Positions 1 to 59,213 of a stretch of DNA of 59,213 nucleotides are shown piece by piece. Location of the stretch: positions 1-59,213 of IMG/VR virus record IMGVR_UViG_3300033145_001323. One strand, written 5' to 3'. Each line of letters opens with the position of its first letter. Position 1 is the stretch's first letter. The stretch comes from a virus. The translations under genes and the position numbers were made by a program. A model generated the notes under the pieces. It had not been told where the DNA came from, ran no database searches, and saw only the letters and a list, made by a program, of their open reading frames with translations.

Positions 1-30
1 CATATATTTTAATTCCTTTTAATAACTTTA

Positions 31-281
31 GACTGGAGAGGTAGGGATTTCGGTAGTCACCCTACAAAAATTAATTTTATATTCAGTCGCCATTAGTTTC
101 TCTCTAAATATAAATTATTGCGTTTACTTTCAGCGATACTGTAAAGGGCTAATTGACTATAATACCTCTTAAGAAAGTGTGTTGGACGGACAAAGGAAAG
201 AATTTAAATTCACTCCTTCTGCCGTCCAAATACTTAATATTATAGTTTGCCTCGCCTCCACTATTCCGCCACTCTCCAGTC
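31..281. ncRNA. structured RNA candidate with nested helices
   Basis: No reading frame explains this stretch, but it folds well. A perfect 10-bp closing stem joins 31-40 (GACTGGAGAG) to 272-281. Inside are a 6-bp hairpin GTAGGG/CCCTAC (41-46 with 60-65) and a long arm made of two nested perfect helices, ACTATAAT/ATTATAGT (156-163 with 239-246) and TTGGACGG/CCGTCCAA (182-189 with 222-229). Read on the minus strand, the ends look faintly tRNA-like, but the apparent T-loop is too long. The strand is uncertain; the neighbouring genes are leftward. I do not recognise the family. Confidence 0.55.
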
Positions 282-301
282 CAAAATTATTAATTGATGT
301 A

Positions 302-436
302 TTAAATCTTTTCTAATGTTTGTTCCAGTTCATCTGCTTCCTTATTAAGTTTACTGGCTTCTCTTGTTTTCTGGTCAGCTTTCATTCTTAGTTTTCTTAC
401 TTCTGATTTTATTATTTGTTTTACTTTATACGACAT
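302..436 (-). CDS. small charged helical protein (44 aa)
   Basis: This 44-residue frame starts MSYKVKQII and is rich in Lys, Glu and Leu, so it is probably one long helix. It ends one base before the stop of the preceding gene's region (438) and belongs to the leftward series 923 to 302. I do not recognise it. Confidence 0.5.
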   Translation of the reverse strand: MSYKVKQIIKSEVRKLRMKADQKTREASKLNKEADELEQTLEKI

Positions 437-437
437 T

Positions 438-578
438 TTATTTTTTGTTTATTTTAATCCAAAAATTTACTAATGCTTCTTCTGGTGTTTCACCAGTTGA
501 ATAAGATTTTTTGTTTTTATATACCACCCACTCATTTTCACATCTAACTAATTTCCAAAAGTTCTCTCCACACTTCAT
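438..578 (-). CDS. small hypothetical protein (46 aa)
   Basis: The frame starts MKCGENFWKLVRCENEWVVY and reads on to an ETPEEALVNFW stretch, a fold signature seen in small phage proteins that recognise nothing obvious. Its ATG overlaps the TGA of the upstream gene (ATGA at 575-578), which indicates translational coupling. Confidence 0.55.
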   Translation of the reverse strand: MKCGENFWKLVRCENEWVVYKNKKSYSTGETPEEALVNFWIKINKK

Positions 579-721
579 TTGTCTTCATTGGGACAACAAT
601 CATTCCATTCTCTAACCAAATGACGCTTTTTATTTCCAGAACAAGGAGGGACAGACCAATAACCATCGCCTATTTGCGGAAATCCATTATCCTTTAATTG
701 TTTACATAATTGATAATTCAT
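575..721 (-). CDS. small phage-type protein (48 aa)
   Basis: The frame starts MNYQLCKQLKDNGFPQIGDG and contains YWSVPPCSG, with a Cys-Cys pair near the end. This combination is common in small phage accessory proteins of unknown role. It overlaps the next gene by four bases. Confidence 0.55.
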   Translation of the reverse strand: MNYQLCKQLKDNGFPQIGDGYWSVPPCSGNKKRHLVREWNDCCPNEDK

Positions 722-732
722 TTTTTACTATT

Positions 733-923
733 TTATAGTGTTTGTGTGTTACGATAACCACATTCTGGACAATATACCCATCGACAAGGTGGATTTGAAA
801 GCAACATTGTATCTGGGCTTTCTACTTTCATTTCTGTTCCGCACTTGGGACATAAAACTCCACTATCGTATTTAGTTTCATTTTTTTTGCTATAATATTC
901 TTATCTTTGTTTGTTGTGTTCAT
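733..923 (-). pseudogene. zinc-ribbon ORF split by a frameshift in an A8 run
   Basis: A frame from ATG at 923 (MNTTNKDKNIIAKK) runs into a run of eight A (minus strand, 881-888). The zinc-ribbon half (two CxxC pairs, VLCPKCG and VYCPECG) continues one frame over and ends at 733. The ribbon half has no start codon of its own. One extra A would give a clean 63-residue protein. This is either a sequencing or assembly indel, a real lesion, or frameshifting on the A run. Confidence 0.5.
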
Positions 924-948
924 CTAATGTTTCCATTGTTTTATTATT

Positions 949-1441
949 TAGTTCTCTAAAAAACTGGGGGTGAGGAGTTGAACTTTGTTATACTATATTT
1001 TATTAGGAAACAATTTACGGGTCGCCTACTATCCTCGCTGATTAAAATACTCACAATTGTTGTTTAGAGCATTCTAATTAGTTTGGCTTTCGCCCCTACA
1101 CTTGGGTGCGACCAAGTTTGGCTTGTAAGTGTTCAGCTTATCCTACACTTGTTTCTTCGGACTACTAATTGCTCACGGATTTCCCGACAGAGTATTCGGG
1201 CGAGCCCTCGCTTTGGTATATCTTCCACCAACTTGCCAAAGTTGGCTTGTCTTTTACCTCCACTAACTCCAACTCCCACCAATACCTTTTGTGTAAATGT
1301 AGAAGTATTTTTGCGTTTAGTATCCCTATAACATAGAGTCACCTCACAGGTGGACATTTTTGGGAGCATTACCCTCGCGTAGCCCACAACCATTTAGGTT
1401 TGCGTTTCTCTTTTCCGCCACCCCAGTTTTTTAGAGAACTA
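949..1441. repeat. 493-bp element bounded by a perfect 21-bp inverted repeat
   Basis: The sequences at 949-969 and 1421-1441 are exact reverse complements over 21 bp, starting with TAGTTCTC. They either close a very large RNA or are the ends of a small mobile element. The right repeat supplies the TAG stop of the 46-aa gene at 1439-1579, as if the element had landed in or against that gene. The interior has no convincing gene. Confidence 0.6.
975..1418 (-). ncRNA. large structured RNA candidate inside the inverted repeat
   Basis: Read on the minus strand, the interior has many local hairpins in a row: CACC-TGTGA-GGTG, GCGAG-GG-CTCGC, a 6-bp AAGTGT/ACACTT hairpin, ACTTGG/CCAAGT and a GGC-GAAA-GCC tetraloop hairpin. 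The G/C content is higher than in the flanks. This is typical of a large ornate RNA or of the omega-RNA (HEARO) of IscB-type elements. I cannot assign it: no iscB is present, and group I or II intron core motifs were not found. Confidence 0.5.
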
Positions 1442-1579
1442 TAATTGTCGTTTTACATCTTCTAATTGTTCTTCTAATTCCTTAATTTTTTCTTCTATCT
1501 CTTTAAGGTCTTCTTCTAATTGCTTAATCTTGGTATTTTTGTAAGATATTATTCTTTTGTATTCTTTGAAATTGGGCAT
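1439..1579 (-). CDS. short coiled-coil protein (46 aa)
   Basis: The frame starts MPNFKEYKRIISYKN and then runs as Glu/Lys/Leu/Ile heptads (KIKQLEEDLKEIEEKIKELE), a clear coiled coil. Its start overlaps the 3' end of the upstream gene by 31 bases. Its stop codon lies in the inverted repeat at 1421-1441, so the C-terminus may have been truncated by an insertion. Confidence 0.55.
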   Translation of the reverse strand: MPNFKEYKRIISYKNTKIKQLEEDLKEIEEKIKELEEQLEDVKRQL

Positions 1580-1935
1580 ATTAGTTTACTGATTATTTTC
1601 TTGGCGTGTTTTTCTATAACATCAAAATCTAATTTATTATATAAGAAGCTGTTAATATTTATTGTTGTCCCAGTGATACTCAATTCTTCTGGTATTTGGA
1701 TTTTCATTTCATAAGATTTTTTGCCATCATTTTTGTATTCCACAATCTCGGCATAAACTTTTTCATCTTCATCGTGTGGAATTTCTCTTTGAAGAATTAG
1801 CTTTTGGTAAAAACATTCACTGTGTCTGTGTAATGGATGTGGTAGATGTTTTTTCCAAGTTTGGTTTTTTGTGAATTTTTCCATTTTTTTTGGTGTGCAT
1901 TCTGAAAATAGTGTGACTTTGAGACTATAAGGCAT
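1549..1935 (-). CDS. hypothetical protein (128 aa)
   Basis: The frame starts MPYSLKVTLFSEC. It has a charged middle with a His-rich stretch (HLPHPLHRHSE) and a basic C-terminus. I do not recognise a family. It lies directly downstream of tnpB, 47 bp after its stop. Its ATG lies in the loop of a perfect 7-bp hairpin (1925-1943). Confidence 0.55.
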   Translation of the reverse strand: MPYSLKVTLFSECTPKKMEKFTKNQTWKKHLPHPLHRHSECFYQKLILQREIPHDEDEKVYAEIVEYKNDGKKSYEMKIQIPEELSITGTTININSFLYNKLDFDVIEKHAKKIISKLICPISKNTKE

Positions 1936-1943
1936 TCTTATAG
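1925..1943 (-). promoter_or_regulatory. hairpin enclosing a start codon
   Basis: CTATAAG and CTTATAG form a perfect 7-bp stem with a 5-nt loop that contains the ATG of the 128-aa gene. It sits about 40 bp after the tnpB stop. It could limit translation of the gene, or be the subterminal hairpin of an IS605-type right end. Confidence 0.4.
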
Positions 1944-1982
1944 GTTAAACATACATAAGGGCGATACCTTGTTGCCCATAGA

Positions 1983-3053
1983 TTATCGGCTTGCCAATAA
2001 CCCAGTGGCTCTTTGTGTGATATTTATTGCCGCGTTTCTGTCGGCATTGCTTTCATATCCACACTTATTACATTTAAACCTTTCTTGGTTTTTACGATTA
2101 GACCGAGAGATGTATCCGCATTTTGAACACCTACGGCTTGTTTCTTTTGGGTCTATGGCTGACACAGCCACTCCTGAAAGGCGAGCCTTATATTGTATAA
2201 AATCTACCAACTGCCTAAATGACCAATTATGTAGCATTCGATTGGTTTTTTTGTTAGCTTTTATTCGTCCCCTTATTCCTGTTAAATTTTCAATAGCAAC
2301 CGACCGTTTATTTTTAACTGCTATTTTTATTATCTCTTTACTAATTTTGTGATTTGTATTTTTTATCCAGTTTGCCTCTTTTTTACTTATTCTCTTTAAT
2401 AGTTTATAAACATTTCCTTGTTTTATTTTTGGTTGTAATTTTTTACGGAGTTTATAATAATGGTTTCTTTTTGACTTTAATGGTTTGCCATTAAAAAATC
2501 TTGTATTCTTTCCATTCCAATCACATAATACTGCTGTCTTCGCAAGTCCTAAATCTACACCCATATATCTTTTATACTTCTTGATTTTAGGTTCTTCAAT
2601 TTTAACTGACAAAAAACAAAACCAATTATTGCCTATCTTTTTTATTTTACTTTCCCTTATTTGTCCATCTGGAATTGCCTGACTTCTAAATGGTATCCAG
2701 AAATATCCTTCTCCAAAAGAAATTCCTAAATTGTTTTTATCTACTTTTAAGTTAGAAATAGATATAATTTCTTTTTTTAGAAATGGGGCATTTTTTCTTT
2801 TCTTTTTTGATGTTCTAACTAATCTAATAGCAGTATATTCTGCTAATTGTGTCATTAGTGCACCTAACCTAAATTTTTTTCTTGCTGGATAATAAAACCT
2901 TTCTTGAAGTTCTTTAATGTTTGTGCTTTCTATTTCTCGTATTTTGTCTATCCAATAATTAACACAAGCAGTTTGAGTTTTTGCTGTTTTTAATAATAAT
3001 AGTTCCTTGTTTTTTCTTGGAAGATATAATTTTAGTTTTCTTGTTATTATCAT
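1983..3053 (-). CDS. tnpB: TnpB RNA-guided nuclease (IS200/IS605 or IS607 family)
   Basis: This full 356-residue protein has the TnpB layout. It has a basic N-terminal region (MIITRKLKLYLPRKNKELL), a RuvC-I Asp in MGVDLGLAKT (about residue 167), a RuvC-II Glu in VAIENLTGIR (255), a zinc finger with CSKC and CNKC (309-331), and a RuvC-III Asp in NADRNAA (338). All three catalytic acids and the four Cys are present, so it should be active. No tnpA transposase is beside it. TnpB family proteins use an RNA from their own 3' end as guide. The bases after the stop (GGGC/GCCC hairpin near 1963-1981) are the place to look for it. It has its own TTGACA promoter immediately upstream. Confidence 0.93.
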   Translation of the reverse strand: MIITRKLKLYLPRKNKELLLLKTAKTQTACVNYWIDKIREIESTNIKELQERFYYPARKKFRLGALMTQLAEYTAIRLVRTSKKKRKNAPFLKKEIISISNLKVDKNNLGISFGEGYFWIPFRSQAIPDGQIRESKIKKIGNNWFCFLSVKIEEPKIKKYKRYMGVDLGLAKTAVLCDWNGKNTRFFNGKPLKSKRNHYYKLRKKLQPKIKQGNVYKLLKRISKKEANWIKNTNHKISKEIIKIAVKNKRSVAIENLTGIRGRIKANKKTNRMLHNWSFRQLVDFIQYKARLSGVAVSAIDPKETSRRCSKCGYISRSNRKNQERFKCNKCGYESNADRNAAINITQRATGLLASR

Positions 3054-3061
3054 ATCTCCAT

Positions 3062-3088
3062 TTTATATCAATCAATATAATATGTCAA
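3062..3088 (-). promoter_or_regulatory. promoter of tnpB (TTGACA-N15-TATAAA)
   Basis: On the minus strand, TTGACA (3083-3088) lies 15 bp before TATAAA (3062-3067). The tnpB ATG follows within 9 bp, so the leader is almost absent. Confidence 0.55.
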
Positions 3089-3138
3089 GTAATACTACCT
3101 TCCTTCCATTGAAATCTTATTCAAAAAATTCAGTACTT

Positions 3139-5115
3139 TTATTTCAGAAGATTCAGAATACTGTCTTTTTCAAGAACCTCAGGTGATAAATCAATGTCAG
3201 CTTTATTTTTGTCTGTAATAAGTTTAGCCTTAGCTTTCTTAAGCACATCCTTTAGATTTATTGTATTCTCATAAAACCCAAAAAGATACTTTCTACTATG
3301 TTCCACAAAATCAGAATCACTTGAAGATATTGATTTCCCTATATTTGTTTCAGCGAAGTAAAATCTGCTTTCATTTTGGGTTGTAATAATCAATCCTAAT
3401 ATCTTTTGTTTTTCTTTGATTTTTGATTCGGCAACCGATACAAGATTATTGGGGTCAACCATATAGTTTTTTCCAAAATCTTCTGCTTTTTCTTTCGCCA
3501 CTATTATCTTAAATGGCACTTCTGTATTGCTATCAAAGTTAAAATAGTTTACAAGAAGTATGAGTGCTTTCTTAGTTTGTTTTTTAACATAAAATAATTC
3601 GGTAGCTCCATTTTTTCCACGGGCATCTGTTATATCACCTGAAAATAATATATCTCCGCTATCTGTTCTGTAATCAGCATCCCAACCAATCTTTTTATCT
3701 TGTGAAATAACTGATAAATCTAAATCAACTACTTTACTTTTTACATTTTTCCAATTTATGCCCACTATCATATCTTTTGGAATTGTTATATAGGTGCCAG
3801 AAGGGAGGTTGCCAGTGAAGCCCTTTTCTGTGGCAGGCAAACTATAATTGACGTGTTGAGGAAGATAGATTTTCTTGCCTTTTACATTCTTGCTAACATC
3901 CTTTACAATGGAATCCAAAACTATGTTTAAGATTCTTTTAGCACTACTTTTGTTTTCAAAGGAGAAATTTTGGGCATAGCCCTTGCCATTTCGCACACGG
4001 TAAAGAATTGAATTTATGTCCTTAGTGCGGAATCGCAACGCGTATGCGAGCCTGATTTTACGAAAAGTGGACACCTTGTCTAATTCTTTATTAAGTTCTT
4101 TTTTGGTTATTCTTTCATTTCTTTTTATTTTAGCAGTGACATCGTTAAGATAGTCCACTGGCATTGGTCGATGGTATTTGACAGCCAATCTTCTCATCCT
4201 ATTGATTGTAGGTTTTAGTTTTTTATTAGAGCGAAGGCTAAGCCATAATGGCTTGAATCTGTAAAAGATTGTAGACAGTCTATTTAATCCATACTTACTT
4301 TCATAATCTTTGAATAACTTGATGATATTCTTATTCTCATTTTCTTTAATCTTATCTATTAGGTCATTGCTTTTGATTAAAAGTGTTTGATTTGTTGTTT
4401 TAAAAATAACAAACCGCAAGAACTCGATTGGATTTTCTGGAAGCATTTTTAAGTGGTCATAAAGAGCTATCTTTACTTCTTTGTTTTTGATTCCATCAAT
4501 ATCATTTTCATCAATGCCTACAAAAACCGCCACATTCATAACATCTTTAATCGTATCCTCACCCAAAGCAATTCCTGAACCAAGTAAGTTTAATAACTTC
4601 TCTTTCAATTCTTTCTTGGTGTAGCCTTTTATAACAGTCAGTTTTATTCCATCTATATCTAAATCTGGGATTTCTAACTTTTCTTTTGGGATATAAACAT
4701 AATTGCCACCGATTTTGTCTGATTTGAAATCTTTTAATCCGATGATTTTTCCGCCTAGATTATCAACATCCCATTGTCCTTCTTTTCCTTCTATGTATTC
4801 TTCTGGTTCTTCTTTGCCATAGGTTGTAAGATAGTGAGCCAATTGTTCTACTACCAGTTGTTCCATATCGGCATCTTTGATTTTACTCCAAGATTTGTGG
4901 AAGGCATTATTCATCTCCTTGGCAGTTATTCCAATGGATTTTTCCACCAATCTAATCAGGCTATTGTGGTCGGGATAGCTATAAATAACTTCAGGGGTGA
5001 AGGCAAATCCTTTTTTAATTGTCCGTTCCATCAATTTCTTGTCGGTTTTCTTTCTTTTGTTTTCTATTGGGACTGCTCGGAATAAATTGATTGTGGATTG
5101 TGTTATTGTTTTCAT
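3139..5115 (-). CDS. large TerD-domain protein (MXAN_6230/SCO0854-like)
   Basis: This is a 658-residue protein. The last 250 residues resemble the TerD/tellurium-resistance fold: LPSGTYITIPKDMIVGINW, then VVDLDLSVISQDKKIGWDA, then SGDITDA and GATELFYV. The middle part (RRLAVKYHRPMPVDYL, FRTKDINSILYRVRNG) matches what I remember of the large TerD-containing family that in bacteria belongs to Ter stress-response operons. No RING finger is visible. TerD domains bind calcium and act in phage and metal stress responses, so a role in superinfection or stress is plausible but is inference. A structured leader (hairpin 5130-5180) precedes it. Confidence 0.6.
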   Translation of the reverse strand: MKTITQSTINLFRAVPIENKRKKTDKKLMERTIKKGFAFTPEVIYSYPDHNSLIRLVEKSIGITAKEMNNAFHKSWSKIKDADMEQLVVEQLAHYLTTYGKEEPEEYIEGKEGQWDVDNLGGKIIGLKDFKSDKIGGNYVYIPKEKLEIPDLDIDGIKLTVIKGYTKKELKEKLLNLLGSGIALGEDTIKDVMNVAVFVGIDENDIDGIKNKEVKIALYDHLKMLPENPIEFLRFVIFKTTNQTLLIKSNDLIDKIKENENKNIIKLFKDYESKYGLNRLSTIFYRFKPLWLSLRSNKKLKPTINRMRRLAVKYHRPMPVDYLNDVTAKIKRNERITKKELNKELDKVSTFRKIRLAYALRFRTKDINSILYRVRNGKGYAQNFSFENKSSAKRILNIVLDSIVKDVSKNVKGKKIYLPQHVNYSLPATEKGFTGNLPSGTYITIPKDMIVGINWKNVKSKVVDLDLSVISQDKKIGWDADYRTDSGDILFSGDITDARGKNGATELFYVKKQTKKALILLVNYFNFDSNTEVPFKIIVAKEKAEDFGKNYMVDPNNLVSVAESKIKEKQKILGLIITTQNESRFYFAETNIGKSISSSDSDFVEHSRKYLFGFYENTINLKDVLKKAKAKLITDKNKADIDLSPEVLEKDSILNLLK

Positions 5116-5129
5116 TTTTTTATAGTTGT

Positions 5130-5180
5130 GGCGGATGGTAGTAAAAGCAAAAATTTATTTGATTAGGAACCATCTGTGCC
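5130..5180 (-). ncRNA. TTCCTA hairpin, copy 1
   Basis: Outer GGC/GCC and inner GATGGT/ACCATC pairs enclose a loop that begins TTCCTA on the minus strand. It forms the 5' leader of the TerD-domain gene. It shares its architecture with the copies at 5575-5620 and 5641-5690, while the inner stem sequence differs. Confidence 0.5.
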
Positions 5181-5190
5181 AACAAGTTAT

Positions 5191-5412
5191 TTATTTATTT
5201 TGATTTATTAAATAATCTGCTATTTCCTTTATTCTATCTTTCAATTCTTCTATTTCATCTATTCCATCATATAAATCCTCTCTATCAAAATGACGATATT
5301 CGGAAAACCCACAATTTTTACAATTTCCGAATTCTCCTTCTTTCCATTTATCGCAAGGAATAATGTTTTTATTTATTGAAGGTGATATAGAGGGTGAAAC
5401 TTTTGTTTTCAT
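5191..5412 (-). CDS. small zinc-binding protein with SPSISPS start (73 aa)
   Basis: The first residues are MKTKVSPSISPSINK, an S-P-S-x run like those of the capsid decoration protein and the 1516-aa protein in the right arm. It continues with Cys at 20, 29 and 32 (GNCKNCGF), suggesting a small zinc site, and an acidic helical C-terminus. It lies between the tRNA-like gene and the TerD-domain gene. Function unknown. Confidence 0.6.
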   Translation of the reverse strand: MKTKVSPSISPSINKNIIPCDKWKEGEFGNCKNCGFSEYRHFDREDLYDGIDEIEELKDRIKEIADYLINQNK

Positions 5413-5425
5413 ATTTTTATTTTAT

Positions 5426-5441
5426 GTGCACCAATGTGCAC
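5426..5441. promoter_or_regulatory. GTGCAC-CAAT-GTGCAC dyad, copy 1
   Basis: This is an exact copy of the 16-bp dispersed dyad. It lies 14 bp upstream of the 73-aa gene start and just downstream of the tRNA-like gene. Confidence 0.7.
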
Positions 5442-5452
5442 TTTTATTAATG

Positions 5453-5566
5453 GAGGAAAGATGGGATTTGAACCCATACTGCCCGAGCCCTGTTTTATAG
5501 GAACTTGTTTTGCTCGAAAGCGATAAGTAAAATAATCGGGCGTTCTACCAATTAAACCACTTTCCT
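5453..5566 (-). tRNA. tRNA-like gene with a 42-nt insertion in the anticodon loop
   Basis: A 7-bp acceptor stem (AGGAAAG/CTTTCCT), T8, a D arm with GG and a 4-bp stem, an anticodon stem CCCGA/TCGGG, a 4-nt variable loop and a perfect T arm (ATGGG-TTCAAAT-CCCAT) are all present. The stretch between the anticodon stem strands is 49 nt instead of 7. The acceptor can extend by one pair (G-1:C73), a tRNA-His trait, but no GTG anticodon can be built from the loop, so I assign no identity. CA follows position 73. It could be an intron-containing tRNA or a tRNA-derived RNA. Confidence 0.6.
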
Positions 5567-5574
5567 CATTAAAT

Positions 5575-5620
5575 GGCGGGCAATAAATAATAGATTTATA
5601 GAATAGGAATTGCCTTTGCC
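5575..5620 (-). ncRNA. TTCCTA hairpin, copy 2
   Basis: GGCG and GCC flank an inner stem GGCAAT/ATTGCC with a loop that begins TTCCTA on the minus strand. It directly precedes the tRNA-like gene. Confidence 0.5.
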
Positions 5621-5640
5621 ATTTGTGAATTATTATTTAA

Positions 5641-5690
5641 GGCGAGTGGTAAATAAATTTTCAAGATTTGATATAGGAACCACTTTTGCC
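5641..5690 (-). ncRNA. TTCCTA hairpin, copy 3
   Basis: GGCG and GCC flank an inner stem AGTGGT/ACCACT with the TTCCTA loop. It is the first element of the transcript from the promoter at 5711-5738. Confidence 0.5.
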
Positions 5691-5710
5691 CAAGATTATT
5701 ACTATATCCC

Positions 5711-5757
5711 ATTATATACACAGAGATATTTTTGTCAACCCCTGTTCTTGTGGATAA
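5711..5757 (-). promoter_or_regulatory. consensus sigma-70 promoter with upstream DnaA box
   Basis: On the minus strand, TTGACA (5733-5738) lies 16 bp before TATAAT (5711-5716). A perfect DnaA box TTATCCACA (5749-5757) lies 10 bp upstream of the -35, leaving 32 bp to the -10. It would drive the hairpins, the tRNA-like gene, the 73-aa gene and the TerD gene. Confidence 0.75.
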
Positions 5758-5760
5758 CTT

Positions 5761-7953
5761 TTATTTTGTTTTTGATAAAAATAATTTCTTCCACCGATAA
5801 AATGAAGCCCTGCTTTCTGTCCACTTTTCCAATCTTTTTATATCATCTGTATGTTTCTCCAATAAATCCTTGATTAGAAATAATCTCTCATCAATCTCAA
5901 GATTTTGTATAACCTCATATCTCCAATCGATGTTAGATTGTTTACTTTCAATTGCAAGAACATATGTTCGTAAATTAAGATTCTTTGAAAATGGGGCAAA
6001 TGTTTTTAAGAAGCCTAATATTTCTTTATCCTCCGCCCATTCTGTGAGATACCTATGTATTTCTATATCAGATGGGCAGAAGTTCAAACAGTGTCCTCTT
6101 GACATTACTGCCCTAATATTGGGGTCTTCTGGCTTTAGTTTGTTGAGTAGTAAGATTACTTTTGCTTTTGTTTCAAATTCCCGTGGGTAATCTTTAAATA
6201 ATGGTGAAGTCGTGGAATATTGCATAACCTTTTCCTCTCTGGAGTCGCAAAGGATTTTTAGCATTGTAACTAACTTGGAATTGCTAAACATTATTTCTGC
6301 CTCATCTATCATTACAAGGACATCTTTTTCTTCCTGTGTTCTTTCGTATATGAGTTGGTAGAATCTCATTGGTGTTACATGAGAATTGATGGTTAATGGT
6401 GCAAATTCTATAAGTGCATTTTCAACCTGAAAACTATTATGGATTATAATGTCGTTAACTAAGAAATTATGTGCAGAATTGTCAATTTCTAAATCATAAA
6501 CTTGAATTGGTTCATTGATTAAATGTTTTTCTTTGATTTTTACCCATCGAATATTATCTTTGCTTTGCCATTTTAATTCAGATAGTAAATGGATGGCTTT
6601 TTTGAATTTTTGTAGTCTTAATTTTTTTTCAAGTTTAAGAATTTTTGAGATTGTATTGCTTGAAACGTTTTTTTGGTTTCTATATACATTCAAAACAGAG
6701 GCATATGTTTTGTTGGAAAACTTGGACATTCCATAAATAGAAACATTAATATCATCTTCGGAGAAGTTTTTAAACAAATCAAGCAATCTTTTAACTTTAT
6801 TTCTACTCAAATTTCCAGTTTTACAATGAAGTTTTAATGTATTCCAATGTGTTTTTGTGAGATAAGTTAGTTCTTGAAACTTTTTTTCTGATAATGGAAT
6901 TACATCCTTGTTGGTATTTATTGCTTTTTTTGATTTAACAATCTTAGTTAGTCTATCTTGTTTTCTTGTTAAATTAAATTTGATGTGCTTGTGATATTTT
7001 GCGAGAGATTCTCTATCTGTGATAACAAGTCTAAAATAAGAATTATCTGGGTAATTTTTGGCTTTTTTGTTGCTTATTTGAGAATGAACTCCAAATCGCA
7101 AAAATAAATGTTTAAGTTGTTTTATTAAGAATTCACTTGCCGATGTTACTTCAATTATATTATTTGCAACACAGCCATCTCCATCCATATATCTTGACAA
7201 ACAATCAGCAATCCTTTGGTTATTCTGAGATAACACTTCATTGGGGAAAAATTTATCTTTAGATAATTTGCCATAAAGTCCTAGTCTTTTTAATTCTACC
7301 TTGAGTGGATTTGGGCATCGTTTTCCTTTGTTTGTTTTTTTCACTATTCTATAAGTATAATGATTTGTTTTATCTTGTTTCAATGTTAATTTTTTATTAA
7401 ATCTTTTTATTTGATATTTAATATCTTTTACACTTTCTTTATCTCCTGAACTAAACATAGGATAATGACCAGTTAATCCTCCTTCTGCTATAAGATGTCC
7501 TAAAATCTTATTTAAACTATTAGAAATTTTGTTTTTATGTTTTATAATTGGATAAACATTGGGCACACAGATAAAATCTCCAATTTTCAATTCTGATACT
7601 GGTTGCCACCCACTGATAGTTAAGAGTGGATGCTCTGGGGTTAATCTGATTTGTCTTCCATCTTCTAATTTTAGCGACAGTGTTTTATTAACTTGTCTTT
7701 TGAAATATTTTTTTATAGGAGAATATTGTAGTCCTTTTTTATTATTAAAACATAGTGTATTATTTTCAACCATTTTCTTGCTGATTTTTGTCATTTCGCC
7801 GTTTTCTGTAATAATGTAATCATTTTTAGACATAGCTACACACTTCCCAAGTCCAGCTCTTGATACAAGTGTTACTAAGTTCATTTTCTTTTGGCTGAAC
7901 GATTCAATATATTTTTGTAGGTTTTTATATTTTTCTATTTTGAGAAATTGCAT
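5761..7953 (-). CDS. AAA-type ATPase interrupted by an intein in the P-loop
   Basis: This 730-residue precursor has a 37-residue N-extein ending SRAGLGK, a 469-residue intein and a 224-residue C-extein beginning SFQ. Splicing would rebuild a Walker A motif (AGLGKS) in a 261-residue ATPase. The C-extein has a Walker B strand (VLVMIDEAEIMF), a sensor-like STTSPLF, and an arginine-finger candidate near VMSRGH. The size and layout fit AAA ATPases of phage DNA transactions, but I cannot name the subfamily. The HTH gene at 7967 lies just upstream, 13 bp away. Confidence 0.75.
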   Translation of the reverse strand: MQFLKIEKYKNLQKYIESFSQKKMNLVTLVSRAGLGKCVAMSKNDYIITENGEMTKISKKMVENNTLCFNNKKGLQYSPIKKYFKRQVNKTLSLKLEDGRQIRLTPEHPLLTISGWQPVSELKIGDFICVPNVYPIIKHKNKISNSLNKILGHLIAEGGLTGHYPMFSSGDKESVKDIKYQIKRFNKKLTLKQDKTNHYTYRIVKKTNKGKRCPNPLKVELKRLGLYGKLSKDKFFPNEVLSQNNQRIADCLSRYMDGDGCVANNIIEVTSASEFLIKQLKHLFLRFGVHSQISNKKAKNYPDNSYFRLVITDRESLAKYHKHIKFNLTRKQDRLTKIVKSKKAINTNKDVIPLSEKKFQELTYLTKTHWNTLKLHCKTGNLSRNKVKRLLDLFKNFSEDDINVSIYGMSKFSNKTYASVLNVYRNQKNVSSNTISKILKLEKKLRLQKFKKAIHLLSELKWQSKDNIRWVKIKEKHLINEPIQVYDLEIDNSAHNFLVNDIIIHNSFQVENALIEFAPLTINSHVTPMRFYQLIYERTQEEKDVLVMIDEAEIMFSNSKLVTMLKILCDSREEKVMQYSTTSPLFKDYPREFETKAKVILLLNKLKPEDPNIRAVMSRGHCLNFCPSDIEIHRYLTEWAEDKEILGFLKTFAPFSKNLNLRTYVLAIESKQSNIDWRYEVIQNLEIDERLFLIKDLLEKHTDDIKRLEKWTESRASFYRWKKLFLSKTK
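6436..7842 (-). other. intein with LAGLIDADG homing endonuclease
   Basis: The intein spans residues 38-506. It has the nucleophile Cys38, a block B with TPEHPL (105-110), two LAGLIDADG-like helices (LGHLIAEGG at 151 and LSRYMDGDG at 252), and a C-terminal block ending IIIHN followed by Ser as +1 nucleophile. All splicing residues and the endonuclease acids are in place, so both activities are probably intact. P-loops of phage and archaeal ATPases are well-known intein sites. Confidence 0.9.
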
Positions 7954-7966
7954 TTTGTTTTTTTAT

Positions 7967-8392
7967 TTATAATAGTTGCATCTGTTCTTTTACTAGTTCT
8001 TTTATTTTATTTCTTAATCTACTTTCGTCATAGCCACAAAATTCTTTCCAGCATTCAAACCAAAATATTTCTTTATCTGTCCATTGTAAAACATTTTTAT
8101 ACCATGCTAATAATCTTTTTTTAGCATATCCTAATCTTGATGGATTTTTTATATTTGTTATTAGACAGAAGAAAAAAGCATTTACCACCTTATTCATATT
8201 ATAATCTTCTATCTTGTGACAATTATTTTTATATTGATAAGCATTAGCCATTTTTAGATGATACCATATTGTTTTGGGATGGAGATCGAATTTTTTTGCC
8301 AAATCCGTAATAGTCATTCCATTACGATGTAGTGCTATTATTTCTTCTTTGTCTTTTTGTGATGTTTTTCTGTTTTGTATTTTTTTGTTCAT
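7967..8392 (-). CDS. helix-turn-helix protein (141 aa)
   Basis: Residues about 12-48 (EEIIALHRNGMTITDLAKKF...HPKTIWYHLK) form a resolvase/transposase-type helix-turn-helix. The C-terminal part is aromatic and basic and unrecognised. It probably binds DNA. It is a candidate regulator of the leftward genes, or a partner of the ATPase encoded next to it. Confidence 0.6.
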   Translation of the reverse strand: MNKKIQNRKTSQKDKEEIIALHRNGMTITDLAKKFDLHPKTIWYHLKMANAYQYKNNCHKIEDYNMNKVVNAFFFCLITNIKNPSRLGYAKKRLLAWYKNVLQWTDKEIFWFECWKEFCGYDESRLRNKIKELVKEQMQLL

Positions 8393-8503
8393 TTTGTTTG
8401 TGTTTTGTTTGTTATTTTTTAAAAGTAATAGTAATATACCAGTCTAAGATAAAAACACTACCACGGGCAGATTTAGCAATAAAAACCACCATTACATTGC
8501 TCA

Positions 8504-8983
8504 CTACGACCCTAATATTTCCACCTCCAACACTTTCACCCCGAAATCTATGGCTGTTCGCTCGTCAGAATACCAAATATCTATTTTGTGTCCATTGCGT
8601 GGGTGTGTTCTGTCCTCCACTACGAAGATTTTATTCCCATACATTTCTGGCAATCTTATTTTTGTTCCAAATGCCAAGAAGTTGCAGGCTACTACTCCAT
8701 CTCTAACTTGTGTGCCAGATGCCGTAATAAAAGGCGTTGAATCACATTGGGCGACCGTGCTCGAATATGCTGTGATAATCCTTGTTGTAGTTTTGTATGT
8801 AGGGATATATATCAGCATCAATGGGGCGGTGATATATGTTTGAGATGGAGTTGTGAGCAAATCAATCACTTCTGGCTTACTATTAAAATCCCTGAATAAA
8901 TAGGATACCCACAAAAGCCACCCAATTAGGATTAGAAACCCCAGCAAAGCTAAATACCAATTATATTTTGTTGTTTTGTTCAT
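8504..8983 (-). CDS. membrane-anchored 3D-domain protein (159 aa)
   Basis: Residues 8-30 form a hydrophobic membrane or signal-anchor segment (WYLALLGFLILIGWLLWVSY). The C-terminal 90 residues fit the 3D (Asp-Asp-Asp) double-psi barrel: ITAYSSTVAQCDSTPFITAS, then GTKIRLP and VVEDRTHPRNGHKIDIW. 3D and MltA-type domains act on or bind peptidoglycan. In a phage this suggests a lysis or entry role outside the membrane. It overlaps the upstream gene by 23 bases. Confidence 0.75.
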   Translation of the reverse strand: MNKTTKYNWYLALLGFLILIGWLLWVSYLFRDFNSKPEVIDLLTTPSQTYITAPLMLIYIPTYKTTTRIITAYSSTVAQCDSTPFITASGTQVRDGVVACNFLAFGTKIRLPEMYGNKIFVVEDRTHPRNGHKIDIWYSDERTAIDFGVKVLEVEILGS

Positions 8984-9176
8984 ATTTTTGTTCTTTTGTT
9001 AAAAACTTTTGCATTAAATTTTCCCAGATAGTTTTCCAACTGGCATTATTGGGCAATTTTCCTTCTATGTATTTTCCCCACTTATCAGAATGCTCCCCGC
9101 AAAACCAAAATCTTTTTTGTCCATCTGTCCATATTGCTCTTTTGTGGCATATTTGGCATCGTTTATATTTTTTCAT
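8961..9176 (-). CDS. small zinc-finger protein (71 aa)
   Basis: The frame starts MKKYKRCQICHKRAIW, with CxxC and then FCGEH, a four-ligand zinc site. A longer TTG start at 9191 would lie inside the GTGCAC dyad (9183-9198), so I chose the ATG at 9176. A Trp-rich helix follows. Function unknown. Confidence 0.6.
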   Translation of the reverse strand: MKKYKRCQICHKRAIWTDGQKRFWFCGEHSDKWGKYIEGKLPNNASWKTIWENLMQKFLTKEQKYEQNNKI

Positions 9177-9182
9177 AGTTAT

Positions 9183-9198
9183 GTGTACCAATGTGCAC
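9183..9198. promoter_or_regulatory. GTGCAC dyad, copy 2 (one mismatch)
   Basis: GTGTAC-CAAT-GTGCAC lies 7 bp upstream of the zinc-finger gene start at 9176. Confidence 0.65.
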
Positions 9199-9241
9199 TC
9201 TTATTTCTTCTTATTTATTTTTTATTTATTTAAGATAAGAT

Positions 9242-9303
9242 GGGCAATCCACTATCCAAACAGGAGCTTTATTTGTCCTATTCGTTTTAATAGCGGATTG
9301 CCC
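9242..9303 (-). other. 9-bp hairpin after a stop codon
   Basis: GGGCAATCC and GGATTGCCC pair perfectly over 9 bp. The structure starts 11 bp after the stop at 9314 and has a smaller AGGA/TCCT hairpin inside. No U-run follows, so it is not a standard terminator. Confidence 0.45.
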
Positions 9304-9313
9304 GAATTAAACA

Positions 9314-9499
9314 CTACACTTCATGGATTTCAAGAACGTAAGTATTTTTGCAGTGTTGACAGTACATTGTTATTTCCCTTGCCCTGAAAATCTCTTGGTC
9401 ATTAAGTAAGAGAAGCCTATTCTTACAATTGGGGCAAGAAAACACATCTAAATCACTTTTAATCGGTTCACCCATTTTCATCCTTTTCATTTTTTCCAC
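9314..9499 (-). CDS. zinc-ribbon protein (61 aa)
   Basis: Two CxxC knuckles (FSCPNCKN and MYCQHCKN) sit 26 residues apart in a 61-residue protein, a minimal zinc ribbon. A strong GGGGGTGG-type ribosome site precedes MEKMKRMKMGE. Confidence 0.65.
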   Translation of the reverse strand: MEKMKRMKMGEPIKSDLDVFSCPNCKNRLLLLNDQEIFRAREITMYCQHCKNTYVLEIHEV

Positions 9500-9538
9500 C
9501 CCCTCTTTTTTATAGTGTTTGTTTTTTTTAGGAAAGAA

Positions 9539-9964
9539 CTATTTATTCTTTAACTTTTCAGTTTCACCCGCCAGATAATCAAGCATATCAAGAATATTAT
9601 TCATTTTCCACATTGCTACATTATATATTTTATTTTCATCGATGGCAAAACAATGTTCTCGGTTTGCCACTTCTGTGTAGGAAATAAAATCCTTAAATCT
9701 TTTTATTTTATGTTTGACTTTTTCTTTTTTGGGTCTGAACATCTTTTCTGCTTCCCTCATCATTGCTATAATATCTTTTGTGCTAAAGAAATTCAGAGAA
9801 TATTCTCTTAAGTTTCGTGAGGGATAACTCCTGAATTCTTGCCCATCAAATCTGAGTGTATAATGTTTTTCACCCTGCTCCATAAAAGAACTCATATACT
9901 TGCCTATTAGGTCTTTATGGCTACTAAGTTGTGATTTTACTTTGTAATATTTATTTTTTTTCAT
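9539..9964 (-). CDS. hypothetical protein (141 aa)
   Basis: A lysine-rich protein starting MKKNKYYKVKSQLSSHKD with predicted mixed alpha/beta content. No motif is recognised. A GTGCAC dyad lies 14 bp before its start. Confidence 0.6.
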   Translation of the reverse strand: MKKNKYYKVKSQLSSHKDLIGKYMSSFMEQGEKHYTLRFDGQEFRSYPSRNLREYSLNFFSTKDIIAMMREAEKMFRPKKEKVKHKIKRFKDFISYTEVANREHCFAIDENKIYNVAMWKMNNILDMLDYLAGETEKLKNK

Positions 9965-9977
9965 AGTTTTTTTGTTT

Positions 9978-9993
9978 GTGCACCAATGTGCAC
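9978..9993. promoter_or_regulatory. GTGCAC dyad, copy 3
   Basis: Exact GTGCAC-CAAT-GTGCAC between the RtcB gene and the 141-aa gene. Confidence 0.7.
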
Positions 9994-10034
9994 TTATTTA
10001 TTTTGTAAGTATTTTTTCCACCACTTTTCTTATT

Positions 10035-11258
10035 CTATCCCTTAATTGATGCAAGAGGCCGAAGTTCCACTAATATCTCAACAAGGTCTTCAGAATTTTT
10101 CATTACCTGTGATATATCCTTATACGAACCAACCGCCTCATCTAAATTATCTCTATTTCTTATTCCATGCACTATACCTTGGTCATTTAGTATTTTCATT
10201 TCATTTTCCAATGACAATTCTTCTTTTGCTCTTGTTCTGCTCATTATTCGCCCTGCACCGTGTGGACTTGAATTGAAACTATCTGGGTTTCCTTTCCCTT
10301 TGGTAATATAAGATGGTGAACCCATACTGCCTGGAATTATCCCGATTGTATTTTTGGTTGCCAATGTAGCTCCTTTCCTATGAACCATTACATTGGAATT
10401 GAAGTGATTTTCAAGTTGAGCAAAATTATGATTGATGTTTATCATCTCACCAAATTCTATTCCTGGAAGTTTGTCATTTACTCCTAAATCCCAACCGTGA
10501 AATTCTTTTGTAAAAACTTCCATAACTCTATCCATCATTAGCTTACGATTGGCGAATGCAAACTCCACACAATAATTCATTTCTCTTAAATATGCCTGCC
10601 CTTCTTCACTATCAAGAGGAAGAAAAGCCAACTCCCATTTCTTTGGAACCGAACTATGCCATTTCTCATTCAATTCAACTGCCAACTTATTATAATGATT
10701 AGCAACTTGTAGCCCAAGATTTCTACTGCCTGAATGTATCATAATGTAAATATGATTATCATTTCCTTTTTGGATTTCGATGAAATGATTTCCGTGAGCC
10801 CCCAATGTTCCCAATTGTTTTAGTGCTGAATTATATTCCCGATTTATAATTTTGTATTTTAGTGGATTGACTGCAGGATTAAATTTTGGCATTAAACTTT
10901 CATCTTGTGCTTCTTGGTGGTGTTTTCCTAAACCTATTGGTATAACCTTTCTAACCTCTCCCATTATTTTTTTAAGAGTATCTGTATCTATTTCTTTTAA
11001 GGAAGTTTTAACAGCACATAATCCGCAAGAAATATCAGAACCAATTAGATGAGGAATTACAACCCCCTTTGTAGCTACAACAGAACCAATACTTGCCCCC
11101 CTGCCAAAATGCCCATCCGCCATCAATGCAGTATGGTGATGAATAAATGGAAGTGAACAGACTTTTTCCATTTGTTCGATACATTGTTCTTCTATTGAAT
11201 TTTTTTCTGAAAATACTTTTAATGGTACTTTCATTTCTTTTGTTTTTAATACATACAT
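10035..11258 (-). CDS. rtcB: RtcB RNA ligase
   Basis: This 407-residue protein is a full-length RtcB. It has the Mn-binding set MADGH (48-50), DISCG (75-79), GNHFIE (157-162), HSGSRN (175-180) and NINHNF (275-279). It also has VHRKG (292-296), PGSMGSPSYI (309-318), the guanylylated His in SSPHGAGR (333), and the usual C-terminal VELRPLASIKG. RtcB joins 2',3'-cyclic-phosphate or 3'-phosphate ends to 5'-OH ends using GTP, repairing cleaved RNAs and, in archaea and animals, ligating tRNA exons. In phages it would undo host anticodon-nuclease damage. The interrupted tRNA-like gene at 5.5 kb is a possible substrate (inference). Confidence 0.97.
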   Translation of the reverse strand: MYVLKTKEMKVPLKVFSEKNSIEEQCIEQMEKVCSLPFIHHHTALMADGHFGRGASIGSVVATKGVVIPHLIGSDISCGLCAVKTSLKEIDTDTLKKIMGEVRKVIPIGLGKHHQEAQDESLMPKFNPAVNPLKYKIINREYNSALKQLGTLGAHGNHFIEIQKGNDNHIYIMIHSGSRNLGLQVANHYNKLAVELNEKWHSSVPKKWELAFLPLDSEEGQAYLREMNYCVEFAFANRKLMMDRVMEVFTKEFHGWDLGVNDKLPGIEFGEMININHNFAQLENHFNSNVMVHRKGATLATKNTIGIIPGSMGSPSYITKGKGNPDSFNSSPHGAGRIMSRTRAKEELSLENEMKILNDQGIVHGIRNRDNLDEAVGSYKDISQVMKNSEDLVEILVELRPLASIKG

Positions 11259-11287
11259 AGTTATTTCTTCTATTGATGTTATTTTAT

Positions 11288-12139
11288 TTATAGTTTAAGT
11301 TTTTTTGGTATAAATTTTTTATGACAAAAAGGACATTCAATTTGTTTTTCTAATTCTTCTTTTAGTTTTCTTTGTTCAGCTTCGGCTTTTTCTTTGGCGA
11401 TTTTTCTATCTCTTTCAGCTTTTTCTTTTTCCATTTTTGCTTTTTCAATTATCGCTAATTTTTCTTTTTCTATCTTTTTTTGTTCCTCTTTGGCTTTATT
11501 TTCTATGGCTTGTTTTTCTAATTCAGCTCTTTCTCTTTCTTCCTTTGCTTTGTCTTCTATTGCTTTTCTTTTGGCTTTTTCCTTTTGCCTCTCTTTCTCA
11601 ATTTCAGATTCTCTCTCTAATCTTTTTCTTTCTTTTTTTTCTGCTTCTTTTTTAAGTTTTTCATTTTCAGCTTTTATTCTTTTTTGTTCTTTCTTTTCAG
11701 CTTCTTCTCTGGCTAATTCTTCTTCTTCTAATCTCTTTTCTTCTTCAATCTTTTTCTGTTCAGCCTCCTCTTTCTGTTTATTCTCAACAAAGTGTTCTTG
11801 TCGGTCTAAATATTTTTCAATCGGAACAATAAGAGCTTTCAAAACATTAGAAATCCCGTCAATAGCTTTTCCTTCTCTTAATGATTGTTCTTTTAATTGT
11901 TTTCTGACTCTCTCTATGGCAATTCTTTTATCTCGCAAAAAAAGTCGTCCTGCTCTTGCCATTTGCATATCTGCTGTCTGTTTTTCATCTGTAACTATAA
12001 TTGTTTTTGCTTTTTGTTCCCACTCAGCAGCTACTTTAAAATATTCTTGAAAATTATCTAAAAGAATACCAGCTTTTGTTTTTTCAAGACCACTTTCTTG
12101 AATCATTACCTCTAGTTCATTTGTGTATGTTTTTTTCAT
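11288..12139 (-). CDS. long coiled-coil protein with C-terminal zinc knuckle (283 aa)
   Basis: Residues 1-95 form a helical head (FQEYFKVAAEWEQKAKTIIV). Residues 100-265 form an uninterrupted Glu/Lys/Arg coiled coil. The end ECPFCHKKFIPKKLKL holds one CxxC. The head resembles phage proteins preceding Gam/ERF-type recombination factors, but that is weak. It shares one base (12139) with the upstream gene's stop. Confidence 0.6.
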   Translation of the reverse strand: MKKTYTNELEVMIQESGLEKTKAGILLDNFQEYFKVAAEWEQKAKTIIVTDEKQTADMQMARAGRLFLRDKRIAIERVRKQLKEQSLREGKAIDGISNVLKALIVPIEKYLDRQEHFVENKQKEEAEQKKIEEEKRLEEEELAREEAEKKEQKRIKAENEKLKKEAEKKERKRLERESEIEKERQKEKAKRKAIEDKAKEERERAELEKQAIENKAKEEQKKIEKEKLAIIEKAKMEKEKAERDRKIAKEKAEAEQRKLKEELEKQIECPFCHKKFIPKKLKL

Positions 12140-12327
12140 TATTTTATTTTATTTAATTTTTTAATCTGTTTAAGTAAATCTTCTGTTTGGTATGAATGTA
12201 AATCAAACATTCTTAAAGCACTTCCACTCATATTTTCTCTTATCGTTATAATAGCAAATTCAGCACCAGCTATGAATGCTTTTACTTGTTTTATGTTGTT
12301 CTTCTTTTTTGATATTACTTTTTCCAT
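12139..12327 (-). CDS. hypothetical protein (62 aa)
   Basis: A small helical protein, MEKVISKKKNNIKQVKAFIA onward. Start and stop codons overlap those of both neighbours (TAATG at each junction), showing a tight operon with the coiled-coil gene. Confidence 0.55.
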   Translation of the reverse strand: MEKVISKKKNNIKQVKAFIAGAEFAIITIRENMSGSALRMFDLHSYQTEDLLKQIKKLNKIK

Positions 12328-12494
12328 TATTTTATTTCTTCTATATTTTCAATTTCTATTTTTTTCTTTTCCCATTGTATCTCTTTTTCTTCTTCAAGAA
12401 TAATTGCCAAAGTTTCTGCATTTTCTTTACCTATTGCTTCAACTTTCACAAAACCATATTCTATCTTTTTTACATTAACTTTGTATATGCTCAT
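12327..12494 (-). CDS. small charged protein (55 aa)
   Basis: MSIYKVNVKKIEYGFVKVEA is followed by an EAAEx-type helix (GKENAETLAIILEEEKEI), the common phage 'beta strand then helix' fold also seen at 19141 and 22177. It overlaps the next gene through TAATG. Confidence 0.55.
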   Translation of the reverse strand: MSIYKVNVKKIEYGFVKVEAIGKENAETLAIILEEEKEIQWEKKKIEIENIEEIK

Positions 12495-12509
12495 CTTTAA
12501 TTGGTTATT

Positions 12510-12701
12510 TTACTCTTTAATATGTTTATCAATATTCTTATGACATTCAGGGCATTCTATTTTTTTTGTTTCGAGTGTTTCCTCTATACTACTGTAATTA
12601 ACAATCTTATTCCCTATTAATTCTGCTTTTTGCCAACACTCAGAAAGAACATTAACTCTATTAATTTCTTTTTTACATTTTGGACATTTGAATTGATTCA
12701 T
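12510..12701 (-). CDS. zinc-ribbon protein (63 aa)
   Basis: FKCPKCKKE at the N-terminus and IECPECHKN near the C-terminus give a four-Cys zinc ribbon. Function unknown. Confidence 0.65.
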   Translation of the reverse strand: MNQFKCPKCKKEINRVNVLSECWQKAELIGNKIVNYSSIEETLETKKIECPECHKNIDKHIKE

Positions 12702-12744
12702 AATTATTTTTCCTTTCTTAATATCTAAAATACTTTAGTAAGTC

Positions 12745-13077
12745 TTAATTGGTATAACCACCACCACCATCAACAGAACAATCACAATTATTACACCATA
12801 AGTATTGTTCGCCATCTCCATCAACTTCGTGCAATTTCCCCTCACCACAAGCTGGACATTTTTCCTTAATCATTTTCTTCTGTATTTTTGATAGTTTATT
12901 TTGTCTTTCTATTACTCTAATCCAATAACTATCATCTTGATTGTCGCCCATATCCAATTCTAATCTATATGGTTTAAGTTCATTGTCTATATCTTCTAGT
13001 AGTCCACTTATATCCTTCCAATCGCTCTCTCTATAATTATCAAGTTGTTTATTTGTTTTTATTTTTGTTTGTTTCAT
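12745..13077 (-). CDS. zinc-ribbon protein (110 aa)
   Basis: An acidic N-terminal helical region (ISGLLEDIDNELKPYRLELD) is followed by a C-terminal ribbon KCPACGEGKL...WCNNCDC. It ends in a Gly-rich tail. It resembles Lar-type restriction alleviation proteins in its ribbon layout, but this is not decisive. Confidence 0.6.
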   Translation of the reverse strand: MKQTKIKTNKQLDNYRESDWKDISGLLEDIDNELKPYRLELDMGDNQDDSYWIRVIERQNKLSKIQKKMIKEKCPACGEGKLHEVDGDGEQYLWCNNCDCSVDGGGGYTN

Positions 13078-13351
13078 ATTATAAACTCAATGTTAGATTG
13101 TATCTTACTTGTAGTTGAAATTATGATTTATCTCTTTTTTAATGCTTTCTCAAGGAAAAATAATAGCTGACTCATCTATTGTGAACTTCAAATCATTGAA
13201 CGGGGGATACTAATTTTTTTAGGCTATTACTAACCCCATTCACCGATCCCCGCACTATTATTTTTGCCTTAAGAAAGGATACAACCCCGCTAGGCTACCA
13301 TATTAGCATTGCCTTTACTATATTGCTCAGGGAGAGTTGTAAGTTGCCCGT
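13078..13351 (-). other. 274-bp gap, weakly structured
   Basis: I see no gene here. It contains G-rich and C-rich blocks that can pair (GGGGAT near 13204 with ATCCCC near 13247) and a short direct repeat TACTAA on either side of a T7 run. It may be an RNA leader for the 110-aa gene's transcript or an unrecognised small RNA. Confidence 0.3.
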
Positions 13352-13367
13352 GTGCACCAATGTTCAC
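13352..13367. promoter_or_regulatory. GTGCAC dyad, copy 4 (one mismatch)
   Basis: GTGCAC-CAAT-GTTCAC lies just after the stop of the TM2-like gene, at the start of the 274-bp gap. Confidence 0.6.
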
Positions 13368-13372
13368 ACAAT

Positions 13373-13573
13373 TTATTTACTATTTTCAGCCAGTTTTACT
13401 GCATCTATAATAGACCAAACTAAAACAGCAATACCAGGAAGCACTAAGCAAAATATACCAATTACATATCCGATAAATAATAGCACACCTCTACCAGTTC
13501 TTCCACAATAAATCTGTCCCAAACCAGGCATTAGGAAACTTAATATACCAGCCAATGTTTTATCTTTTTTCAT
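13373..13573 (-). CDS. TM2-like membrane protein (66 aa)
   Basis: Starting MKKDKTLAGILSFLMPGLGQ, it has two hydrophobic helices with the TM2-domain signature (PGLGQIYCGRTGRGVLLFI). The ATG at 13573 is chosen because AGGAGG lies 8 bp upstream. That site is inside the 3' end of the upstream gene, so translation is coupled. It probably sits in the host inner membrane; its role is unknown. Confidence 0.65.
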   Translation of the reverse strand: MKKDKTLAGILSFLMPGLGQIYCGRTGRGVLLFIGYVIGIFCLVLPGIAVLVWSIIDAVKLAENSK

Positions 13574-13973
13574 TATATTCACCTCCTTTTTTATGGGTTG
13601 TCTTTTTTGTTTTTTGTCTTATTATTTTTTGTAATCCAAAAACACCTTTCCCCGAAACCCCCATTTTGGGCTTTCTTTTTTTCTCTCTGGTTTTTGCTTT
13701 TTTATTTGCTTTTTCTTCCATTCTTCCTATATTTATTTTATAGTCATCTGATTTTTTAATTTCTTTCAATAGCATCATAACTGCTTTTTCTGGAGTATTT
13801 GGTCCGATTTTATCCCATTTAACATCGGTTGTATTATAATCTTTACCATTACAAAACACACTAGTCCACCAATAGCCCTCTGTTTCACCCAATTTAAATC
13901 CTCCCACTATTCCTGTATTTTTATTTTGTAAAGAGTAAATTTCTTTTATAAGTTGTGATAAGTTCTTTTTCAT
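13560..13973 (-). CDS. hypothetical protein (137 aa)
   Basis: A small folded N-terminal domain (VGGFKLGETEGYWWTSVFCN, then KAVMMLLKEIK) is followed by a very basic tail of about 50 residues (KANKKAKTREKKRKPKMG), suggesting nucleic-acid binding. Its 3' end contains the ribosome site of the TM2-like gene. Confidence 0.55.
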   Translation of the reverse strand: MKKNLSQLIKEIYSLQNKNTGIVGGFKLGETEGYWWTSVFCNGKDYNTTDVKWDKIGPNTPEKAVMMLLKEIKKSDDYKINIGRMEEKANKKAKTREKKRKPKMGVSGKGVFGLQKIIRQKTKKTTHKKGGEYNEKR

Positions 13974-13977
13974 ATAT

Positions 13978-14229
13978 TTATTTTATTAAATTTATATCTA
14001 TTGTAAATTTACCTCTTTTACTATCATTCACCTCGTAATATACTCCGATTTGTTTTGGCTTTCCAATAATAAGTTTTACATCTCCATCAGCATTAAAGGC
14101 ATTTTTGATAAAATTACACAACTCTGTTCGTTGTTGCTGTTCACTTTTTTTAGCTTCTAATTCCTCTGATTGTTTCATTGGCAACATCTCTCCGTCTTTT
14201 TTTTTATCACTTATTGCTAATATTTTCAT
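13978..14229 (-). CDS. hypothetical protein, paralogue of the 62-aa protein at 15906 (83 aa)
   Basis: Residues about 45-80 (FNADGDVKLIIGKP then YYEVNDSKRGKFTIDI) match the protein encoded at 15906-16094 (CVDGDIILRM then IELNDSKRGKFFIARL). The pair defines a small conserved fold of unknown role. The N-terminal 30 residues are a separate charged extension. Confidence 0.6.
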   Translation of the reverse strand: MKILAISDKKKDGEMLPMKQSEELEAKKSEQQQRTELCNFIKNAFNADGDVKLIIGKPKQIGVYYEVNDSKRGKFTIDINLIK

Positions 14230-14233
14230 ATAT

Positions 14234-14413
14234 TTATTTTACTAAAATCTTCTCTAAATCTTCTAATGATTGAGTTCCTATCCATTCGTTGTAATGGTCG
14301 GGTAAGTCGTCATCTAAAATTTCTGGTGCTATTTCTTTACTGTGATATTCTGTCAATACCTCATTGTTTTCAATAGCAAATCTATCTCTTTTGTTCTCTT
14401 CTTTTATGGTCAT
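14234..14413 (-). CDS. acidic protein (59 aa)
   Basis: MTIKEENKRDRFAIENNEVL leads into an acidic middle with PEILDDDLPDHYNEW. The 3' end and following bases are duplicated 184 bp upstream (see the 25-bp direct repeat at 14227 and 14411). Confidence 0.5.
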   Translation of the reverse strand: MTIKEENKRDRFAIENNEVLTEYHSKEIAPEILDDDLPDHYNEWIGTQSLEDLEKILVK

Positions 14414-14417
14414 ATAT

Positions 14418-14471
14418 TTATTTTACTAAAATCTTATTAAGGAAATCAATTGATATTTCTGTTTTATTCAT
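14418..14471 (-). CDS. 17-codon micro-ORF
   Basis: The frame MNKTEISIDFLNKILVK has a ribosome site (AAAGGA) 6 bp upstream. Its last codons and downstream bases copy the end of the 59-aa gene. It could be a leader peptide or a relic of a duplication. Confidence 0.25.
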   Translation of the reverse strand: MNKTEISIDFLNKILVK

Positions 14472-14529
14472 AATATTCCTTTTTGTAAATTAAGTTCTGC
14501 TTAACTTAATCATATTTGTTCATATTTTT

Positions 14530-14868
14530 TTATTCATAATTAAAATAATCATCAATTTGCTTAATCCCCATTTGTTCCATTTTATTCATCCGTTCCCAAC
14601 CATCCTGATTTTCTCTCTCAAAATCATCTTGGGCTTCTTGCATCTCCATCCATTCTCTTTCACTAACACTAAGGTAAATCTGTATATTATTTTCCCAAAT
14701 TTCTTTTGCTAATTCAATAATCTCATCCTTGCTCAAAAGTGGTTCAAGACCATCATATTTTTCACCAGTTTGTTCTTCGGCATATTCTACTAAATCAGAC
14801 CAATTGGCTTTTAGAAATGATTTGAAGTTTTTTACTTTGTAGTTTAGTTTGTTTGTATCTATTTTCAT
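14530..14868 (-). CDS. acidic helical protein (112 aa)
   Basis: MKIDTNKLNYKVKNFKSFLK is followed by an acidic, Glu/Met/Trp-rich helical C-terminus (EREWMEMQEAQDDFERENQD). No family recognised; the strong acidity would fit a DNA mimic or inhibitor, but this is only composition. Confidence 0.55.
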   Translation of the reverse strand: MKIDTNKLNYKVKNFKSFLKANWSDLVEYAEEQTGEKYDGLEPLLSKDEIIELAKEIWENNIQIYLSVSEREWMEMQEAQDDFERENQDGWERMNKMEQMGIKQIDDYFNYE

Positions 14869-14881
14869 TTTGTATTAATTA

Positions 14882-15157
14882 TTAATGTCTATACATTGTA
14901 AATGCCTTGTTATCGCAAGATACTAATTTTTTAATAGTATCATTATCGTGAACCTTACTACCCATTCGTTTTATCCATTCAAAATCTGGATTGATAGAAC
15001 AATAAATAGCCCAATCGTGGATACCACCTCTAACAGCAACCCAGTGTAATTGTGTGCCAGTATTTGCTATATTAATACCATCAGGCGAATCAATGCTTTG
15101 CCCTTTGGCAAAAATAGTGCCTGATTCCATTTTTTTTAGTTTTTTAATTGTAAGCAT
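14882..15157 (-). CDS. conserved phage-type protein (91 aa)
   Basis: The pattern MLTIKKLKKMESGTIFAKGQ, then LHWVAVRGGIHDWAIYCS, is one I associate with a small protein common in phages, of unknown function. It is followed by the 120-aa gene's stop at a 3-bp gap. Confidence 0.6.
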   Translation of the reverse strand: MLTIKKLKKMESGTIFAKGQSIDSPDGINIANTGTQLHWVAVRGGIHDWAIYCSINPDFEWIKRMGSKVHDNDTIKKLVSCDNKAFTMYRH

Positions 15158-15160
15158 ATT

Positions 15161-15523
15161 TTATAGTTTATTGGGTAGTTTCTCATGTCTTTTATTATGT
15201 TCTTTTCTTGTTAATATTTCCATATTATGTACTTCTTGGTCTATATTGCCATTAGCCCCACAATTTAAGCATTGCCCACCACTTGTCATTTCGGCATCAC
15301 AACATAATGATTTTTTTAGTATAACCTTTTTTCTATTTGGTTTGCTTTTCATAAATTTATCATCAAATGGGACAAACATTGAAGTCATTGTATGATTGCT
15401 TGGGTTAAGACATTGATATAACCAACCACTTGGTACTCTTATAATATAATATTCAAAAACTCCATCTATCTTTATCTGTTCATGAAGTTTTAAATCATAA
15501 ATTGTTTTTTCTTTTTTACTCAT
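15161..15523 (-). CDS. small protein with Cys cluster (120 aa)
   Basis: An N-terminal beta-rich part with IIRVPSGWLYQC is followed by SLCCDAEMTSGGQCLNCGA, a likely zinc site, and a basic tail. Its ATG overlaps the upstream TGA (15520-15523). Confidence 0.6.
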   Translation of the reverse strand: MSKKEKTIYDLKLHEQIKIDGVFEYYIIRVPSGWLYQCLNPSNHTMTSMFVPFDDKFMKSKPNRKKVILKKSLCCDAEMTSGGQCLNCGANGNIDQEVHNMEILTRKEHNKRHEKLPNKL

Positions 15524-15909
15524 AAGTTCTTATCCTTTAATAGTTTATAGATTTTATATCTTATTTCAGCAATATCGTTCCATTCTAAATGTCCATCATC
15601 ATAGGGTATTGTTTCAAAAATCTTTTTAATTAACCCAATTGGCTCATACTTGTTCATTATGAAATTATAGCATTTTTGACATATATCAGTATAGTCATAT
15701 TCTACAGATGGTTTAAAATCTTTATTACAATATTTACAGTGATTCATTCTTTTACTTTCTATCTCCTTTTGGCATTTTTTACAAACATAGCTATCCATAT
15801 CTAATTCATTCTCTCTAGTTTGGACAGAAAATTTTTCGGGAATATTATCTTCCAATACAAACTTTTTCCCGCCACAAACTGAACATTTTGCTTTTAAATA
15901 TTTTTTCAT
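15520..15909 (-). CDS. multi-zinc-knuckle protein (129 aa)
   Basis: Four CxxC pairs occur in order: KCSVCGG, YVCKKCQ, HCKYCNK and ICQKCYN, enough for two zinc ribbons. A helical C-terminal region follows. It overlaps both neighbours by four bases (ATGA), so it is in a coupled operon with 15161 and 15906. Confidence 0.65.
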   Translation of the reverse strand: MKKYLKAKCSVCGGKKFVLEDNIPEKFSVQTRENELDMDSYVCKKCQKEIESKRMNHCKYCNKDFKPSVEYDYTDICQKCYNFIMNKYEPIGLIKKIFETIPYDDGHLEWNDIAEIRYKIYKLLKDKNL

Positions 15910-16094
15910 TGATTTTGTTTTAATCTGGCGATGAAGAATTTGCCTCTCTTGCTATCATTCAATTCAATAATGCCATCAATCTGACAGTTTTGTTTATCCA
16001 TTCTTAGGATAATATCTCCATCTACACAGAATGTTTGTTTATAGAAATCCAAAATTTCTTTTTTCTTTTGTTTAAAAGTTTTTTCTTTTTTCAT
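15906..16094 (-). CDS. hypothetical protein, paralogue of 13978 (62 aa)
   Basis: MKKEKTFKQKKKEILDFYKQ, then CVDGDIILRM and LNDSKRGKFFIARL. It shares its core with the 83-aa protein at 13978-14229. Function unknown. Confidence 0.6.
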   Translation of the reverse strand: MKKEKTFKQKKKEILDFYKQTFCVDGDIILRMDKQNCQIDGIIELNDSKRGKFFIARLKQNQ

Positions 16095-16109
16095 AATTAT
16101 TTTCTCATT

Positions 16110-16307
16110 TTATTTTATTTCCACATATTCCATTGCTGTTCGTAATAAGTGATCATAATCTCCCTTAACTGCTTCTTCCATAAATTCTTTTGCCTCCTTA
16201 TCCATACCTGCCTTTTTAAGAGCTTTATTTACACTACCTAATATAAAGAAAGCATTACCATCTTGACCTAATAATTTGACTACTGGTTTTTGTTTTTTTG
16301 TTGACAT
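16110..16307 (-). CDS. widespread small phage/plasmid protein (65 aa)
   Basis: The pattern VKLLGQDGNAFFILGSVNKA, then LKKAG and EEAVKGDYDHLLRTAMEYV is a recognisable small conserved protein in phages and mobile elements, of unknown function. Confidence 0.7.
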   Translation of the reverse strand: MSTKKQKPVVKLLGQDGNAFFILGSVNKALKKAGMDKEAKEFMEEAVKGDYDHLLRTAMEYVEIK

Positions 16308-16308
16308 A

Positions 16309-16527
16309 TTATTTTTCTTTTAACTTATTCCAAATCATAATTTGATTAAAAATTACCCAATGTATCATTGCTGGTATATTCCCTTGTTTCATTAATTTTT
16401 TTAGGTTTGCTTTGTGTTTTATAATTTCATCCATTCTTTCTTGCACAAATATCTCCATTGGGGGTCTCAAAAAAACAGTTTTTACAGCTATCTGTATATC
16501 TCTTGTATCTTTAATTATATTTTTCAT
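16309..16527 (-). CDS. helical protein (72 aa)
   Basis: MKNIIKDTRDIQIAVKTVFL and a following set of amphipathic helices. It ends one base before the 65-aa gene. Not recognised. Confidence 0.55.
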   Translation of the reverse strand: MKNIIKDTRDIQIAVKTVFLRPPMEIFVQERMDEIIKHKANLKKLMKQGNIPAMIHWVIFNQIMIWNKLKEK

Positions 16528-16638
16528 AGTTTTTAATTAAGAACAAACAGTTCCAGCACAGGGATTATTACTACACCCAAACACAGATGCCCTGATTTAT
16601 TACACAAATGTCTTTAAATCAATAATGGCTTGTTTGAA

Positions 16639-16658
16639 TTCAGATATAATAATCTGAA
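16639..16658. other. 7-bp palindromic hairpin in a 207-bp gap
   Basis: TTCAGAT and ATCTGAA flank ATAATA. It is the only clear structure in the gap 16528-16734, which otherwise shows nothing I can support. Confidence 0.35.
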
Positions 16659-16734
16659 ATTACAAATATTAAATACTGGTTAAACATAATAAAGCTCCAT
16701 TGTGCCAGAATTATTTGCTCTTAATTGTTAATGT

Positions 16735-16929
16735 TTAGATATTTTCGAAATTATGAACTATACTGCCACAATCAGGGCAAAGAACCTGAGTATCATTTTC
16801 CTCTGTGTCATTTTTTATATATTTTTTCCATACATTATCCCACACAAGCCAATCTTTGCCATGAAACAATAGCTCTACTTCATCTAATTCTTTTTTACAA
16901 TTTTTACAATAATATTTTTCTTTTTTCAT
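16735..16929 (-). CDS. zinc-ribbon protein (64 aa)
   Basis: YYCKNCKKEL at the start and VLCPDCGSIVH near the end form a zinc ribbon around a Trp-rich middle. It is the first gene after the promoter at 16959-16986. Confidence 0.65.
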   Translation of the reverse strand: MKKEKYYCKNCKKELDEVELLFHGKDWLVWDNVWKKYIKNDTEENDTQVLCPDCGSIVHNFENI

Positions 16930-16958
16930 ATCTTTATTATTTAATCTTATTATATCTC

Positions 16959-17005
16959 ATTATATATACCACTATCTTTTTGTCAACCCTTGCTCTTGTG
17001 GATAA
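16959..17005 (-). promoter_or_regulatory. consensus sigma-70 promoter with upstream DnaA box
   Basis: TTGACA (16981-16986), 16-bp spacer, TATAAT (16959-16964). A perfect TTATCCACA box at 16997-17005 lies 10 bp upstream of the -35, with the same 32-bp geometry as at 5711-5757. Confidence 0.75.
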
Positions 17006-17040
17006 CTTTTTTAATCTTAATTGCTAATTTATTTTGTTAA

Positions 17041-17232
17041 TTAGTATATACAATTAAATCCAAATTGTTTTAATTGCAACTGTTCAATCGCTTGCTCTGC
17101 TTTATGCTTACCATATTCGTTATTAATTTTGTTTAATGTGCAATGAATAATTAATACAGTAAATGGATTTTTATGTTTAATTTGTTTTTTAATTATTATA
17201 TGTAATTGTTTGTAACATTTTGGCATAGCCAT
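17041..17232 (-). CDS. small basic protein (63 aa)
   Basis: MAMPKCYKQLHIIIKKQIKH, then helices ending in GKHKAEQAIEQLQL. The ATG at 17232 follows AGGAGGTGA at ideal distance, so the longer GTG start is not used. Not recognised. Confidence 0.55.
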   Translation of the reverse strand: MAMPKCYKQLHIIIKKQIKHKNPFTVLIIHCTLNKINNEYGKHKAEQAIEQLQLKQFGFNCIY

Positions 17233-17440
17233 TGTATTCACCTCCTTTCTTTTTTAACCGACATAATAGGAGATTGGACAATTCGCTGGGCTTATCCAAT
17301 CCCTTATACAACGATTAACTAAAAGCTACTACACTACACACAATTGCCCAAAGAATAGTTATATATATTAGTTTCATAATTTTTAAAGAGTCAGCGACCT
17401 CTTGATTAACTACCTCTATATTATCAGAAGACTAAAACCC

Positions 17441-17650
17441 TTATATTACTTTATCAATTTCTTTATCCCACTTTTTACTTAACTTTATCAATATAAACCG
17501 TAACGCTTCCAAAGATACTGACATTCTAGATGCTTCAACTGGCAACTCATTCATCCACCTAACTAATTCAGCATAACAATTACTCGAACCACCATCAATC
17601 CCTTTTTTAAAGATTTGTTCCAAAATATATTTTTGTTGTTTTAGAGTCAT
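17441..17650 (-). CDS. helical protein (69 aa)
   Basis: MTLKQQKYILEQIFKKGIDG with further helices. A GAGGTGA ribosome site precedes the ATG. Between it and the 63-aa gene (17233-17440) I see only hairpins, including GATTGGA/TCCAATC at 17272-17301. Confidence 0.55.
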   Translation of the reverse strand: MTLKQQKYILEQIFKKGIDGGSSNCYAELVRWMNELPVEASRMSVSLEALRFILIKLSKKWDKEIDKVI

Positions 17651-17728
17651 AATATGTTCACCTCACTTTCTTATTAGCTTTTCATCAATGCTTACCAGTA
17701 AAGATTGATAGGCATCGTCAACAGCTAA

Positions 17729-17887
17729 TTATAATTGTTCTTTAATTTCATTCCTTAACCGTTCAACAACTCCCGCCCAGTAAGATAATCCTTTCATATC
17801 AATTAAAGCATTCGGTTCGTCTATTAATGTTTTCACATTTGTTTTTGCTGTTTCTAAGTCCTTAATTAAATCTTTAGTTTTGTTCAT
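17729..17887 (-). CDS. helical protein (52 aa)
   Basis: MNKTKDLIKDLETAKTNVKT, then ALIDMKGLSYWAGVVERLRN. A strong GGGGAGGTGA ribosome site lies upstream. Not recognised. Confidence 0.55.
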   Translation of the reverse strand: MNKTKDLIKDLETAKTNVKTLIDEPNALIDMKGLSYWAGVVERLRNEIKEQL

Positions 17888-17953
17888 AATTTATTCACCT
17901 CCCCTCTTTATTGAATACAATCGGATACAATCGGATATAGTCAATATATCTGA

Positions 17954-18340
17954 TTATTTCTTTATTTTTAGTATCTCTTTTACTAATAAGTCGGTTGCCT
18001 TGTCATACTCCTTATATCCAGCACTTGCAAGATAATCCCATTTACCCCCCATTTTATATGGTAAATCTCCATTCCAACTAATACATCCATCCTTACCATT
18101 GATTATAATCTGGTCTGAATTACGATGTTCATATACACAGAAAGTTTTTGAATTATTAAGATATTTGTCATTTTTCCAACTTGGATAAAAAGTCAAACCC
18201 ACCTCTCGGCAATTAGTAAAACATCCCACATAGATGGTATATCCATTTATTTCTTTTCTTCTTTTTAATCTTTTTAGAATCTCAAAAGAAATTTTAAGTC
18301 CATTTGTAATCTCAATTTTGGCATATTTTCTTTTGTTCAT
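17954..18340 (-). CDS. hypothetical protein (128 aa)
   Basis: MNKRKYAKIEITNGLKISFE with a mixed beta/alpha pattern and several Tyr/Trp/Cys. An AGGAGGTGA site precedes the start. Not recognised. Confidence 0.55.
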   Translation of the reverse strand: MNKRKYAKIEITNGLKISFEILKRLKRRKEINGYTIYVGCFTNCREVGLTFYPSWKNDKYLNNSKTFCVYEHRNSDQIIINGKDGCISWNGDLPYKMGGKWDYLASAGYKEYDKATDLLVKEILKIKK

Positions 18341-18382
18341 AATTTATCACCTCCTTTCATTAATTTAATTGCTATCTTGTAA

Positions 18383-18417
18383 AATTCTTCATTGAGTGTG
18401 AATGTCAATAAAGAATT
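18383..18417 (-). other. post-stop hairpin (12 bp with one mismatch)
   Basis: AATTCTT-c-ATTGA pairs with TCAAT-a-AAGAATT. It lies 15 bp after the stop of the 69-aa gene. Confidence 0.5.
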
Positions 18418-18431
18418 CTATAAGAAATCAA

Positions 18432-18641
18432 TTATTGTGGATTGTCTGGATTGTAGTGACGAGAATTAATTAAAATATTTATGATTTTACTGGCTTCATT
18501 TTTTCTTTCTTTAATTGATTTTTCACCAGGTGTATGTTCTGTATCTATAAAATCATCTAGATAATTTAATTCCTTATACAATAAATTTTCTAAAAGAATT
18601 GTATTATCTAATGACATTTTGACTTCTAATAATTGTTCCAT
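18432..18641 (-). CDS. helical protein (69 aa)
   Basis: MEQLLEVKMSLDNTILLENL onward, acidic and helical, with an AGGAGGTGA ribosome site. Not recognised. Confidence 0.55.
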   Translation of the reverse strand: MEQLLEVKMSLDNTILLENLLYKELNYLDDFIDTEHTPGEKSIKERKNEASKIINILINSRHYNPDNPQ

Positions 18642-18707
18642 AATTATTCACCTCCTTTTTTATATTATTCTCTTACCAAAAGCCATTAAAGATTAACGAC
18701 TTTCAGC

Positions 18708-18748
18708 AATAGTATAATTTTGTAATAGTAGTAGTTTAGGATACTATT
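18708..18748 (-). other. post-stop hairpin (8 bp)
   Basis: AATAGTAT/ATACTATT, 15 bp after the stop of the DUF2314-like gene. Confidence 0.4.
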
Positions 18749-18762
18749 ATTGACAAAAATTG

Positions 18763-19038
18763 TTAGTTATTAGTACAATCTATAACATCTAATGGATGAA
18801 AAATAATTTTCTCTCCACATTTCATATCTAAACCAAGGGGCTTATTATCAAGTTCACCTTCCCACTTTTCTCCACTTTCGTTTTTAGTCAACTTAACCCA
18901 CATTCTCTCGCCATTTTCATTGTCTTTATCAGTAAATATTAATTTAACATTATCACCTATCTTTAGTGATGATAATTCTCTCCTTGATGGCATTTCAAAA
19001 CTATCAAGGAAAGGTGGTCTTTTAATTATATAATTCAT
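18763..19038 (-). CDS. DUF2314-like protein (91 aa)
   Basis: The pattern IGDNVKLIFTDKDNENGERM, WVKLTKNESGEKWEGELDN, GEKIIFHPLDVID matches the DUF2314 fold, a small beta-rich domain of unknown function also found in immunity and phage proteins. The whole protein is this one domain with a short N-terminal extension. Confidence 0.55.
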   Translation of the reverse strand: MNYIIKRPPFLDSFEMPSRRELSSLKIGDNVKLIFTDKDNENGERMWVKLTKNESGEKWEGELDNKPLGLDMKCGEKIIFHPLDVIDCTNN

Positions 19039-19140
19039 ATTTTATTTTTAAAGTTCCCTAAACAAAACCCTTAATTTATTGCTTTAATTTACAACCTTAA
19101 TTAGTGTTCTTAATTTGTATTCCCAATTGGTTATTATAAT

Positions 19141-19344
19141 TTATATTACCAATTCATTCTTAATGTCAGCAATTGTTTTGACTTCTTTTACATTGACATC
19201 TATATATTCCCATTGCTCTTTGTAATCTGATTTTACAATTCGTTTTGCTTCTTTTTCTGCTTCTTTTTGATTTTTTGCATTGAGCATAAAAGTATAATAT
19301 GGGTATCCCTCGCCAATGTCTGCTTTGATTAAATAGTTTTTCAT
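19141..19344 (-). CDS. small alpha/beta protein (67 aa)
   Basis: MKNYLIKADIGEGYPYYTFM, then NAKNQKEAEKEAKRIVKS. The strand-then-'AKNxEEAEKEA'-helix pattern is common in small phage proteins. Function unknown. Confidence 0.55.
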   Translation of the reverse strand: MKNYLIKADIGEGYPYYTFMLNAKNQKEAEKEAKRIVKSDYKEQWEYIDVNVKEVKTIADIKNELVI

Positions 19345-19383
19345 TGTTTGTCATCTCCTTTCATTGTTTGTTATTTGCTTGTT

Positions 19384-19689
19384 TTAATCTTTTGTAATAT
19401 CAAAATTGTAAATTTCTGATAAAACAAATTGCCCTTCTTCTGTATCTTCTGTTAGATATTCATTGGTTGAGATAGATGATATAATATATTCATCATTCAA
19501 TGAAAATAGATATTTCAAATCATCTTTCATTATTTCTTTGTCTTTTGTGGCTTCGCTAATCCAATTCACCAAGTGGTCAATTTGGTCTTCTCTTGTAATG
19601 ATAACATAATCAACTTTTTCTTCTTGAAAGATTTTGTCATTAATTATTTTATCATTTATTTTATTTACTCCATTAATTTTATATTTCAT
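19384..19689 (-). CDS. acidic hypothetical protein (101 aa)
   Basis: MKYKINGVNKINDKIINDKI, then an acidic alpha/beta body (DDLKYLFSLNDEYIISSIST). AGGAGGTGA precedes the ATG. Not recognised. Confidence 0.55.
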   Translation of the reverse strand: MKYKINGVNKINDKIINDKIFQEEKVDYVIITREDQIDHLVNWISEATKDKEIMKDDLKYLFSLNDEYIISSISTNEYLTEDTEEGQFVLSEIYNFDITKD

Positions 19690-19738
19690 TGTTATTCACC
19701 TCCTTTCAATTTTAATGTTTAATTTGTATTGTTAATTT

Positions 19739-19754
19739 GTGCACCAATGTGCAC
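19739..19754. promoter_or_regulatory. GTGCAC dyad, copy 5
   Basis: Exact GTGCAC-CAAT-GTGCAC, 50 bp before the start of the 101-aa gene. Confidence 0.7.
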
Positions 19755-19810
19755 ACTTTCAATTGATATTCAAATATTTTCAATTGAGAAACTTTATTTT
19801 TTCCAATTGA

Positions 19811-19891
19811 AAAAGCCCGCTAATTATTATTTACATCGTTCTTGCATGGCAAGTTGTTAAATGCATTAACAATGTATATTATCAACGGGCT
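19811..19891 (-). ncRNA. compact four-stem RNA candidate
   Basis: Closing stem AGCCCG/CGGGCT (19814-19819 with 19886-19891), then TACAT/ATGTA, and two hairpins CTTGC-ATG-GCAAG and TTGTTAA-ATGCA-TTAACAA. On the minus strand the closing stem is followed by a run of T (CGGGCTTTTTC), as in an intrinsic terminator. It follows the 234-aa gene's stop by 48 bp. A second hairpin GGCTAT-GA-ATAGCC lies just upstream of it. Confidence 0.5.
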
Positions 19892-19938
19892 CAATGCGTG
19901 GGCTATGAATAGCCGAACCATTAAGGCGGTTTTGGGCT

Positions 19939-20643
19939 TTATTTAGGCAGTTTTTGGGCTTTTAACGCTGTCTGGAGTCCTTTAGTGTGTCGTTTTATGT
20001 CTTGATTTGTTGTTTTACTATGCAACCATTCTAAACCTTTCAACCATTCTTCTGACATTGCTATCTTTTTTCTGGCTGTTCTGTCTTGTTCTTTCTTTTC
20101 AATTGCCTCAACATTTAGCCATCCAAAAAGTTTAAGCATTGGAATCCAATGGTCATCGTCAAAATCATATCCAGCACTCGGAATAAAGAGACAAGCCAAT
20201 GTGTCATCTGTCGGCTCAACAACCCCAATTCTTAATTTGTATAATTCGTCAATGCTATCCATTATCTTTTCAGAATCCACTCGGTCTTTTGCTTCAAAAA
20301 TAGTATTCCACATTGGATACCATCCTCGTTCTGACCAAAATTCGTCAATTTCATTCTGATATAATTCTTGCAACCAATCTCTAAACCCCTCTTGGTTATC
20401 TGGATAACTATTTTCAATGTGATAGTCATCATTTCTTCCTTGGTGAAATTCTATTCTCAATTCTTCTTCATCTTGATTGTCTACCCATTCATTAAGGATT
20501 GTCTCTTTACTTGGTTTTTGTATAAGTTCATTAAGAATATCCTCTCCAATGGCTTTTTTGAACAACCCTAGTCCAATTGAATTAAAACTTCTATCAAACA
20601 ATTGATTGGTTTTACTATAAACTGCCTCACTATATTTACTCAT
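19939..20643 (-). CDS. hypothetical protein (234 aa)
   Basis: An acidic protein, MSKYSEAVYSKTNQLFDRSF onward, with GWYPMWNTIFEAKDRV and a basic C-terminal helix. No motif recognised. It lacks a Shine-Dalgarno site. Its leader, ending AATTATGAG, resembles those of the genes at 21452 and 24792. Confidence 0.55.
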   Translation of the reverse strand: MSKYSEAVYSKTNQLFDRSFNSIGLGLFKKAIGEDILNELIQKPSKETILNEWVDNQDEEELRIEFHQGRNDDYHIENSYPDNQEGFRDWLQELYQNEIDEFWSERGWYPMWNTIFEAKDRVDSEKIMDSIDELYKLRIGVVEPTDDTLACLFIPSAGYDFDDDHWIPMLKLFGWLNVEAIEKKEQDRTARKKIAMSEEWLKGLEWLHSKTTNQDIKRHTKGLQTALKAQKLPK

Positions 20644-20755
20644 AATTGTAAAAGAACCAATTACTTGCCAGAATTAGCTCTGACTGAGGAATAAACTCCT
20701 CACCATTGCCACTAAATTATTTTAGTAGCAATTCGTGAATAGTTAATAGATAATT

Positions 20756-20787
20756 AATTCTTAAATAGTCATTGATACTTAAGAATT
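20756..20787 (-). other. post-stop hairpin (9 bp)
   Basis: AATTCTTAA/TTAAGAATT, starting at the stop codon of the 221-aa gene. Confidence 0.5.
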
Positions 20788-21452
20788 TAATCCATTGATA
20801 ATCCATATTTCTCTGAAAATACAATACTAAATTGAACGCCACCATTGTATCTTTCCATTTGAATTGCTTTCAGAAGGTCTTTAACTGTTTTGATTTCCAT
20901 TCTTACTGTCAATTGTTTATACCCGCAAAAATCCTTTCCTTCTTTTAGTTTTAATTTGTAATTGTTTAGATATTCTTTTAATTTATCTTTGTAATATGGC
21001 TCTTTAATATCTTTCAATCGCATAAATCTTTTCCTTCCATTTTCTTTATCCTCCAATGCAATATAAATACTAATTTGATGAAAATCATCAAAAATCTTTT
21101 CTAATGGCTTTGCTCTCTTAATTAGATTGGCATATTTCTTTAATCCCCTTTGTGTTATATCCATATAACAATCAACTAAATTTTTGTAATTGTTACCAGA
21201 ATGTTTTACTCCTTTTATTTCCAAACAGTGTCCAGCTATCAATCCAACCCATTCTGTAATCTTGTGCCAAATTGAATATGTCCATCCAAAACTTAAAATA
21301 TTCCAACTTCTTGCTCTTTTTCTTCCCTCATAGCAATTGTTGCTTCCAATTTCGTTTAGAACTAAATAATCCTTATCATATCCTTTTTCATTGCCAAGCT
21401 TATCTTCATTGATAAAATATGCTTTTTGTCTATAATCAATTTCATAACTCAT
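20787..21452 (-). CDS. hypothetical protein (221 aa)
   Basis: MSYEIDYRQKAYFINEDKLG onward, with SIWHKITEWVGLIAGH and KHSGNNYKNLVDCY. The ATG at 21452 is preferred to a TTG nine codons upstream, because it has the same AATTATGAG context as its neighbours. Function unknown. Confidence 0.55.
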   Translation of the reverse strand: MSYEIDYRQKAYFINEDKLGNEKGYDKDYLVLNEIGSNNCYEGRKRARSWNILSFGWTYSIWHKITEWVGLIAGHCLEIKGVKHSGNNYKNLVDCYMDITQRGLKKYANLIKRAKPLEKIFDDFHQISIYIALEDKENGRKRFMRLKDIKEPYYKDKLKEYLNNYKLKLKEGKDFCGYKQLTVRMEIKTVKDLLKAIQMERYNGGVQFSIVFSEKYGLSMD

Positions 21453-21511
21453 AATTTTGAAAGAACCAACCAATGACAATTGGCTTAGTTAAGAGATAAA
21501 TAATCTCAATC

Positions 21512-21547
21512 CATTACTTTAGATATCAATGGAATACTAAAGTAATG
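21512..21547 (-). other. perfect 11-bp hairpin
   Basis: CATTACTTTAG/CTAAAGTAATG with a 14-nt loop in the gap between the 72-aa membrane gene and the 221-aa gene. Confidence 0.5.
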
Positions 21548-21659
21548 TCAGAAATCATTTGATTATTTACTTATTTTGTGCTTAATATGTCGTTCTGTGT
21601 TGCTCTCTGTGTCGTTTTCCTCCCTCTGTGGCTTGTTTATATGCTAAGGTAGTAGTTTA

Positions 21660-21878
21660 TTATGGCTTCCAATATAAATCTATATAATCGTAATACCAAT
21701 CACATATACCACTCATTGCAATAATTTCTGCAAGTGGAGATGTTAGTAACATAATCATTGCTCCAGTAAGGGTGATTGCAAACAAAAACACAAATGCATT
21801 TTTATACGAATTGGTTATTAATCTGCAATAATACAAGTCAATTGTAAATACTATTAATGTTAGAATTGTTATTTTCAT
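21660..21878 (-). CDS. small membrane protein (72 aa)
   Basis: Two hydrophobic segments (ITILTLIVFTIDLYY and FVFLFAITLTGAMIMLL) suggest a two-pass inner-membrane protein. Size would fit a small holin or a superinfection protein, but nothing specific supports either. Confidence 0.55.
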   Translation of the reverse strand: MKITILTLIVFTIDLYYCRLITNSYKNAFVFLFAITLTGAMIMLLTSPLAEIIAMSGICDWYYDYIDLYWKP

Positions 21879-21907
21879 AGTTATTTTTATTAATTAGCAA
21901 CTCATTA

Positions 21908-21934
21908 CTACTGGCAATAACCAATTGTCAGTAG
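21908..21934 (-). other. post-stop hairpin (11 bp, one wobble)
   Basis: CTACTGGCAAT/ATTGTCAGTAG, 15 bp after the stop of the 51-aa gene. It is nearly copied at 22140-22166. Confidence 0.5.
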
Positions 21935-21948
21935 CTATCAATGTCTAA

Positions 21949-22104
21949 TCATTTCTTTTTCTTTTTTTCTTTTTTCCATCCTATTCCATTATCAATTCCA
22001 TTGCATTTTGGGCAACCAATAGAATCTCCTAATTTCCAAGTTGTTTTACATTCATCGCATTCCAATTCTGTATTTGGATCTTCACTCCATCTTTTTCTAC
22101 CCAT
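21949..22104 (-). CDS. zinc-ribbon protein (51 aa)
   Basis: MGRKRWSEDPNTELECDECK, then GCPKCNG, and an all-basic tail KKEKKKKK. AGGAGGTGA precedes the ATG. A minimal zinc ribbon that could bind nucleic acid. Confidence 0.65.
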   Translation of the reverse strand: MGRKRWSEDPNTELECDECKTTWKLGDSIGCPKCNGIDNGIGWKKEKKKKK

Positions 22105-22139
22105 AAATTATCACCTCCTTTCTAATTGGCAATTTATTG

Positions 22140-22166
22140 CTACTGGCAACTAATAACTGTCAGTAG
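22140..22166 (-). other. post-stop hairpin (9 bp)
   Basis: CTACTGGCA/TGTCAGTAG, 11 bp after the stop of the 44-aa gene. It shares sequence and flanks with 21908-21934, so one arose from the other. Confidence 0.5.
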
Positions 22167-22176
22167 TTACCAATGA

Positions 22177-22311
22177 CTAATCATCTTTTTTTATTTCTTC
22201 AACATCAACCATATTCCAATTAATATCTTCGGCAGTTAATTGGGCTTCTTCTTCGTTTTCTGCTTCTACCTCATAAGAGTATTTATGTATTGTTACTTTA
22301 TATTTTTTCAT
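22177..22311 (-). CDS. acidic alpha/beta protein (44 aa)
   Basis: MKKYKVTIHKYSYEVEAENE, then EEAQLTAEDINWNMVDVEE. Two strands followed by a helix, the same plan as 12327 and 19141. GGGAGGTGA precedes the ATG. Confidence 0.55.
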   Translation of the reverse strand: MKKYKVTIHKYSYEVEAENEEEAQLTAEDINWNMVDVEEIKKDD

Positions 22312-22341
22312 TAATTGTCACCTCCCTTCATAATTGATTTT

Positions 22342-22581
22342 TTATTTTATCCAAAACTTCCACCAATGTTTTTTCTTGTAATATCCGCAATTACCATCTT
22401 TGTTCATTTCAATGTCTTTTTCCATTTTACCCATATAATCTTGATAAATTATATTTGGGTAATTGGGATTTGATTTATCCGTTTCGTAGTGTGGAGCTTT
22501 AATCCAACATTCTGGATAGAAAAAGCCGATTCTATAATACTTGCAGTTTTTACAATGTAATTTTTTCATTATTATTTCCAT
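22342..22581 (-). CDS. Cys-rich small protein (79 aa)
   Basis: LHCKNCKYYRIGFFYPECWI then GNCGYYKKKHWWKFWIK, with four Cys that could bind zinc. An alternative ATG lies four codons in (22569). The start overlaps the 3' end of the upstream gene. Function unknown. Confidence 0.55.
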   Translation of the reverse strand: MEIIMKKLHCKNCKYYRIGFFYPECWIKAPHYETDKSNPNYPNIIYQDYMGKMEKDIEMNKDGNCGYYKKKHWWKFWIK

Positions 22582-22750
22582 TCATTGATTTTTTGCCTAA
22601 AATAACAAATGTAGTTTTAATTACTTCTTTTACTTCTTTCTCTGATAATTTCATTTTAGCACCATTGTCTGTTGTTTTTTTTACCAACTTACCCAATTCA
22701 TCTACAAATTTTTCACCTAATTGTTTTTGTTTCTTTTGTATTATTGTCAA
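22550..22750 (-). CDS. helical protein with TTG start (66 aa)
   Basis: TTG at 22750 is the likely start because AGGAGG lies 9 bp upstream and no ATG follows for 30 codons. The protein (KKQKQLGEKFVDELGKLVKK) is helical and basic. Not recognised. Confidence 0.5.
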   Translation of the reverse strand: MTIIQKKQKQLGEKFVDELGKLVKKTTDNGAKMKLSEKEVKEVIKTTFVILGKKSMNGNNNEKITL

Positions 22751-22768
22751 TTGTGTTCACCTCCTTTC

Positions 22769-23086
22769 TTATTTATTTAATGTAGGAATATTAAATTCAC
22801 TAATTGGTTTTTCCCCACAATGTAAATCACGCTCAATCCCTAATCCATATCCAACTTCAAGATTTTCCAATTCTTCTAACGAAAAACTACCCCACTCATC
22901 GCAATGGTCACCGAATAAGCTAGCATAACCAAAGAATATTTTTGTTTCTGGATTGTATTCGGTCGCAAACCAAGACTGACCACCACAAGGATTGAAAAAC
23001 TTGGCTACAACAATTGGGTCTTTTTTATCATCTTGACTACCAATTGTTTTAAATCTTTTTTCAATTGCTTTTGTCATTAATTTCAT
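22769..23086 (-). CDS. DUF2958-like protein (105 aa)
   Basis: The pattern VAKFFNPCGGQSWFATEY, FFGYASLFGDHCDEWGSFSL and EVGYGLGIERDLHCG matches DUF2958, a small domain common on plasmids and phages next to antirestriction genes; its function is unknown. ATG at 23086 is chosen from the AGGAGGTGACAATT leader. Confidence 0.8.
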   Translation of the reverse strand: MKLMTKAIEKRFKTIGSQDDKKDPIVVAKFFNPCGGQSWFATEYNPETKIFFGYASLFGDHCDEWGSFSLEELENLEVGYGLGIERDLHCGEKPISEFNIPTLNK

Positions 23087-23120
23087 AATTGTCACCTCCT
23101 CTCAATTTAAACTTTCTATG

Positions 23121-23147
23121 TTGCCAATTGTTATTTACAACTGGCAA
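23121..23147 (-). other. post-stop hairpin (11 bp, G-U in RNA)
   Basis: TTGCCAGTTGT/ACAATTGGCAA on the minus strand, 10 bp after the stop of the 70-aa gene. Confidence 0.5.
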
Positions 23148-23156
23148 TAACAGAGT

Positions 23157-23369
23157 TTAAAGATTGAAATGTGAAGCCCATTGGTCTAATTCCTCTAATC
23201 TTTCTCTAATTTCAATGTCTTTGTTATTTTGCCCATAATGGTTATATCCCTTTTTGACCAATTTACAGGTTAAAACAAACAATTCTTTTTGACCAAAATT
23301 CTCCCATATTCCCCCTTTCTTTTTTGCTTTTTCAATCATTTTCTCTTTGAAATTTTTTAATGTAATCAT
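23157..23369 (-). CDS. hypothetical phage protein (70 aa)
   Basis: MITLKNFKEKMIEKAKKKGG, IWENFGQKELFVLTCKLV, GYNHYG. The pattern is reminiscent of a small conserved plasmid/phage protein of unknown role. ATG at 23369 follows AGGAGGTGACAATT. Confidence 0.6.
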   Translation of the reverse strand: MITLKNFKEKMIEKAKKKGGIWENFGQKELFVLTCKLVKKGYNHYGQNNKDIEIRERLEELDQWASHFNL

Positions 23370-23384
23370 AATTGTCACCTCCTT

Positions 23385-23549
23385 TTATAAACTTTTTTTA
23401 AGTTCCTCAACAATGTAATCCATTGCATTATCTTGCTCAATTGTATTTTCTAAATCCAATTCACAAATATAATCAGTTAACACTACCCTAACTTGACCAA
23501 TGACATCATCTAAATCTTGTTCAATTTGGTCTTTTAATATTTTTTTCAT
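23385..23549 (-). CDS. acidic helical protein (54 aa)
   Basis: MKKILKDQIEQDLDDVIGQV, ending in MDYIVEELKKSL. A GGGAGGTGA site precedes it. Not recognised. Confidence 0.55.
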   Translation of the reverse strand: MKKILKDQIEQDLDDVIGQVRVVLTDYICELDLENTIEQDNAMDYIVEELKKSL

Positions 23550-23591
23550 TGTTTTTCACCTCCCATCTTTAATTACTTAAGTCCTAAATCA

Positions 23592-23627
23592 ATGACACGA
23601 TCGCATCCCTGAATACAATCGTGTCAT
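23592..23627 (-). other. post-stop hairpin (perfect 10 bp)
   Basis: ATGACACGAT/ATCGTGTCAT, 5 bp after the stop of the 62-aa gene. Confidence 0.55.
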
Positions 23628-23631
23628 CTGT

Positions 23632-23820
23632 TTAAGATTTAACAATCTTGATTTTTTTTCCACTTTTAACATACTTTTTAATTAGTTTTTTCCCTTCTGT
23701 CACCCAGCATTGCTTTTCGTAGTCGTAACCTAAAATCAATCTGCCATAGGGTTTAACAGATTGATTAAAAACAAGAATTGTACCATCTTTTTGAATGTAA
23801 AAATCTGGTGATGTTCTCAT
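23632..23820 (-). CDS. small beta-rich protein (62 aa)
   Basis: MRTSPDFYIQKDGTILVFNQ, then SVKPYGRLILGYDYEKQCWV and a basic end. Two bases separate it from the upstream gene. Not recognised. Confidence 0.55.
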   Translation of the reverse strand: MRTSPDFYIQKDGTILVFNQSVKPYGRLILGYDYEKQCWVTEGKKLIKKYVKSGKKIKIVKS

Positions 23821-23822
23821 AA

Positions 23823-24008
23823 TTAGTCCTCCATAATTGTTTCGTTAATTATATTTCTAATTTCATTGTCAGCTCCTTCCCATGTGTCCCATAAAATAGA
23901 GGGTAATTTTTCAATTACTGTTCCCTTAATATCTTCATCATCATTTTTCATTGCTTCTCTTGTTAATTGACGAACCAATTTAATATTTTTCTTACCTATT
24001 GTTCGCAT
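23823..24008 (-). CDS. hypothetical protein (61 aa)
   Basis: MRTIGKKNIKLVRQLTREAM, then acidic residues (KNDDEDIKGTVIEKL). First gene after the dyad-bearing hairpin at 24043-24093. Not recognised. Confidence 0.5.
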   Translation of the reverse strand: MRTIGKKNIKLVRQLTREAMKNDDEDIKGTVIEKLPSILWDTWEGADNEIRNIINETIMED

Positions 24009-24042
24009 TTAATTGTTAAGTTACAGGGATACTTTGTTTACC

Positions 24043-24093
24043 CATTCAATGTATATGCTGTGCACCAATGTGCATAAGAACATACATTGAATG
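24043..24093. promoter_or_regulatory. 12-bp hairpin presenting GTGCAC dyad copy 6 in its loop
   Basis: CATTCAATGTAT (24043-24054) and ATACATTGAATG (24082-24093) pair perfectly and enclose GTGCAC-CAAT-GTGCAT (24060-24075). The 24009-24339 gap also holds the DnaA-box promoter and the hairpin at 24288-24329. Confidence 0.65.
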
Positions 24094-24216
24094 ACTAAAT
24101 GATTTTTCTGTTTTGCTTTATGTTTTGCCTTGCTTTGCTTTGCTTGCTCTCTTATCGGCTCATTTTGGGGCGTTTGGGGCTTGTTTTGGCGTTTCTGTGG
24201 CTCTTTTTTACTGTTT

Positions 24217-24258
24217 ATTATATTCTATCACAACCCTCAAAATCTGTCCTGTGGATAA
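24217..24258 (-). promoter_or_regulatory. TATAAT with upstream DnaA box
   Basis: TATAAT (24217-24222, minus) lies 27 bp from a perfect TTATCCACA box (24250-24258). No good -35 is visible. The spacing is half a helical turn off from the other boxes, so activity is less sure. Confidence 0.4.
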
Positions 24259-24287
24259 CTTTTTGTCAGCAATTAATAACAATAACA

Positions 24288-24329
24288 AGTTAGATAATTA
24301 ATTAGTATCGGATAATCAATTATCTAACT
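24288..24329 (-). other. post-stop hairpin (perfect 12 bp)
   Basis: AGTTAGATAATT/AATTATCTAACT, 11 bp after the stop of the 150-aa gene. Confidence 0.55.
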
Positions 24330-24339
24330 AATATTGCAA

Positions 24340-24792
24340 TTACTTTTCGTATTCTTTTATTTTTTCCCATAGTTCCTTATCGTATATTTCATCCCATTGC
24401 ATGTCTTCTTTAAAACATCTTCCACCGCCCACGCATTCAATCTCAAATGCTTTTTCCTCTCCCAATTTCTCTTTCAATTCCTCTCCATAACTTGATGAAT
24501 GACTCCTATCAATTACGCCTTCCTCTCCATCTGTATTTCTTACAAATTCAATCCAATCATCAAGCCCATCTTCTGTTTGTCCATCTTCAATTGCACCTTT
24601 CCAAAACTCTCTCATATTCTCTGGATCAAAATAACTTTCTACCCTTTCATTGTATTCATCCTCATCCATTGGAGACATTACACTCCCTGTGGCTCCTTTG
24701 AATTTTTTTGTCTCAAAAAACAGATAATCAAGAAAATAGTATTCATTGTCTATTCTCCCAATTAATATGCCATACTTAATTTCTTTCCTCAT
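24340..24792 (-). CDS. acidic hypothetical protein (150 aa)
   Basis: MRKEIKYGILIGRIDNEYYF, then a strongly acidic body (SPMDEDEYNERVESYFDPEN). ATG at 24792 is preferred over an upstream TTG because of the shared AATTATGAG leader. Not recognised; acidity would fit a DNA mimic, as composition only. Confidence 0.55.
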   Translation of the reverse strand: MRKEIKYGILIGRIDNEYYFLDYLFFETKKFKGATGSVMSPMDEDEYNERVESYFDPENMREFWKGAIEDGQTEDGLDDWIEFVRNTDGEEGVIDRSHSSSYGEELKEKLGEEKAFEIECVGGGRCFKEDMQWDEIYDKELWEKIKEYEK

Positions 24793-24833
24793 AATTGTTA
24801 AAGTGCCGATACTCACCAATTAAACTCTCAATT

Positions 24834-24865
24834 GATAATACAATAAGCCATCCAATTGTATTATC
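24834..24865 (-). other. post-stop hairpin (perfect 11 bp)
   Basis: GATAATACAAT/ATTGTATTATC, 16 bp after the stop of the 50-aa gene. Confidence 0.55.
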
Positions 24866-24880
24866 TATAAAAATTCAATG

Positions 24881-25033
24881 TTATTTTTTATGATTTATTA
24901 CTTGATATACTTTCCCATAATCATTGTCATTTCTGTTCTGGCTTCTGGCATACCAAATACCATCCTCATTGCCTTCCCATATAACAAATCCCTTTTTAAT
25001 AGCTGTATTGTAATTGATTTTGTCTATTTTCAT
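24881..25033 (-). CDS. hypothetical protein (50 aa)
   Basis: MKIDKINYNTAIKKGFVIWE, then EDGIWYARSQNRNDNDYG. Its ATG overlaps the TGA of the zinc-ribbon gene upstream (25030-25033). Not recognised. Confidence 0.55.
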   Translation of the reverse strand: MKIDKINYNTAIKKGFVIWEGNEDGIWYARSQNRNDNDYGKVYQVINHKK

Positions 25034-25257
25034 TGATTTATCACCTCCACTTCTGGTTTACCACTTTGTTTTGTATAATATTTTTTAACTGGCTTTAATG
25101 TCGTTCCGCACAATTTACAAACATCTGAATTATACAATGCTTTATCTAATGTTCCTCCATTGCATTTTGGATTTGGGCAACGAACTTCATCTCCATTGCT
25201 ATAAACCTTTTTTGGCTTACCATTGAGCCACATTCTAATTGTTGGTGCTTTTTTCAT
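25030..25257 (-). CDS. zinc-ribbon protein (75 aa)
   Basis: VRCPNPKCNGGTLDKA and VCKLCGTTLKP form a four-Cys ribbon (CxxxxC and CxxC) after a basic N-terminus. It is the first gene after the promoter at 25284-25320. Confidence 0.65.
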   Translation of the reverse strand: MKKAPTIRMWLNGKPKKVYSNGDEVRCPNPKCNGGTLDKALYNSDVCKLCGTTLKPVKKYYTKQSGKPEVEVINQ

Positions 25258-25283
25258 ATCATAACCTCCTTTTTTACTCTTTC

Positions 25284-25320
25284 ATTATAACACAGAAAAA
25301 TGATTTTTCCCTGTGGATAA
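25284..25320 (-). promoter_or_regulatory. extended -10 promoter with abutting DnaA box
   Basis: TGTTATAAT (TATAAT at 25284-25289) has no TTGACA. A perfect TTATCCACA box (25312-25320) lies 22 bp upstream and touches the -35 position. Confidence 0.6.
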
Positions 25321-25347
25321 CTTTTGGCTTTCAATTGGATATTATTT

Positions 25348-25364
25348 GTGCACCATTGGTGCAC
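25348..25364. promoter_or_regulatory. GTGCAC dyad, copy 7 (5-bp spacer)
   Basis: GTGCAC-CATTG-GTGCAC, upstream of the promoter at 25284-25320. Confidence 0.65.
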
Positions 25365-25390
25365 TCATTTTTGCCGCCCAATTAAACTCC

Positions 25391-25529
25391 CTACAAAAAG
25401 CAAACAAAATTGTATCGTATAGCATTAAATACATTGAGAAGGGTGGGGACAGTCATCCCCACATTCTCCCCGAATAGTTTTAATTGGAGAATGTTTCGAC
25501 AGCTTCCTTCCATTGTTTGCTCTTTGTAG
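25391..25529 (-). ncRNA. multi-stem structured RNA candidate
   Basis: A 16-bp closing stem with one mismatch joins 25391-25407 (CTACAAA-a-AGCAAACAA) to 25513-25529. Inside are a GTGGGGA/TCCCCAC hairpin (25443-25462) and an ACATTCTCC/GGAGAATGT hairpin (25461-25494), partly alternative to one another. G/C content is above the surroundings. It fills the 25365-25609 gap, which has no gene. Confidence 0.55.
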
Positions 25530-25609
25530 AGAATTAAATAATTCCCTTATGTTTGCCAACCAAATCAATTAACCTAGTATAATTTATTGATTGGCAACAC
25601 ATAAACTAA

Positions 25610-25867
25610 TTATAATTCCACCCCATCCAATGCTTTATCTAATAATTCGGTATTCAATTCTCCCATCATTTCAATCGCTTTCTTCATTACTGCCATAAAC
25701 TCATTGGCGAACTCAGTATTTTGATTTCCATAAGCACCCCAATTGATTGTCCATCTTTCATTAAGAAGGTATAAATCAATTTTTACCAATGGAGCTTTAT
25801 TAACATCGGGTAGTGTGTATAATTGGATACTGGTATCAAATTTATCCACTTTAATATCATATTTCAT
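25610..25867 (-). CDS. hypothetical protein (85 aa)
   Basis: MKYDIKVDKFDTSIQLYTLP, then ERWTINWGAYGNQNTEFANE and a helical end. The pattern of a beta sheet then helix is reminiscent of small phage proteins. Not recognised. Confidence 0.55.
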   Translation of the reverse strand: MKYDIKVDKFDTSIQLYTLPDVNKAPLVKIDLYLLNERWTINWGAYGNQNTEFANEFMAVMKKAIEMMGELNTELLDKALDGVEL

Positions 25868-26034
25868 TGATTTTACTAGGTATTAAGAACTTAATTTTAT
25901 ACCCCAATTTTACCATTCTATCAAGTTGTCAATTGTCCACCCATTTTCAATTAATATAAACAATTCAGTTATATTAAATAGCTATTTCAAATAATCAATC
26001 AGCAAGTAATAATCAATGTAATTTGCCGCCCATT

Positions 26035-26613
26035 TTATAAAACTCCCCAATCGTAATCATCAACATATCTAATAGCAATGTCATCTCCTCGCTTTAATGC
26101 TAATACCGATTGCTCAAAACTTCTTCCTGTCCCTTTCAATTCCTTGGTTTTGCCACCCATTTCAATCATAATCCCTTCCCCTATATAACTACTCCTCAAG
26201 AACTTACAATGGATTATAATGCTTTTCTTCATTGCTCTTCTGAACTTTCTTTTTTTGTTTTTTCGTTCTTGTTCTCTTTTTCTATCCTCACCCTCTAAAT
26301 CTTCACCCAAACACTCCCCCATCCCCTCATACCCCAAAACGCCAAGCATATTATCGTTTAATCCTGTAAACATCATTATATCGCCATTTTTAGCCCTTCC
26401 TGCCCTCTTTTTAATGGTTATCTTGGGTATTTTAGACCCTAATAATCCAATTATCCGCTTAACTGTGCCAACTTGCAATCGGTTATCATATAAGAAATCA
26501 GATATATCACTCCTTAGCAATTGATTTTTATATTCTATCTCCGATTGAAATGGAATATCCGATATTTCCATTTCCGATCGCCTCCCGAACTCCTTAAATA
26601 TTTTTATTTTCAT
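26035..26613 (-). CDS. hypothetical protein (192 aa)
   Basis: MKIKIFKEFGRRSEMEISDI, then GTVKRIIGLLGSKIPKITIK, and a basic middle (KREQERKNKKRKFRRAMKKS). The ATG at 26613 is preferred to an upstream TTG. A copy of the dispersed palindrome (26547-26574) lies in its 5' coding part. Not recognised. Confidence 0.5.
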   Translation of the reverse strand: MKIKIFKEFGRRSEMEISDIPFQSEIEYKNQLLRSDISDFLYDNRLQVGTVKRIIGLLGSKIPKITIKKRAGRAKNGDIMMFTGLNDNMLGVLGYEGMGECLGEDLEGEDRKREQERKNKKRKFRRAMKKSIIIHCKFLRSSYIGEGIMIEMGGKTKELKGTGRSFEQSVLALKRGDDIAIRYVDDYDWGVL

Positions 26614-26639
26614 TGTTTTTATGCAGATTAGCAATTTTT

Positions 26640-26900
26640 CAATTGGCTTACATAAGCCATTCAATTATTGGCTTGATATAACCCCACAAAATTGGACACC
26701 AATGGCTTAACTGTGCCATTGATTTGTCCAGATAATTGCAAAAAACTTAAAATTCATCAAAAACAATGCAATTATCTTTTATTTTTGAAGTATAAAATTA
26801 AACAATGGCTTAGCAAAGCCAATTGACTGTTGTTATTTTTATACTTTACGGAAGCAATTACATTAAAAGCAATTGAAAATTGCTTTCCTTATTACTTACC
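26640..26900 (-). other. cluster of five hairpins in a 460-bp gap
   Basis: In order: GGCTTA-CA-TAAGCC, CAATGGC/GCCATTG inside TGGACA/TGTCCA, a perfect 11-bp AGATAATTGCA/TGCAATTATCT (26730-26777), AAGTATAAA/TTTATACTT enclosing GGCTT/AAGCC, and AAAGCAATT-GAA-AATTGCTTT. No gene is present between 26614 and 27073. Confidence 0.5.
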
Positions 26901-26981
26901 GATTACCAACCTGCTGATTGATTATTCTATTATCAATGAACGCCTATCTGTTTATCTCTCGCTCTCCTGTGTTATAACTTT

Positions 26982-27018
26982 ATTATAACATAGAAAATAA
27001 ATATCTCCCTGTGGATAA
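26982..27018 (-). promoter_or_regulatory. extended -10 promoter with abutting DnaA box
   Basis: TGTTATAAT (26982-26987) with a TTATCCACA box at 27010-27018. The 22-bp geometry is identical to that at 25284-25320. Confidence 0.6.
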
Positions 27019-27073
27019 CTTTCGGCATTCAATTACATGTCATTAATTACTCAATTTGCCAGTCGCCTACAAT

Positions 27074-27529
27074 TTACACCGACAATTCAATTCCATGTTT
27101 ATTTAACAATCCCCTCGCTCTCTCAATGTCCAATTCCTTTTGCTCTTTTTCTGCCTTATCGTTAATTGATTTTAGCATTTTATCTGCCTCGTCTTTCATT
27201 ACATTGTTTAAATCCGTATAATCGTCAATTGATCTGTTTGCCATAAACCTCTCAAAAAACAATTGAGTATTCTCTGGCTCTTCAAAATATGTCTGGAAAA
27301 ATCCGAATTGATTATAATGTGCAATGTAGCCACAATGTAAATGCAGATGCTCGTACAATCGTTTTGTAAAATGTCGGAATAGAATTGGGATTGTATTCCC
27401 ATATTTGTCCTGCTCAACCTCTCCTTTGCTAATTGCTAAATGCTTCAGAAAAGCAATCCAATTCTTTAAAACCAATTGCTTTTCTTTAACTGTCATGAAC
27501 TCAACTTCCTTAAATTGATATTTTATCAT
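27074..27529 (-). CDS. hypothetical protein (151 aa)
   Basis: MIKYQFKEVEFMTVKEKQLV, with KRLYEHLHLHCGYIAHYNQF, NTQLFFERF and a coiled end. It looks like an alpha-helical phage protein seen near antirestriction genes, of unknown role. A GCTAATT/AATTAGC hairpin lies in its leader. Confidence 0.55.
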   Translation of the reverse strand: MIKYQFKEVEFMTVKEKQLVLKNWIAFLKHLAISKGEVEQDKYGNTIPILFRHFTKRLYEHLHLHCGYIAHYNQFGFFQTYFEEPENTQLFFERFMANRSIDDYTDLNNVMKDEADKMLKSINDKAEKEQKELDIERARGLLNKHGIELSV

Positions 27530-27633
27530 AATTGTATCTTTCTCGAACCGCTAATTGAATAATTAGCGACTGGCATAAGCGACTCGCAAATTAAGTAATT
27601 ATCCCCTCATCCGACCAATTGCTATTGTTATTT

Positions 27634-27861
27634 TTAATTGCTGTTTGGGAAGTATTCCTTAATAAATTTCCCCCAACAATTGTCACAATACTCATTTGAA
27701 AATTCATTATTACAATTAACCATATCATCCAATTGAACTCCACAATCCTCACAGAATTTTCCTTTGTTTATAAGACTAGCTTCAATTGCTCTAACCTCTT
27801 CTGGATAATCAATTGTAAATCCAATATCCATGATAATTTCTTTTAATTGCTTATCTAACAT
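27634..27861 (-). CDS. zinc-ribbon protein (75 aa)
   Basis: A helical N-terminus (LDKQLKEIIMDIGFTIDYPE) then FCEDCGVQLDDMVNC and YCDNCWGKF, a zinc ribbon. Function unknown. Confidence 0.65.
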   Translation of the reverse strand: MLDKQLKEIIMDIGFTIDYPEEVRAIEASLINKGKFCEDCGVQLDDMVNCNNEFSNEYCDNCWGKFIKEYFPNSN

Positions 27862-28028
27862 AATTATATCCTTTCTTCAGCCACCAATTAATTATTAATA
27901 ACAATTGATCTGGCAACTGATCGGATAAGGTGATTTATCTATTTAATTGACAATGTGCTTCTTAACTCCTCATTCTTGCCACCAATTGATTACTCTAATT
28001 ACTTAGTGGCAATATTAAAAGTTAATTG

Positions 28029-28056
28029 GAAACGGAAATATTCGATATTTCGTTTC
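28029..28056 (-). other. post-stop hairpin (12 bp with bulge), member of a dispersed palindrome family
   Basis: GAAACG-g-AAATAT / ATATTT-CGTTTC overlaps the stop codon of the 61-aa gene. Relatives lie at 26547-26574, 28411-28438 and 31202-31227. Confidence 0.55.
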
Positions 28057-28240
28057 AATTGACCCCGCAAAATTCCCTACATTCTTCAATTGACATCTCA
28101 TCGCCTCCGCAATCGCTGATAAAATCTTCTAAATTATTATGATATTCTGCTGCCATCTCAATTGCTTCTTTCTCACCATATCCCTTACAATCCACCATTA
28201 CATTGATAAAGTTTTCTTTTGTGTTCAATTGTTTTTTCAT
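28055..28240 (-). CDS. acidic UBA-like small protein (61 aa)
   Basis: MKKQLNTKENFINVMVDCKG, YGEKEAIEMAAEYHNN, CGGDEMSIEECREFCGVN. A three-helix pattern resembling a UBA-type fold; the last 20 residues hold four Cys in total. An AGGAGGTGA site precedes it. Function unknown. Confidence 0.5.
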   Translation of the reverse strand: MKKQLNTKENFINVMVDCKGYGEKEAIEMAAEYHNNLEDFISDCGGDEMSIEECREFCGVN

Positions 28241-28266
28241 AATTTATCACCTCCTTTTTTATTTTT

Positions 28267-28303
28267 ATTATAACACGAAAAACAGATTTTCTCCTGTGGA
28301 TAA
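28267..28303 (-). promoter_or_regulatory. extended -10 promoter with abutting DnaA box
   Basis: TGTTATAAT (28267-28272) and TTATCCACA (28295-28303), third copy of the 22-bp geometry. It would drive the 61-aa gene. Confidence 0.6.
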
Positions 28304-28318
28304 CCTTTATGTTCAATT

Positions 28319-28334
28319 GTGCACCTGTGTGCAC
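28319..28334. promoter_or_regulatory. GTGCAC dyad, copy 8
   Basis: GTGCAC-CTGT-GTGCAC, followed directly by CAAT, just upstream of the promoter at 28267-28303. Confidence 0.6.
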
Positions 28335-28410
28335 CAATTAGGAAATAGCTTTAATTATCTTTGTTTAGCTAATTATTAATTGATTAATAACTTGATAAAC
28401 AAAACAATTA

Positions 28411-28438
28411 GAAATGAAATATCAAATATTTCTATTTC
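28411..28438. repeat. dispersed palindrome, copy in gap
   Basis: GAAAT-GAAATAT / ATATTTC-ATTTC with a short loop. It lies in the 28241-28717 gap with the promoter, the dyad and the iterons. Confidence 0.45.
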
Positions 28439-28553
28439 AATTGATTTTTGGCTTTAATTATGCTATTTAATTGCTTAATTTGCTTCTTTAATTGTATTTT
28501 TTAATTTGTTCCTTTAATTAGGATCTTCCCTTTTTCATAATCCAATTGTTTTC

Positions 28554-28589
28554 TGTGAAACTTCAAAAATCTGTGAAACTCTGTGAAAC
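28554..28589 (+). repeat. three TGTGAAAC iterons
   Basis: TGTGAAAC at 28554-28561, 28572-28579 and 28582-28589, mostly followed by T. A second set of three lies at 29825-29896. Confidence 0.5.
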
Positions 28590-28717
28590 ACCCAGGCTCT
28601 AAAATATGCGATTGAATAACTGCCCCCAATCCAAAAAATACATTTTTGCAAATGTTTTTTATTTCTTATTATATCCCGCCAACCCGCCGCCGTTATCTGT
28701 AAAGATAATCGGATATA

Positions 28718-29098
28718 TTATAACTCAACAGGTTCCCACTTCAAGAAGAAAGTACTTCCCTGTCTTTTGATAGCTCTTTTTTTTATCCCTAACACCGTCA
28801 AGACGGTATTAATAGCGGTCAAATCCCCGTTGCTATGTCCTGCCTTTCTACTCGTTGGCAACTCTAATATTTCGGCTTCTTTTTTAACTACTCGTAAAAT
28901 AGGCGTCCCGTAGTGTGATAGCGTTAGCGTTCCTTCTTTGCTTATATTTCCCTCAAATCTTGGTTTTTCTGGGTTTCCATTATATAAAACAGAAGACGCT
29001 TCTTTATGTTGTCGGTAGTTTTTAATGTGGCTTGTTAGCTGTCCCGCAAGTGATAAATCACGAACTGCAAAAGTTTTTTGTTTTTTGTTTTTACTCAT
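28718..29098 (-). CDS. hypothetical basic protein between iteron clusters (126 aa)
   Basis: MSKNKKQKTFAVRDLSLAGQ, with LTLSHYGTPILRVV, SNGDLTAINTVLTVLGI and a basic end. No family recognised. It lies between the two TGTGAAAC clusters, so an initiator or regulator role is possible by position only. It is somewhat richer in G/C than its neighbours. Confidence 0.55.
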   Translation of the reverse strand: MSKNKKQKTFAVRDLSLAGQLTSHIKNYRQHKEASSVLYNGNPEKPRFEGNISKEGTLTLSHYGTPILRVVKKEAEILELPTSRKAGHSNGDLTAINTVLTVLGIKKRAIKRQGSTFFLKWEPVEL

Positions 29099-29201
29099 TT
29101 TTTTATAATAGTCATTAAAAAATTAATAAACTGATAACGGCGGATCGGCGGACTAACGGGATATAATAAGATAACAGGACGAAACGGCAAGCGATCAAAT
29201 A

Positions 29202-29327
29202 CTAATAAATAACTGCATAAACTTGAAAGAATAACCACTTAATAACTACACCATAAAACCAAACACAAACCCCCGCCGATACAAATATAACTACAACCCC
29301 GATTTTCTTTTTTGTTTTTAACTTCAT
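29202..29327 (-). CDS. single-pass membrane peptide (41 aa)
   Basis: MKLKTKKKIGVVVIFVSAGV, one hydrophobic segment of about 20 residues after a basic N-terminus. Its ATG overlaps the TGA of the upstream gene (29324-29327). Confidence 0.5.
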   Translation of the reverse strand: MKLKTKKKIGVVVIFVSAGVCVWFYGVVIKWLFFQVYAVIY

Positions 29328-29515
29328 AATAACCCCACTTCCTCATTTAGTTTTAAAAACTCTATCGCCTCGTCTGTGCTTAGATATTCCGTAAGGGTTA
29401 TTGTCTTGACTTCTGGGTGTTTAATGGTCATATATTTTCTATATGCTTTCTTTTCTAACTCTTCAAATCTCTTGACTTTTTTTAACAAAACCTTTGGCTT
29501 AAAATGTTTTAACAT
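29324..29515 (-). CDS. small basic protein (63 aa)
   Basis: MLKHFKPKVLLKKVKRFEEL, then an alpha/beta end with LTEYLSTDEAIEFLKLNEE. Not recognised. Confidence 0.5.
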   Translation of the reverse strand: MLKHFKPKVLLKKVKRFEELEKKAYRKYMTIKHPEVKTITLTEYLSTDEAIEFLKLNEEVGLL

Positions 29516-29707
29516 AATCTTATAAACTAAAAAGCAATAAATATTTTTTGATAACTTGCCGTTGCTTTTTAGTTTTGTTTTAACTTGGTCGCTTATCGTT
29601 CCGCCCTGTTTTTTTATATTGTCAAGGTTCTCTGTTTTTGGAGTATATCAGACCCCCGTCCCATTACTGCTTATTATAGCATTTTAAAAAATACAACACA
29701 AGCAAAG

Positions 29708-29896
29708 TTATCCACAGGCAAAACTCTTTTATGTCAAGCACATAATAACTTTACTTTGTCAATAGAATATAATCAAATCAAAACAAGCCCGAACTAATAA
29801 ACCTTGACAGTTTATCTTTAATATTGTGAAACATTTGTGAAACTATCGCTTGTTTTATTGTTTGTTGTTGTGTTTGTTTGTTGTTTGTTGTGAAAC
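29708..29896 (+). other. origin-like gap: DnaA box plus three TGTGAAAC iterons
   Basis: The 29516-30052 gap has no gene. It holds a plus-strand TTATCCACA (29708-29716), the only one in this orientation, and TGTGAAAC at 29825-29832, 29836-29843 and 29889-29896, inside an A/T-rich stretch with many GTTTGTTG repeats. This composition is typical of iteron replication origins, but no initiator gene has been recognised. Confidence 0.4.
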
Positions 29897-30052
29897 TTCT
29901 TTTTTTTTATTTATTTATGTTTGTTGTAGAACTTTAACAGATAACCATTTATTCAAAACAAACCAAGAAAAAAAAACAAAAGACAAAAAGAACGCCTCCC
30001 CACCATCATTCCCGACTGAGAAAAATTCCACAGATTCGCCTCTTTACAATAA

Positions 30053-30090
30053 TAAAAAAACAAGGTATAGTATTAAACCACTTACCTTGT
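30053..30090 (-). terminator. intrinsic terminator
   Basis: ACAAGGTA/TACCTTGT (8 bp) is followed on the minus strand by seven T. It ends the transcript of the HNH endonuclease gene, 36 bp after its stop. Confidence 0.75.
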
Positions 30091-30126
30091 CTTTCTACTG
30101 AAAATTTTTTCTCAAAAACGCCTGAT

Positions 30127-30783
30127 TTATAGTATTTTAATCAATAAATCCATAGCTTTTATAAAGTCCTTTACTGTTTTAAGATTTAATATTTTTTTAT
30201 TACTCAATCTCTTAACTATTAAGAATGCTCGTTTATATTGTTTTCTATGACAATTTGTTTTAGAATGGCAACTTCTACATAATGTAATCAAATTATATGG
30301 ATTACAATTCTTTTTATTGTAATCTATATGATGAACATCAAAAATTTGATTATTTTGTTGTTTTATACCACATAAATGACAAGTATATTTATCTCTTTTC
30401 CGAATCGATAATCTGAAAATATTTGTCCAATCTGTGGTATATGGCTTAAAAGACCTACCATCTATCCAAAAATTACATTTTTCTCCCAAATTCGCTTCTC
30501 TTATTTTTTGTTTAGTTTTTTCAGATAATTTTATTCCCACTCTTGCCTCACTTAATTTTCTTTTATGTTTTTTTGATTTTGGTCCTTTAAGTTTCTTTCT
30601 AATATCTTTTCTTTTAGTTGCACAGTTTTTACTCATTTTCCTTTTAGTTGCTTCTGGATTCTTAAACCAACCATTTTGTCTTCTAGTTTCTATTCTTTTT
30701 TGAATAGTCTTTTTTGTAAGCTTATTTCCCAATGCATTTTGTCTACCCAACATACCTTGTCTTTGTTTTTCTTTAGTTGTCAT
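30127..30783 (-). CDS. HNH homing endonuclease with NUMOD3-type repeats (218 aa)
   Basis: Basic NUMOD3-like DNA-binding repeats (HKRKLSEARVGIKLSEKTKQ, then IREANLG) precede an HNH domain with YTCHLCG, FDVHHIDYNKKNCNPYNLI and LCRSCHS. The last 36 residues (RAFLIVKRLSNKK, then LKTVKDFIKAMDLLIKIL) are homologous to the end of the neighbouring 111-aa protein. This shows capture of, or insertion next to, that gene's 3' end. Confidence 0.88.
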   Translation of the reverse strand: MTTKEKQRQGMLGRQNALGNKLTKKTIQKRIETRRQNGWFKNPEATKRKMSKNCATKRKDIRKKLKGPKSKKHKRKLSEARVGIKLSEKTKQKIREANLGEKCNFWIDGRSFKPYTTDWTNIFRLSIRKRDKYTCHLCGIKQQNNQIFDVHHIDYNKKNCNPYNLITLCRSCHSKTNCHRKQYKRAFLIVKRLSNKKILNLKTVKDFIKAMDLLIKIL

Positions 30784-30816
30784 TGAGGTTTTTTATCTAT
30801 TTAGTATAGTCCAATT

Positions 30817-31152
30817 TTATAATATTTTAATAAAAAAATTCATTAAATCTATAAACTCTTTTACTGTGTTTAGTTTTATAAATTTTTTATCCATTAGGCC
30901 TTTTATTATTTCGAATGACTCTTTTCCCTTATCTTTAGCTCTGTCTTGGATATAAACTGGATATGATGGGTATATATATGGATGATAATAATTCTGCCAA
31001 TAATCCCAGCAACTTTGCTCACCTAAAACATTAGTGCTATCATAACCACCACAAGTAGTACCACTATCAGTTGTATTGGCCACCATATTAATAGTTAATG
31101 AACTAGCATTAACACTTTTATCTAATATCGACATTACTTCTTTTTTATTCAT
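30817..31152 (-). CDS. hypothetical protein sharing its C-terminus with the HNH enzyme (111 aa)
   Basis: MNKKEVMSILDKSVNASSLT, a Gly/Tyr/Trp-rich middle (CWDYWQNYYHPYIYPSY), and a C-terminal helix pair ending LNTVKEFIDLMNFFIKIL. The C-terminal 36 residues match the HNH endonuclease at 30127. Function unknown. Confidence 0.6.
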   Translation of the reverse strand: MNKKEVMSILDKSVNASSLTINMVANTTDSGTTCGGYDSTNVLGEQSCWDYWQNYYHPYIYPSYPVYIQDRAKDKGKESFEIIKGLMDKKFIKLNTVKEFIDLMNFFIKIL

Positions 31153-31201
31153 TTTTTTTGCTTATTTGTTTCTCTGATAAAAGAGTTAAAAAGCAATTTT
31201 A

Positions 31202-31227
31202 TAGAAATATCGGATATTTAGTTTCTA
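31202..31227. repeat. dispersed palindrome
   Basis: TAGAAA/TTTCTA around AAATATCGGATATTT, in the gap after the 65-aa gene's stop. It is a member of the family at 26547, 28029 and 28411. Confidence 0.45.
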
Positions 31228-31272
31228 TTACTTTTATTAAAATTAAACTATTTTATAAAGTTATTAAATAAG

Positions 31273-31470
31273 TTAAATTATTGATTCCGATTTTATTTCT
31301 TTTTCTCTTTTCATTCTTTCCCATGTCTTTGTTTGATGGTCATAGTCATTATTGAGTATATCTCTTGCGAGTTCGATATCTATCCCTAATTTCTGGGATG
31401 TAGATTTTATGGCATCTTTGTCTTCTTTGATTCTTTTGTTTCTATAGGCTTTCCATTCTTGTATAAACAT
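31273..31470 (-). CDS. first leftward gene, helical protein (65 aa)
   Basis: MFIQEWKAYRNKRIKEDKDA, then GIDIELARDILNNDYDHQTK and a charged end. It is the first gene of the leftward unit, 12 bp after a GTGCAC dyad. Early position suggests a regulator or host-takeover factor. Not recognised. Confidence 0.55.
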   Translation of the reverse strand: MFIQEWKAYRNKRIKEDKDAIKSTSQKLGIDIELARDILNNDYDHQTKTWERMKREKEIKSESII

Positions 31471-31481
31471 ATTAATGTTAA

Positions 31482-31498
31482 GTGCACCAATTGTGCAT
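31482..31498. promoter_or_regulatory. GTGCAC dyad, copy 9 (5-bp spacer)
   Basis: GTGCAC-CAATT-GTGCAT between the leftward promoter and the first leftward gene. Confidence 0.65.
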
Positions 31499-31528
31499 AA
31501 ATTATTATTATTTTAATTGAATATTTAC

Positions 31529-31557
31529 ATACTATCATTGGATGTTTTTTGTGTCAA
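31529..31557 (-). promoter_or_regulatory. leftward promoter of the switch region
   Basis: TTGACA (31552-31557), 17-bp spacer, TAGTAT (31529-31534). Confidence 0.6.
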
Positions 31558-31593
31558 GTTACTAATTAAGTGATTGATTTATAAATAAGATAT

Positions 31594-31622
31594 TTGACCC
31601 TTTGGCTAATTGGCTTTATAAG
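31594..31622 (+). promoter_or_regulatory. rightward TTGACC promoter 1 (head genes)
   Basis: TTGACC (31594-31599), 17-bp spacer, TATAAG (31617-31622), before the portal gene. A second TATAAT lies 14 bp before the ATG. Confidence 0.55.
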
Positions 31623-31655
31623 TAGTATAGTATAGTATAATTTAAATATTAAAAT

Positions 31656-33248
31656 ATGGCATGGTATAATTTTCTTACAAGAAATACAATTAAAAAACCC
31701 GAACCAAAACCAGAAGACAGTGATAGTGGGAAAAAAGTTTTAACAATTAATGAATTTATGACAGAGATTGGATTATCTCGCTCTGGTGTTATTAGTTCTT
31801 ATGGTGAAGAAGAGAGCCCTGATGATTTAGGTCCTGAAACTTATATCTCAATGCAACACAATGATGGAGAAGTGCAAGCAATTGTTAGATTGCTTTCTTT
31901 GCCGATTCAATCTACACCGATTACTATTATTCCAGGCAAAAATGATAAGGGCGAAAAGGAATTTATTGAAACGGTACTTATGGGACCAGAGTATAATGGT
32001 GGGATGACCACTCCATTACCATTTATTATCGCTGATATGACAAGAGCTATATTTGAGGGTTTTAGATTATATGAAAAAGTTGCTCATATTATAAAAGATG
32101 GTCCATATGCTGGTAAAATAGGATGGAGAAAGTTAGCACCAAGGGATGTTTCAACTATTTCGTTAAGAGCTGATAGTCATGGTGGTTTTAATGGTGCTCA
32201 TCAAGTATGTTCATTTGGGGATAAAACTGTTGATGTCAATATTCCTGCCAATAAGTGTATTTTATATACATTTCAAAAGGAAAAACATTGGCTTTATGGT
32301 GAATCTATATTAAAAGCTGCTTATTATCATTATGATAAGAAACATAAACTTTACTATATTGCCCATAAAAAAGCAGAAATTGAGGCACTTGGATTAAAAA
32401 TATTGAAAATTAATCAGAATATTACTCCTACTGAAAGAGTAGCTGCTGAAAATACAATAGATACTATCGGTGTAAATTCAAGAATTACATTACCACAAGG
32501 ATTGGAGTTAGAAATAGATAGATCAACTGGCGGAATGGATATAATGCCATTAATTGATCATCACAATAATCAGATGGCCATTTCAGCTTTAACCCAGATT
32601 GTATCTCAGGTAAAATATGCTTATCCATATGGAAAAGGAACAGAACAATCAAAATATCTTGGAATGGCTATACATTCTATTATGCGACAAATGGAGACAA
32701 CCTTGAATACTTATGCGGTTGCTCCATTAATAGATTGGAACTTTGCATCAAAGTCTTATCCACAAATCAAACTTCAAAATCTAACAGATGATGTACAAAT
32801 ATTGTTAGCACATGTGTTCGATAAGATCCTTGGTAGGAAAGAAATTGGTATTCCTAGTGATTTTATTGATGAAGTAACTAAAAAGATTGGAAAGAAAATG
32901 GATTTGGAATGGTCTAAGAATAGTACAAAAAAAGAAAAAAAGACAGAATCAGAAAAGAAAGAGAATAACAAAAAAGATGATAAAAAGAAAGACAAAGAAG
33001 AAGATAAGAAAGAAGATAAAGAAAAAGACAAGGAAAAAGATAAAAAAATAAAGAATTCACTAGATGCTTTTGAAAAGGGAAAAATACAGGCATCTAATGC
33101 ATTGGGAATTTCAGCACCATCAACACCAAGTAAAATTAAGAAACAAATATTAAAATTAGATGATGAACCTAAAACTATAGAGAAATGTTTTGATATAGGT
33201 TATCAATATATTTATGAAAAATTCAAACGAGGGAACAGTAAAATGTAA
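31656..33248 (+). CDS. portal protein, Mu gp29/DUF935-like
   Basis: This 530-residue protein fits the DUF935/gp29 portal family: DGEVQAIVRLLSLPIQSTP, IFEGFRLYEKVAHI, GWRKLAPRDV, and LYTFQKEKHWLYGESILKAA. The portal forms the dodecameric DNA gate at the capsid vertex. Residues about 430-475 are a Lys/Glu/Asp linker (KKDDKKKDKEEDKKEDKEKD) before a short folded end. It starts the rightward module; no Shine-Dalgarno site is visible (AAAATATGG). Confidence 0.88.
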   Translation: MAWYNFLTRNTIKKPEPKPEDSDSGKKVLTINEFMTEIGLSRSGVISSYGEEESPDDLGPETYISMQHNDGEVQAIVRLLSLPIQSTPITIIPGKNDKGEKEFIETVLMGPEYNGGMTTPLPFIIADMTRAIFEGFRLYEKVAHIIKDGPYAGKIGWRKLAPRDVSTISLRADSHGGFNGAHQVCSFGDKTVDVNIPANKCILYTFQKEKHWLYGESILKAAYYHYDKKHKLYYIAHKKAEIEALGLKILKINQNITPTERVAAENTIDTIGVNSRITLPQGLELEIDRSTGGMDIMPLIDHHNNQMAISALTQIVSQVKYAYPYGKGTEQSKYLGMAIHSIMRQMETTLNTYAVAPLIDWNFASKSYPQIKLQNLTDDVQILLAHVFDKILGRKEIGIPSDFIDEVTKKIGKKMDLEWSKNSTKKEKKTESEKKENNKKDDKKKDKEEDKKEDKEKDKEKDKKIKNSLDAFEKGKIQASNALGISAPSTPSKIKKQILKLDDEPKTIEKCFDIGYQYIYEKFKRGNSKM

Positions 33249-33336
33249 GTTTTGCGGGGTTAGTAATAAAAAGGGTCGAGAATATTGCTGGAAGTGTGGA
33301 AAATTATTAATTCATATAGTTTATGAGGATGAATAA
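33214..33336 (+). CDS. zinc-ribbon peptide overlapping the portal 3' end (40 aa)
   Basis: MKNSNEGTVKCKFCGVSNKK, then YCWKCGKLLI: a complete four-Cys ribbon in 40 residues, in another frame from the portal end. It overlaps the portal gene by 35 bases. Confidence 0.55.
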   Translation: MKNSNEGTVKCKFCGVSNKKGREYCWKCGKLLIHIVYEDE

Positions 33337-33360
33337 AGATATGACAGAAATTTAGAAAAT

Positions 33361-33389
33361 TTGACCTTCAAAATCTTTTGGCATAATAT
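33361..33389 (+). promoter_or_regulatory. rightward TTGACC promoter 2
   Basis: TTGACC (33361-33366), 17 bp, TAATAT (33384-33389), 25 bp before the HNH gene. Confidence 0.5.
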
Positions 33390-33413
33390 GGTAAATATAG
33401 TTACTATATTATT

Positions 33414-34199
33414 ATGAAAAAACTTGATCTGGGAATTAAAAGATGTCTTCAATGTAATAAAAAGATAAGGTTAAATGTTAGAAGGGATATATGGAGGAAG
33501 AAATTTTGTTGCCGAAGTTGTTCAACTAAATATTATCATCCATTTAAGGGTATTTGGGATAACCTTGAAATAGTAGCAAGAATGAAACGAAATATGCGGA
33601 AGCCACATAGGATTACTAAGAAATTATTAAAAGCTGCCAAAGAAAGAGGGTTAAAGAGACAAGGGAAAAGAACAAAATCCAAACAAATTATTTGTCAACA
33701 TTGTGGTAAGGAGTTTTATATTGCTGAATGTAGAATAGATGGGAGAATTGGTAAAAATGGGCACAAACAACTAAGAAAATATTGTAGTAGAAAATGTAGG
33801 ACTTTTGCATCACGAAAGCCCGATGAATTGAAAAGAAATAAAACCAGATTACGAAAGTGGAGAAATGATATTCTAAAAAGAGATAATTATAAGTGTGTAA
33901 TATGTGGAGAGGATAATATAGATTTATTACAGGCAGCACATAAAAAATCAAGAGTAGAATATCCAGAACTTCAATATGACTTAGATAATGGAGAAACATT
34001 ATGTTTACAGTGTCATGCAGACAATTCACCTAAACATCTTAGAAATTTGATATTAAGTTCTAAAAATAAAAATAAGGTTTATCTATATTGTTTAAATTGT
34101 AATAAAAGGTATTATAGAAAACCAAGTCAACAGGGTAAATTTTGTTCTTTTTCTTGTTATATAGATTATAAAAGGAAAGAAAATAAAAGATTACTTTAA
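33414..34199 (+). CDS. HNH endonuclease with zinc knuckles (261 aa)
   Basis: Cys clusters RCLQCNKK, FCCRSCS, ICQHCGKEF and YCSRKC precede an HNH domain (KCVICGEDNIDLLQAAHKKS then LDNGETLCLQCHA). A last cluster YCLNCNKRYY ends the protein. It is a free-standing homing-type endonuclease that sits between the portal gene and a gene that has lost its start. It has its own promoter. Confidence 0.88.
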   Translation: MKKLDLGIKRCLQCNKKIRLNVRRDIWRKKFCCRSCSTKYYHPFKGIWDNLEIVARMKRNMRKPHRITKKLLKAAKERGLKRQGKRTKSKQIICQHCGKEFYIAECRIDGRIGKNGHKQLRKYCSRKCRTFASRKPDELKRNKTRLRKWRNDILKRDNYKCVICGEDNIDLLQAAHKKSRVEYPELQYDLDNGETLCLQCHADNSPKHLRNLILSSKNKNKVYLYCLNCNKRYYRKPSQQGKFCSFSCYIDYKRKENKRLL

Positions 34200-34539
34200 A
34201 ACCATTCCAAAGAAATTTGATAAATGTGTTCGTGAAAAAGGAAGAGTTAGAAGAATATCAGGCCCAAGTAAAAAATGGAAACTGAAAAAGAATCAGTATA
34301 TGAATATTTGTTGGGATAGAAAAAATATTCCACACCGTGGCGAAAAACACACAAAAAAAATAAAAAAGAGCATAGCTTTATTAGATGATAAGGTATTATT
34401 AAGTATACATCATTATTTACATCAAGTGGAAAAGAAAAAACAAAATAAAATAATTACACATATCCATTCTATTATTGTAAATGAAATGGAAAATAGAAAA
34501 TTAAAACATTATAGAAGAGATAATCTAGATATTATATAA
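34165..34539 (+). pseudogene. 5'-truncated phage gene behind the HNH insertion
   Basis: The open frame runs from 34165 (after a TAG) to 34539, but its first ATG is at 34300. The segment before that ATG clearly codes (FKTIPKKFDKCVREKGRVRR, then ISGPSKKW and LKKNQYMNICW), a pattern typical of a small phage protein whose N-terminus is missing. The start was probably lost when the HNH gene entered. Translation from 34300 would give a 79-residue remnant. Frameshifting from the HNH gene is an alternative. Confidence 0.55.
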
Positions 34540-34543
34540 AAAT

Positions 34544-34831
34544 ATGGCTAAAATTACACTAGGAGTATTATCTGAAAAAATAGCGAATTTATCTGAAAAA
34601 ATTGAACAGGGATTTGAAGGTGTTCATAAAAGACAAGATATAGCGAATAATAGAACAAGTAAGCAAGAAGAAAGATCGAATAGACATAAAAAACTAATTA
34701 CTGATCTTGAAAAAACTGATATAAAGATTTATGCAAAAATTAAAACAACAAGACTTTTTTGGATGTCAATGGCAACTCTTGTAACGATTATTTTTACTTT
34801 ATGTGGTTTTATATTTGGTAAGTATTATTAA
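34544..34831 (+). CDS. coiled-coil plus membrane anchor protein, XhlA-like (95 aa)
   Basis: MAKITLGVLSEKIANLSEKI begins a coiled coil. KTTRLFWMSMATLVTIIFTL is a C-terminal membrane segment. This layout resembles XhlA-type haemolysin/holin accessory proteins, which would place it in the host membrane at lysis. The match is by layout only. Confidence 0.55.
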   Translation: MAKITLGVLSEKIANLSEKIEQGFEGVHKRQDIANNRTSKQEERSNRHKKLITDLEKTDIKIYAKIKTTRLFWMSMATLVTIIFTLCGFIFGKYY

Positions 34832-34869
34832 AAAGGTGATTGTATAGTTCTTTAAAATAGGAGGATACT

Positions 34870-34965
34870 ATGAAAAAGATAATAATCTGGTGCATAACCA
34901 CAATAGTATGGTCGTATGTCGTATGTCGTATGTCGTATATCTTTGGGTTAAACAAATTTTACTGA
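34870..34965 (+). CDS. membrane micro-protein over a 7-bp tandem repeat (31 aa)
   Basis: MKKIIIWCITTIVWSYVVCR is one hydrophobic segment. An AGGAGG site lies 7 bp upstream. The coding part contains GTATGTC repeats, so repeat-number change would shift the frame. Confidence 0.5.
   Translation: MKKIIIWCITTIVWSYVVCRMSYIFGLNKFY
34911..34940 (+). repeat. GTATGTC tandem repeat, about four copies
   Basis: A 7-bp unit repeats head to tail, ending in a degenerate copy (GTATATC), within the 31-aa gene. The unit length is not a multiple of three. Confidence 0.7.
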
Positions 34966-34978
34966 AAGGAGGATAATT

Positions 34979-35137
34979 GTGAAATGCTTTATTTGTAAGT
35001 TTCTGTCAGTCAAGATTTCAGACCACCGAAGAGAAGAACCCGTCAGAAAATTCTGTTATAAAAGACGAATTATTCTAACCTTAAACTACATCAAGAAATT
35101 ATCTCATAAATGTAAAGACTTTGAAATGGAGGACTGA
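34979..35137 (+). CDS. small basic Cys protein with GTG start (52 aa)
   Basis: GTG at 34979 follows AAAGGAGG at 6 bp. The sequence KCFICKFLSVKISDHRREEP contains CxxC. Its stop abuts the next ATG (35138). This and the next three genes are richer in G/C than their neighbours, and they or their surroundings use Shine-Dalgarno sites, unlike most right-arm genes. Confidence 0.5.
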   Translation: MKCFICKFLSVKISDHRREEPVRKFCYKRRIILTLNYIKKLSHKCKDFEMED

Positions 35138-35353
35138 ATGAAGAGAAAACACCATGTAATTCCTTCAAGTAAAGATGGCTCTAATCACAAATCCAATATC
35201 TCAATGGTAGAGGAACAGACACACCAAGATTTCCATAGACTTTTTAACAATATGCTACCCCAAGAAATAATCGTATTCTTGGTAGAAACATTTTGGAAAG
35301 GGAGATATAGCTACTTAACTGATGTATTAAAAGGGAGGGAAGAAAATGAATAG
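35138..35353 (+). CDS. HNH-like small protein (71 aa)
   Basis: KRKHHVIPSSKDGSNHKSNI, then VEEQTHQDFHRLFNNMLPQE. The HH...N...H spacing resembles the core of an HNH fold, as in small conserved proteins of phages and bacteria, though the Cys clusters are absent. Nuclease activity is uncertain. Confidence 0.5.
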   Translation: MKRKHHVIPSSKDGSNHKSNISMVEEQTHQDFHRLFNNMLPQEIIVFLVETFWKGRYSYLTDVLKGREENE

Positions 35354-35543
35354 ACAAGATGAGATTGACAGCTCTTTTCTAACTACAGTCAATATATTAG
35401 CAACCAGATTTAACTGCAAAATAACTATTGATATGGAGAACAGGTCAGTAGAGTTTGATTGCCCTAAAGAAACGGAAGCAGAATGCGCAATAGAACTTGA
35501 TAAGATTTACAGAAATCATTTAGACAATGAGGTGATGATATGA
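35346..35543 (+). CDS. hypothetical protein (65 aa)
   Basis: MNRQDEIDSSFLTTVNILAT, then acidic alpha/beta. Overlaps both neighbours (8 and 4 bases). Not recognised. Confidence 0.5.
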   Translation: MNRQDEIDSSFLTTVNILATRFNCKITIDMENRSVEFDCPKETEAECAIELDKIYRNHLDNEVMI

Positions 35544-35734
35544 AAAGCAGGACAGCATTAGCAGATTTTGTAGATAGTTATTATAAGTTCTATCTTGACC
35601 CCACTGCTGAAAATGAAGCGGAGTTTGCCAATGCTTTTCTGTCAGCTCGTAGGGCAGGATACCTCCTAAACGAACTAAATCTCACTAAAAAAACAGTTGA
35701 GAAATTAGTTCAAACACGGGCGACTCATCTTTAG
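35540..35734 (+). CDS. helical protein (64 aa)
   Basis: MKSRTALADFVDSYYKFYLD, then ENEAEFANAFLSARRAGYLL. Start overlaps the upstream stop (ATGA). Not recognised. Confidence 0.5.
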   Translation: MKSRTALADFVDSYYKFYLDPTAENEAEFANAFLSARRAGYLLNELNLTKKTVEKLVQTRATHL

Positions 35735-35819
35735 GTAAAACAAAAATAGCTTTTGCCACCGATGATGTCGCCCTAATTCTTTAATAAGTGAAGTCAAGTT
35801 ATAAGTCGAAGTCAAAGTT

Positions 35820-36068
35820 ATGTCAAAAAATGTTAATGTCAAAGAAATAGATTATAGTTATATTGAAGGATTATTAAGAGTTTTGTCTGGTAGGGTGCTG
35901 ACAGTTATTGATGCCTCAATACCAGATGAAAGACAAAACAAAGCGACCAAGGATTTAGTCAAAAAAGAATTCTGGACATCAATCAATAAGGTTCAAGAAT
36001 ATTATTGGAATGGAGATAAGGGGCATTCAGTTAATCTTGAAGGAAAGCCAAGTGACCCATTAAATTAA
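35820..36068 (+). CDS. hypothetical structural-region protein (82 aa)
   Basis: MSKNVNVKEIDYSYIEGLLR, with LTVIDASIPDERQNKATKDL. The last part matches a common short phage protein ('DASIxDxxQxKAxKDLV') whose role is unknown. Confidence 0.6.
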   Translation: MSKNVNVKEIDYSYIEGLLRVLSGRVLTVIDASIPDERQNKATKDLVKKEFWTSINKVQEYYWNGDKGHSVNLEGKPSDPLN

Positions 36069-36123
36069 AGACGAAATTCTTGACTTCACTTATTAGGGAA
36101 TATGAAAAAAAAGGTATAAAAAA

Positions 36124-36282
36124 ATGAAAATTACTTCAATATTTGTTATAAGTTTTATTTCAATAATTTTAATGATAATTCATTTAGGTGTAATAGCTGA
36201 AAAAGAATTACTTATTTATATAATTTTATTTGGAATAATTGTAAATTATATTACATTAGCACTTATAGTAACAAGTAAATAA
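36124..36282 (+). CDS. two-pass membrane protein (52 aa)
   Basis: MKITSIFVISFISIILMIIH, a charged turn with EKE, then LLIYIILFGIIVNYITLALI. Two membrane helices in 52 residues. It could be a small holin-like or membrane-targeting protein. Confidence 0.5.
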   Translation: MKITSIFVISFISIILMIIHLGVIAEKELLIYIILFGIIVNYITLALIVTSK

Positions 36283-36307
36283 TTTAAGTATATTATAAAT
36301 CAAATAT

Positions 36308-36337
36308 TTGACCCTTTTAAGAATTTAAGATTATATA
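36308..36337 (+). promoter_or_regulatory. rightward TTGACC promoter 3 (capsid genes)
   Basis: TTGACC (36308-36313), 18 bp, TATATA (36332-36337), 26 bp before the protease gene. The bases flanking TTGACCCTTT match those of promoter 1. Confidence 0.55.
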
Positions 36338-36363
36338 TATAAAAACATTGGAGAGCAATTAAT

Positions 36364-38421
36364 ATGAAAATTATACAATTTAGTTTTGATGCTGATATTG
36401 TCAAAACTAGCCATAAAGTAAAAAAAGATAAAAAAATTGAAGAAGGTGACCATATCATTGAGGGATATGTAATGACTTCTGATATTGATTCACAAGGAAC
36501 CATTATTACTAATGAGGCTATTAAGCGTTCTAAGAACGACCTTTTAAAATATTCTACGGTTTTATTTAACCATGATAGAAATCGCCCTATTGGTAAGATA
36601 TTGGAAACTGATTTTGATAAAAAGGGACTTTGGGTAAAAATGAAGTTATCTAGATCTGAATGGGATATATGGGAAAAAGTTCAAGAAGGAATTATTTCTA
36701 AATTTTCTATCAATGGTAGAATTGTAAAAAGTTCATTTGTGGAAAAAGGTAAAAAGGGGAAAACAAAGAAAAATCGTATAATACCTTTTGATAAATTAAT
36801 TAGAAAAATAGATAGATTAGAGCTTTATGAGGCATCATTAGTATCTGTGCCAGCCAATGTGAGGGCTAAGGCAATTAACTGGTATATTCAGAAATCTCTT
36901 GATTTAGCTGAAAAGAAACAATCAAAAGGAAAGGTAGTTATAAAAAAGAAAATTATTAATAATACTATAAAAAAAGAAATTATTAAAGAACTTGAATCTT
37001 TAGTTAATGAATTAAAAAACAAAGATGCTAAAAATATTATTAATAAGACTATTCATATTTTAAAACAATCAAAACACAAAAAGAAAGTACTTGGCTTGTC
37101 TGATAAATCAGATAATATTTATGAAGTTAATAACTCTGATATTATAGAGTTGGATGGTAATAAGTTTAGAAAACAGCTTCTAAAAACTGGACAGTGGTAT
37201 CATTGGGATGCTGAAGGTGGTATATTGGATATTACAAAAAAAGCTATAGGCAATATTGTTAAAAATTTCGAAAAGAAAACAATCGAGCATGTTTATGTCC
37301 CACTTACACATTCCACTAATCCAAGTAAAAATACGGGAGAGGTTACTAAATTAATACAAACAGAAGATGGCTTGGATGCTATTTGTGAAATCAAGGATGA
37401 AAAAGTAGTAAAGAAAATTAAAGATGGTTTGATTAAATGTGTTTCTGCTAGTATTGATGAAGATTATATGAATAAGAAAAGTGGAAAACAAGTAGGACCA
37501 ACATTACTTCATGCTGCATTAGTTGCTGAACCATATATTAAGGGCATGAGTGGATTTACTGAATTATCAGAAAACAGTTGCAAAAAAGTTATTTCATTAT
37601 CTGATACTAAACCAACAATCAAGGATATGATAAATCTTTTAAAAAATGATTTAAAAAAACTTGATAAAAAAGTTAAATTAAAAAAGAAAAATAAAAAGGA
37701 GAGCAAGAAAATGAAGAAAATTAAGAAAAAAGTAAAGAAAGTTATTAAAAAAATTAAGAAATCTGCATATACTAAATGTATTGGTAGAGAAATGAAAGAT
37801 GGTAAAACAATGAAGGAAGCTGCTAAGATTTGTAAGAAAGAAGCACCAAAAGAAACAAAAAAGAAAATAGAAAAAAAGGTCGAAATAAAGAAAACAAAGA
37901 ATAAAGTAATGAAAAAAATTAAAAAAAGTAAAATGATAAAGAAAGACAATAAAGTCAAAGTAAAATCTTTAGAAGATAAAATAAGTAAAGCATTAGGAGT
38001 AAAGTCCAAAGCTAAGCTTAAGAATCGTTCTAAAGCGGTAGTCAGTAAGAAAGTTGATCTTGCTGAAGCCGAAAGGGTGTATTCTATGTATCTTGAGAAA
38101 GGGAAGGTAGTTCCTGCTCAAAGAGATACTATAATCTCGCTCTTAACATCGAAGTCTGCGGTTAATCTTGGAGACGATCAGGTCGACGTTAAAAAGGTTT
38201 TAACTTCTTTCTTAGATAAACAGCCTAAAATAGTTGATTTTGAGGAAAAAGGAACTCAGGAAACTACCAAGCCGAAAATGAAAAAAGCAAAAGGTGTTCC
38301 TCAAGATGTTAAAGAATTTTATGGCAATATGGGATTGGATAAAAAACAAACTCGTGAAGCTTGGAAATTCGCAAAAGAATCAGCAGATAAGGCTAAAGAA
38401 GATAAATCAACTTTGTTTTAA
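36364..38421 (+). CDS. capsid maturation protease with two protease-like domains and scaffold (685 aa)
   Basis: Residues 28-180 are an HK97-type (U35/S78) prohead protease: IEGYVMTSDIDSQGTII, catalytic His in VLFNH (70), Ser in SKFSING (115), and LELYEASLVSVPANVRA. Residues 255-400 look like a second, Mu gpI-like protease domain: WDAEGG, VPLTHSTNPSKNTGEV with His316, KCVSASIDEDY with Ser361, and LLHAALVAEPYIKGM. A very Lys-rich linker (about 420-560) and a C-terminal scaffold-like part (DLAEAERVYSMYLEKGKVVP, then TREAWKFAKE) follow. Both protease domains keep their His and Ser. Such a double form is unusual. Confidence 0.82.
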   Translation: MKIIQFSFDADIVKTSHKVKKDKKIEEGDHIIEGYVMTSDIDSQGTIITNEAIKRSKNDLLKYSTVLFNHDRNRPIGKILETDFDKKGLWVKMKLSRSEWDIWEKVQEGIISKFSINGRIVKSSFVEKGKKGKTKKNRIIPFDKLIRKIDRLELYEASLVSVPANVRAKAINWYIQKSLDLAEKKQSKGKVVIKKKIINNTIKKEIIKELESLVNELKNKDAKNIINKTIHILKQSKHKKKVLGLSDKSDNIYEVNNSDIIELDGNKFRKQLLKTGQWYHWDAEGGILDITKKAIGNIVKNFEKKTIEHVYVPLTHSTNPSKNTGEVTKLIQTEDGLDAICEIKDEKVVKKIKDGLIKCVSASIDEDYMNKKSGKQVGPTLLHAALVAEPYIKGMSGFTELSENSCKKVISLSDTKPTIKDMINLLKNDLKKLDKKVKLKKKNKKESKKMKKIKKKVKKVIKKIKKSAYTKCIGREMKDGKTMKEAAKICKKEAPKETKKKIEKKVEIKKTKNKVMKKIKKSKMIKKDNKVKVKSLEDKISKALGVKSKAKLKNRSKAVVSKKVDLAEAERVYSMYLEKGKVVPAQRDTIISLLTSKSAVNLGDDQVDVKKVLTSFLDKQPKIVDFEEKGTQETTKPKMKKAKGVPQDVKEFYGNMGLDKKQTREAWKFAKESADKAKEDKSTLF

Positions 38422-38443
38422 GTTCATTAATAAAATATAATAT

Positions 38444-38974
38444 ATGAGCGCACTTAGTGCTAACTTAGACACTAAGAGAAAAGATGGAGAAATTATTAGT
38501 TATCCTGTAAAGGCCAGTACTACTATTTACAAAGGTGCTTTAGTTGTAGATTTAGGAACTGGGTATGCTTCAGTAGGAGCTGATACAGATAACTGTGTTT
38601 TTCTCGGCGTTGCGGTAGAAAAAGTGGTTAATAGTGGTAATGATGGAGATGAAAGTATCCGACTTTATAAAACTGGAAGCTTTCTGTATTCAAAAACATC
38701 AGCAGTCCAAACTGATATTACAAGTCCTATGTATATCTCAGATGATCAGACTGTTAGTACTGCTACTAGTCACTTGATTCTTGTTGGTCCTTGCGTAGAT
38801 GTGCCTGATAGTTCTCACGTTAGAGTTAGAATTGATCCAGATGCATTTAGAACAGCATCAGTGGTAGCATCTTTCAGTCCATCAGTATCACCATCCGTTA
38901 GCCCGTCGGTATCACCATCTGTGAGCCCGTCGGTATCACCATCTATAAGCCCATCTGTTAGTCCATCAACATAA
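38444..38974 (+). CDS. capsid decoration protein (DUF2190-like) with S-P-S-x tail (176 aa)
   Basis: Residues 1-140 (YPVKASTTIYKGALVVDLGT, VFLGVAVEKVVNSGNDGD, ILVGPCVDVPDSSHVRVRI) resemble DUF2190-type head cement proteins, which sit between protease and major capsid genes in Mu-like phages. The last 34 residues are FSPSVSPSVSPS-type repeats. That tail would point outward from the capsid, and it matches the long repeats of the 1516-aa protein. Its stop overlaps the capsid ATG. Confidence 0.72.
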   Translation: MSALSANLDTKRKDGEIISYPVKASTTIYKGALVVDLGTGYASVGADTDNCVFLGVAVEKVVNSGNDGDESIRLYKTGSFLYSKTSAVQTDITSPMYISDDQTVSTATSHLILVGPCVDVPDSSHVRVRIDPDAFRTASVVASFSPSVSPSVSPSVSPSVSPSVSPSISPSVSPST

Positions 38975-39915
38975 TGATTACTAGAGGCGATATACCTAAA
39001 TTATTAACAGCTGGAATGAGAACAGAGTTTATGGGTGCATACGAGAAAGCAACTTCGGACTATGATAGAATTACGACTACATTAGATTCTAAAAAGTCTG
39101 AGGAAACATATCCATTTCTTGGGGCTGTTCCTAAGATGAAAGAATGGAAGGATGAAAGAACAGAGGAAGATTTGACCGAATACTACTTTAGTGTGTCAAA
39201 CTATAGCTGGGAAAGTACAATCTCAGTTGATAGGGATGCGATTGAAGATGACCAGTATGGACAAGTCAAAATCCGTGTCAGAGAATTGGCTGTTGAAGCC
39301 AAAAGATTCTTTGATGAATTGGTTTTTGGTTTAATCCTACAGGGCGAAAATACAACTGGTAGTTCTGGTTCTCTTTTTGAGAACAAGACTGTTAGTTGCT
39401 ATGACGCTAAAGCTTTTTACGCAACCAATCACAGTGAAGGAGATTCTGGAACACAATCTAACCTCGGAAGTTCTGCTTTGAGCGCGACCGCTCTGCAGAC
39501 AGCAATCACAGCAATGGTAAACTTCAAGGATGACAAAGGAAAACCATCTCACGTTAGACCTAATGTATTAGTTGTTGCTCCTGGCAATGAATGGGAAGCT
39601 AAGGAACTCTTAAAGTCCACTTACTACCCAGAAGAAGGAACAACTACTACCAAATTAGCAACAAACGTATTAAAAGGTTCTCTCGATTTAGTCATCAGTC
39701 CATACTTGACAGATGCAGACGCCTGGTATCTTTTTGATACTACACATGTAATGCGACCACTCATTCTTCAAATGAGAAGGGCACCTGAATTCAAAAGCCT
39801 AATTGGTGATACCGAATCAGCCTTCTTAAGGAAGAAATGGTATTATGGTTGCGACTGGCGAGGATTTGTTGCTTGGGGTAACTGGCGACTTGGATACGCA
39901 TCCACTCCCGCTTAA
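38974..39915 (+). CDS. major capsid protein, Mu gpT-like (313 aa)
   Basis: The pattern MKEWKDERTEEDLTEYYFSV, NYSWESTISVDRDAIEDDQY, GQVKIRVRELAVEAKRFFDE, and the C-terminal FLRKKWYYGCDWRGFVAWGN is that of Mu-type gpT major head subunits. The length of 313 is typical. Its codon use is richer in G/C than its neighbours, as expected for a highly expressed gene. A 1-base overlap couples it to the decoration gene. Confidence 0.93.
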   Translation: MITRGDIPKLLTAGMRTEFMGAYEKATSDYDRITTTLDSKKSEETYPFLGAVPKMKEWKDERTEEDLTEYYFSVSNYSWESTISVDRDAIEDDQYGQVKIRVRELAVEAKRFFDELVFGLILQGENTTGSSGSLFENKTVSCYDAKAFYATNHSEGDSGTQSNLGSSALSATALQTAITAMVNFKDDKGKPSHVRPNVLVVAPGNEWEAKELLKSTYYPEEGTTTTKLATNVLKGSLDLVISPYLTDADAWYLFDTTHVMRPLILQMRRAPEFKSLIGDTESAFLRKKWYYGCDWRGFVAWGNWRLGYASTPA

Positions 39916-40028
39916 TCTCTTAGTTAGTTAATAGTTATAAATAATCCTTGAGTCATCTTATAGCATGCTAACCTATTTCTTATTATGGGTTGTGCTATAA
40001 GATTGGAGAGACCTCAAGATTTTGGTCT

Positions 40029-40685
40029 ATGAAAAAAATAATAAAAGAGAGAATAAAAACAAAATTAGCAATAGGGATACCAACATTAGGAACAGTAGAT
40101 TATAGATTCGCAAGTTCTTTAATGACATTAGGAATTCCAGAAAACACAAAAGTGGTTTGGTTGCCACGAGTAATGATAGATTTTGCTCGTAATCAAATTG
40201 TTAGGAAGGTGATAGAAGACCCTGATTATGAGTATGAAAGTGTATTATTTCTAGATGATGATATGACAATCCCACCAGATGTTTATTTTAGATTAAATGA
40301 ACATAATAAGGATATAGTCGGTGTTTTAGCATTTAAACGTAGAGGCGATTTTGCACCATGTGTATATACAAAAAAAGATGAACAGTTTTTTCCGATTATT
40401 CCTAAAGAATTTTGTGAAGTGAATGCGATAGGGTCATCGGTTTTACTTATTAAAACTGAAGTTTTTAAAAAAATAAAATACCCTTGGTTTGAAACTTTTT
40501 TCGATAAAGAAGGAAAACATTGGTCTGTTGATATGGATTTTTCCAAGAAGGCTGAAAAAGCTGGGCTCAAAATACATTGTGACCCGAGTATAGAAATCGG
40601 ACATATCGGTGACCCACCAATTATTACTCATCAAGACTTTTTTAAACAAATTAAATTAATGAAAGGAGAGAATAAAAATGATTAG
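40029..40685 (+). CDS. GT-A glycosyltransferase (218 aa)
   Basis: TKLAIGIPTLGTVDYRFASS, then VMIDFARNQIVRK, and the metal-binding DDD motif in VLFLDDDMTIPPDVY (76-78). VDMDFSKKAEKAGLKI and IGHIG complete the usual C-terminal half. The chosen start is ATG at 40029; an upstream TTG is ignored. First gene after the head module and of the glycan island. Confidence 0.8.
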   Translation: MKKIIKERIKTKLAIGIPTLGTVDYRFASSLMTLGIPENTKVVWLPRVMIDFARNQIVRKVIEDPDYEYESVLFLDDDMTIPPDVYFRLNEHNKDIVGVLAFKRRGDFAPCVYTKKDEQFFPIIPKEFCEVNAIGSSVLLIKTEVFKKIKYPWFETFFDKEGKHWSVDMDFSKKAEKAGLKIHCDPSIEIGHIGDPPIITHQDFFKQIKLMKGENKND

Positions 40686-40944
40686 TATAGAAAAAACATC
40701 ATCGGGACTTATAGTTAGTGGCAATACAAGAATGGTTGCTATAATACTTACAGCTGGTTCAGATGCTGCTACTGTGGTAGTAGATGATAGCACGGATGGT
40801 AGTGGAAGTGTTTTAGCTACTTTAAAAACAGTAGCTAATACAAGTAGACCCTTTACGATTGGACATCCTGGAATTAAAGCATCAGATGGATTGTATGTGA
40901 CAATAACAGGTACAGACCCTAAGGTCTATGTTGTTTATAGGTAA
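40678..40944 (+). CDS. small beta protein of the structural region (88 aa)
   Basis: MISIEKTSSGLIVSGNTRMV, AATVVVDDSTDGSGSVLATL, IKASDGLYVTITGTDPKVYV. This is a common short all-beta phage protein beside capsid and tail genes; it is probably a head-surface or head-tail protein. An AAAGGAGAG site precedes it, inside the glycosyltransferase 3' end. Confidence 0.6.
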   Translation: MISIEKTSSGLIVSGNTRMVAIILTAGSDAATVVVDDSTDGSGSVLATLKTVANTSRPFTIGHPGIKASDGLYVTITGTDPKVYVVYR

Positions 40945-40973
40945 AACATTTTATTAAAAATAAAGGAGAGACT

Positions 40974-41093
40974 ATGAAAAAAGCTATTAAATATAAAATT
41001 AATAGTCATTATTACACTATTAAGTCGAGTGCACATTGGTGCACAGATTTTCAATCAAATATAGACCAAAATATAGCCCTGACCATCTTGTAA
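40974..41093 (+). CDS. micro-ORF carrying a GTGCAC dyad (39 aa)
   Basis: MKKAIKYKINSHYYTIKSSA with an ideal AAAGGAGAG site 3 bp upstream. It contains the dyad (41029-41044) and its end overlaps the terminator stem at 41075. It could be a leader peptide or a read-through control point. Confidence 0.35.
   Translation: MKKAIKYKINSHYYTIKSSAHWCTDFQSNIDQNIALTIL
41029..41044. promoter_or_regulatory. GTGCAC dyad, copy 10 (minus orientation)
   Basis: The reverse complement is the exact consensus GTGCAC-CAAT-GTGCAC. It lies 31 bp before the terminator. Confidence 0.65.
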
Positions 41094-41118
41094 ATTATAT
41101 GGTGTGTGGGGCTTTTTA
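41075..41118 (+). terminator. intrinsic terminator after the head module
   Basis: AGCCC-tg-ACCAT pairs with ATGGT-(gtgtg)-GGGCT, followed by TTTTTATTT. The remaining part of the 41119-41325 gap holds promoter 4 and no gene. Confidence 0.65.
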
Positions 41119-41142
41119 TTTGACTTATTTAAAAAAGAAAAA

Positions 41143-41171
41143 TTGACCTTTTAGGGGAATATGTAAGAATA
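41143..41171 (+). promoter_or_regulatory. rightward TTGACC promoter 4 (glycan island), weak -10
   Basis: TTGACC (41143-41148) is followed at 17 bp by a poor -10 (AGAATA). Placement after a terminator and before the glycosyltransferases supports it. Confidence 0.4.
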
Positions 41172-41325
41172 GTATTATCAATGATAATGAAATTTTTAAA
41201 AGTCAGTTAAAGACATTATATATTTACTTTTGGTTATTTATAGAAGAAAGTCTCTCCTAACTTTTGTAAATATTTCAAAAGAATTAATAAATATATAGAG
41301 TCCTAGAGACCATTTTTTAATTATT

Positions 41326-42201
41326 ATGAAATTATCAGTTATTATACCATCATATCGCGACCCACTCTTACAAAAAACTATCGATTCAATCCTCGAAAAT
41401 TCTGAGGGAGATATTGAAGTCATACCTGTTTTAGATGGTTATCGACAAGATATTAAAAAAAACCCCAGAGTTAATGTTATTCAGTATGATAATAATAAAG
41501 GAACTCGAGGAGCTATTAATGCTGGATTAGAAGTGGCTAAAGGAGATTTTGTAGCTAAAATTGATTCTCATTGTATAGTTGCACAGGGTTTTGATAAAAT
41601 TATGTGTGATAATTGTGCTGAAGATTGGCTATTAGTTCCTAGACGTTATTCATTAGATGAAATAAATTGGAAAAGAGATGATAAAAGACCAATATGTGAT
41701 TATCATTTTCTCAATTTTCCAGTAGATTCAGAATATGGTTATGGTATGTTTGCTCAACCTGACTTTAATAAAACACATCACTATAGACACTTAATGATAG
41801 ATGATACAATGAGTATGCAAGCTAGTTGTTGGTTGGCTAATAAAAAGTATTTTATGGAGCATATTGGATTTTTAGATAATAGAAAGGAAAGATATGGATG
41901 TTATGGAGGAGAATATATAGAAATAGGATTAAAATATTGGTTAGGAGGAGGGGTAATGAAGGTTAATAAAAAAACATGGTATGCACACCTTTCGAAACGC
42001 CAACATCATTACGATAAAGAGATATATACTCGATCATATAAACAAATAACTACTGTAAATCGTAATTGGTCAACAAAACATTGGATTAATAATGAAGAAC
42101 CTAATATGAAGTATAAGTTCGAATGGTTTATCGAAAAATTTTGGCCAATACCTACGTGGGAAGATAATTGGCAGGAAATTTGGAATAGTTATAATTTATA
42201 A
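41326..42201 (+). CDS. GT2 glycosyltransferase (291 aa)
   Basis: LSVIIPSYRDPLLQKTIDSI, EVIPVLDGYRQDIKKNP, GTRGAINAGLEVAKGDFVAK, and IDSHC (DxH metal site), then an acceptor half with GLKYWLGGGVMKVNKKTWYA. It ends with WFIEKFWPIPTWEDNW, a tail shared with the enzyme at 52461. Typical family-2 fold, full length. Confidence 0.9.
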   Translation: MKLSVIIPSYRDPLLQKTIDSILENSEGDIEVIPVLDGYRQDIKKNPRVNVIQYDNNKGTRGAINAGLEVAKGDFVAKIDSHCIVAQGFDKIMCDNCAEDWLLVPRRYSLDEINWKRDDKRPICDYHFLNFPVDSEYGYGMFAQPDFNKTHHYRHLMIDDTMSMQASCWLANKKYFMEHIGFLDNRKERYGCYGGEYIEIGLKYWLGGGVMKVNKKTWYAHLSKRQHHYDKEIYTRSYKQITTVNRNWSTKHWINNEEPNMKYKFEWFIEKFWPIPTWEDNWQEIWNSYNL

Positions 42202-42205
42202 TATT

Positions 42206-43018
42206 ATGGATATAAAATTAAGTGTTATACTTCCTTCTTATAAGGATCCTATGCTTCACAAAACAATAGACGATTTATTAAAAAATTCAGAACTTGGAAA
42301 TAAATTAGAAATTATTCCAGTTTTGGATGGTTATTGGCCGACAAAACCAATTAAGAATGATCCAAGAATTAAGATAGTTCATTTAGGAGGAAATAGAGGA
42401 ATGAGAGGAGCAATTAATGCTGGAGTAACTGTTTCGAATGGAGAGTTTTTTATGAGATTAGACGAACATTGTTCTTTTGGAAAGGGATATGACAGAATTT
42501 TAACTGAGTCATGTAAACCTAATCAAATTATGACAGCTAGACGGTATTTCCTAGATCCTGTTAAATGGGAAAAAATAGACATGCCATATATTGATTATGA
42601 AAAACTTGTAATCCAAGATTGTGGAAATGGTGTTAAGAAGTTTGCTGGACAGCGATGGAGAAGCCGAGATAAGGAACGTAAAGATATTATGGTTGATGAA
42701 ACTACTGCTATGCAGGGGAGTATGTGGATAATGCCGAGGAAGTGGTGGGATGATATTATAGGTGGTGAATTACAAACAGAAGGTTATGGACCGACATATC
42801 AAGATTCTGTTGAAGTTACTATGAAAACATGGCAGGCTGGCGGAAAATTAATGCTTAACAAAAATACATGGTTTGCTCATAAACATCGCAGTTTTTCAAG
42901 AACTCATCAAGAGGGTAGTCCAGAGAATCCATCAAATAGAGAAAATAGCTGGAAACATTCATTAGAAGTGTGGGGGGATTATTATCAAAAAGAAATAAAG
43001 CCAAAATGGAAAATATGA
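42206..43018 (+). CDS. GT2 glycosyltransferase (270 aa)
   Basis: A paralogue of the preceding gene: LSVILPSYKDPMLHKTIDDL, IPVLDGYW, RGMRGAINAGVTVSNGEF, LDEHCSF (metal site), and MKTWQAGGKLMLNKNTWFAH. The two arose by tandem duplication and have diverged in the acceptor half. Confidence 0.9.
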   Translation: MDIKLSVILPSYKDPMLHKTIDDLLKNSELGNKLEIIPVLDGYWPTKPIKNDPRIKIVHLGGNRGMRGAINAGVTVSNGEFFMRLDEHCSFGKGYDRILTESCKPNQIMTARRYFLDPVKWEKIDMPYIDYEKLVIQDCGNGVKKFAGQRWRSRDKERKDIMVDETTAMQGSMWIMPRKWWDDIIGGELQTEGYGPTYQDSVEVTMKTWQAGGKLMLNKNTWFAHKHRSFSRTHQEGSPENPSNRENSWKHSLEVWGDYYQKEIKPKWKI

Positions 43019-43176
43019 AAGAAAAAAAACATACAATTTGTGAAATTTGTGGAAAAGAAATAATTGGTGAAATAACATATTTTGAAGATGGTATGAGAAT
43101 ACATTCAAAAGACGAAAATCCAGAATGTATTGAAGAGGCTGCAAGACAAGATGTAGAAATGTATCCAAGTAAATAA
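43015..43176 (+). CDS. zinc-knuckle protein (53 aa)
   Basis: MKEKKHTICEICGKEIIGEI then a His and Cys further on. The start at 43015 overlaps the upstream TGA (ATGA). Function unknown. Confidence 0.55.
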   Translation: MKEKKHTICEICGKEIIGEITYFEDGMRIHSKDENPECIEEAARQDVEMYPSK

Positions 43177-43177
43177 A

Positions 43178-43852
43178 ATGACCGATTTAACAATTATTTT
43201 CCTTACAATAAATAAAGTTCCTAAAAAATGGGCAGAGTACCAAAAAAAAGTTTTATTGGAAGCAATTGAAGATACGCCTGTTATTACGATTTCAAAGAAA
43301 CCATTAGATTGGGGAACTAATTTAATACAAGATAAGCCAATAAGTTCTTCTAATGTTTATTGGCAAATGTTACAAGGAGCTAAAATGGCTAAAACACCTT
43401 ATATTGCTATAGCCGAAGATGATACTCTATATCCAAAAGAACATTTTAAATTTAGACCAAAACTAGATGAATTTGCTTATAATATGAGTCATTGGGGATT
43501 ATTTACTTGGGGAAAGCCAACATATTTCTGGGGATATAGGATAGTTAATAGTACTTTAATTGCTCCGAGAGATTTATTAATTAAAGCATTAGAAGAAAGA
43601 TTTGATAAGTACCCTAAAGGAACATCAGATGGAAGAACTGGTGAGTTAGGTCGGTATGGTATTGAATCAAAATTAAGATTACCTCACTATAAATGTAAAG
43701 TTTTTCATTCTATTGTTGCAGTTGTTAGTTTCCAACATGATTATTCTCTTGACCATTTACAAAGAAGTCATCGTAAAAAAATGGCTCCAATAAGAGCTTA
43801 TGATATTCCGCATTGGGGCCGAGCAGAGGAACTTGTAAAATATTTTATATGA
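43178..43852 (+). CDS. GT-A-fold glycosyltransferase-like protein (224 aa)
   Basis: LTIIFLTINKVPKKW, PVITISKKPLDWGTNL, AKTPYIAIAEDDTLYPKEHF. The EDD of the last motif takes the place of the metal-binding DxD. It shares this plan with the proteins at 47327 and 50752, so the three form an island-specific family. Catalytic activity is inferred. Confidence 0.7.
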   Translation: MTDLTIIFLTINKVPKKWAEYQKKVLLEAIEDTPVITISKKPLDWGTNLIQDKPISSSNVYWQMLQGAKMAKTPYIAIAEDDTLYPKEHFKFRPKLDEFAYNMSHWGLFTWGKPTYFWGYRIVNSTLIAPRDLLIKALEERFDKYPKGTSDGRTGELGRYGIESKLRLPHYKCKVFHSIVAVVSFQHDYSLDHLQRSHRKKMAPIRAYDIPHWGRAEELVKYFI

Positions 43853-44451
43853 ATATAATTACTTATACATCTATTACTAATAAAAAAGATGTGATTAGGC
43901 AAGATATAAAAGTTTTTTCAAAATATGACAAGTTCAAAAGTCCAGTACTCAATGCTAAAATCTACAAAATATTACCTCATAAATTCTTAGATTGTGATAT
44001 TAGTATTTGGGTAGATGGAAATATTTATTTAGTAAAAACCCCAGAAGAAGTAGTTAAGGATTGGTTAGGTGATAATGATATGGCATTTTTCAGACATTAT
44101 AAGAGTAAAAATCTTGATTGGGAATTAAAGTGGATAAAATATGTTTGGCGTAGTAGGGATAGAAAGGTCTATGAAGAAGCCATTAAACAAGTCGAACATT
44201 ATGAAAAAATTGGACTACCAAAAAAAGAAGATATGGCAATGGGAGGAGTTATTATTAGAAAACATAGTCCATTAGTAGAAAAATTTAATGAAGCGTGGTG
44301 GTCAGAAATATGTCGATGGGGACAGCGAGATCAATTAAGTCTACCAATGATATTAAAACAATTTCCTGAATTAAAAATTAATCGTATTAATGAAAATATC
44401 AAAACCACTCCGAATTTACGATATGAAACACATAATCATTTTAATACATGA
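43849..44451 (+). CDS. DUF616-like glycosyltransferase (200 aa)
   Basis: SKYDKFKSPVLNAKIYKILP, CDISIWVDGNIYL, DMAFFRHYKS, MAMGGVIIRKHSPLVEKFNE, WWSEICRWGQRDQLSLPMIL. These match DUF616, a GT8-like family found in polysaccharide loci. The start at 43849 overlaps the previous TGA. Confidence 0.82.
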   Translation: MNIITYTSITNKKDVIRQDIKVFSKYDKFKSPVLNAKIYKILPHKFLDCDISIWVDGNIYLVKTPEEVVKDWLGDNDMAFFRHYKSKNLDWELKWIKYVWRSRDRKVYEEAIKQVEHYEKIGLPKKEDMAMGGVIIRKHSPLVEKFNEAWWSEICRWGQRDQLSLPMILKQFPELKINRINENIKTTPNLRYETHNHFNT

Positions 44452-45269
44452 GAATTCTCCTAATACATGCAGATAGATATCCATGGGCAACAACTCATAG
44501 AGCAGAAGCATTTAAAAAAGAATGGAAAGAAGATGAAGTTGATATTGCTTATATCAAAAGCTTACCAGATGGTGATAAGTATAATGTTATTCATGTTTTA
44601 TTTGGATGTGGAATAAGCAAGATAAAGGATTATATTCTGAAATATAAACATAAGACATTTACTTCACTTGCTTCTCGAAGAACATTAGAGTCAATGCTTG
44701 ATAAAAGAGAAGATTTAATAGAAATTTACCAGAAGTCAGTTTGTTGTGTTGCACAAAATCCGCTTTTAGCAAGTCAGTTAAAATCGTTGATCCAACAAGA
44801 TAATGTTGTTTATATTCCTAATGGAGTAGATATAGAACTTTTTAACAGACCATTCATAGTTGGATATGTTGGAGAAGGACATTCTATCAATCGAAAACGC
44901 AAGGGTTACCATATAGTAAAAGAAGTATGTGAAAATTTAGGACTTGATCTTAAAACTGCTAATGATTTGCCCTATGAAAAAATACCTGAATTTTATAGGC
45001 AAATAGATTGTTTGGTAATTTTAAGCGATGATGAGGGCTGTAATAATCCAACTTTAGAAGCATTAGCCATGAATAAGCCAGTAATATCAACCAATGCTGG
45101 AATTGCTGAAGAATTAGAAGGAGTTATCTTAGTTGATAGAAATGTTGAAAGTGTTATAATGGCATTAAGGAAATTAAGTGGAAGAATTCATATTTTAGAG
45201 AAATATACTTGGAAAATTATATCACAGAAATATAAGCAAATATATGTGGAAAAACTCGGAATTAAATAA
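44448..45269 (+). CDS. GT4/GT-B glycosyltransferase (273 aa)
   Basis: A short GT-B enzyme: IPNGVDIELF, FIVGYVGEGHS, KIPEFYRQIDCLVILSDDEG, and the nucleotide-sugar motif NNPTLEALAMNKPVISTNAG. The N-terminal Rossmann half is compact. It overlaps the previous gene by ATGA. Confidence 0.9.
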   Translation: MRILLIHADRYPWATTHRAEAFKKEWKEDEVDIAYIKSLPDGDKYNVIHVLFGCGISKIKDYILKYKHKTFTSLASRRTLESMLDKREDLIEIYQKSVCCVAQNPLLASQLKSLIQQDNVVYIPNGVDIELFNRPFIVGYVGEGHSINRKRKGYHIVKEVCENLGLDLKTANDLPYEKIPEFYRQIDCLVILSDDEGCNNPTLEALAMNKPVISTNAGIAEELEGVILVDRNVESVIMALRKLSGRIHILEKYTWKIISQKYKQIYVEKLGIK

Positions 45270-46005
45270 ATTTTATAATCATAAGTTTGATTTTGATAAT
45301 CAATATAAAGATAATTATAATGATTGGTTGAAAGCATTTGAAAAGTCTATTAAGAAACATGCAATAGATAATTGTTTTATAGGATTATCTTCTGGTTATG
45401 ATAGCGGGGTATTAAATAAAGAACTTTTAAAACAAGAAGTAGATTTTAAAGCATATGCTGTTTTTAATAATGAGAATAAAGAAGTGTTGAATAAAAGATT
45501 AAGTTATATTCTTAATTATCAAATAATCACAATGAATAGAATTTTGTGGCAAAAGTATTATGATTTTTTAAAAGGCAAAATAAATGATAAAGCAATAAAA
45601 GACAAAGCATCTATGGGCATAGCTTGTATATTTGAAATAGCTAAAGATGAAGGTAGAACAGTTTTTTTATCAGGGCAAGGAGCCGATGAAATTTATAGCG
45701 ATTATTCGCTTTTTCCTAGGCAAAGTACATTCAAGGGAATATATCCAGATAAATTATATGAGTGGCCGAATTTTCGCGGATATATGCAATTAGAATATCT
45801 TAATGGATTAGAAGATATAGCGAAAGTTTATGATATTGAAATTTGTTATCCATTTTTAGATGTAGATTTAATACAAGAATTTCTTTGGTTGAAAGTAGAA
45901 CTTAAAAATAAAAATTATAAAGCTCCTCTTTATCAGTATTTAACTAGGAATAAAATCCCTTTTGATGAAAATATTAAAAAGGGATTTCGTCCTGTTACTA
46001 CTTAA
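45244..46005 (+). CDS. asparagine-synthetase-like PP-loop amidotransferase domain (253 aa)
   Basis: The PP-loop SSGYDSG (49-55) and FLSGQGADEIYSDY (141-154) identify the synthetase half of AsnB-type enzymes; the N-terminal glutaminase is absent. The C-terminal part (EICYPFLDVDLIQEFLWL) fits as well. Such stand-alone domains adenylate a carboxylate for amide formation. In this island the substrate may be a sugar acid or a glycan-linked residue (inference). Confidence 0.82.
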   Translation: MWKNSELNKFYNHKFDFDNQYKDNYNDWLKAFEKSIKKHAIDNCFIGLSSGYDSGVLNKELLKQEVDFKAYAVFNNENKEVLNKRLSYILNYQIITMNRILWQKYYDFLKGKINDKAIKDKASMGIACIFEIAKDEGRTVFLSGQGADEIYSDYSLFPRQSTFKGIYPDKLYEWPNFRGYMQLEYLNGLEDIAKVYDIEICYPFLDVDLIQEFLWLKVELKNKNYKAPLYQYLTRNKIPFDENIKKGFRPVTT

Positions 46006-46009
46006 AATT

Positions 46010-46585
46010 ATGACAAAATTATGTAAATTAGCATATAAATATGGCACTGATAAATGTCCTCAAATATCTCATCCATATACACCCTTTTATTATGAATTAT
46101 TTAAGGATAAAAGAAATTCTATAAAAAAGGTTATTGAGGTTGGAATTGGTTCTAGAAGCACTATGCACTATCATCAAACCCATTATGTAACTGGTGCAAG
46201 TTTATATATGTGGCGTGACTTCTTTCCAAATGCTCAAATTTATGGAGTAGATATTCTTCCAGAAACAATGCTTGAAAGTGAACGAATAGAAACTTTTCTA
46301 TATGACCAAACAAAAAAAGAAGACTTAGAAAAGTTAATTGAAAAGACAGGTTCAGATATTGATATTTTTGTGGATGATGGATTACATTCTATGACTACTC
46401 AGGTAAATCTTTGTGAGGCTATAATGCCTATGCTTAAAAAAGATGTTATTTATATTATTGAAGATGTAATGTGGCCTAATAGAATTATTAGGGTGTTAAC
46501 TCAATATGATTGCTTCTCACCAGTTTTTCATGGGGCACAGCGTAAGGAGAATGTAATTATTATTAAAAACAAAGAAATAGACTAA
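46010..46585 (+). CDS. class I SAM methyltransferase (191 aa)
   Basis: LAYKYGTDKCPQISHPYTPF, VIEVGIGSRS (motif I), ASLYMWRDFFPNAQIYGVDI, and DIDIFVDDGLHSM. This is the type of small-molecule/sugar O-methyltransferase found in antibiotic and surface polysaccharide loci (CmcI/MycE-like). ATG at 46010 is chosen, just after the upstream stop. Confidence 0.8.
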   Translation: MTKLCKLAYKYGTDKCPQISHPYTPFYYELFKDKRNSIKKVIEVGIGSRSTMHYHQTHYVTGASLYMWRDFFPNAQIYGVDILPETMLESERIETFLYDQTKKEDLEKLIEKTGSDIDIFVDDGLHSMTTQVNLCEAIMPMLKKDVIYIIEDVMWPNRIIRVLTQYDCFSPVFHGAQRKENVIIIKNKEID

Positions 46586-46596
46586 ATATCAAAGAT

Positions 46597-47340
46597 ATGA
46601 AAAATCTTTTAATCTATATAAATGATAGAAAATGGTTCAATAAAGAGAACGAAATTTTTTTTAAGATTCAGATTGATAATAGTTTGGAGTTAGGCTGGAA
46701 ACCTAAGGATATAGTATTTATTGCCAATTTTGATTATGAATATAATGGAGTTAAATCATTATTAGTTCCTGATAATATATGTTGTGAAGGATGGGAAAAG
46801 TCAACAAAGACTATGGCAACTATATATTTATTCGATAATAATCTTATCCATGACGATATATATTGGTGTCATGATTTAGATGCTTGGCAACTAGAACCTA
46901 TTTCGGAGGAAGAATTAGATTTAAACAAAGATGTCGGTTTTTGTGATTATGGTAGAAAGCCAATGTGGCAATTAGGAAGTTATTTTTTTAAAAATACAGC
47001 TGGAGATATTTTTAGGGATATTGCTAATAGAGTAAAGCCAGGTTATGACTTATCTGGTCATGAATACAATGATGAATATGCTTTATTAAGTTTGACCTAT
47101 AATAATATTAATGGTATTAATAATAGAATAAAACGCATGAATATTACTTATGATTTTGGAATGAGGAAAATTGAACTTTGTTATCAAAAAGCCAATAAAC
47201 CCTTAAAAGTATTACATTTTTATCCTTATCTTAAATCAATGAATACACTTAAAATTGCAATGTATGGTAAGAATAGGATAAATAAACCATTAATGAATGA
47301 GAGATTAATTAAGATATTTAAAAAATATGGCATTAAGTAA
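46597..47340 (+). CDS. glycosyltransferase-like protein, paralogue of 48021 (247 aa)
   Basis: MKNLLIYINDRKWFNKENEI, QIDNSLELGWKPKDIVFIAN, DIYWCHDLDAWQLEPI, then LGSYFFKN and HFYPY. The HDLDA motif fits a metal-binding DxD of a GT-A fold. Together with 48021 it forms a pair of about 50% similar proteins. Confidence 0.65.
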   Translation: MKNLLIYINDRKWFNKENEIFFKIQIDNSLELGWKPKDIVFIANFDYEYNGVKSLLVPDNICCEGWEKSTKTMATIYLFDNNLIHDDIYWCHDLDAWQLEPISEEELDLNKDVGFCDYGRKPMWQLGSYFFKNTAGDIFRDIANRVKPGYDLSGHEYNDEYALLSLTYNNINGINNRIKRMNITYDFGMRKIELCYQKANKPLKVLHFYPYLKSMNTLKIAMYGKNRINKPLMNERLIKIFKKYGIK

Positions 47341-48019
47341 ATTAGTTAGTATTATATATTGTACTAGCAATCAGGAAGCTTTAGAATTTGAACAACGAAT
47401 TAAGGATAATATTTTAAAGGTTTGTGGAAATCTTCCAATTATTAGCGTATCTCAGAAACCTATAGATTTTGGCAAGAATATTTGTGTAGGTGATGATGTG
47501 GGTGTTTCAGGATTCAATTTTTTCCGCCAAGTCCAAATAGCCTGTGAAACAGCAAAAACAAAATTCGTAGTATCAGCCGAAGCAGATTGTTTATATCCTA
47601 AAGATTATTTTGAATTTATTCCACCGACAGATGATAAATGTTATAGAAATAGCAATTTGTACGTTATGGCTCATAAACGACCCATCTTTTGGAAGAAAGA
47701 AGAAGGAGCAACACATGCTCAAATAATTAGTAGAGAGTATTATTTAAAAAGATTAAATAAATTATTTAAAGGAGCACCCCAATGGTGTGCTGAAGAAAAG
47801 AATTTTCCAAGAGAAAGGCATAGAAAAGTAGATGTATTTGAGCCTAATGAAATTATACATTATCAAACTAAAAACCCTGTAGTTCAGATTAAAACAAGTA
47901 GTTCGATGAGGCACTATACTTGTAGTGACAGAAAAGATAGATATAATATTCCATACTGGGGGGGTAGTATAAAATTTAGAGAAAAATATTACGATATAAA
48001 AAAGGGAAGAAAACATTAA
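47327..48019 (+). CDS. GT-A-like protein (230 aa)
   Basis: VSIIYCTSNQEALEFEQRIK, PIISVSQKPIDFGKNICVGD, KFVVSAEADCLYPKDYFEFI. Member of the same family as 43178 and 50752. Overlaps the upstream gene by 14 bases. Confidence 0.7.
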   Translation: MALSKLVSIIYCTSNQEALEFEQRIKDNILKVCGNLPIISVSQKPIDFGKNICVGDDVGVSGFNFFRQVQIACETAKTKFVVSAEADCLYPKDYFEFIPPTDDKCYRNSNLYVMAHKRPIFWKKEEGATHAQIISREYYLKRLNKLFKGAPQWCAEEKNFPRERHRKVDVFEPNEIIHYQTKNPVVQIKTSSSMRHYTCSDRKDRYNIPYWGGSIKFREKYYDIKKGRKH

Positions 48020-48020
48020 T

Positions 48021-48803
48021 ATGAAAAACTTATTACTTTGGATACATCCTAAAAAGACATTTTGGGACAAATATGAACGAAATCTACCCGCTTTGGTAAA
48101 GATTCAAATTGACAATAGTTTGGATTTGGGTTGGAAAAGAGAAGACATAGTGTTAGTAACTAATTTCCCATATGAATATAATGGTATTAAAGCAAGAGTT
48201 ATAGAGGATTCTTATTATTGTGAACATTGGGGTAAGTCTAGTAAGATTCCCGTAATAATCAAACTTTTAAAAGATGGCACGGTTAAGCCAGGAGAATTGT
48301 GGTGGTTTCATGACTTTGACGCTTTTCAAGTTCACCCCATAACAGAAGAGGAGCTTGAATTGGGTTATGCAGTAGTCGGTTTTACAGACTATGGATGGTT
48401 TAAAAAATGGAATACAGGAAGTATATTTTTTAAAAAGAATTCAATTAAAGTATTTGAATGGTTAAGAAATGAACTTCAGAAACTTCAGATTGATGAAGAA
48501 AGAGCATTGGAATCTTTGACAAAAAGAAATTATCAATATATTAATAGTTATTATAAAAGATTAAATATAACCTATAACTTCCCATGTGGTTTAAATGGAC
48601 AAAGAAGATTACATATTACTGAGCCAATGGCAACAAAACCAATTAAGATACTGCATTTTCATCCAGAATATTCATATTCTTATAATAAAATTAATCTTTT
48701 GAATGGTATATGTGGTGATAATGAGTTAAAAATTAATTTTGTGGGGGATCGGTTACTTAAAATATTTAAGAAACATTTACCTCATTTATGTCCTAAAAAA
48801 TAA
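48021..48803 (+). CDS. glycosyltransferase-like protein, paralogue of 46597 (260 aa)
   Basis: MKNLLLWIHPKKTFWDKYER, QIDNSLDLGWKREDIVLVTN, LWWFHDFDAFQVHPI, then ILHFHPEY. Same architecture as 46597; the pair 46597-47327 followed by 48021 suggests a duplicated module. Confidence 0.65.
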   Translation: MKNLLLWIHPKKTFWDKYERNLPALVKIQIDNSLDLGWKREDIVLVTNFPYEYNGIKARVIEDSYYCEHWGKSSKIPVIIKLLKDGTVKPGELWWFHDFDAFQVHPITEEELELGYAVVGFTDYGWFKKWNTGSIFFKKNSIKVFEWLRNELQKLQIDEERALESLTKRNYQYINSYYKRLNITYNFPCGLNGQRRLHITEPMATKPIKILHFHPEYSYSYNKINLLNGICGDNELKINFVGDRLLKIFKKHLPHLCPKK

Positions 48804-48816
48804 ATATATTAGTAAT

Positions 48817-49461
48817 ATGAAATTAATTAACGCTATTAATAATGAAAAAGGAAGTCCATATTGGGTCCCAGATTGCACACGTGATGAATTACCTGAATTA
48901 TTTAAAGAACTCGGTTTTAAAATAGGAGCTGAAATAGGAGTTTCATTGGGACTTAATTTAGAATTATATTGTAAGGCTGGTTTTCAAATGTATGGAATTG
49001 ACCAGTGGGAAGATTATGAAGACGAAAAATATAGACCCATATCATGGTTAGCTAGAAGAGGAATAATAACTAAAACATTTGATGATGTATATAGAATGGC
49101 AAATGAAAGATTATCTAAATATTCTAATTGTACTTTAATTAAAAAAATGTCAATGGATGCTCTGGCTGACATTCCTGATTGTAGTCTAGATTTTGTTTAC
49201 ATAGATGGCAACCATATGTATGGATATGTTGCTATGGATCTAATGCAGTGGTCAAAAAAGATTAGAAAAGGTGGAATTATATCGGGGCATGATTATTATG
49301 ATATGAAAGGTGATAAATGTATTCGTCAAGTTGGACATGCAGTTGACGGATTTATTAAATCATTTAACATAGACAATTGGTATGTTTTAGGTCGTAAGCA
49401 TCCAAAAGAAGGAGAAAAAACAGAACGAATATTGAGCTTCATGCTCATTAAAAACTGGTAA
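48817..49461 (+). CDS. SAM methyltransferase, tandem copy 1 (214 aa)
   Basis: INNEKGSPYWVPDCTRDELP, GAEIGVSLGLNLELYC (motif I), MYGIDQW, SLDFVYIDGNHMYGYVAMDL, GGIISGHDYY. Methyltransf_24-type. The ATG at 48817 is preferred over an in-frame start 26 codons upstream, because the two downstream copies begin at the same point. Confidence 0.82.
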   Translation: MKLINAINNEKGSPYWVPDCTRDELPELFKELGFKIGAEIGVSLGLNLELYCKAGFQMYGIDQWEDYEDEKYRPISWLARRGIITKTFDDVYRMANERLSKYSNCTLIKKMSMDALADIPDCSLDFVYIDGNHMYGYVAMDLMQWSKKIRKGGIISGHDYYDMKGDKCIRQVGHAVDGFIKSFNIDNWYVLGRKHPKEGEKTERILSFMLIKNW

Positions 49462-49467
49462 AAAAAT

Positions 49468-50100
49468 ATGAAAATTATAGAAGGAATTAAGCATAAAGGT
49501 CATCCATATTACATTCCTGATTGTTCTAGAGATGATTTACCTGAATTTTTTAAGGAATTAGGGTTTAAGGTCGGGGCTGAAATTGGAGTTTCTGATGGTA
49601 AAAATCTTGAAAAATATTGTAAGGCAGGACTTACAATGTATGGTATTGACCCATGGAGTAATGATGATGATGATATTTATAACAATCCTTTCAATAAAAC
49701 TAAACCATATAAAAATATGGGTGATGTTTACAATTTGGCAGTTGAAAAATTATCTTCATATCCTAATTGTACTCTAATCCGCAAAACATCTTTAAATGCA
49801 CTTAAAGATATTCCTAAACGCAGTTTAGATTTTGTTTATATAGATGGTAATCATATGTATGGATATGTTGCTATGGATTTAATGTCATGGGCTCATAAAG
49901 TAAAAAAGAGTGGGATTATAGCAGGACATGATTATTATCGCATTGGGGGTAGTAGAACTACTCGTCAAATTAAACCTGCAGTAGAAGGATATATTAAAGC
50001 ATTTGATATAGACCATTGGTATGTTTTGGGCAAAAAAGAGCCTCGTAGTGGGGAAATTAATGATAAAGAATTAAGTTTTATGTTTTTTAAGCATTGGTAA
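49468..50100 (+). CDS. SAM methyltransferase, tandem copy 2 (210 aa)
   Basis: HKGHPYYIPDCSRDDLPEFF, VGAEIGVSDGKNLEKYC, MYGIDPW, SLDFVYIDGNHMYGYVAMDL. Closely related to copy 1. Confidence 0.82.
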   Translation: MKIIEGIKHKGHPYYIPDCSRDDLPEFFKELGFKVGAEIGVSDGKNLEKYCKAGLTMYGIDPWSNDDDDIYNNPFNKTKPYKNMGDVYNLAVEKLSSYPNCTLIRKTSLNALKDIPKRSLDFVYIDGNHMYGYVAMDLMSWAHKVKKSGIIAGHDYYRIGGSRTTRQIKPAVEGYIKAFDIDHWYVLGKKEPRSGEINDKELSFMFFKHW

Positions 50101-50123
50101 TTAATAATTAAAAAAATAAATAT

Positions 50124-50747
50124 ATGAAAATAAAAGAAGCAATTACACAAAAAGGTAGTCCATTTCATATCCCTGACTGTAGTAGAGATGAATTACCTAA
50201 GTTTTTTAAAGAAATAGGTTTTACAGTCGGAGCGGAAATCGGTGCATATAAGGGGGCGTTTACCGAAGTGTTTTGTAAAGAAGGATTAAAAATGTATGCC
50301 ATAGATCCGTGGATGGCATATGGAGGGGCTGGTAGAACACAGAAAAAACAGGATCGACAAGATTTTTTATATAAGCATACTGAACGAACATTAGCGCCAT
50401 ATGATGATTGTAAAATTATTAGAAAAACCTCAGTAGATGCATTAAGTGATTTTAAAGATGATTCACTGGACTTTGTTTATATAGATGGCGACCATGAATT
50501 TAGCCACATTGCTACAGATATAGTAGAATGGACGAAGAAGGTTAAGGTTGGAGGAGTGGTGTCGGGGCATGATTATTTTTGCACCGATCCACATGCAAGA
50601 AACCTTGTATGTCATGTTGGACCTATTATTGATGCTTATGTAAAAGTTTTTGGTATAGAAAATTTCTATACTTTAGGGCGAAGTAAGCCATTAAACAAAG
50701 AAGCCAAAGACGATAAATATTTAAGTTGGATGTTTTTTAGAAAATAA
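50124..50747 (+). CDS. SAM methyltransferase, tandem copy 3 (207 aa)
   Basis: QKGSPFHIPDCSRDELPKFF, VGAEIGAYKGAFTEVFC, MYAIDPW, SLDFVYIDGDHEFSHIATDI. More diverged than copies 1 and 2, so the substrate may differ. Confidence 0.82.
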   Translation: MKIKEAITQKGSPFHIPDCSRDELPKFFKEIGFTVGAEIGAYKGAFTEVFCKEGLKMYAIDPWMAYGGAGRTQKKQDRQDFLYKHTERTLAPYDDCKIIRKTSVDALSDFKDDSLDFVYIDGDHEFSHIATDIVEWTKKVKVGGVVSGHDYFCTDPHARNLVCHVGPIIDAYVKVFGIENFYTLGRSKPLNKEAKDDKYLSWMFFRK

Positions 50748-50751
50748 AATT

Positions 50752-51507
50752 ATGAATAATAAAGAAAAAGGAATTATTTTTTACACTGATAGTAGAATTA
50801 AGTCTCCAGTTAAGGAAGTAGTAATGGACTTGATTAAAAAAGCAGAATTGCCTATTGTTTCGTGTTCACTTCAACCATTAGATTTTGGTAAAAATGTAGT
50901 GTTTGATGGAGAGAGAGGGTATTGTTCTATGATTACGCAAATAAAGATTGCCCTAGAAAACCTTGATACTAAGTATGTTTTCTTTAATGAACATGATGTC
51001 CTTTATCCAAAAAGTCATTACGATTTTACCCCATCAAAAGATGATGTTTTTTATTATAACATTAATGCATGGAGATGGTGGATTGTGGGTGGGTGGGCTA
51101 TCACATATGACCAGCTTCATTCACTTTCAGGAATGTGTTGTAATAGGGAATTTGCTTTAGAGCATTATAAAGCAAGAATAAGGAAGATGGAAGAGTTGGG
51201 ATTGGATAAATTTAGAAGTAGAGAGCCAAGATATGCAAGAAAATTTGGGTACGAACCAGGCACTAAACCAAGGCGAAGAGGAGGATTCTCGGATGATGTA
51301 TTTGAAACTTGGAAATCCGAAAAGCCTATTGTAGACATACGACACACCAGAACATTTTCTGCTCCGAAAATATGTCTGGAGGATTTCAAGCATGTCCCGT
51401 CGAATTGGAAACAAATCGATTACAAGGACATTCCTGGATGGAATCTTGATGAATTATTGGATATAGAGAATATTCCTCTTCCATTTTCACTTTTAAAAAA
51501 CCGATAA
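50752..51507 (+). CDS. GT-A-like protein (251 aa)
   Basis: GIIFYTDSRIKSPVKEVVMD, PIVSCSLQPLDFGKNVVFDG, KYVFFNEHDVLYPKSHYDF. Third member of the 43178/47327 family, with EHD in place of EDD. C-terminal region is specific. Confidence 0.68.
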   Translation: MNNKEKGIIFYTDSRIKSPVKEVVMDLIKKAELPIVSCSLQPLDFGKNVVFDGERGYCSMITQIKIALENLDTKYVFFNEHDVLYPKSHYDFTPSKDDVFYYNINAWRWWIVGGWAITYDQLHSLSGMCCNREFALEHYKARIRKMEELGLDKFRSREPRYARKFGYEPGTKPRRRGGFSDDVFETWKSEKPIVDIRHTRTFSAPKICLEDFKHVPSNWKQIDYKDIPGWNLDELLDIENIPLPFSLLKNR

Positions 51508-51509
51508 AT

Positions 51510-51809
51510 ATGAAAGGATATGATATTGATGGAGTTATCACAAATAAAGTTATACCAGAAAAGGGTTCAGTGATTATATCTGGACGAACTTTTGCTGAAT
51601 ATGATGATTTAGTAAAACAATTAGCTCAAACTTATCTAGTGTATATTAGAGGAATTGGAAAATACGGAGATAAGGAAGCTGCTGGTAAATTTAAAGCAAT
51701 GATGATTAAGTATCTTAAAATAACTGAATTTTATGAAGATGATGATGTTCAGATTAAAATTATTAAAAAAGAAAATCCCAATTGTTTAATACATAAAATA
51801 GTTCTTTAA
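51510..51809 (+). CDS. HAD-like protein (99 aa)
   Basis: It begins MKGYDIDGVITNKVIPEKGS, with the DxDGVxT motif I of HAD hydrolases. It continues SVIISGRTFAEYDDL (motif II-like Ser) and ITEFYEDDDVQIKII (DD of motif IV). A minimal HAD without a cap, plausible as a sugar-phosphate phosphatase in this island. Confidence 0.65.
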   Translation: MKGYDIDGVITNKVIPEKGSVIISGRTFAEYDDLVKQLAQTYLVYIRGIGKYGDKEAAGKFKAMMIKYLKITEFYEDDDVQIKIIKKENPNCLIHKIVL

Positions 51810-51822
51810 GGAGGTGATAAAG

Positions 51823-51993
51823 ATGAGGCACTTAGTAAATATTCAAATACTTGAAGAAGATGGTTATGAATTGGTTGAGAAAGCATTTATTAAGTATTTA
51901 GAGCAGACTGGCAAGTTTAATGTAACGCAGTTCGACAGGATGGAGATTATTTCTTCAAGGGAAATCAAAAAGGGCAAAGAATCGCCAAAATAA
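51823..51993 (+). CDS. hypothetical protein (56 aa)
   Basis: MRHLVNIQILEEDGYELVEK, a helical acidic part, and a basic tail. It has a strong AAGGAGGTGATAAAG leader, unusual in this arm. A GGGG/CCCC hairpin without a T run follows its stop. Not recognised. Confidence 0.5.
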   Translation: MRHLVNIQILEEDGYELVEKAFIKYLEQTGKFNVTQFDRMEIISSREIKKGKESPK

Positions 51994-52039
51994 CAATGGG
52001 GGGAATTAAAAACTCCCCTCAAATAATAAATAAAATATT

Positions 52040-52471
52040 ATGAAAAATATAAAATTAACACAGGGGAAATCCACATTGGTGGATGATGAGGATTTTGAGT
52101 TTTTGAATCAATGGAAGTGGTATATTAGTAGTCATAATTATGCAACAACGACTGTGGTTCCTCATTTATATATGCATAGAATTGTGAATAAAACTCCAAA
52201 GGGTCTTTTAACAGATCATATTAATAGGAATACACTCGATAATAGAAAAATAAATTTAAGAGTGGCTGATAAAAGATTAAATAGCATAAACAGTGGATTG
52301 CAATCGAATAATACCTCTGGTTATAGGGGTATTTCTTGGAATAAACGACGTAGTAAATGGGAAACTTATATTTGGAATAATGGATTAAGAATCCAGTTAG
52401 GAAATTATAAAATAATAAAAGATGCTGTTTTTGCAAGAAAACAAGCAGAACTAAAATACCATGCAATATAA
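52040..52471 (+). CDS. HNH/AP2 homing endonuclease (143 aa)
   Basis: IKLTQGKSTLVDDEDFEFLN, YMHRIVNKTPKGLLTDHINR, NTLDNRKINLRVADKRLNSI (HNH), and NTSGYRGISWNKRRSKWETY with LGNYKIIKDAVFARKQAELK (AP2 DNA-binding domain). A typical free-standing phage homing endonuclease. It overlaps the next glycosyltransferase gene by 11 bases. Confidence 0.9.
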   Translation: MKNIKLTQGKSTLVDDEDFEFLNQWKWYISSHNYATTTVVPHLYMHRIVNKTPKGLLTDHINRNTLDNRKINLRVADKRLNSINSGLQSNNTSGYRGISWNKRRSKWETYIWNNGLRIQLGNYKIIKDAVFARKQAELKYHAI

Positions 52472-53438
52472 ATTATCAGTTTGTTTACCAGCAAGAAACG
52501 AAATGTTTCTTAAAAATACAGTTGAAGATATATTAAAAAACAAGGAAGACGACACAGAAATTATTGTCGGATTAGATGGTGAATGGGCGAATCCTCCACT
52601 AATCCAACACCCAGACGTAAATGTGATTCATGTTCCTAAAGCTATTGGTCAAAGAGGAATCACAAATTTATGTGTAAAACTAAGTAAGGCAAAGTATATA
52701 ATGAAGGCAGATTCACACTGTTCCTTTGATAAGGGCTTTGACCGTAAAATGATAGAAGGATTCAAAAAAACAGGTGATAATGTAACGGCTGTGCCGATTA
52801 TGCGGAATCTCTGGGCCTATGACTGGAAATGTTATCACTGTGGATGGAAGAAATATCAAGGTCCAACTCCTGAAAAATGTGAACAATGTGGTAAAACTGA
52901 TAAAATTAGGAGAAAAATGCTCTGGATAGGTAAACATAATCCTCAATCTGTTAGTTATTGTTTCGATTCAGAACCACATTTTCAATATTTTGAGGATTAT
53001 AAACATAGAGAACCATATTTAACAGATATAAAAACTGGATTCACAGAAACAATGAGTTTACAGGGTTCGTGCTTTATGTGCACAAGAGATAAATATTGGG
53101 AACTCAAATTATGTGATGAAGAGTTTGGTTCATGGGGCAATCAAGGAATAGAATTGACTTGTAAAACATGGTTATCTGGTGGAAAAGTACTAATTAATCA
53201 TAATACTTGGTATGCCCATATGTTTAGAACTCAAGGTGGAGATTTCTCTTTTCCTTATGAACAAAGAGGAGGAGACGTTGCAAGAACAAAGGCAAAAATA
53301 AGAAAACAAGTTTGGTTGGGTAAACTACCTGGACAAAAATTGCCCTTAAGTTGGTTAATAAAGCGTTTTATGCCGATTCCTGGGTGGGATGAAGAGAAAA
53401 TAAAAGAATTGAAGAAAAGTGAAAAAAAGATGAAATAG
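52461..53438 (+). CDS. GT2 glycosyltransferase with inserted zinc ribbon (325 aa)
   Basis: LSVCLPARNEMFLKNTVEDI, IIVGLDGEWANPPL, GQRGITNLCVKLSKAKYIMK, and ADSHC (metal site). Then a zinc ribbon (WKCYHCGWKK...EKCEQCGK, about residues 125-150) is inserted before the acceptor half (TETMSLQGSCFMCTRD, CKTWLSGGKVLINHNTWYAH). The tail WLIKRFMPIPGWDEEKIKEL recurs in the fragment at 53524. Confidence 0.88.
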   Translation: MQYKLSVCLPARNEMFLKNTVEDILKNKEDDTEIIVGLDGEWANPPLIQHPDVNVIHVPKAIGQRGITNLCVKLSKAKYIMKADSHCSFDKGFDRKMIEGFKKTGDNVTAVPIMRNLWAYDWKCYHCGWKKYQGPTPEKCEQCGKTDKIRRKMLWIGKHNPQSVSYCFDSEPHFQYFEDYKHREPYLTDIKTGFTETMSLQGSCFMCTRDKYWELKLCDEEFGSWGNQGIELTCKTWLSGGKVLINHNTWYAHMFRTQGGDFSFPYEQRGGDVARTKAKIRKQVWLGKLPGQKLPLSWLIKRFMPIPGWDEEKIKELKKSEKKMK

Positions 53439-53453
53439 TGCACCATGATGCAC
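53438..53453. promoter_or_regulatory. GTGCAC dyad, copy 11 (one mismatch)
   Basis: GTGCAC-CATG-ATGCAC overlaps the last base of the glycosyltransferase stop codon and precedes the terminator by 10 bp. Confidence 0.6.
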
Positions 53454-53463
53454 ATACTAAAAT

Positions 53464-53487
53464 CCCACCCATTACAGGTGGGTTTTT
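53464..53487 (+). terminator. intrinsic terminator ending the glycan island
   Basis: CCCACC-CATTACA-GGTGGG followed by TTTTT. Confidence 0.88.
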
Positions 53488-53493
53488 CTATAT

Positions 53494-53521
53494 TTGACCC
53501 AATGGGTCAAGATTGTATATT
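53494..53521 (+). promoter_or_regulatory. rightward TTGACC promoter 5 with operator-like palindrome
   Basis: TTGACC (53494-53499), 16 bp, TATATT (53516-53521). The -35 is one arm of a perfect TTGACCC-AAT-GGGTCAA palindrome. Confidence 0.6.
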
Positions 53522-53523
53522 AT

Positions 53524-53730
53524 GAAATAAAATCAAGTCAAATAGACAATATTGAAATTGAAACGGATTCACGTTCATATAGAAATAAAATTATAGATTT
53601 AGTTTCTATTGGCGTGGATTTTTTTATTAATAAAGCAGTTCGCCTATTAAATTGGCTAGTAGAATGTTTTATACCAATTTCTGGATGGGATGAGAAAAAA
53701 ATAAAAGAGTTAAAAAAGAATGAAAAGTAA
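53524..53730 (+). pseudogene. C-terminal remnant of a GT2 glycosyltransferase
   Basis: The open frame has no ATG or GTG. Its last 29 residues (LLNWLVECFIPISGWDEKKI, then KELKKNEK) match the end of the enzyme at 52461 (LSWLIKRFMPIPGWDEEKI). A TTG at 53494 would lie within the promoter -35. It is a duplicated, decayed tail. Confidence 0.6.
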
Positions 53731-53755
53731 TAAGATTCATCAATGATACTTTTAT

Positions 53756-56700
53756 ATGATTGAAATTCAAAAATTACAAGATAAAGAATTTATTGAAAAT
53801 GCTAGAAAAAAAGACAGCATTATTGTTGAACGTGGTTTTACAAAAGAATACAAAAGTAAAGAAAAATCGCTTTTAATACAAGATGAAAATAAAAAGATTG
53901 AACTGGAATTATTATCACCTTATTATAAAATGATTGGAGCAGGTGAGGATATCCTAATTGCTGAAATGAAATTGAAGGACTGGAAAGGCAAAAAGAAGCT
54001 ATTTGATGAGTTAGGATTTTATAATAAGGGTGATTTTGAAAAACTGGACAAGCAATTTGTTTTGAAGTGGTGTGAAGAAAAAACAGTTAAAATTGAACTA
54101 CCAGCAGACTTTCCCGAACAGGCAAAAGGTGACAAGCTCTTTGAAAAAAAAATAGGTGACTGGGACAATGCGATTGAATTTACAAAATTATCAGAACTTC
54201 CGCACAAGAATATAAGAATAGGAATTTTTACAGAAACTATTTTAGGCGAGAAAATAGAATGGTTACCAACGATTGACGGTTTTGATATATACGAATGGGC
54301 GGCTTATGATATCACAGAATTAAATAGCCTAGAACATGATACGGTTAATGGAACTCACAATTCACTCGTAATGATAGACACTACTCATTTTATCTTAGCT
54401 TATACTGGAACAGATGTTGACGGTTTTATTAAGACATTTTCTATAGATGGCTCATATGATATCACAGAATTAAATAGCCTAGAACATGATACGGTTAATG
54501 GGACTGCTAACTCTCTAGTGATGATAGACGCCACTCATTTTATCTTAGCTTATAGAGGAGTTGATGGTGACGGTTATATAAAAACATTCTCAATAGACGG
54601 AAGTTACGCTATTACAGAACTTAATAGTTTAGAACATGATATAGTTGACGGACAATCCGATTCACTCGTAATGATAGATAGTACTCATTTTATTTTGGCT
54701 TACGCTCAATATGATGGCGACAATACCAACGGTTATATAAAAACATTCTCAATAGACGGAAGTTACGCTATTACAGAACTTAATAGTTTAGAACATGATA
54801 CGGTTAATGGAACTCACAATTCACTCGTAATGATAGACACTACTCATTTTATCTTAGCTTACGCTGGAGCGGGTGGTGATGACGGTTATATAAAAACATT
54901 CTCAATAGACGGAAGTTACGCTATTACAGAACTTAATAGTTTAGAACATGATACGGTTAATGGAACTTACAATTCACTCGTAATGATAGATAGTACTCAT
55001 TTTATCTTAGCTTACGCTGGAACGGGTGGTGACGGTTATATAAAAACATTCTCAATAGACGGAAGTTACGCTATTACAGAACTTAATAGTTTAGAACATG
55101 ATACGGTTAATGGAACTTACAATTCACTCGTAATGATAGACACTACTCATTTTATCTTAGCTTGTCAGAATGGAGTGTATCCTTCTTTTACAGGTTATAT
55201 AAAAACATTCTCAATAGACGGAAGTTACGCTATTACAGAACTTAATAGTTTAGAACATGATACGGTTAATGGAGATTACAACTCCCTCGTAATGATAGAC
55301 GCCACTCATTTTATCTTAGCTTATACTGGAACAGATGTTGACGGTTTTATAAAAACATTTTATGTAGAACCGCTACCAGTCGCCCCCACTGTTACAACCC
55401 AATCTGCCACTAATGTAGCTTCAGAAACCTGTACAGGCAATGGAAACATTACAGCTACAGGCGGAGTGAACGCCACTCGTAGAGGTTTTTGCTATATAGT
55501 AGGAACTTCAGGAGACCCTACTACTGCAAATAGTGTAGCCTATGATGACGGAAGTTTTGGAGTAGGAGCATATACGAAAGGGATAACGGGATTAACTCCA
55601 GAAACTGGATATAGAGTTAGAGCCTATGCGATTAATTCAGCGGGGACGAGTTACGGGGTTACGGTTCAGGTGACGACTACTGTGACTAGTCCATCTAGTT
55701 CAATTAGTCCGTCAGCTTCTTTATCTCCAAGCATAAGCCAATCACTTTCACCCTCATTAAGTCCATCAATCAGTCCAAGCATTTCTCCTTCTGTAAGCCC
55801 AAGTGTTTCAATATCGCCTTCTATTTCTATCTCTTTAAGCCCAAGCATATCACCTTCTATTTCTATAAGTATAAGTCCAAGTGTTAGTCCTTCTGTATCT
55901 ATAAGCCCATCAATATCTCCATCTATTTCTCCTAGTATTTCTCCAAGTGTTTCAGTATCACCGAGTGTCTCTCCATCAATCTCCCCTTCAATATCACCAA
56001 GTATATCCTTATCTCCTAGCTTATCCCCATCTCTTTCTCCATCAATTTCACCTAGTGTATCACCATCAGTTTCGCCTAGTGTGTCTTTGAGTCCATCAAT
56101 ATCTCCGAGTGTTTCTCCTTCATTGAGTCCGTCAATCTCACCATCAGTATCCCCATCTATCTCATTATCACCATCTTTAAGCCCATCGATATCTTCTTCT
56201 TTATCACCGAGTTTGTCACCAAGTATAAGTCTATCAATAAGTCCATCTGTAAGTCCTTCTATATCAATTAGTCCATCAATTTCACCATCTGTTTCGCCAC
56301 CAGCAAGTGAATGGGAGAATCCATCATCTTTAACTATTAATACTGGCTCAATAAATTCAGGGCAATTATCTGATATTTATAAAGATAGTGATATTACTGA
56401 ATTAGTATTAAATGAAGTAACTGGAAATCCTGGATTTGATTATGTTTTTGAATTTGGAGAACATGAAGATGTTCCAAGCTCTAATATAGATTTATATATT
56501 AAAGGATATTACGAAGGTAATCCTGCTCATGTTGTAAAAATACAGCAATGGAATTACACAAGCAGTCAATGGGATAATGTTACTGCCGCAGATAAAGACT
56601 TACCGAGTGAAAGTTCTGAACAAGACTATGAGTTCTTTTTATTAGATAGTGCAGACTATATATCAAATGGAAATATCAAAATAAAAGTAATTCACACATC

Positions 56701-58306
56701 TAATGGAAGTGCTGGACATTTTTTACATTTAAATAAGTTTTATATCGCTCTTGGTGGACCATCTGTTTCTGTTAGTCCTTCTATAAGTTCATCTTTAAGT
56801 CCTAGTATTTCCCCCTCTGTAAGTCCATCAATATCTATTTCCCCCTCAGCATCTCCTTCTTTATCTCTTTCATTATCACCAAGTTTGTCTCAATCTCTAT
56901 CACCTTCATTATCTCCAAGTATTAGCCCATCTGTTAGTCCTAGTATTTCTATTTCTCCTTCTCTTAGTCCAAGTTTGAGTTCTTCTATTAGTCCTAGTAT
57001 AAGCCCATCGGTTAGCCCATCAATAAGTATTTCGCCAAGCGTAAGTCCTTCATTATCGCTATCGCTATCACCTTCTGTATCTCCATCTCTTTCACCAAGT
57101 GTTAGTCCTTCCATATCACTTTCTCCATCATTAAGTCCGAGTATATCACCAAGTTTATCTCTATCAATCTCACCGTCTATTAGTCCTTCAATATCTCCGA
57201 GTGTGAGTATTAGTCCTAGTATTAGTCCATCTTTATCACCGTCATTATCTCCATCTATAAGTCTATCAATATCTCCAAGTGTCTCATCTTCAGTTTCTCC
57301 AAGTGTAAGTATATCACCAAGTATATCTCCTTCAGTATCACTTTCACCATCCCTAAGCCCATCATTATCTCCCAGTATTTCATCTTCCATATCGCCATCT
57401 ATAAGTCAATCTGTTTCTCCTAGTGTATCATTAAGTCCATCTTTGTCTCCGAGCATCTCCCTTTCTATTTCCCCAAGTATAAGCCCGTCTATAAGTCAAT
57501 CTGTTTCTCCTAGTATATCATTGAGTCCATCTCTTTCACCGAGTTTTTCACCGAGTTTTTCACCAAGTATCTCTTCATCTATTTCCCCATCAGTAAGTCC
57601 TTCTGTATCTTTGAGTCCCTCTTTGAGTCTCTCTTTGAGTCCTTCTATAAGTCAATCAATCTCACCTTCTACATCTCCATCAGAATCACTTTCACCATCA
57701 TTATCACATAGTATTAGTCCTTCTGTATCACCTAGTGTTTCTTTATCTCCAAGCATTAGTTCATCTATCTCACCTTCTTTAAGTCCAAGTTTAAGTCTAT
57801 CTATTAGTCCTAGTGTTAGCCCTTCAACATCAATCTCTCCCAGTATTAGTTCCAGTATTAGTCTTTCAATTTCACCTTCAACTTCACCATCTCCAAGTCC
57901 AGGTTGGGAAGATTACACAAGAGGGGATAATAATATATTGCCAGTAAACGATACTGAACTAGAAAATGCTTATTCAGAACAAGATTATATAGATGTAAAT
58001 ACTAAAAATGATATAAGAGTGGAACAAACAGCTTCAGACGAATACGCAATTCATCAATTTAAAGATTATGTGACAGGTAATTCTGTAAATTTAGAATGGG
58101 AGGGTCAAACAGATTTAGCCCCATCTTCATCAACTGTAGTTTTACAAATTTACAATAGAAATACCCCAGCTTGGGAAACAGTTGATTCAGATAATACAAC
58201 AGGAGCGGATACTGATTTTTCATTAACTGCTAATATAGCTAATTTAACAAATTATAAAAATGCAAATGGGGTTATTAGTTGTCGAGTGTATCAAGATGCA
58301 ATTTAA
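53756..58306 (+). CDS. giant repeat protein of the virion surface (1516 aa)
   Basis: An N-terminal domain of about 180 residues (MIEIQKLQDKEFIENARKKD) precedes seven 50-residue repeats (ITELNSLEHDTVNGTHNSLV, then MIDTTHFILAY and GFIKTFSIDGSY) that look like beta-propeller blades. A fibronectin-III-like domain (APTVTTQSATNVASETCTGN, then GLTPETGYRVRAYAIN) follows. Then come about 205 residues of S-P-S-x, a beta domain (DSDITELVLNEVTGNPGFDY), about 380 more S-P-S-x residues, and a related C-terminal beta domain. Probably a tail-fibre or appendage protein that binds the host or glycans. Confidence 0.7.
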   Translation: MIEIQKLQDKEFIENARKKDSIIVERGFTKEYKSKEKSLLIQDENKKIELELLSPYYKMIGAGEDILIAEMKLKDWKGKKKLFDELGFYNKGDFEKLDKQFVLKWCEEKTVKIELPADFPEQAKGDKLFEKKIGDWDNAIEFTKLSELPHKNIRIGIFTETILGEKIEWLPTIDGFDIYEWAAYDITELNSLEHDTVNGTHNSLVMIDTTHFILAYTGTDVDGFIKTFSIDGSYDITELNSLEHDTVNGTANSLVMIDATHFILAYRGVDGDGYIKTFSIDGSYAITELNSLEHDIVDGQSDSLVMIDSTHFILAYAQYDGDNTNGYIKTFSIDGSYAITELNSLEHDTVNGTHNSLVMIDTTHFILAYAGAGGDDGYIKTFSIDGSYAITELNSLEHDTVNGTYNSLVMIDSTHFILAYAGTGGDGYIKTFSIDGSYAITELNSLEHDTVNGTYNSLVMIDTTHFILACQNGVYPSFTGYIKTFSIDGSYAITELNSLEHDTVNGDYNSLVMIDATHFILAYTGTDVDGFIKTFYVEPLPVAPTVTTQSATNVASETCTGNGNITATGGVNATRRGFCYIVGTSGDPTTANSVAYDDGSFGVGAYTKGITGLTPETGYRVRAYAINSAGTSYGVTVQVTTTVTSPSSSISPSASLSPSISQSLSPSLSPSISPSISPSVSPSVSISPSISISLSPSISPSISISISPSVSPSVSISPSISPSISPSISPSVSVSPSVSPSISPSISPSISLSPSLSPSLSPSISPSVSPSVSPSVSLSPSISPSVSPSLSPSISPSVSPSISLSPSLSPSISSSLSPSLSPSISLSISPSVSPSISISPSISPSVSPPASEWENPSSLTINTGSINSGQLSDIYKDSDITELVLNEVTGNPGFDYVFEFGEHEDVPSSNIDLYIKGYYEGNPAHVVKIQQWNYTSSQWDNVTAADKDLPSESSEQDYEFFLLDSADYISNGNIKIKVIHTSNGSAGHFLHLNKFYIALGGPSVSVSPSISSSLSPSISPSVSPSISISPSASPSLSLSLSPSLSQSLSPSLSPSISPSVSPSISISPSLSPSLSSSISPSISPSVSPSISISPSVSPSLSLSLSPSVSPSLSPSVSPSISLSPSLSPSISPSLSLSISPSISPSISPSVSISPSISPSLSPSLSPSISLSISPSVSSSVSPSVSISPSISPSVSLSPSLSPSLSPSISSSISPSISQSVSPSVSLSPSLSPSISLSISPSISPSISQSVSPSISLSPSLSPSFSPSFSPSISSSISPSVSPSVSLSPSLSLSLSPSISQSISPSTSPSESLSPSLSHSISPSVSPSVSLSPSISSSISPSLSPSLSLSISPSVSPSTSISPSISSSISLSISPSTSPSPSPGWEDYTRGDNNILPVNDTELENAYSEQDYIDVNTKNDIRVEQTASDEYAIHQFKDYVTGNSVNLEWEGQTDLAPSSSTVVLQIYNRNTPAWETVDSDNTTGADTDFSLTANIANLTNYKNANGVISCRVYQDAI
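54308..55365 (+). repeat. seven tandem repeats of 150-159 bp
   Basis: Units start near 54308, 54458, 54608, 54767, 54920, 55070 and 55229. Long stretches are identical at the DNA level, so copy number is likely to vary by recombination. Spacing changes fall in the variable loop after HFILAY. Confidence 0.85.
55689..56300 (+). repeat. S-P-S-x coding block 1
   Basis: About 205 codons of Ser-Pro-Ser-(Ile/Val/Leu). Ser codons of the TCN and AGY types and third bases are mixed freely, so the DNA is not a simple repeat although the protein is. Confidence 0.85.
56757..57905 (+). repeat. S-P-S-x coding block 2
   Basis: About 380 codons of the same four-residue pattern, again with mixed codons. Confidence 0.85.
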
Positions 58307-58387
58307 AATAAATATGAGAAATAAAGTAAATTTATGACAATATTATTAAAAAATAAAGATTATTTTACTAATTATTTAAAAGTTATT

Positions 58388-58415
58388 TTGACCCAAAATA
58401 TCAATATTGTATAAT
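58388..58415 (+). promoter_or_regulatory. rightward TTGACC promoter 6, leaderless
   Basis: TTGACC (58388-58393), 16 bp, TATAAT (58410-58415). The next ATG is at 58424, so transcription would start at or within about 2 bases of it. Confidence 0.65.
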
Positions 58416-58423
58416 AAAAAAAT

Positions 58424-58573
58424 ATGGCAACAAATACAAAATATTCATTCAAAGACTTTCTAAACAAAAACTTCAAGGACATTCCTGTGGAAGAATTTAA
58501 TAATACCGAAATAATCGGAAGCTGTTTTTATCAGGAATGTTTAGAAGACGATGAAAATAAAGGTGCAAAATGA
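58424..58573 (+). CDS. small phage structural-region protein (49 aa)
   Basis: MATNTKYSFKDFLNKNFKDI, PVEEFNNTEIIGSCFYQE. This 'FNNTEIxGSCFYQE' pattern is common in short phage proteins beside fibre genes, of unknown role. It is the first codon block after the promoter. Confidence 0.6.
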   Translation: MATNTKYSFKDFLNKNFKDIPVEEFNNTEIIGSCFYQECLEDDENKGAK

Positions 58574-58733
58574 TTTAATGGATTGGATTTTAGATGACAA
58601 TTTAAAACCCGTAGAGCCGACTAAGAAGAGAAGATATATTGAATTAGATATAAGCATAGACCCAGCACATATACCAACTCCGAAAATGTTAGAGAGTATT
58701 ATTCGTAAAAAAGAAAGGGAATTAGAAGAATAA
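58551..58733 (+). CDS. hypothetical protein (60 aa)
   Basis: MKIKVQNDLMDWILDDNLKP, then RRYIELDISIDPAHIPTPKM. Overlaps the previous gene by 23 bases in another frame. Not recognised. Confidence 0.5.
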   Translation: MKIKVQNDLMDWILDDNLKPVEPTKKRRYIELDISIDPAHIPTPKMLESIIRKKERELEE

Positions 58734-58737
58734 AATT

Positions 58738-59213
58738 ATGATATCAGCAAATTGCGTATGGGAAATACGCACAACAGGAAGTAATAATAATGGAGGAGGA
58801 TATGTCGGTGGGGGGACTGATTATTCTCAACAAGATGCGGCTCAACTATCGCTTACGGATTTGGCAATGAAGTCTGTGCCTGATGCTGTTTTTAATGGCG
58901 CTGGCTTAGACGATATGGTAAGTAGTGGAATTGCTACTGCTCTTGGAATTAGTTTCAAAATAGAAATAGATAGCGTAGGAGCGACCGATACTTTCAAATG
59001 GTCAGATGACGGTGGTGCAACTTGGAATGCTACACTTGTAGCAATAACAGGAGGGGCACAAGCTTTAAGCAATGGAGTATCTGTAACCTTTACAGCAACA
59101 ACAGGACATACTGCAGGAGATTATTGGACTTTAACAACTAATTTTAATTTAACTTCAGCGACAGGAGGATTAACTGCGGCAATGGTTGGTAATTTAATTC
59201 AGATTACAGCAGG
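58738..59213 (+). CDS. virion structural protein, N-terminal part (cut by window end)
   Basis: At least 158 residues: MISANCVWEIRTTGSNNNGG, GYVGGGTDYSQQDAAQLSLT, and later AAMVGNLIQITA. The 'CVWExRTTGSxxNGGG...DYSQQDAA' start is a recognisable beginning of large phage beta-helix or appendage proteins. The C-terminus lies outside the window. Confidence 0.65.
   Translation, partial: MISANCVWEIRTTGSNNNGGGYVGGGTDYSQQDAAQLSLTDLAMKSVPDAVFNGAGLDDMVSSGIATALGISFKIEIDSVGATDTFKWSDDGGATWNATLVAITGGAQALSNGVSVTFTATTGHTAGDYWTLTTNFNLTSATGGLTAAMVGNLIQITA

Follow-up and report, generated by a model that had tools for sequence, protein, structure and literature searches.

A phage gene island that may encode a protein O-glycosylation system resembling the eukaryotic mucin type, with Ser-Pro-Ser repeat proteins as candidate acceptors

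Virion glycosylation has been described in mycobacteriophages, whose capsid and tail subunits carry glycans at their C-termini (Freeman et al. 2023, as cited in PMC12619734). In Gram-positive bacteria, the loci of serine-rich repeat proteins (SRRPs) direct strain-specific glycans, and the glycosylation is coupled to the accessory Sec system (PMC6973325). In eukaryotes, mucin-type O-glycosylation is initiated by the polypeptide GalNAc-transferases of family GT27. The manganese ligands of GalNAc-T2 are Asp224, His226 and His359, and its Phe361 is required for Pro-x-Pro acceptors (PMC4432651); the equivalent Phe serves GT27 isoenzymes with a preference for Ser/Thr-Pro-x-Pro contexts (PMC6994419). 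Our literature search found no papers on this type of glycosylation in phages or Patescibacteria.

The DNA analysed here, referred to as the window, is a stretch of 59,213 nucleotides from a virus (IMG/VR record IMGVR_UViG_3300033145_001323). On the basis of sequence comparisons and predicted structures, we give a probability of about 0.62 to the reading that an island of genes in the window encodes a protein O-glycosylation system that resembles the eukaryotic mucin type and acts on Ser-Pro-Ser (SPS) repeats of the phage's own virion.

Gene content and borders of the island

The preliminary description had proposed an island of many glycan enzymes connected with virion genes, and both gene content and position bear this out (Table 1). 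The open reading frame list places all genes from 40029 to 53438 on the same strand, with the major capsid protein (MCP) gene on one side and the fibre gene on the other. About 11 glycosyltransferase-like genes had been claimed and 11 were counted: three GT27-like, one Anp1/A197-like, one GT4, one DUF616/TOD1_MUCI70, three of a new GT-A family and two with a DxD motif. The expected four methyltransferases were also found, three (48817, 49468 and 50124) above the cut-off and the one at 46010 with a sub-threshold PF13578 match, as was the AsnB-like PP-loop enzyme, an Asn_synthase C-domain protein. A gene is present at 51510, but its assignment as HAD-like is without Pfam support. The catalytic residues of the glycosyltransferase-like proteins are mostly intact, with the DxH, ExD and DxD motifs kept. 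The gene at 52040-52471 stands outside the glycan pathway: it encodes an HNH/AP2 endonuclease.

Table 1. Features of the island and its flanks, by position in the window
Position	Strand	Feature	Basis
38444..38974	+	Head virion structural (decoration-type) protein, candidate O-glycan acceptor	phrog_1731 2.4e-24
38974..39915	+	Major capsid protein (MCP), Mu gpT type, anchor	PF10124 1.8e-59
40029..40685	+	GT-A-like glycosyltransferase of capsid module, STIV A197/Mnn9-like	Profile vs PDB
40678..40944	+	88-aa protein of unknown function, kept next to MCP	Position in relatives
41326..42201	+	GT27-like (polypeptide GalNAc-transferase-like) glycosyltransferase	PF00535; profile A1 member
42206..43018	+	GT27-like glycosyltransferase	PF00535; profile A1 member
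43178..43852	+	New GT-A family (ExD), copy 1	Homologous to 47327
43849..44451	+	DUF616/TOD1_MUCI70 glycosyltransferase	PF04765 4.9e-17
44448..45269	+	GT4-type glycosyltransferase (GT-B)	PF13692 5.8e-11
45244..46005	+	AsnB-like PP-loop ATPase domain; no glutaminase domain	PF00733 7e-6
46010..46585	+	Methyltransferase	Sub-threshold PF13578/PF01728; phrog_21658 methyltransferase 4.8e-8
46597..47340	+	Putative glycosyltransferase with conserved DxD, copy 1	D98/D100 conserved
47327..48019	+	New GT-A family, copy 2	AF2 model
48021..48803	+	Putative glycosyltransferase with conserved DxD, copy 2	DxD conserved
48817..49461	+	Methyltransferase (PF13578)	6.6e-13
49468..50100	+	Methyltransferase (PF13578)	1.5e-12
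50124..50747	+	Methyltransferase (PF13578)	1.1e-14
50752..51507	+	New GT-A family, copy 3	Recurs with GT27-like gene
51510..51809	+	Small HAD-like protein (weak)	phrog_3970 0.074 only
52040..52471	+	HNH/AP2 homing-type endonuclease	phrog_99 1.2e-32
52461..53438	+	GT27-like glycosyltransferase, candidate O-glycosylation initiator	Predicted fold and metal site
53464..53482	+	Intrinsic terminator, closes island	CCCACCCATTACAGGTGGG-TTTTTC
53756..58306	+	Fibre-like protein, candidate acceptor	109 SPS motifs

The borders needed some revision. Terminators had been placed at both ends of the block; the right one is convincing, but at the left there is a weak hairpin, which falls within the end of the 40678 gene. 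The proposed promoter of its own was not upheld: 88 promoter-like sites were counted, where shuffled sequences gave 97.8 +/- 8.7. The block was also said to start at 40029, but the 40029 and 40678 genes adjoin the MCP gene in every relative with sequence there and so belong to a conserved capsid module; the variable island proper is 41326-53438. Homologues of the 40029 enzyme next to MCP share 50-81% identity, its DxD is kept, and its profile matches 2c0n (7e-4) and 3zf8 (1.2e-3) in the PDB; used alone as a query it found two distant viral loci only. Gene content had been expected to be highly variable, and comparison of relatives confirmed this. Relatives additionally encode a UDP-GlcNAc 2-epimerase, an NAD epimerase and FkbM. 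Identity with relatives is 64-86% for 42206, and 50124 is the best kept of the three PF13578 methyltransferases (57-59%). The island region gave no megablast match in 50,697 GenBank phage records.

Two island-specific GT-A families had been suggested. For one of them (43178, 47327 and 50752) a GT-A fold is predicted from one structure, that of 47327 (pLDDT 94.7), whose fold matches are headed by GT-A enzymes (best Z 13.4) and include a capsid glycosyltransferase of PBCV-1 (2p72). Its ExD is invariant in 39 sequences, and 43178 has no Pfam match. The other (46597 and 48021) consists of putative glycosyltransferases with a DxD that is nearly invariant in 24 sequences; 46597 has no PDB or Pfam match. 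Sequence searches of the PDB with either family found nothing. From the gene content, branching, methylation and amidation of a glycan are plausible.

The GT27-like enzymes

The proteins at 41326, 42206 and 52461 had been labelled GT2, and they are indeed of the PF00535 type, yet the closest solved structures to this family are those of GT27. This resemblance is a new finding. A profile built from the three proteins and their relatives (profile A1, 304 positions) had polypeptide GalNAc-transferases as its best seven matches in the PDB, from 1.2e-13 downwards; the best GT27 match spans positions 6-273, whereas the best plain GT2 matches are confined to the N-terminal half. The predicted structure of 52461 (AF2, pLDDT 91.9) agrees with this. 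When it was compared with the PDB, the first 29 entries were all GT27 (Z 23.9-27.4, rmsd 2.4-3.4 over 257-283 residues, with 16-20% identity in the structure alignments), against Z 19.9 for the best match outside GT27, and the best 50 rows in Foldseek were likewise all GT27. The three manganese ligands of GalNAc-T2 correspond to D84, H86 and H253 of 52461, which are invariant in 33 of 33 sequences, and the equivalent of Phe361, F255, is found in 30 of the 33. The HxFR motif is present in all 116 orthologues of 52461. We call these enzymes GT27-like because two parts of the eukaryotic enzymes are missing: no C-terminal ricin-type lectin domain was found by Pfam in 52461 (325 aa), where the catalytic-domain match spans residues 1-322, and an N-terminal membrane anchor is absent, the match beginning at residue 1-3. 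The 52461-type also carries a Cys4 (CxxC...CxxC) insert, and tblastn of 52461 against the 50,697 GenBank phage records gave no match.

The members of the family resemble initiators of protein O-glycosylation rather than glycosyltransferases of lipids or polysaccharides. The other two copies differ from 52461 in the acceptor pocket: 41326 keeps DSH, but the F of HxFR is replaced by S, and 42206 keeps DEH with an HxHR variant. Lacking this F, both may catalyse another step, and with three GT27-like copies some could act on sugar.

Phages are also known to use glycosyltransferases on modified bases of DNA (Pyle et al. 2024, as cited in PMC12619734), and the enzymes of the island could in principle hypermodify the phage genome. 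We consider this very improbable. The fold match is to protein-modifying enzymes, the same cluster occurs in bacterial chromosomes, and the window has no thymidylate-synthase-type gene (PF00303) by a search that did match control genomes. The profile search for PF12851 (Tet_JBP) had no match even in the control genomes and so carries no weight here.

Ser-Pro-Ser repeat proteins and the distribution of the enzyme-repeat pair

The gene that adjoins 52461 encodes a fibre-like protein in which N-terminal repeats of about 47 aa are followed by Ser-Pro-Ser-x repeats at residues 635-852 and 1002-1382, about 600 residues in all. The same repeat forms a C-terminal tail, encoded at 38876-38971, on the head decoration-type protein, and one relative (L005) has three paralogues of this protein, two of them with long SPS tails. 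The repeat serines use TCN and AGY codons mixed, and neighbouring repeats have fewer codons in common than units paired at random (0.21 vs 0.29), so it is the protein sequence of the repeats that is kept. In SPSxSPSx, each Ser has Pro at -1/+3 or +1/-3. The SPS repeats of the fibre and the head decoration protein are the probable acceptors.

Enzymes and repeats are linked in both directions. An SPS-repeat ORF was found in 67 of the 80 viral loci with a GT27-like enzyme, in 54 of them downstream on the same strand at a median of 140 bp, and in the remaining 13 the sequence ends <=2252 bp downstream; none of 100 random viral loci, a control unmatched for host lineage, had such an ORF. In the reverse test, 21 of 44 SPS contigs had a strong GT27-like match, as compared with 0/50 random contigs. 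From the set collected by DNA pattern, 72 of 118 new loci were left out because their translations were not true SPS repeats. A homologue of 50752 is present in 74 of the 80 loci, often adjoining the GT27-like gene. A different explanation of the repeats is that they are unmodified elastic spacers, the glycan being placed on other virion proteins (capsid or tail) or made as a free polysaccharide. The acceptor specificity of the enzymes is a prediction and the 40029 glycosyltransferase is tied to the capsid rather than to SPS proteins, as this explanation would have it, yet the two-way linkage is far above random, the enzymes have a GT27-type metal site and aromatic residue, and the same pairing occurs in cellular chromosomes that have no capsid; we regard unmodified spacers as unlikely.

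Among such viral contigs, a terminase was above the cut-off in 11/49 and a gpT capsid was found in 1/50, so several phage lineages carry the pair. The terminases also rule out that all the IMG/VR loci are bacterial fragments; some of those without one could be.

GT27-like relatives were also found at 52 loci of bacterial genomes, nearly all Patescibacteria. Patescibacterial loci have SPS proteins beside the same enzymes; in one complete chromosome the locus lies among DnaA, GroEL and tRNA synthetase genes. These neighbours, together with a terminase (PF03237) in only 1/15 bacterial genomes, and there on other contigs, speak against the bacterial copies being prophages, though prophage remnants may be among the other copies. 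The host is probably a Patescibacterium, an indirect assignment because the enzyme is sporadic (5/380 Patescibacteria genomes) and the window's capsid had no homologue in the same 380 genomes, a search made without a positive control. A quick unrooted tree placed a mostly viral set of 62 rows (SH-aLRT 98) beside bacterial rows, with further viral rows elsewhere. We put at even odds a joint reading in which mucin-type O-glycosylation, with GT27-like enzymes and SPS tails, is not confined to eukaryotes but is also found in Patescibacteria and several phage lineages that probably infect them, the pair has moved between cells and viruses in one direction or the other, and the phage coat is host-like.

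The bacterial loci could also be taken to mean that the phage enzymes act during infection on an SPS protein or polysaccharide of the host surface, masking a receptor or blocking superinfection, with the phage's own SPS repeats serving as stalks. Serotype-converting glycosyltransferases are known in temperate phages (PMC12619734). However, in the phages it is phage proteins that carry the repeats, including a head virion protein encoded next to MCP; the SPS gene often follows immediately after the GT27-like gene; and no flippase or membrane glycosyltransferase was recognised in the island by Pfam and PHROG scans. The linked candidate acceptors favour modification of the virion, and we see only a small chance that the host surface is the target.

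Proposed mechanism and relation to known systems

The analysis establishes the gene content, the likeness to GT27 in predicted fold and metal site, the upkeep of the repeats as protein sequence and their recurrent linkage to the enzyme. In the mechanism that we propose for O-glycosylation of the virion, we infer enzyme activity, acceptor, sugar, location of the glycan on the virion, host and purpose. The GT27-like enzymes, 52461 first and probably 41326 and 42206 too, would start the glycan by attaching a sugar, supplied by a nucleotide donor, to SPS-x serines of the phage's own fibre and head decoration protein. The glycan would then be extended by the new GT-A family, the DxD pair, and the DUF616 and GT4 enzymes, and methyltransferases would cap it, perhaps together with the AsnB-like enzyme. 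The virion would then be densely coated with glycans borne on flexible C-terminal tails and stalks. Because the enzyme-repeat pair is shared with loci of Patescibacteria, this coat may mimic or bind the Patescibacterial surface.

For uncultured phages and for Patescibacteria, a group about whose surfaces and phages little is known, the analysis puts forward a specific candidate pair of enzyme and acceptor in protein O-glycosylation. It bears on the origin of the GT27 mucin-type enzymes and on how phages shield themselves or mimic surfaces, and the island is a possible source of soluble, lectin-free GT27-like enzymes for glycoengineering.

Chlorovirus PBCV-1, in which the capsid is glycosylated, likewise encodes its own glycosyltransferases; it is a eukaryotic virus, and its acceptor and enzymes differ from those of the island. 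The mycobacteriophage system, as reported by Freeman et al. 2023 and cited in PMC12619734, has in common with the island phage glycosyltransferases and C-terminal sites, which here are predicted acceptors; it differs in that the candidate acceptors of the island are encoded repeat tails and the glycosyltransferases are many more. The SRRP loci (PMC6973325) are similar in that a Ser-rich repeat protein is encoded beside a variable glycosyltransferase cluster. Eukaryotic mucin-type initiation by GT27 is matched in the predicted fold of the catalytic domain, in the DxH with a distal His, in the acceptor-pocket Phe and in candidate Pro-rich Ser acceptors, whereas the eukaryotic enzymes have a membrane anchor and a ricin-type lectin domain and those described here, which are viral and bacterial, have neither and in the 52461-type carry a Cys4 insert.

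Organisation of the island and its relatives

In this 59,213-base IMG/VR virus record, the plus-strand head genes are followed by a run of genes of the same orientation, the island, and then by the fibre gene (genes are named by start position). The glycosyltransferase (GT) and methyltransferase content claimed for the run in the preliminary description is borne out by Pfam and PHROGs. The run was also said to be bounded by terminators and to have its own promoter; terminator-like sites do exceed expectation, 14 against 7.1 +/- 2.9, but promoter-like sites showed no excess. The HNH/AP2 endonuclease 52040 is probably a homing passenger. No nucleotide-sugar biosynthesis genes were recognised within the island, and some are present in relatives.

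Coordinates of features in the record and in a close relative, G003
Contig	Position	Strand	Feature	Match
Record	1983-3053	-	TnpB/IS605 OrfB protein	
Record	5191-5412	-	73-aa protein, left-hand gene block; N-terminal start SPSISPSI	
Record	5761-7953	-	ATPase-like protein split by intein with LAGLIDADG domain	PF14890, PF14528
Record	10035-11258	-	RtcB RNA ligase	PF01139, 8e-102
Record	upstream of island	+	Head genes: portal, protease, small virion protein, Mu-type capsid	PF06074 (portal), PF04586 (protease), PF10124 (capsid)
Record	40029-53438		Island	
Record	53464-53482		Strong terminator-like site	
G003 (locus L006)	8868-10666		Capsid gene in two parts; insert of about 850 bp with a 234-aa ORF inside, located after about residue 94	
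G003	27599-30361	reverse complement	Island gene; fusion protein of 920 aa in which two GT2-like domains are joined to a UDP-GlcNAc 2-epimerase-like domain (by eye)	

Related contigs were found via the capsid, three of them being of sufficient length for comparison. The conserved unit consists of capsid, GT 40029 and the 88-aa gene 40678; past it the relatives differ, as had been predicted of gene content. A PF13578 methyltransferase, GT 50752 and GT 52461 recur as the final genes ahead of the fibre in both relatives that reach it, and the fibre of these two bears about 300 Ser-Pro-Ser (SPS) motifs. Extra genes in relatives encode UDP-GlcNAc 2-epimerase, NAD epimerase, FkbM methyltransferase and radical SAM proteins. 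The G003 capsid insert is probably an intron or intein carrying its own gene; the epimerase-like domain of the G003 fusion has an unfused homologue, with a PF02350 match, in the related contig G004.

The family of 43178, 47327 and 50752 had no match in Pfam or, by sequence, in the PDB. The model of 47327 (pLDDT 94.7) has a GT-A fold, with a best Z of 13.4 and no clear closest family, and the putative GTs 46597 and 48021 retain DxD. Assigning a glycan step to each of these enzymes would be speculation.

Ser-Pro-Ser proteins and their linkage to the enzyme

The fibre carries 109 SPS motifs; SPSx repeats, where x is mainly Ile, Val or Leu, make up about 600 residues in two stretches. Both kinds of serine codon are intermixed and codon sharing is lower between neighbouring units than between random pairs, so it is the protein sequence that selection maintains. 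Head protein 38444 (phrog_1731, 2.4e-24) ends C-terminally in eight SPSx units. Upstream of the capsid gene, the related locus L005 has three 38444 paralogues, of which two bear long SPS tails and the third has none, and in other phages SPS tails occur at the ends of unrelated small proteins.

A family-profile scan of viral contigs for the GT27-like enzyme gave 359 relatives. Among the best 80 of these 359 loci, 67 have an SPS-repeat ORF (the remaining 13 end within 2252 bp), which lies downstream on the same strand in 54, at a median distance of 140 bp. No ORF with at least five SPS occurred in a control set of 100 viral loci taken at random (972 kb), which were not matched for host lineage. 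In the reverse test, 21 of 44 SPS contigs had a strong enzyme match against 0 of 50 random contigs, likewise unmatched (Fisher p 4e-9). This lack of matching is the main weakness of the linkage statistics; direct adjacency of the enzyme and SPS genes is independent of the random-contig control. The same best 80 of 359 loci hold homologues of GT 50752 or 47327 (about 75), PF13578 methyltransferases (68), the DxD pair (29), DUF616 (6) and GT4 (6). Terminase PF03237 was above cut-off in 11 of 49 contigs of this kind and a gpT capsid occurred in 1 of 50, and the module is therefore not confined to one capsid lineage.

Cellular relatives

Relatives occur at 52 loci among 84,980 bacterial and archaeal species, almost all of these loci being patescibacterial, and in many of them an SPS protein is encoded downstream and the partner enzymes known from the phage loci are present too. 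On a complete Woesebacteria chromosome the genes nearby encode, among others, DnaA, the DNA polymerase beta clamp, GroEL, TsaD, a YidC-type insertase and tRNA synthetases. Terminase was found in one of 15 enzyme-bearing bacterial genomes, on contigs other than that of the enzyme. Prevalence within Patescibacteria is low (5 of 380 genomes, one being the centre of the sample). L377, a relative of the 42206-type enzyme, comes from the MAG of a Micrarchaeota archaeon, on a contig where an SPS ORF adjoins it. In a quick unrooted tree the record's enzyme falls in a 62-row set (SH-aLRT 98) that is mostly viral, with bacterial rows adjoining and a few phage rows elsewhere. Transfer of the GT27-like gene between phage and cell is likely. 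We infer the host of this phage from the cellular relatives only.

Proposed pathway and comparison with GT27

In the order of steps that seems most likely, the SPS proteins would be translated first, and 52461, perhaps also its two paralogues, would initiate on Ser. GT-A, DUF616 and GT4 enzymes could then extend the glycan, drawing on host nucleotide sugars, with methylation and finally assembly to follow. The coat might serve for shielding, for host-surface binding or for imitating the SPS proteins of the host itself.

Genes 41326, 42206 and 52461 form one family, whose best profile match, spanning the catalytic domain, is to polypeptide GalNAc-transferases. The predicted structure of 52461 (pLDDT 91.9; alignment of 33 sequences) returned GT27 in all 50 of the best 50 Foldseek rows, and re-alignment gave Z of 23.9-27.4 for 29 GT27 entries against at most 19.9 for all others. 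In GalNAc-T2, Asp224, His226 and His359 are manganese ligands and Phe361 is required for Pro-x-Pro acceptors (PMC4432651); the corresponding residues D84, H86 and H253 do not vary among the 33 aligned sequences, and F255 hardly does. Several bacterial GT27-like proteins of 547-583 aa (L344, L346, L351; gene near 9990-11740) have a C-terminal extension of about 240 aa, which matched no Pfam family. Unlike GT27, 52461 is missing the lectin domain and the anchor, and because of this we use the name GT27-like and do not count the enzyme among the GT27 members.
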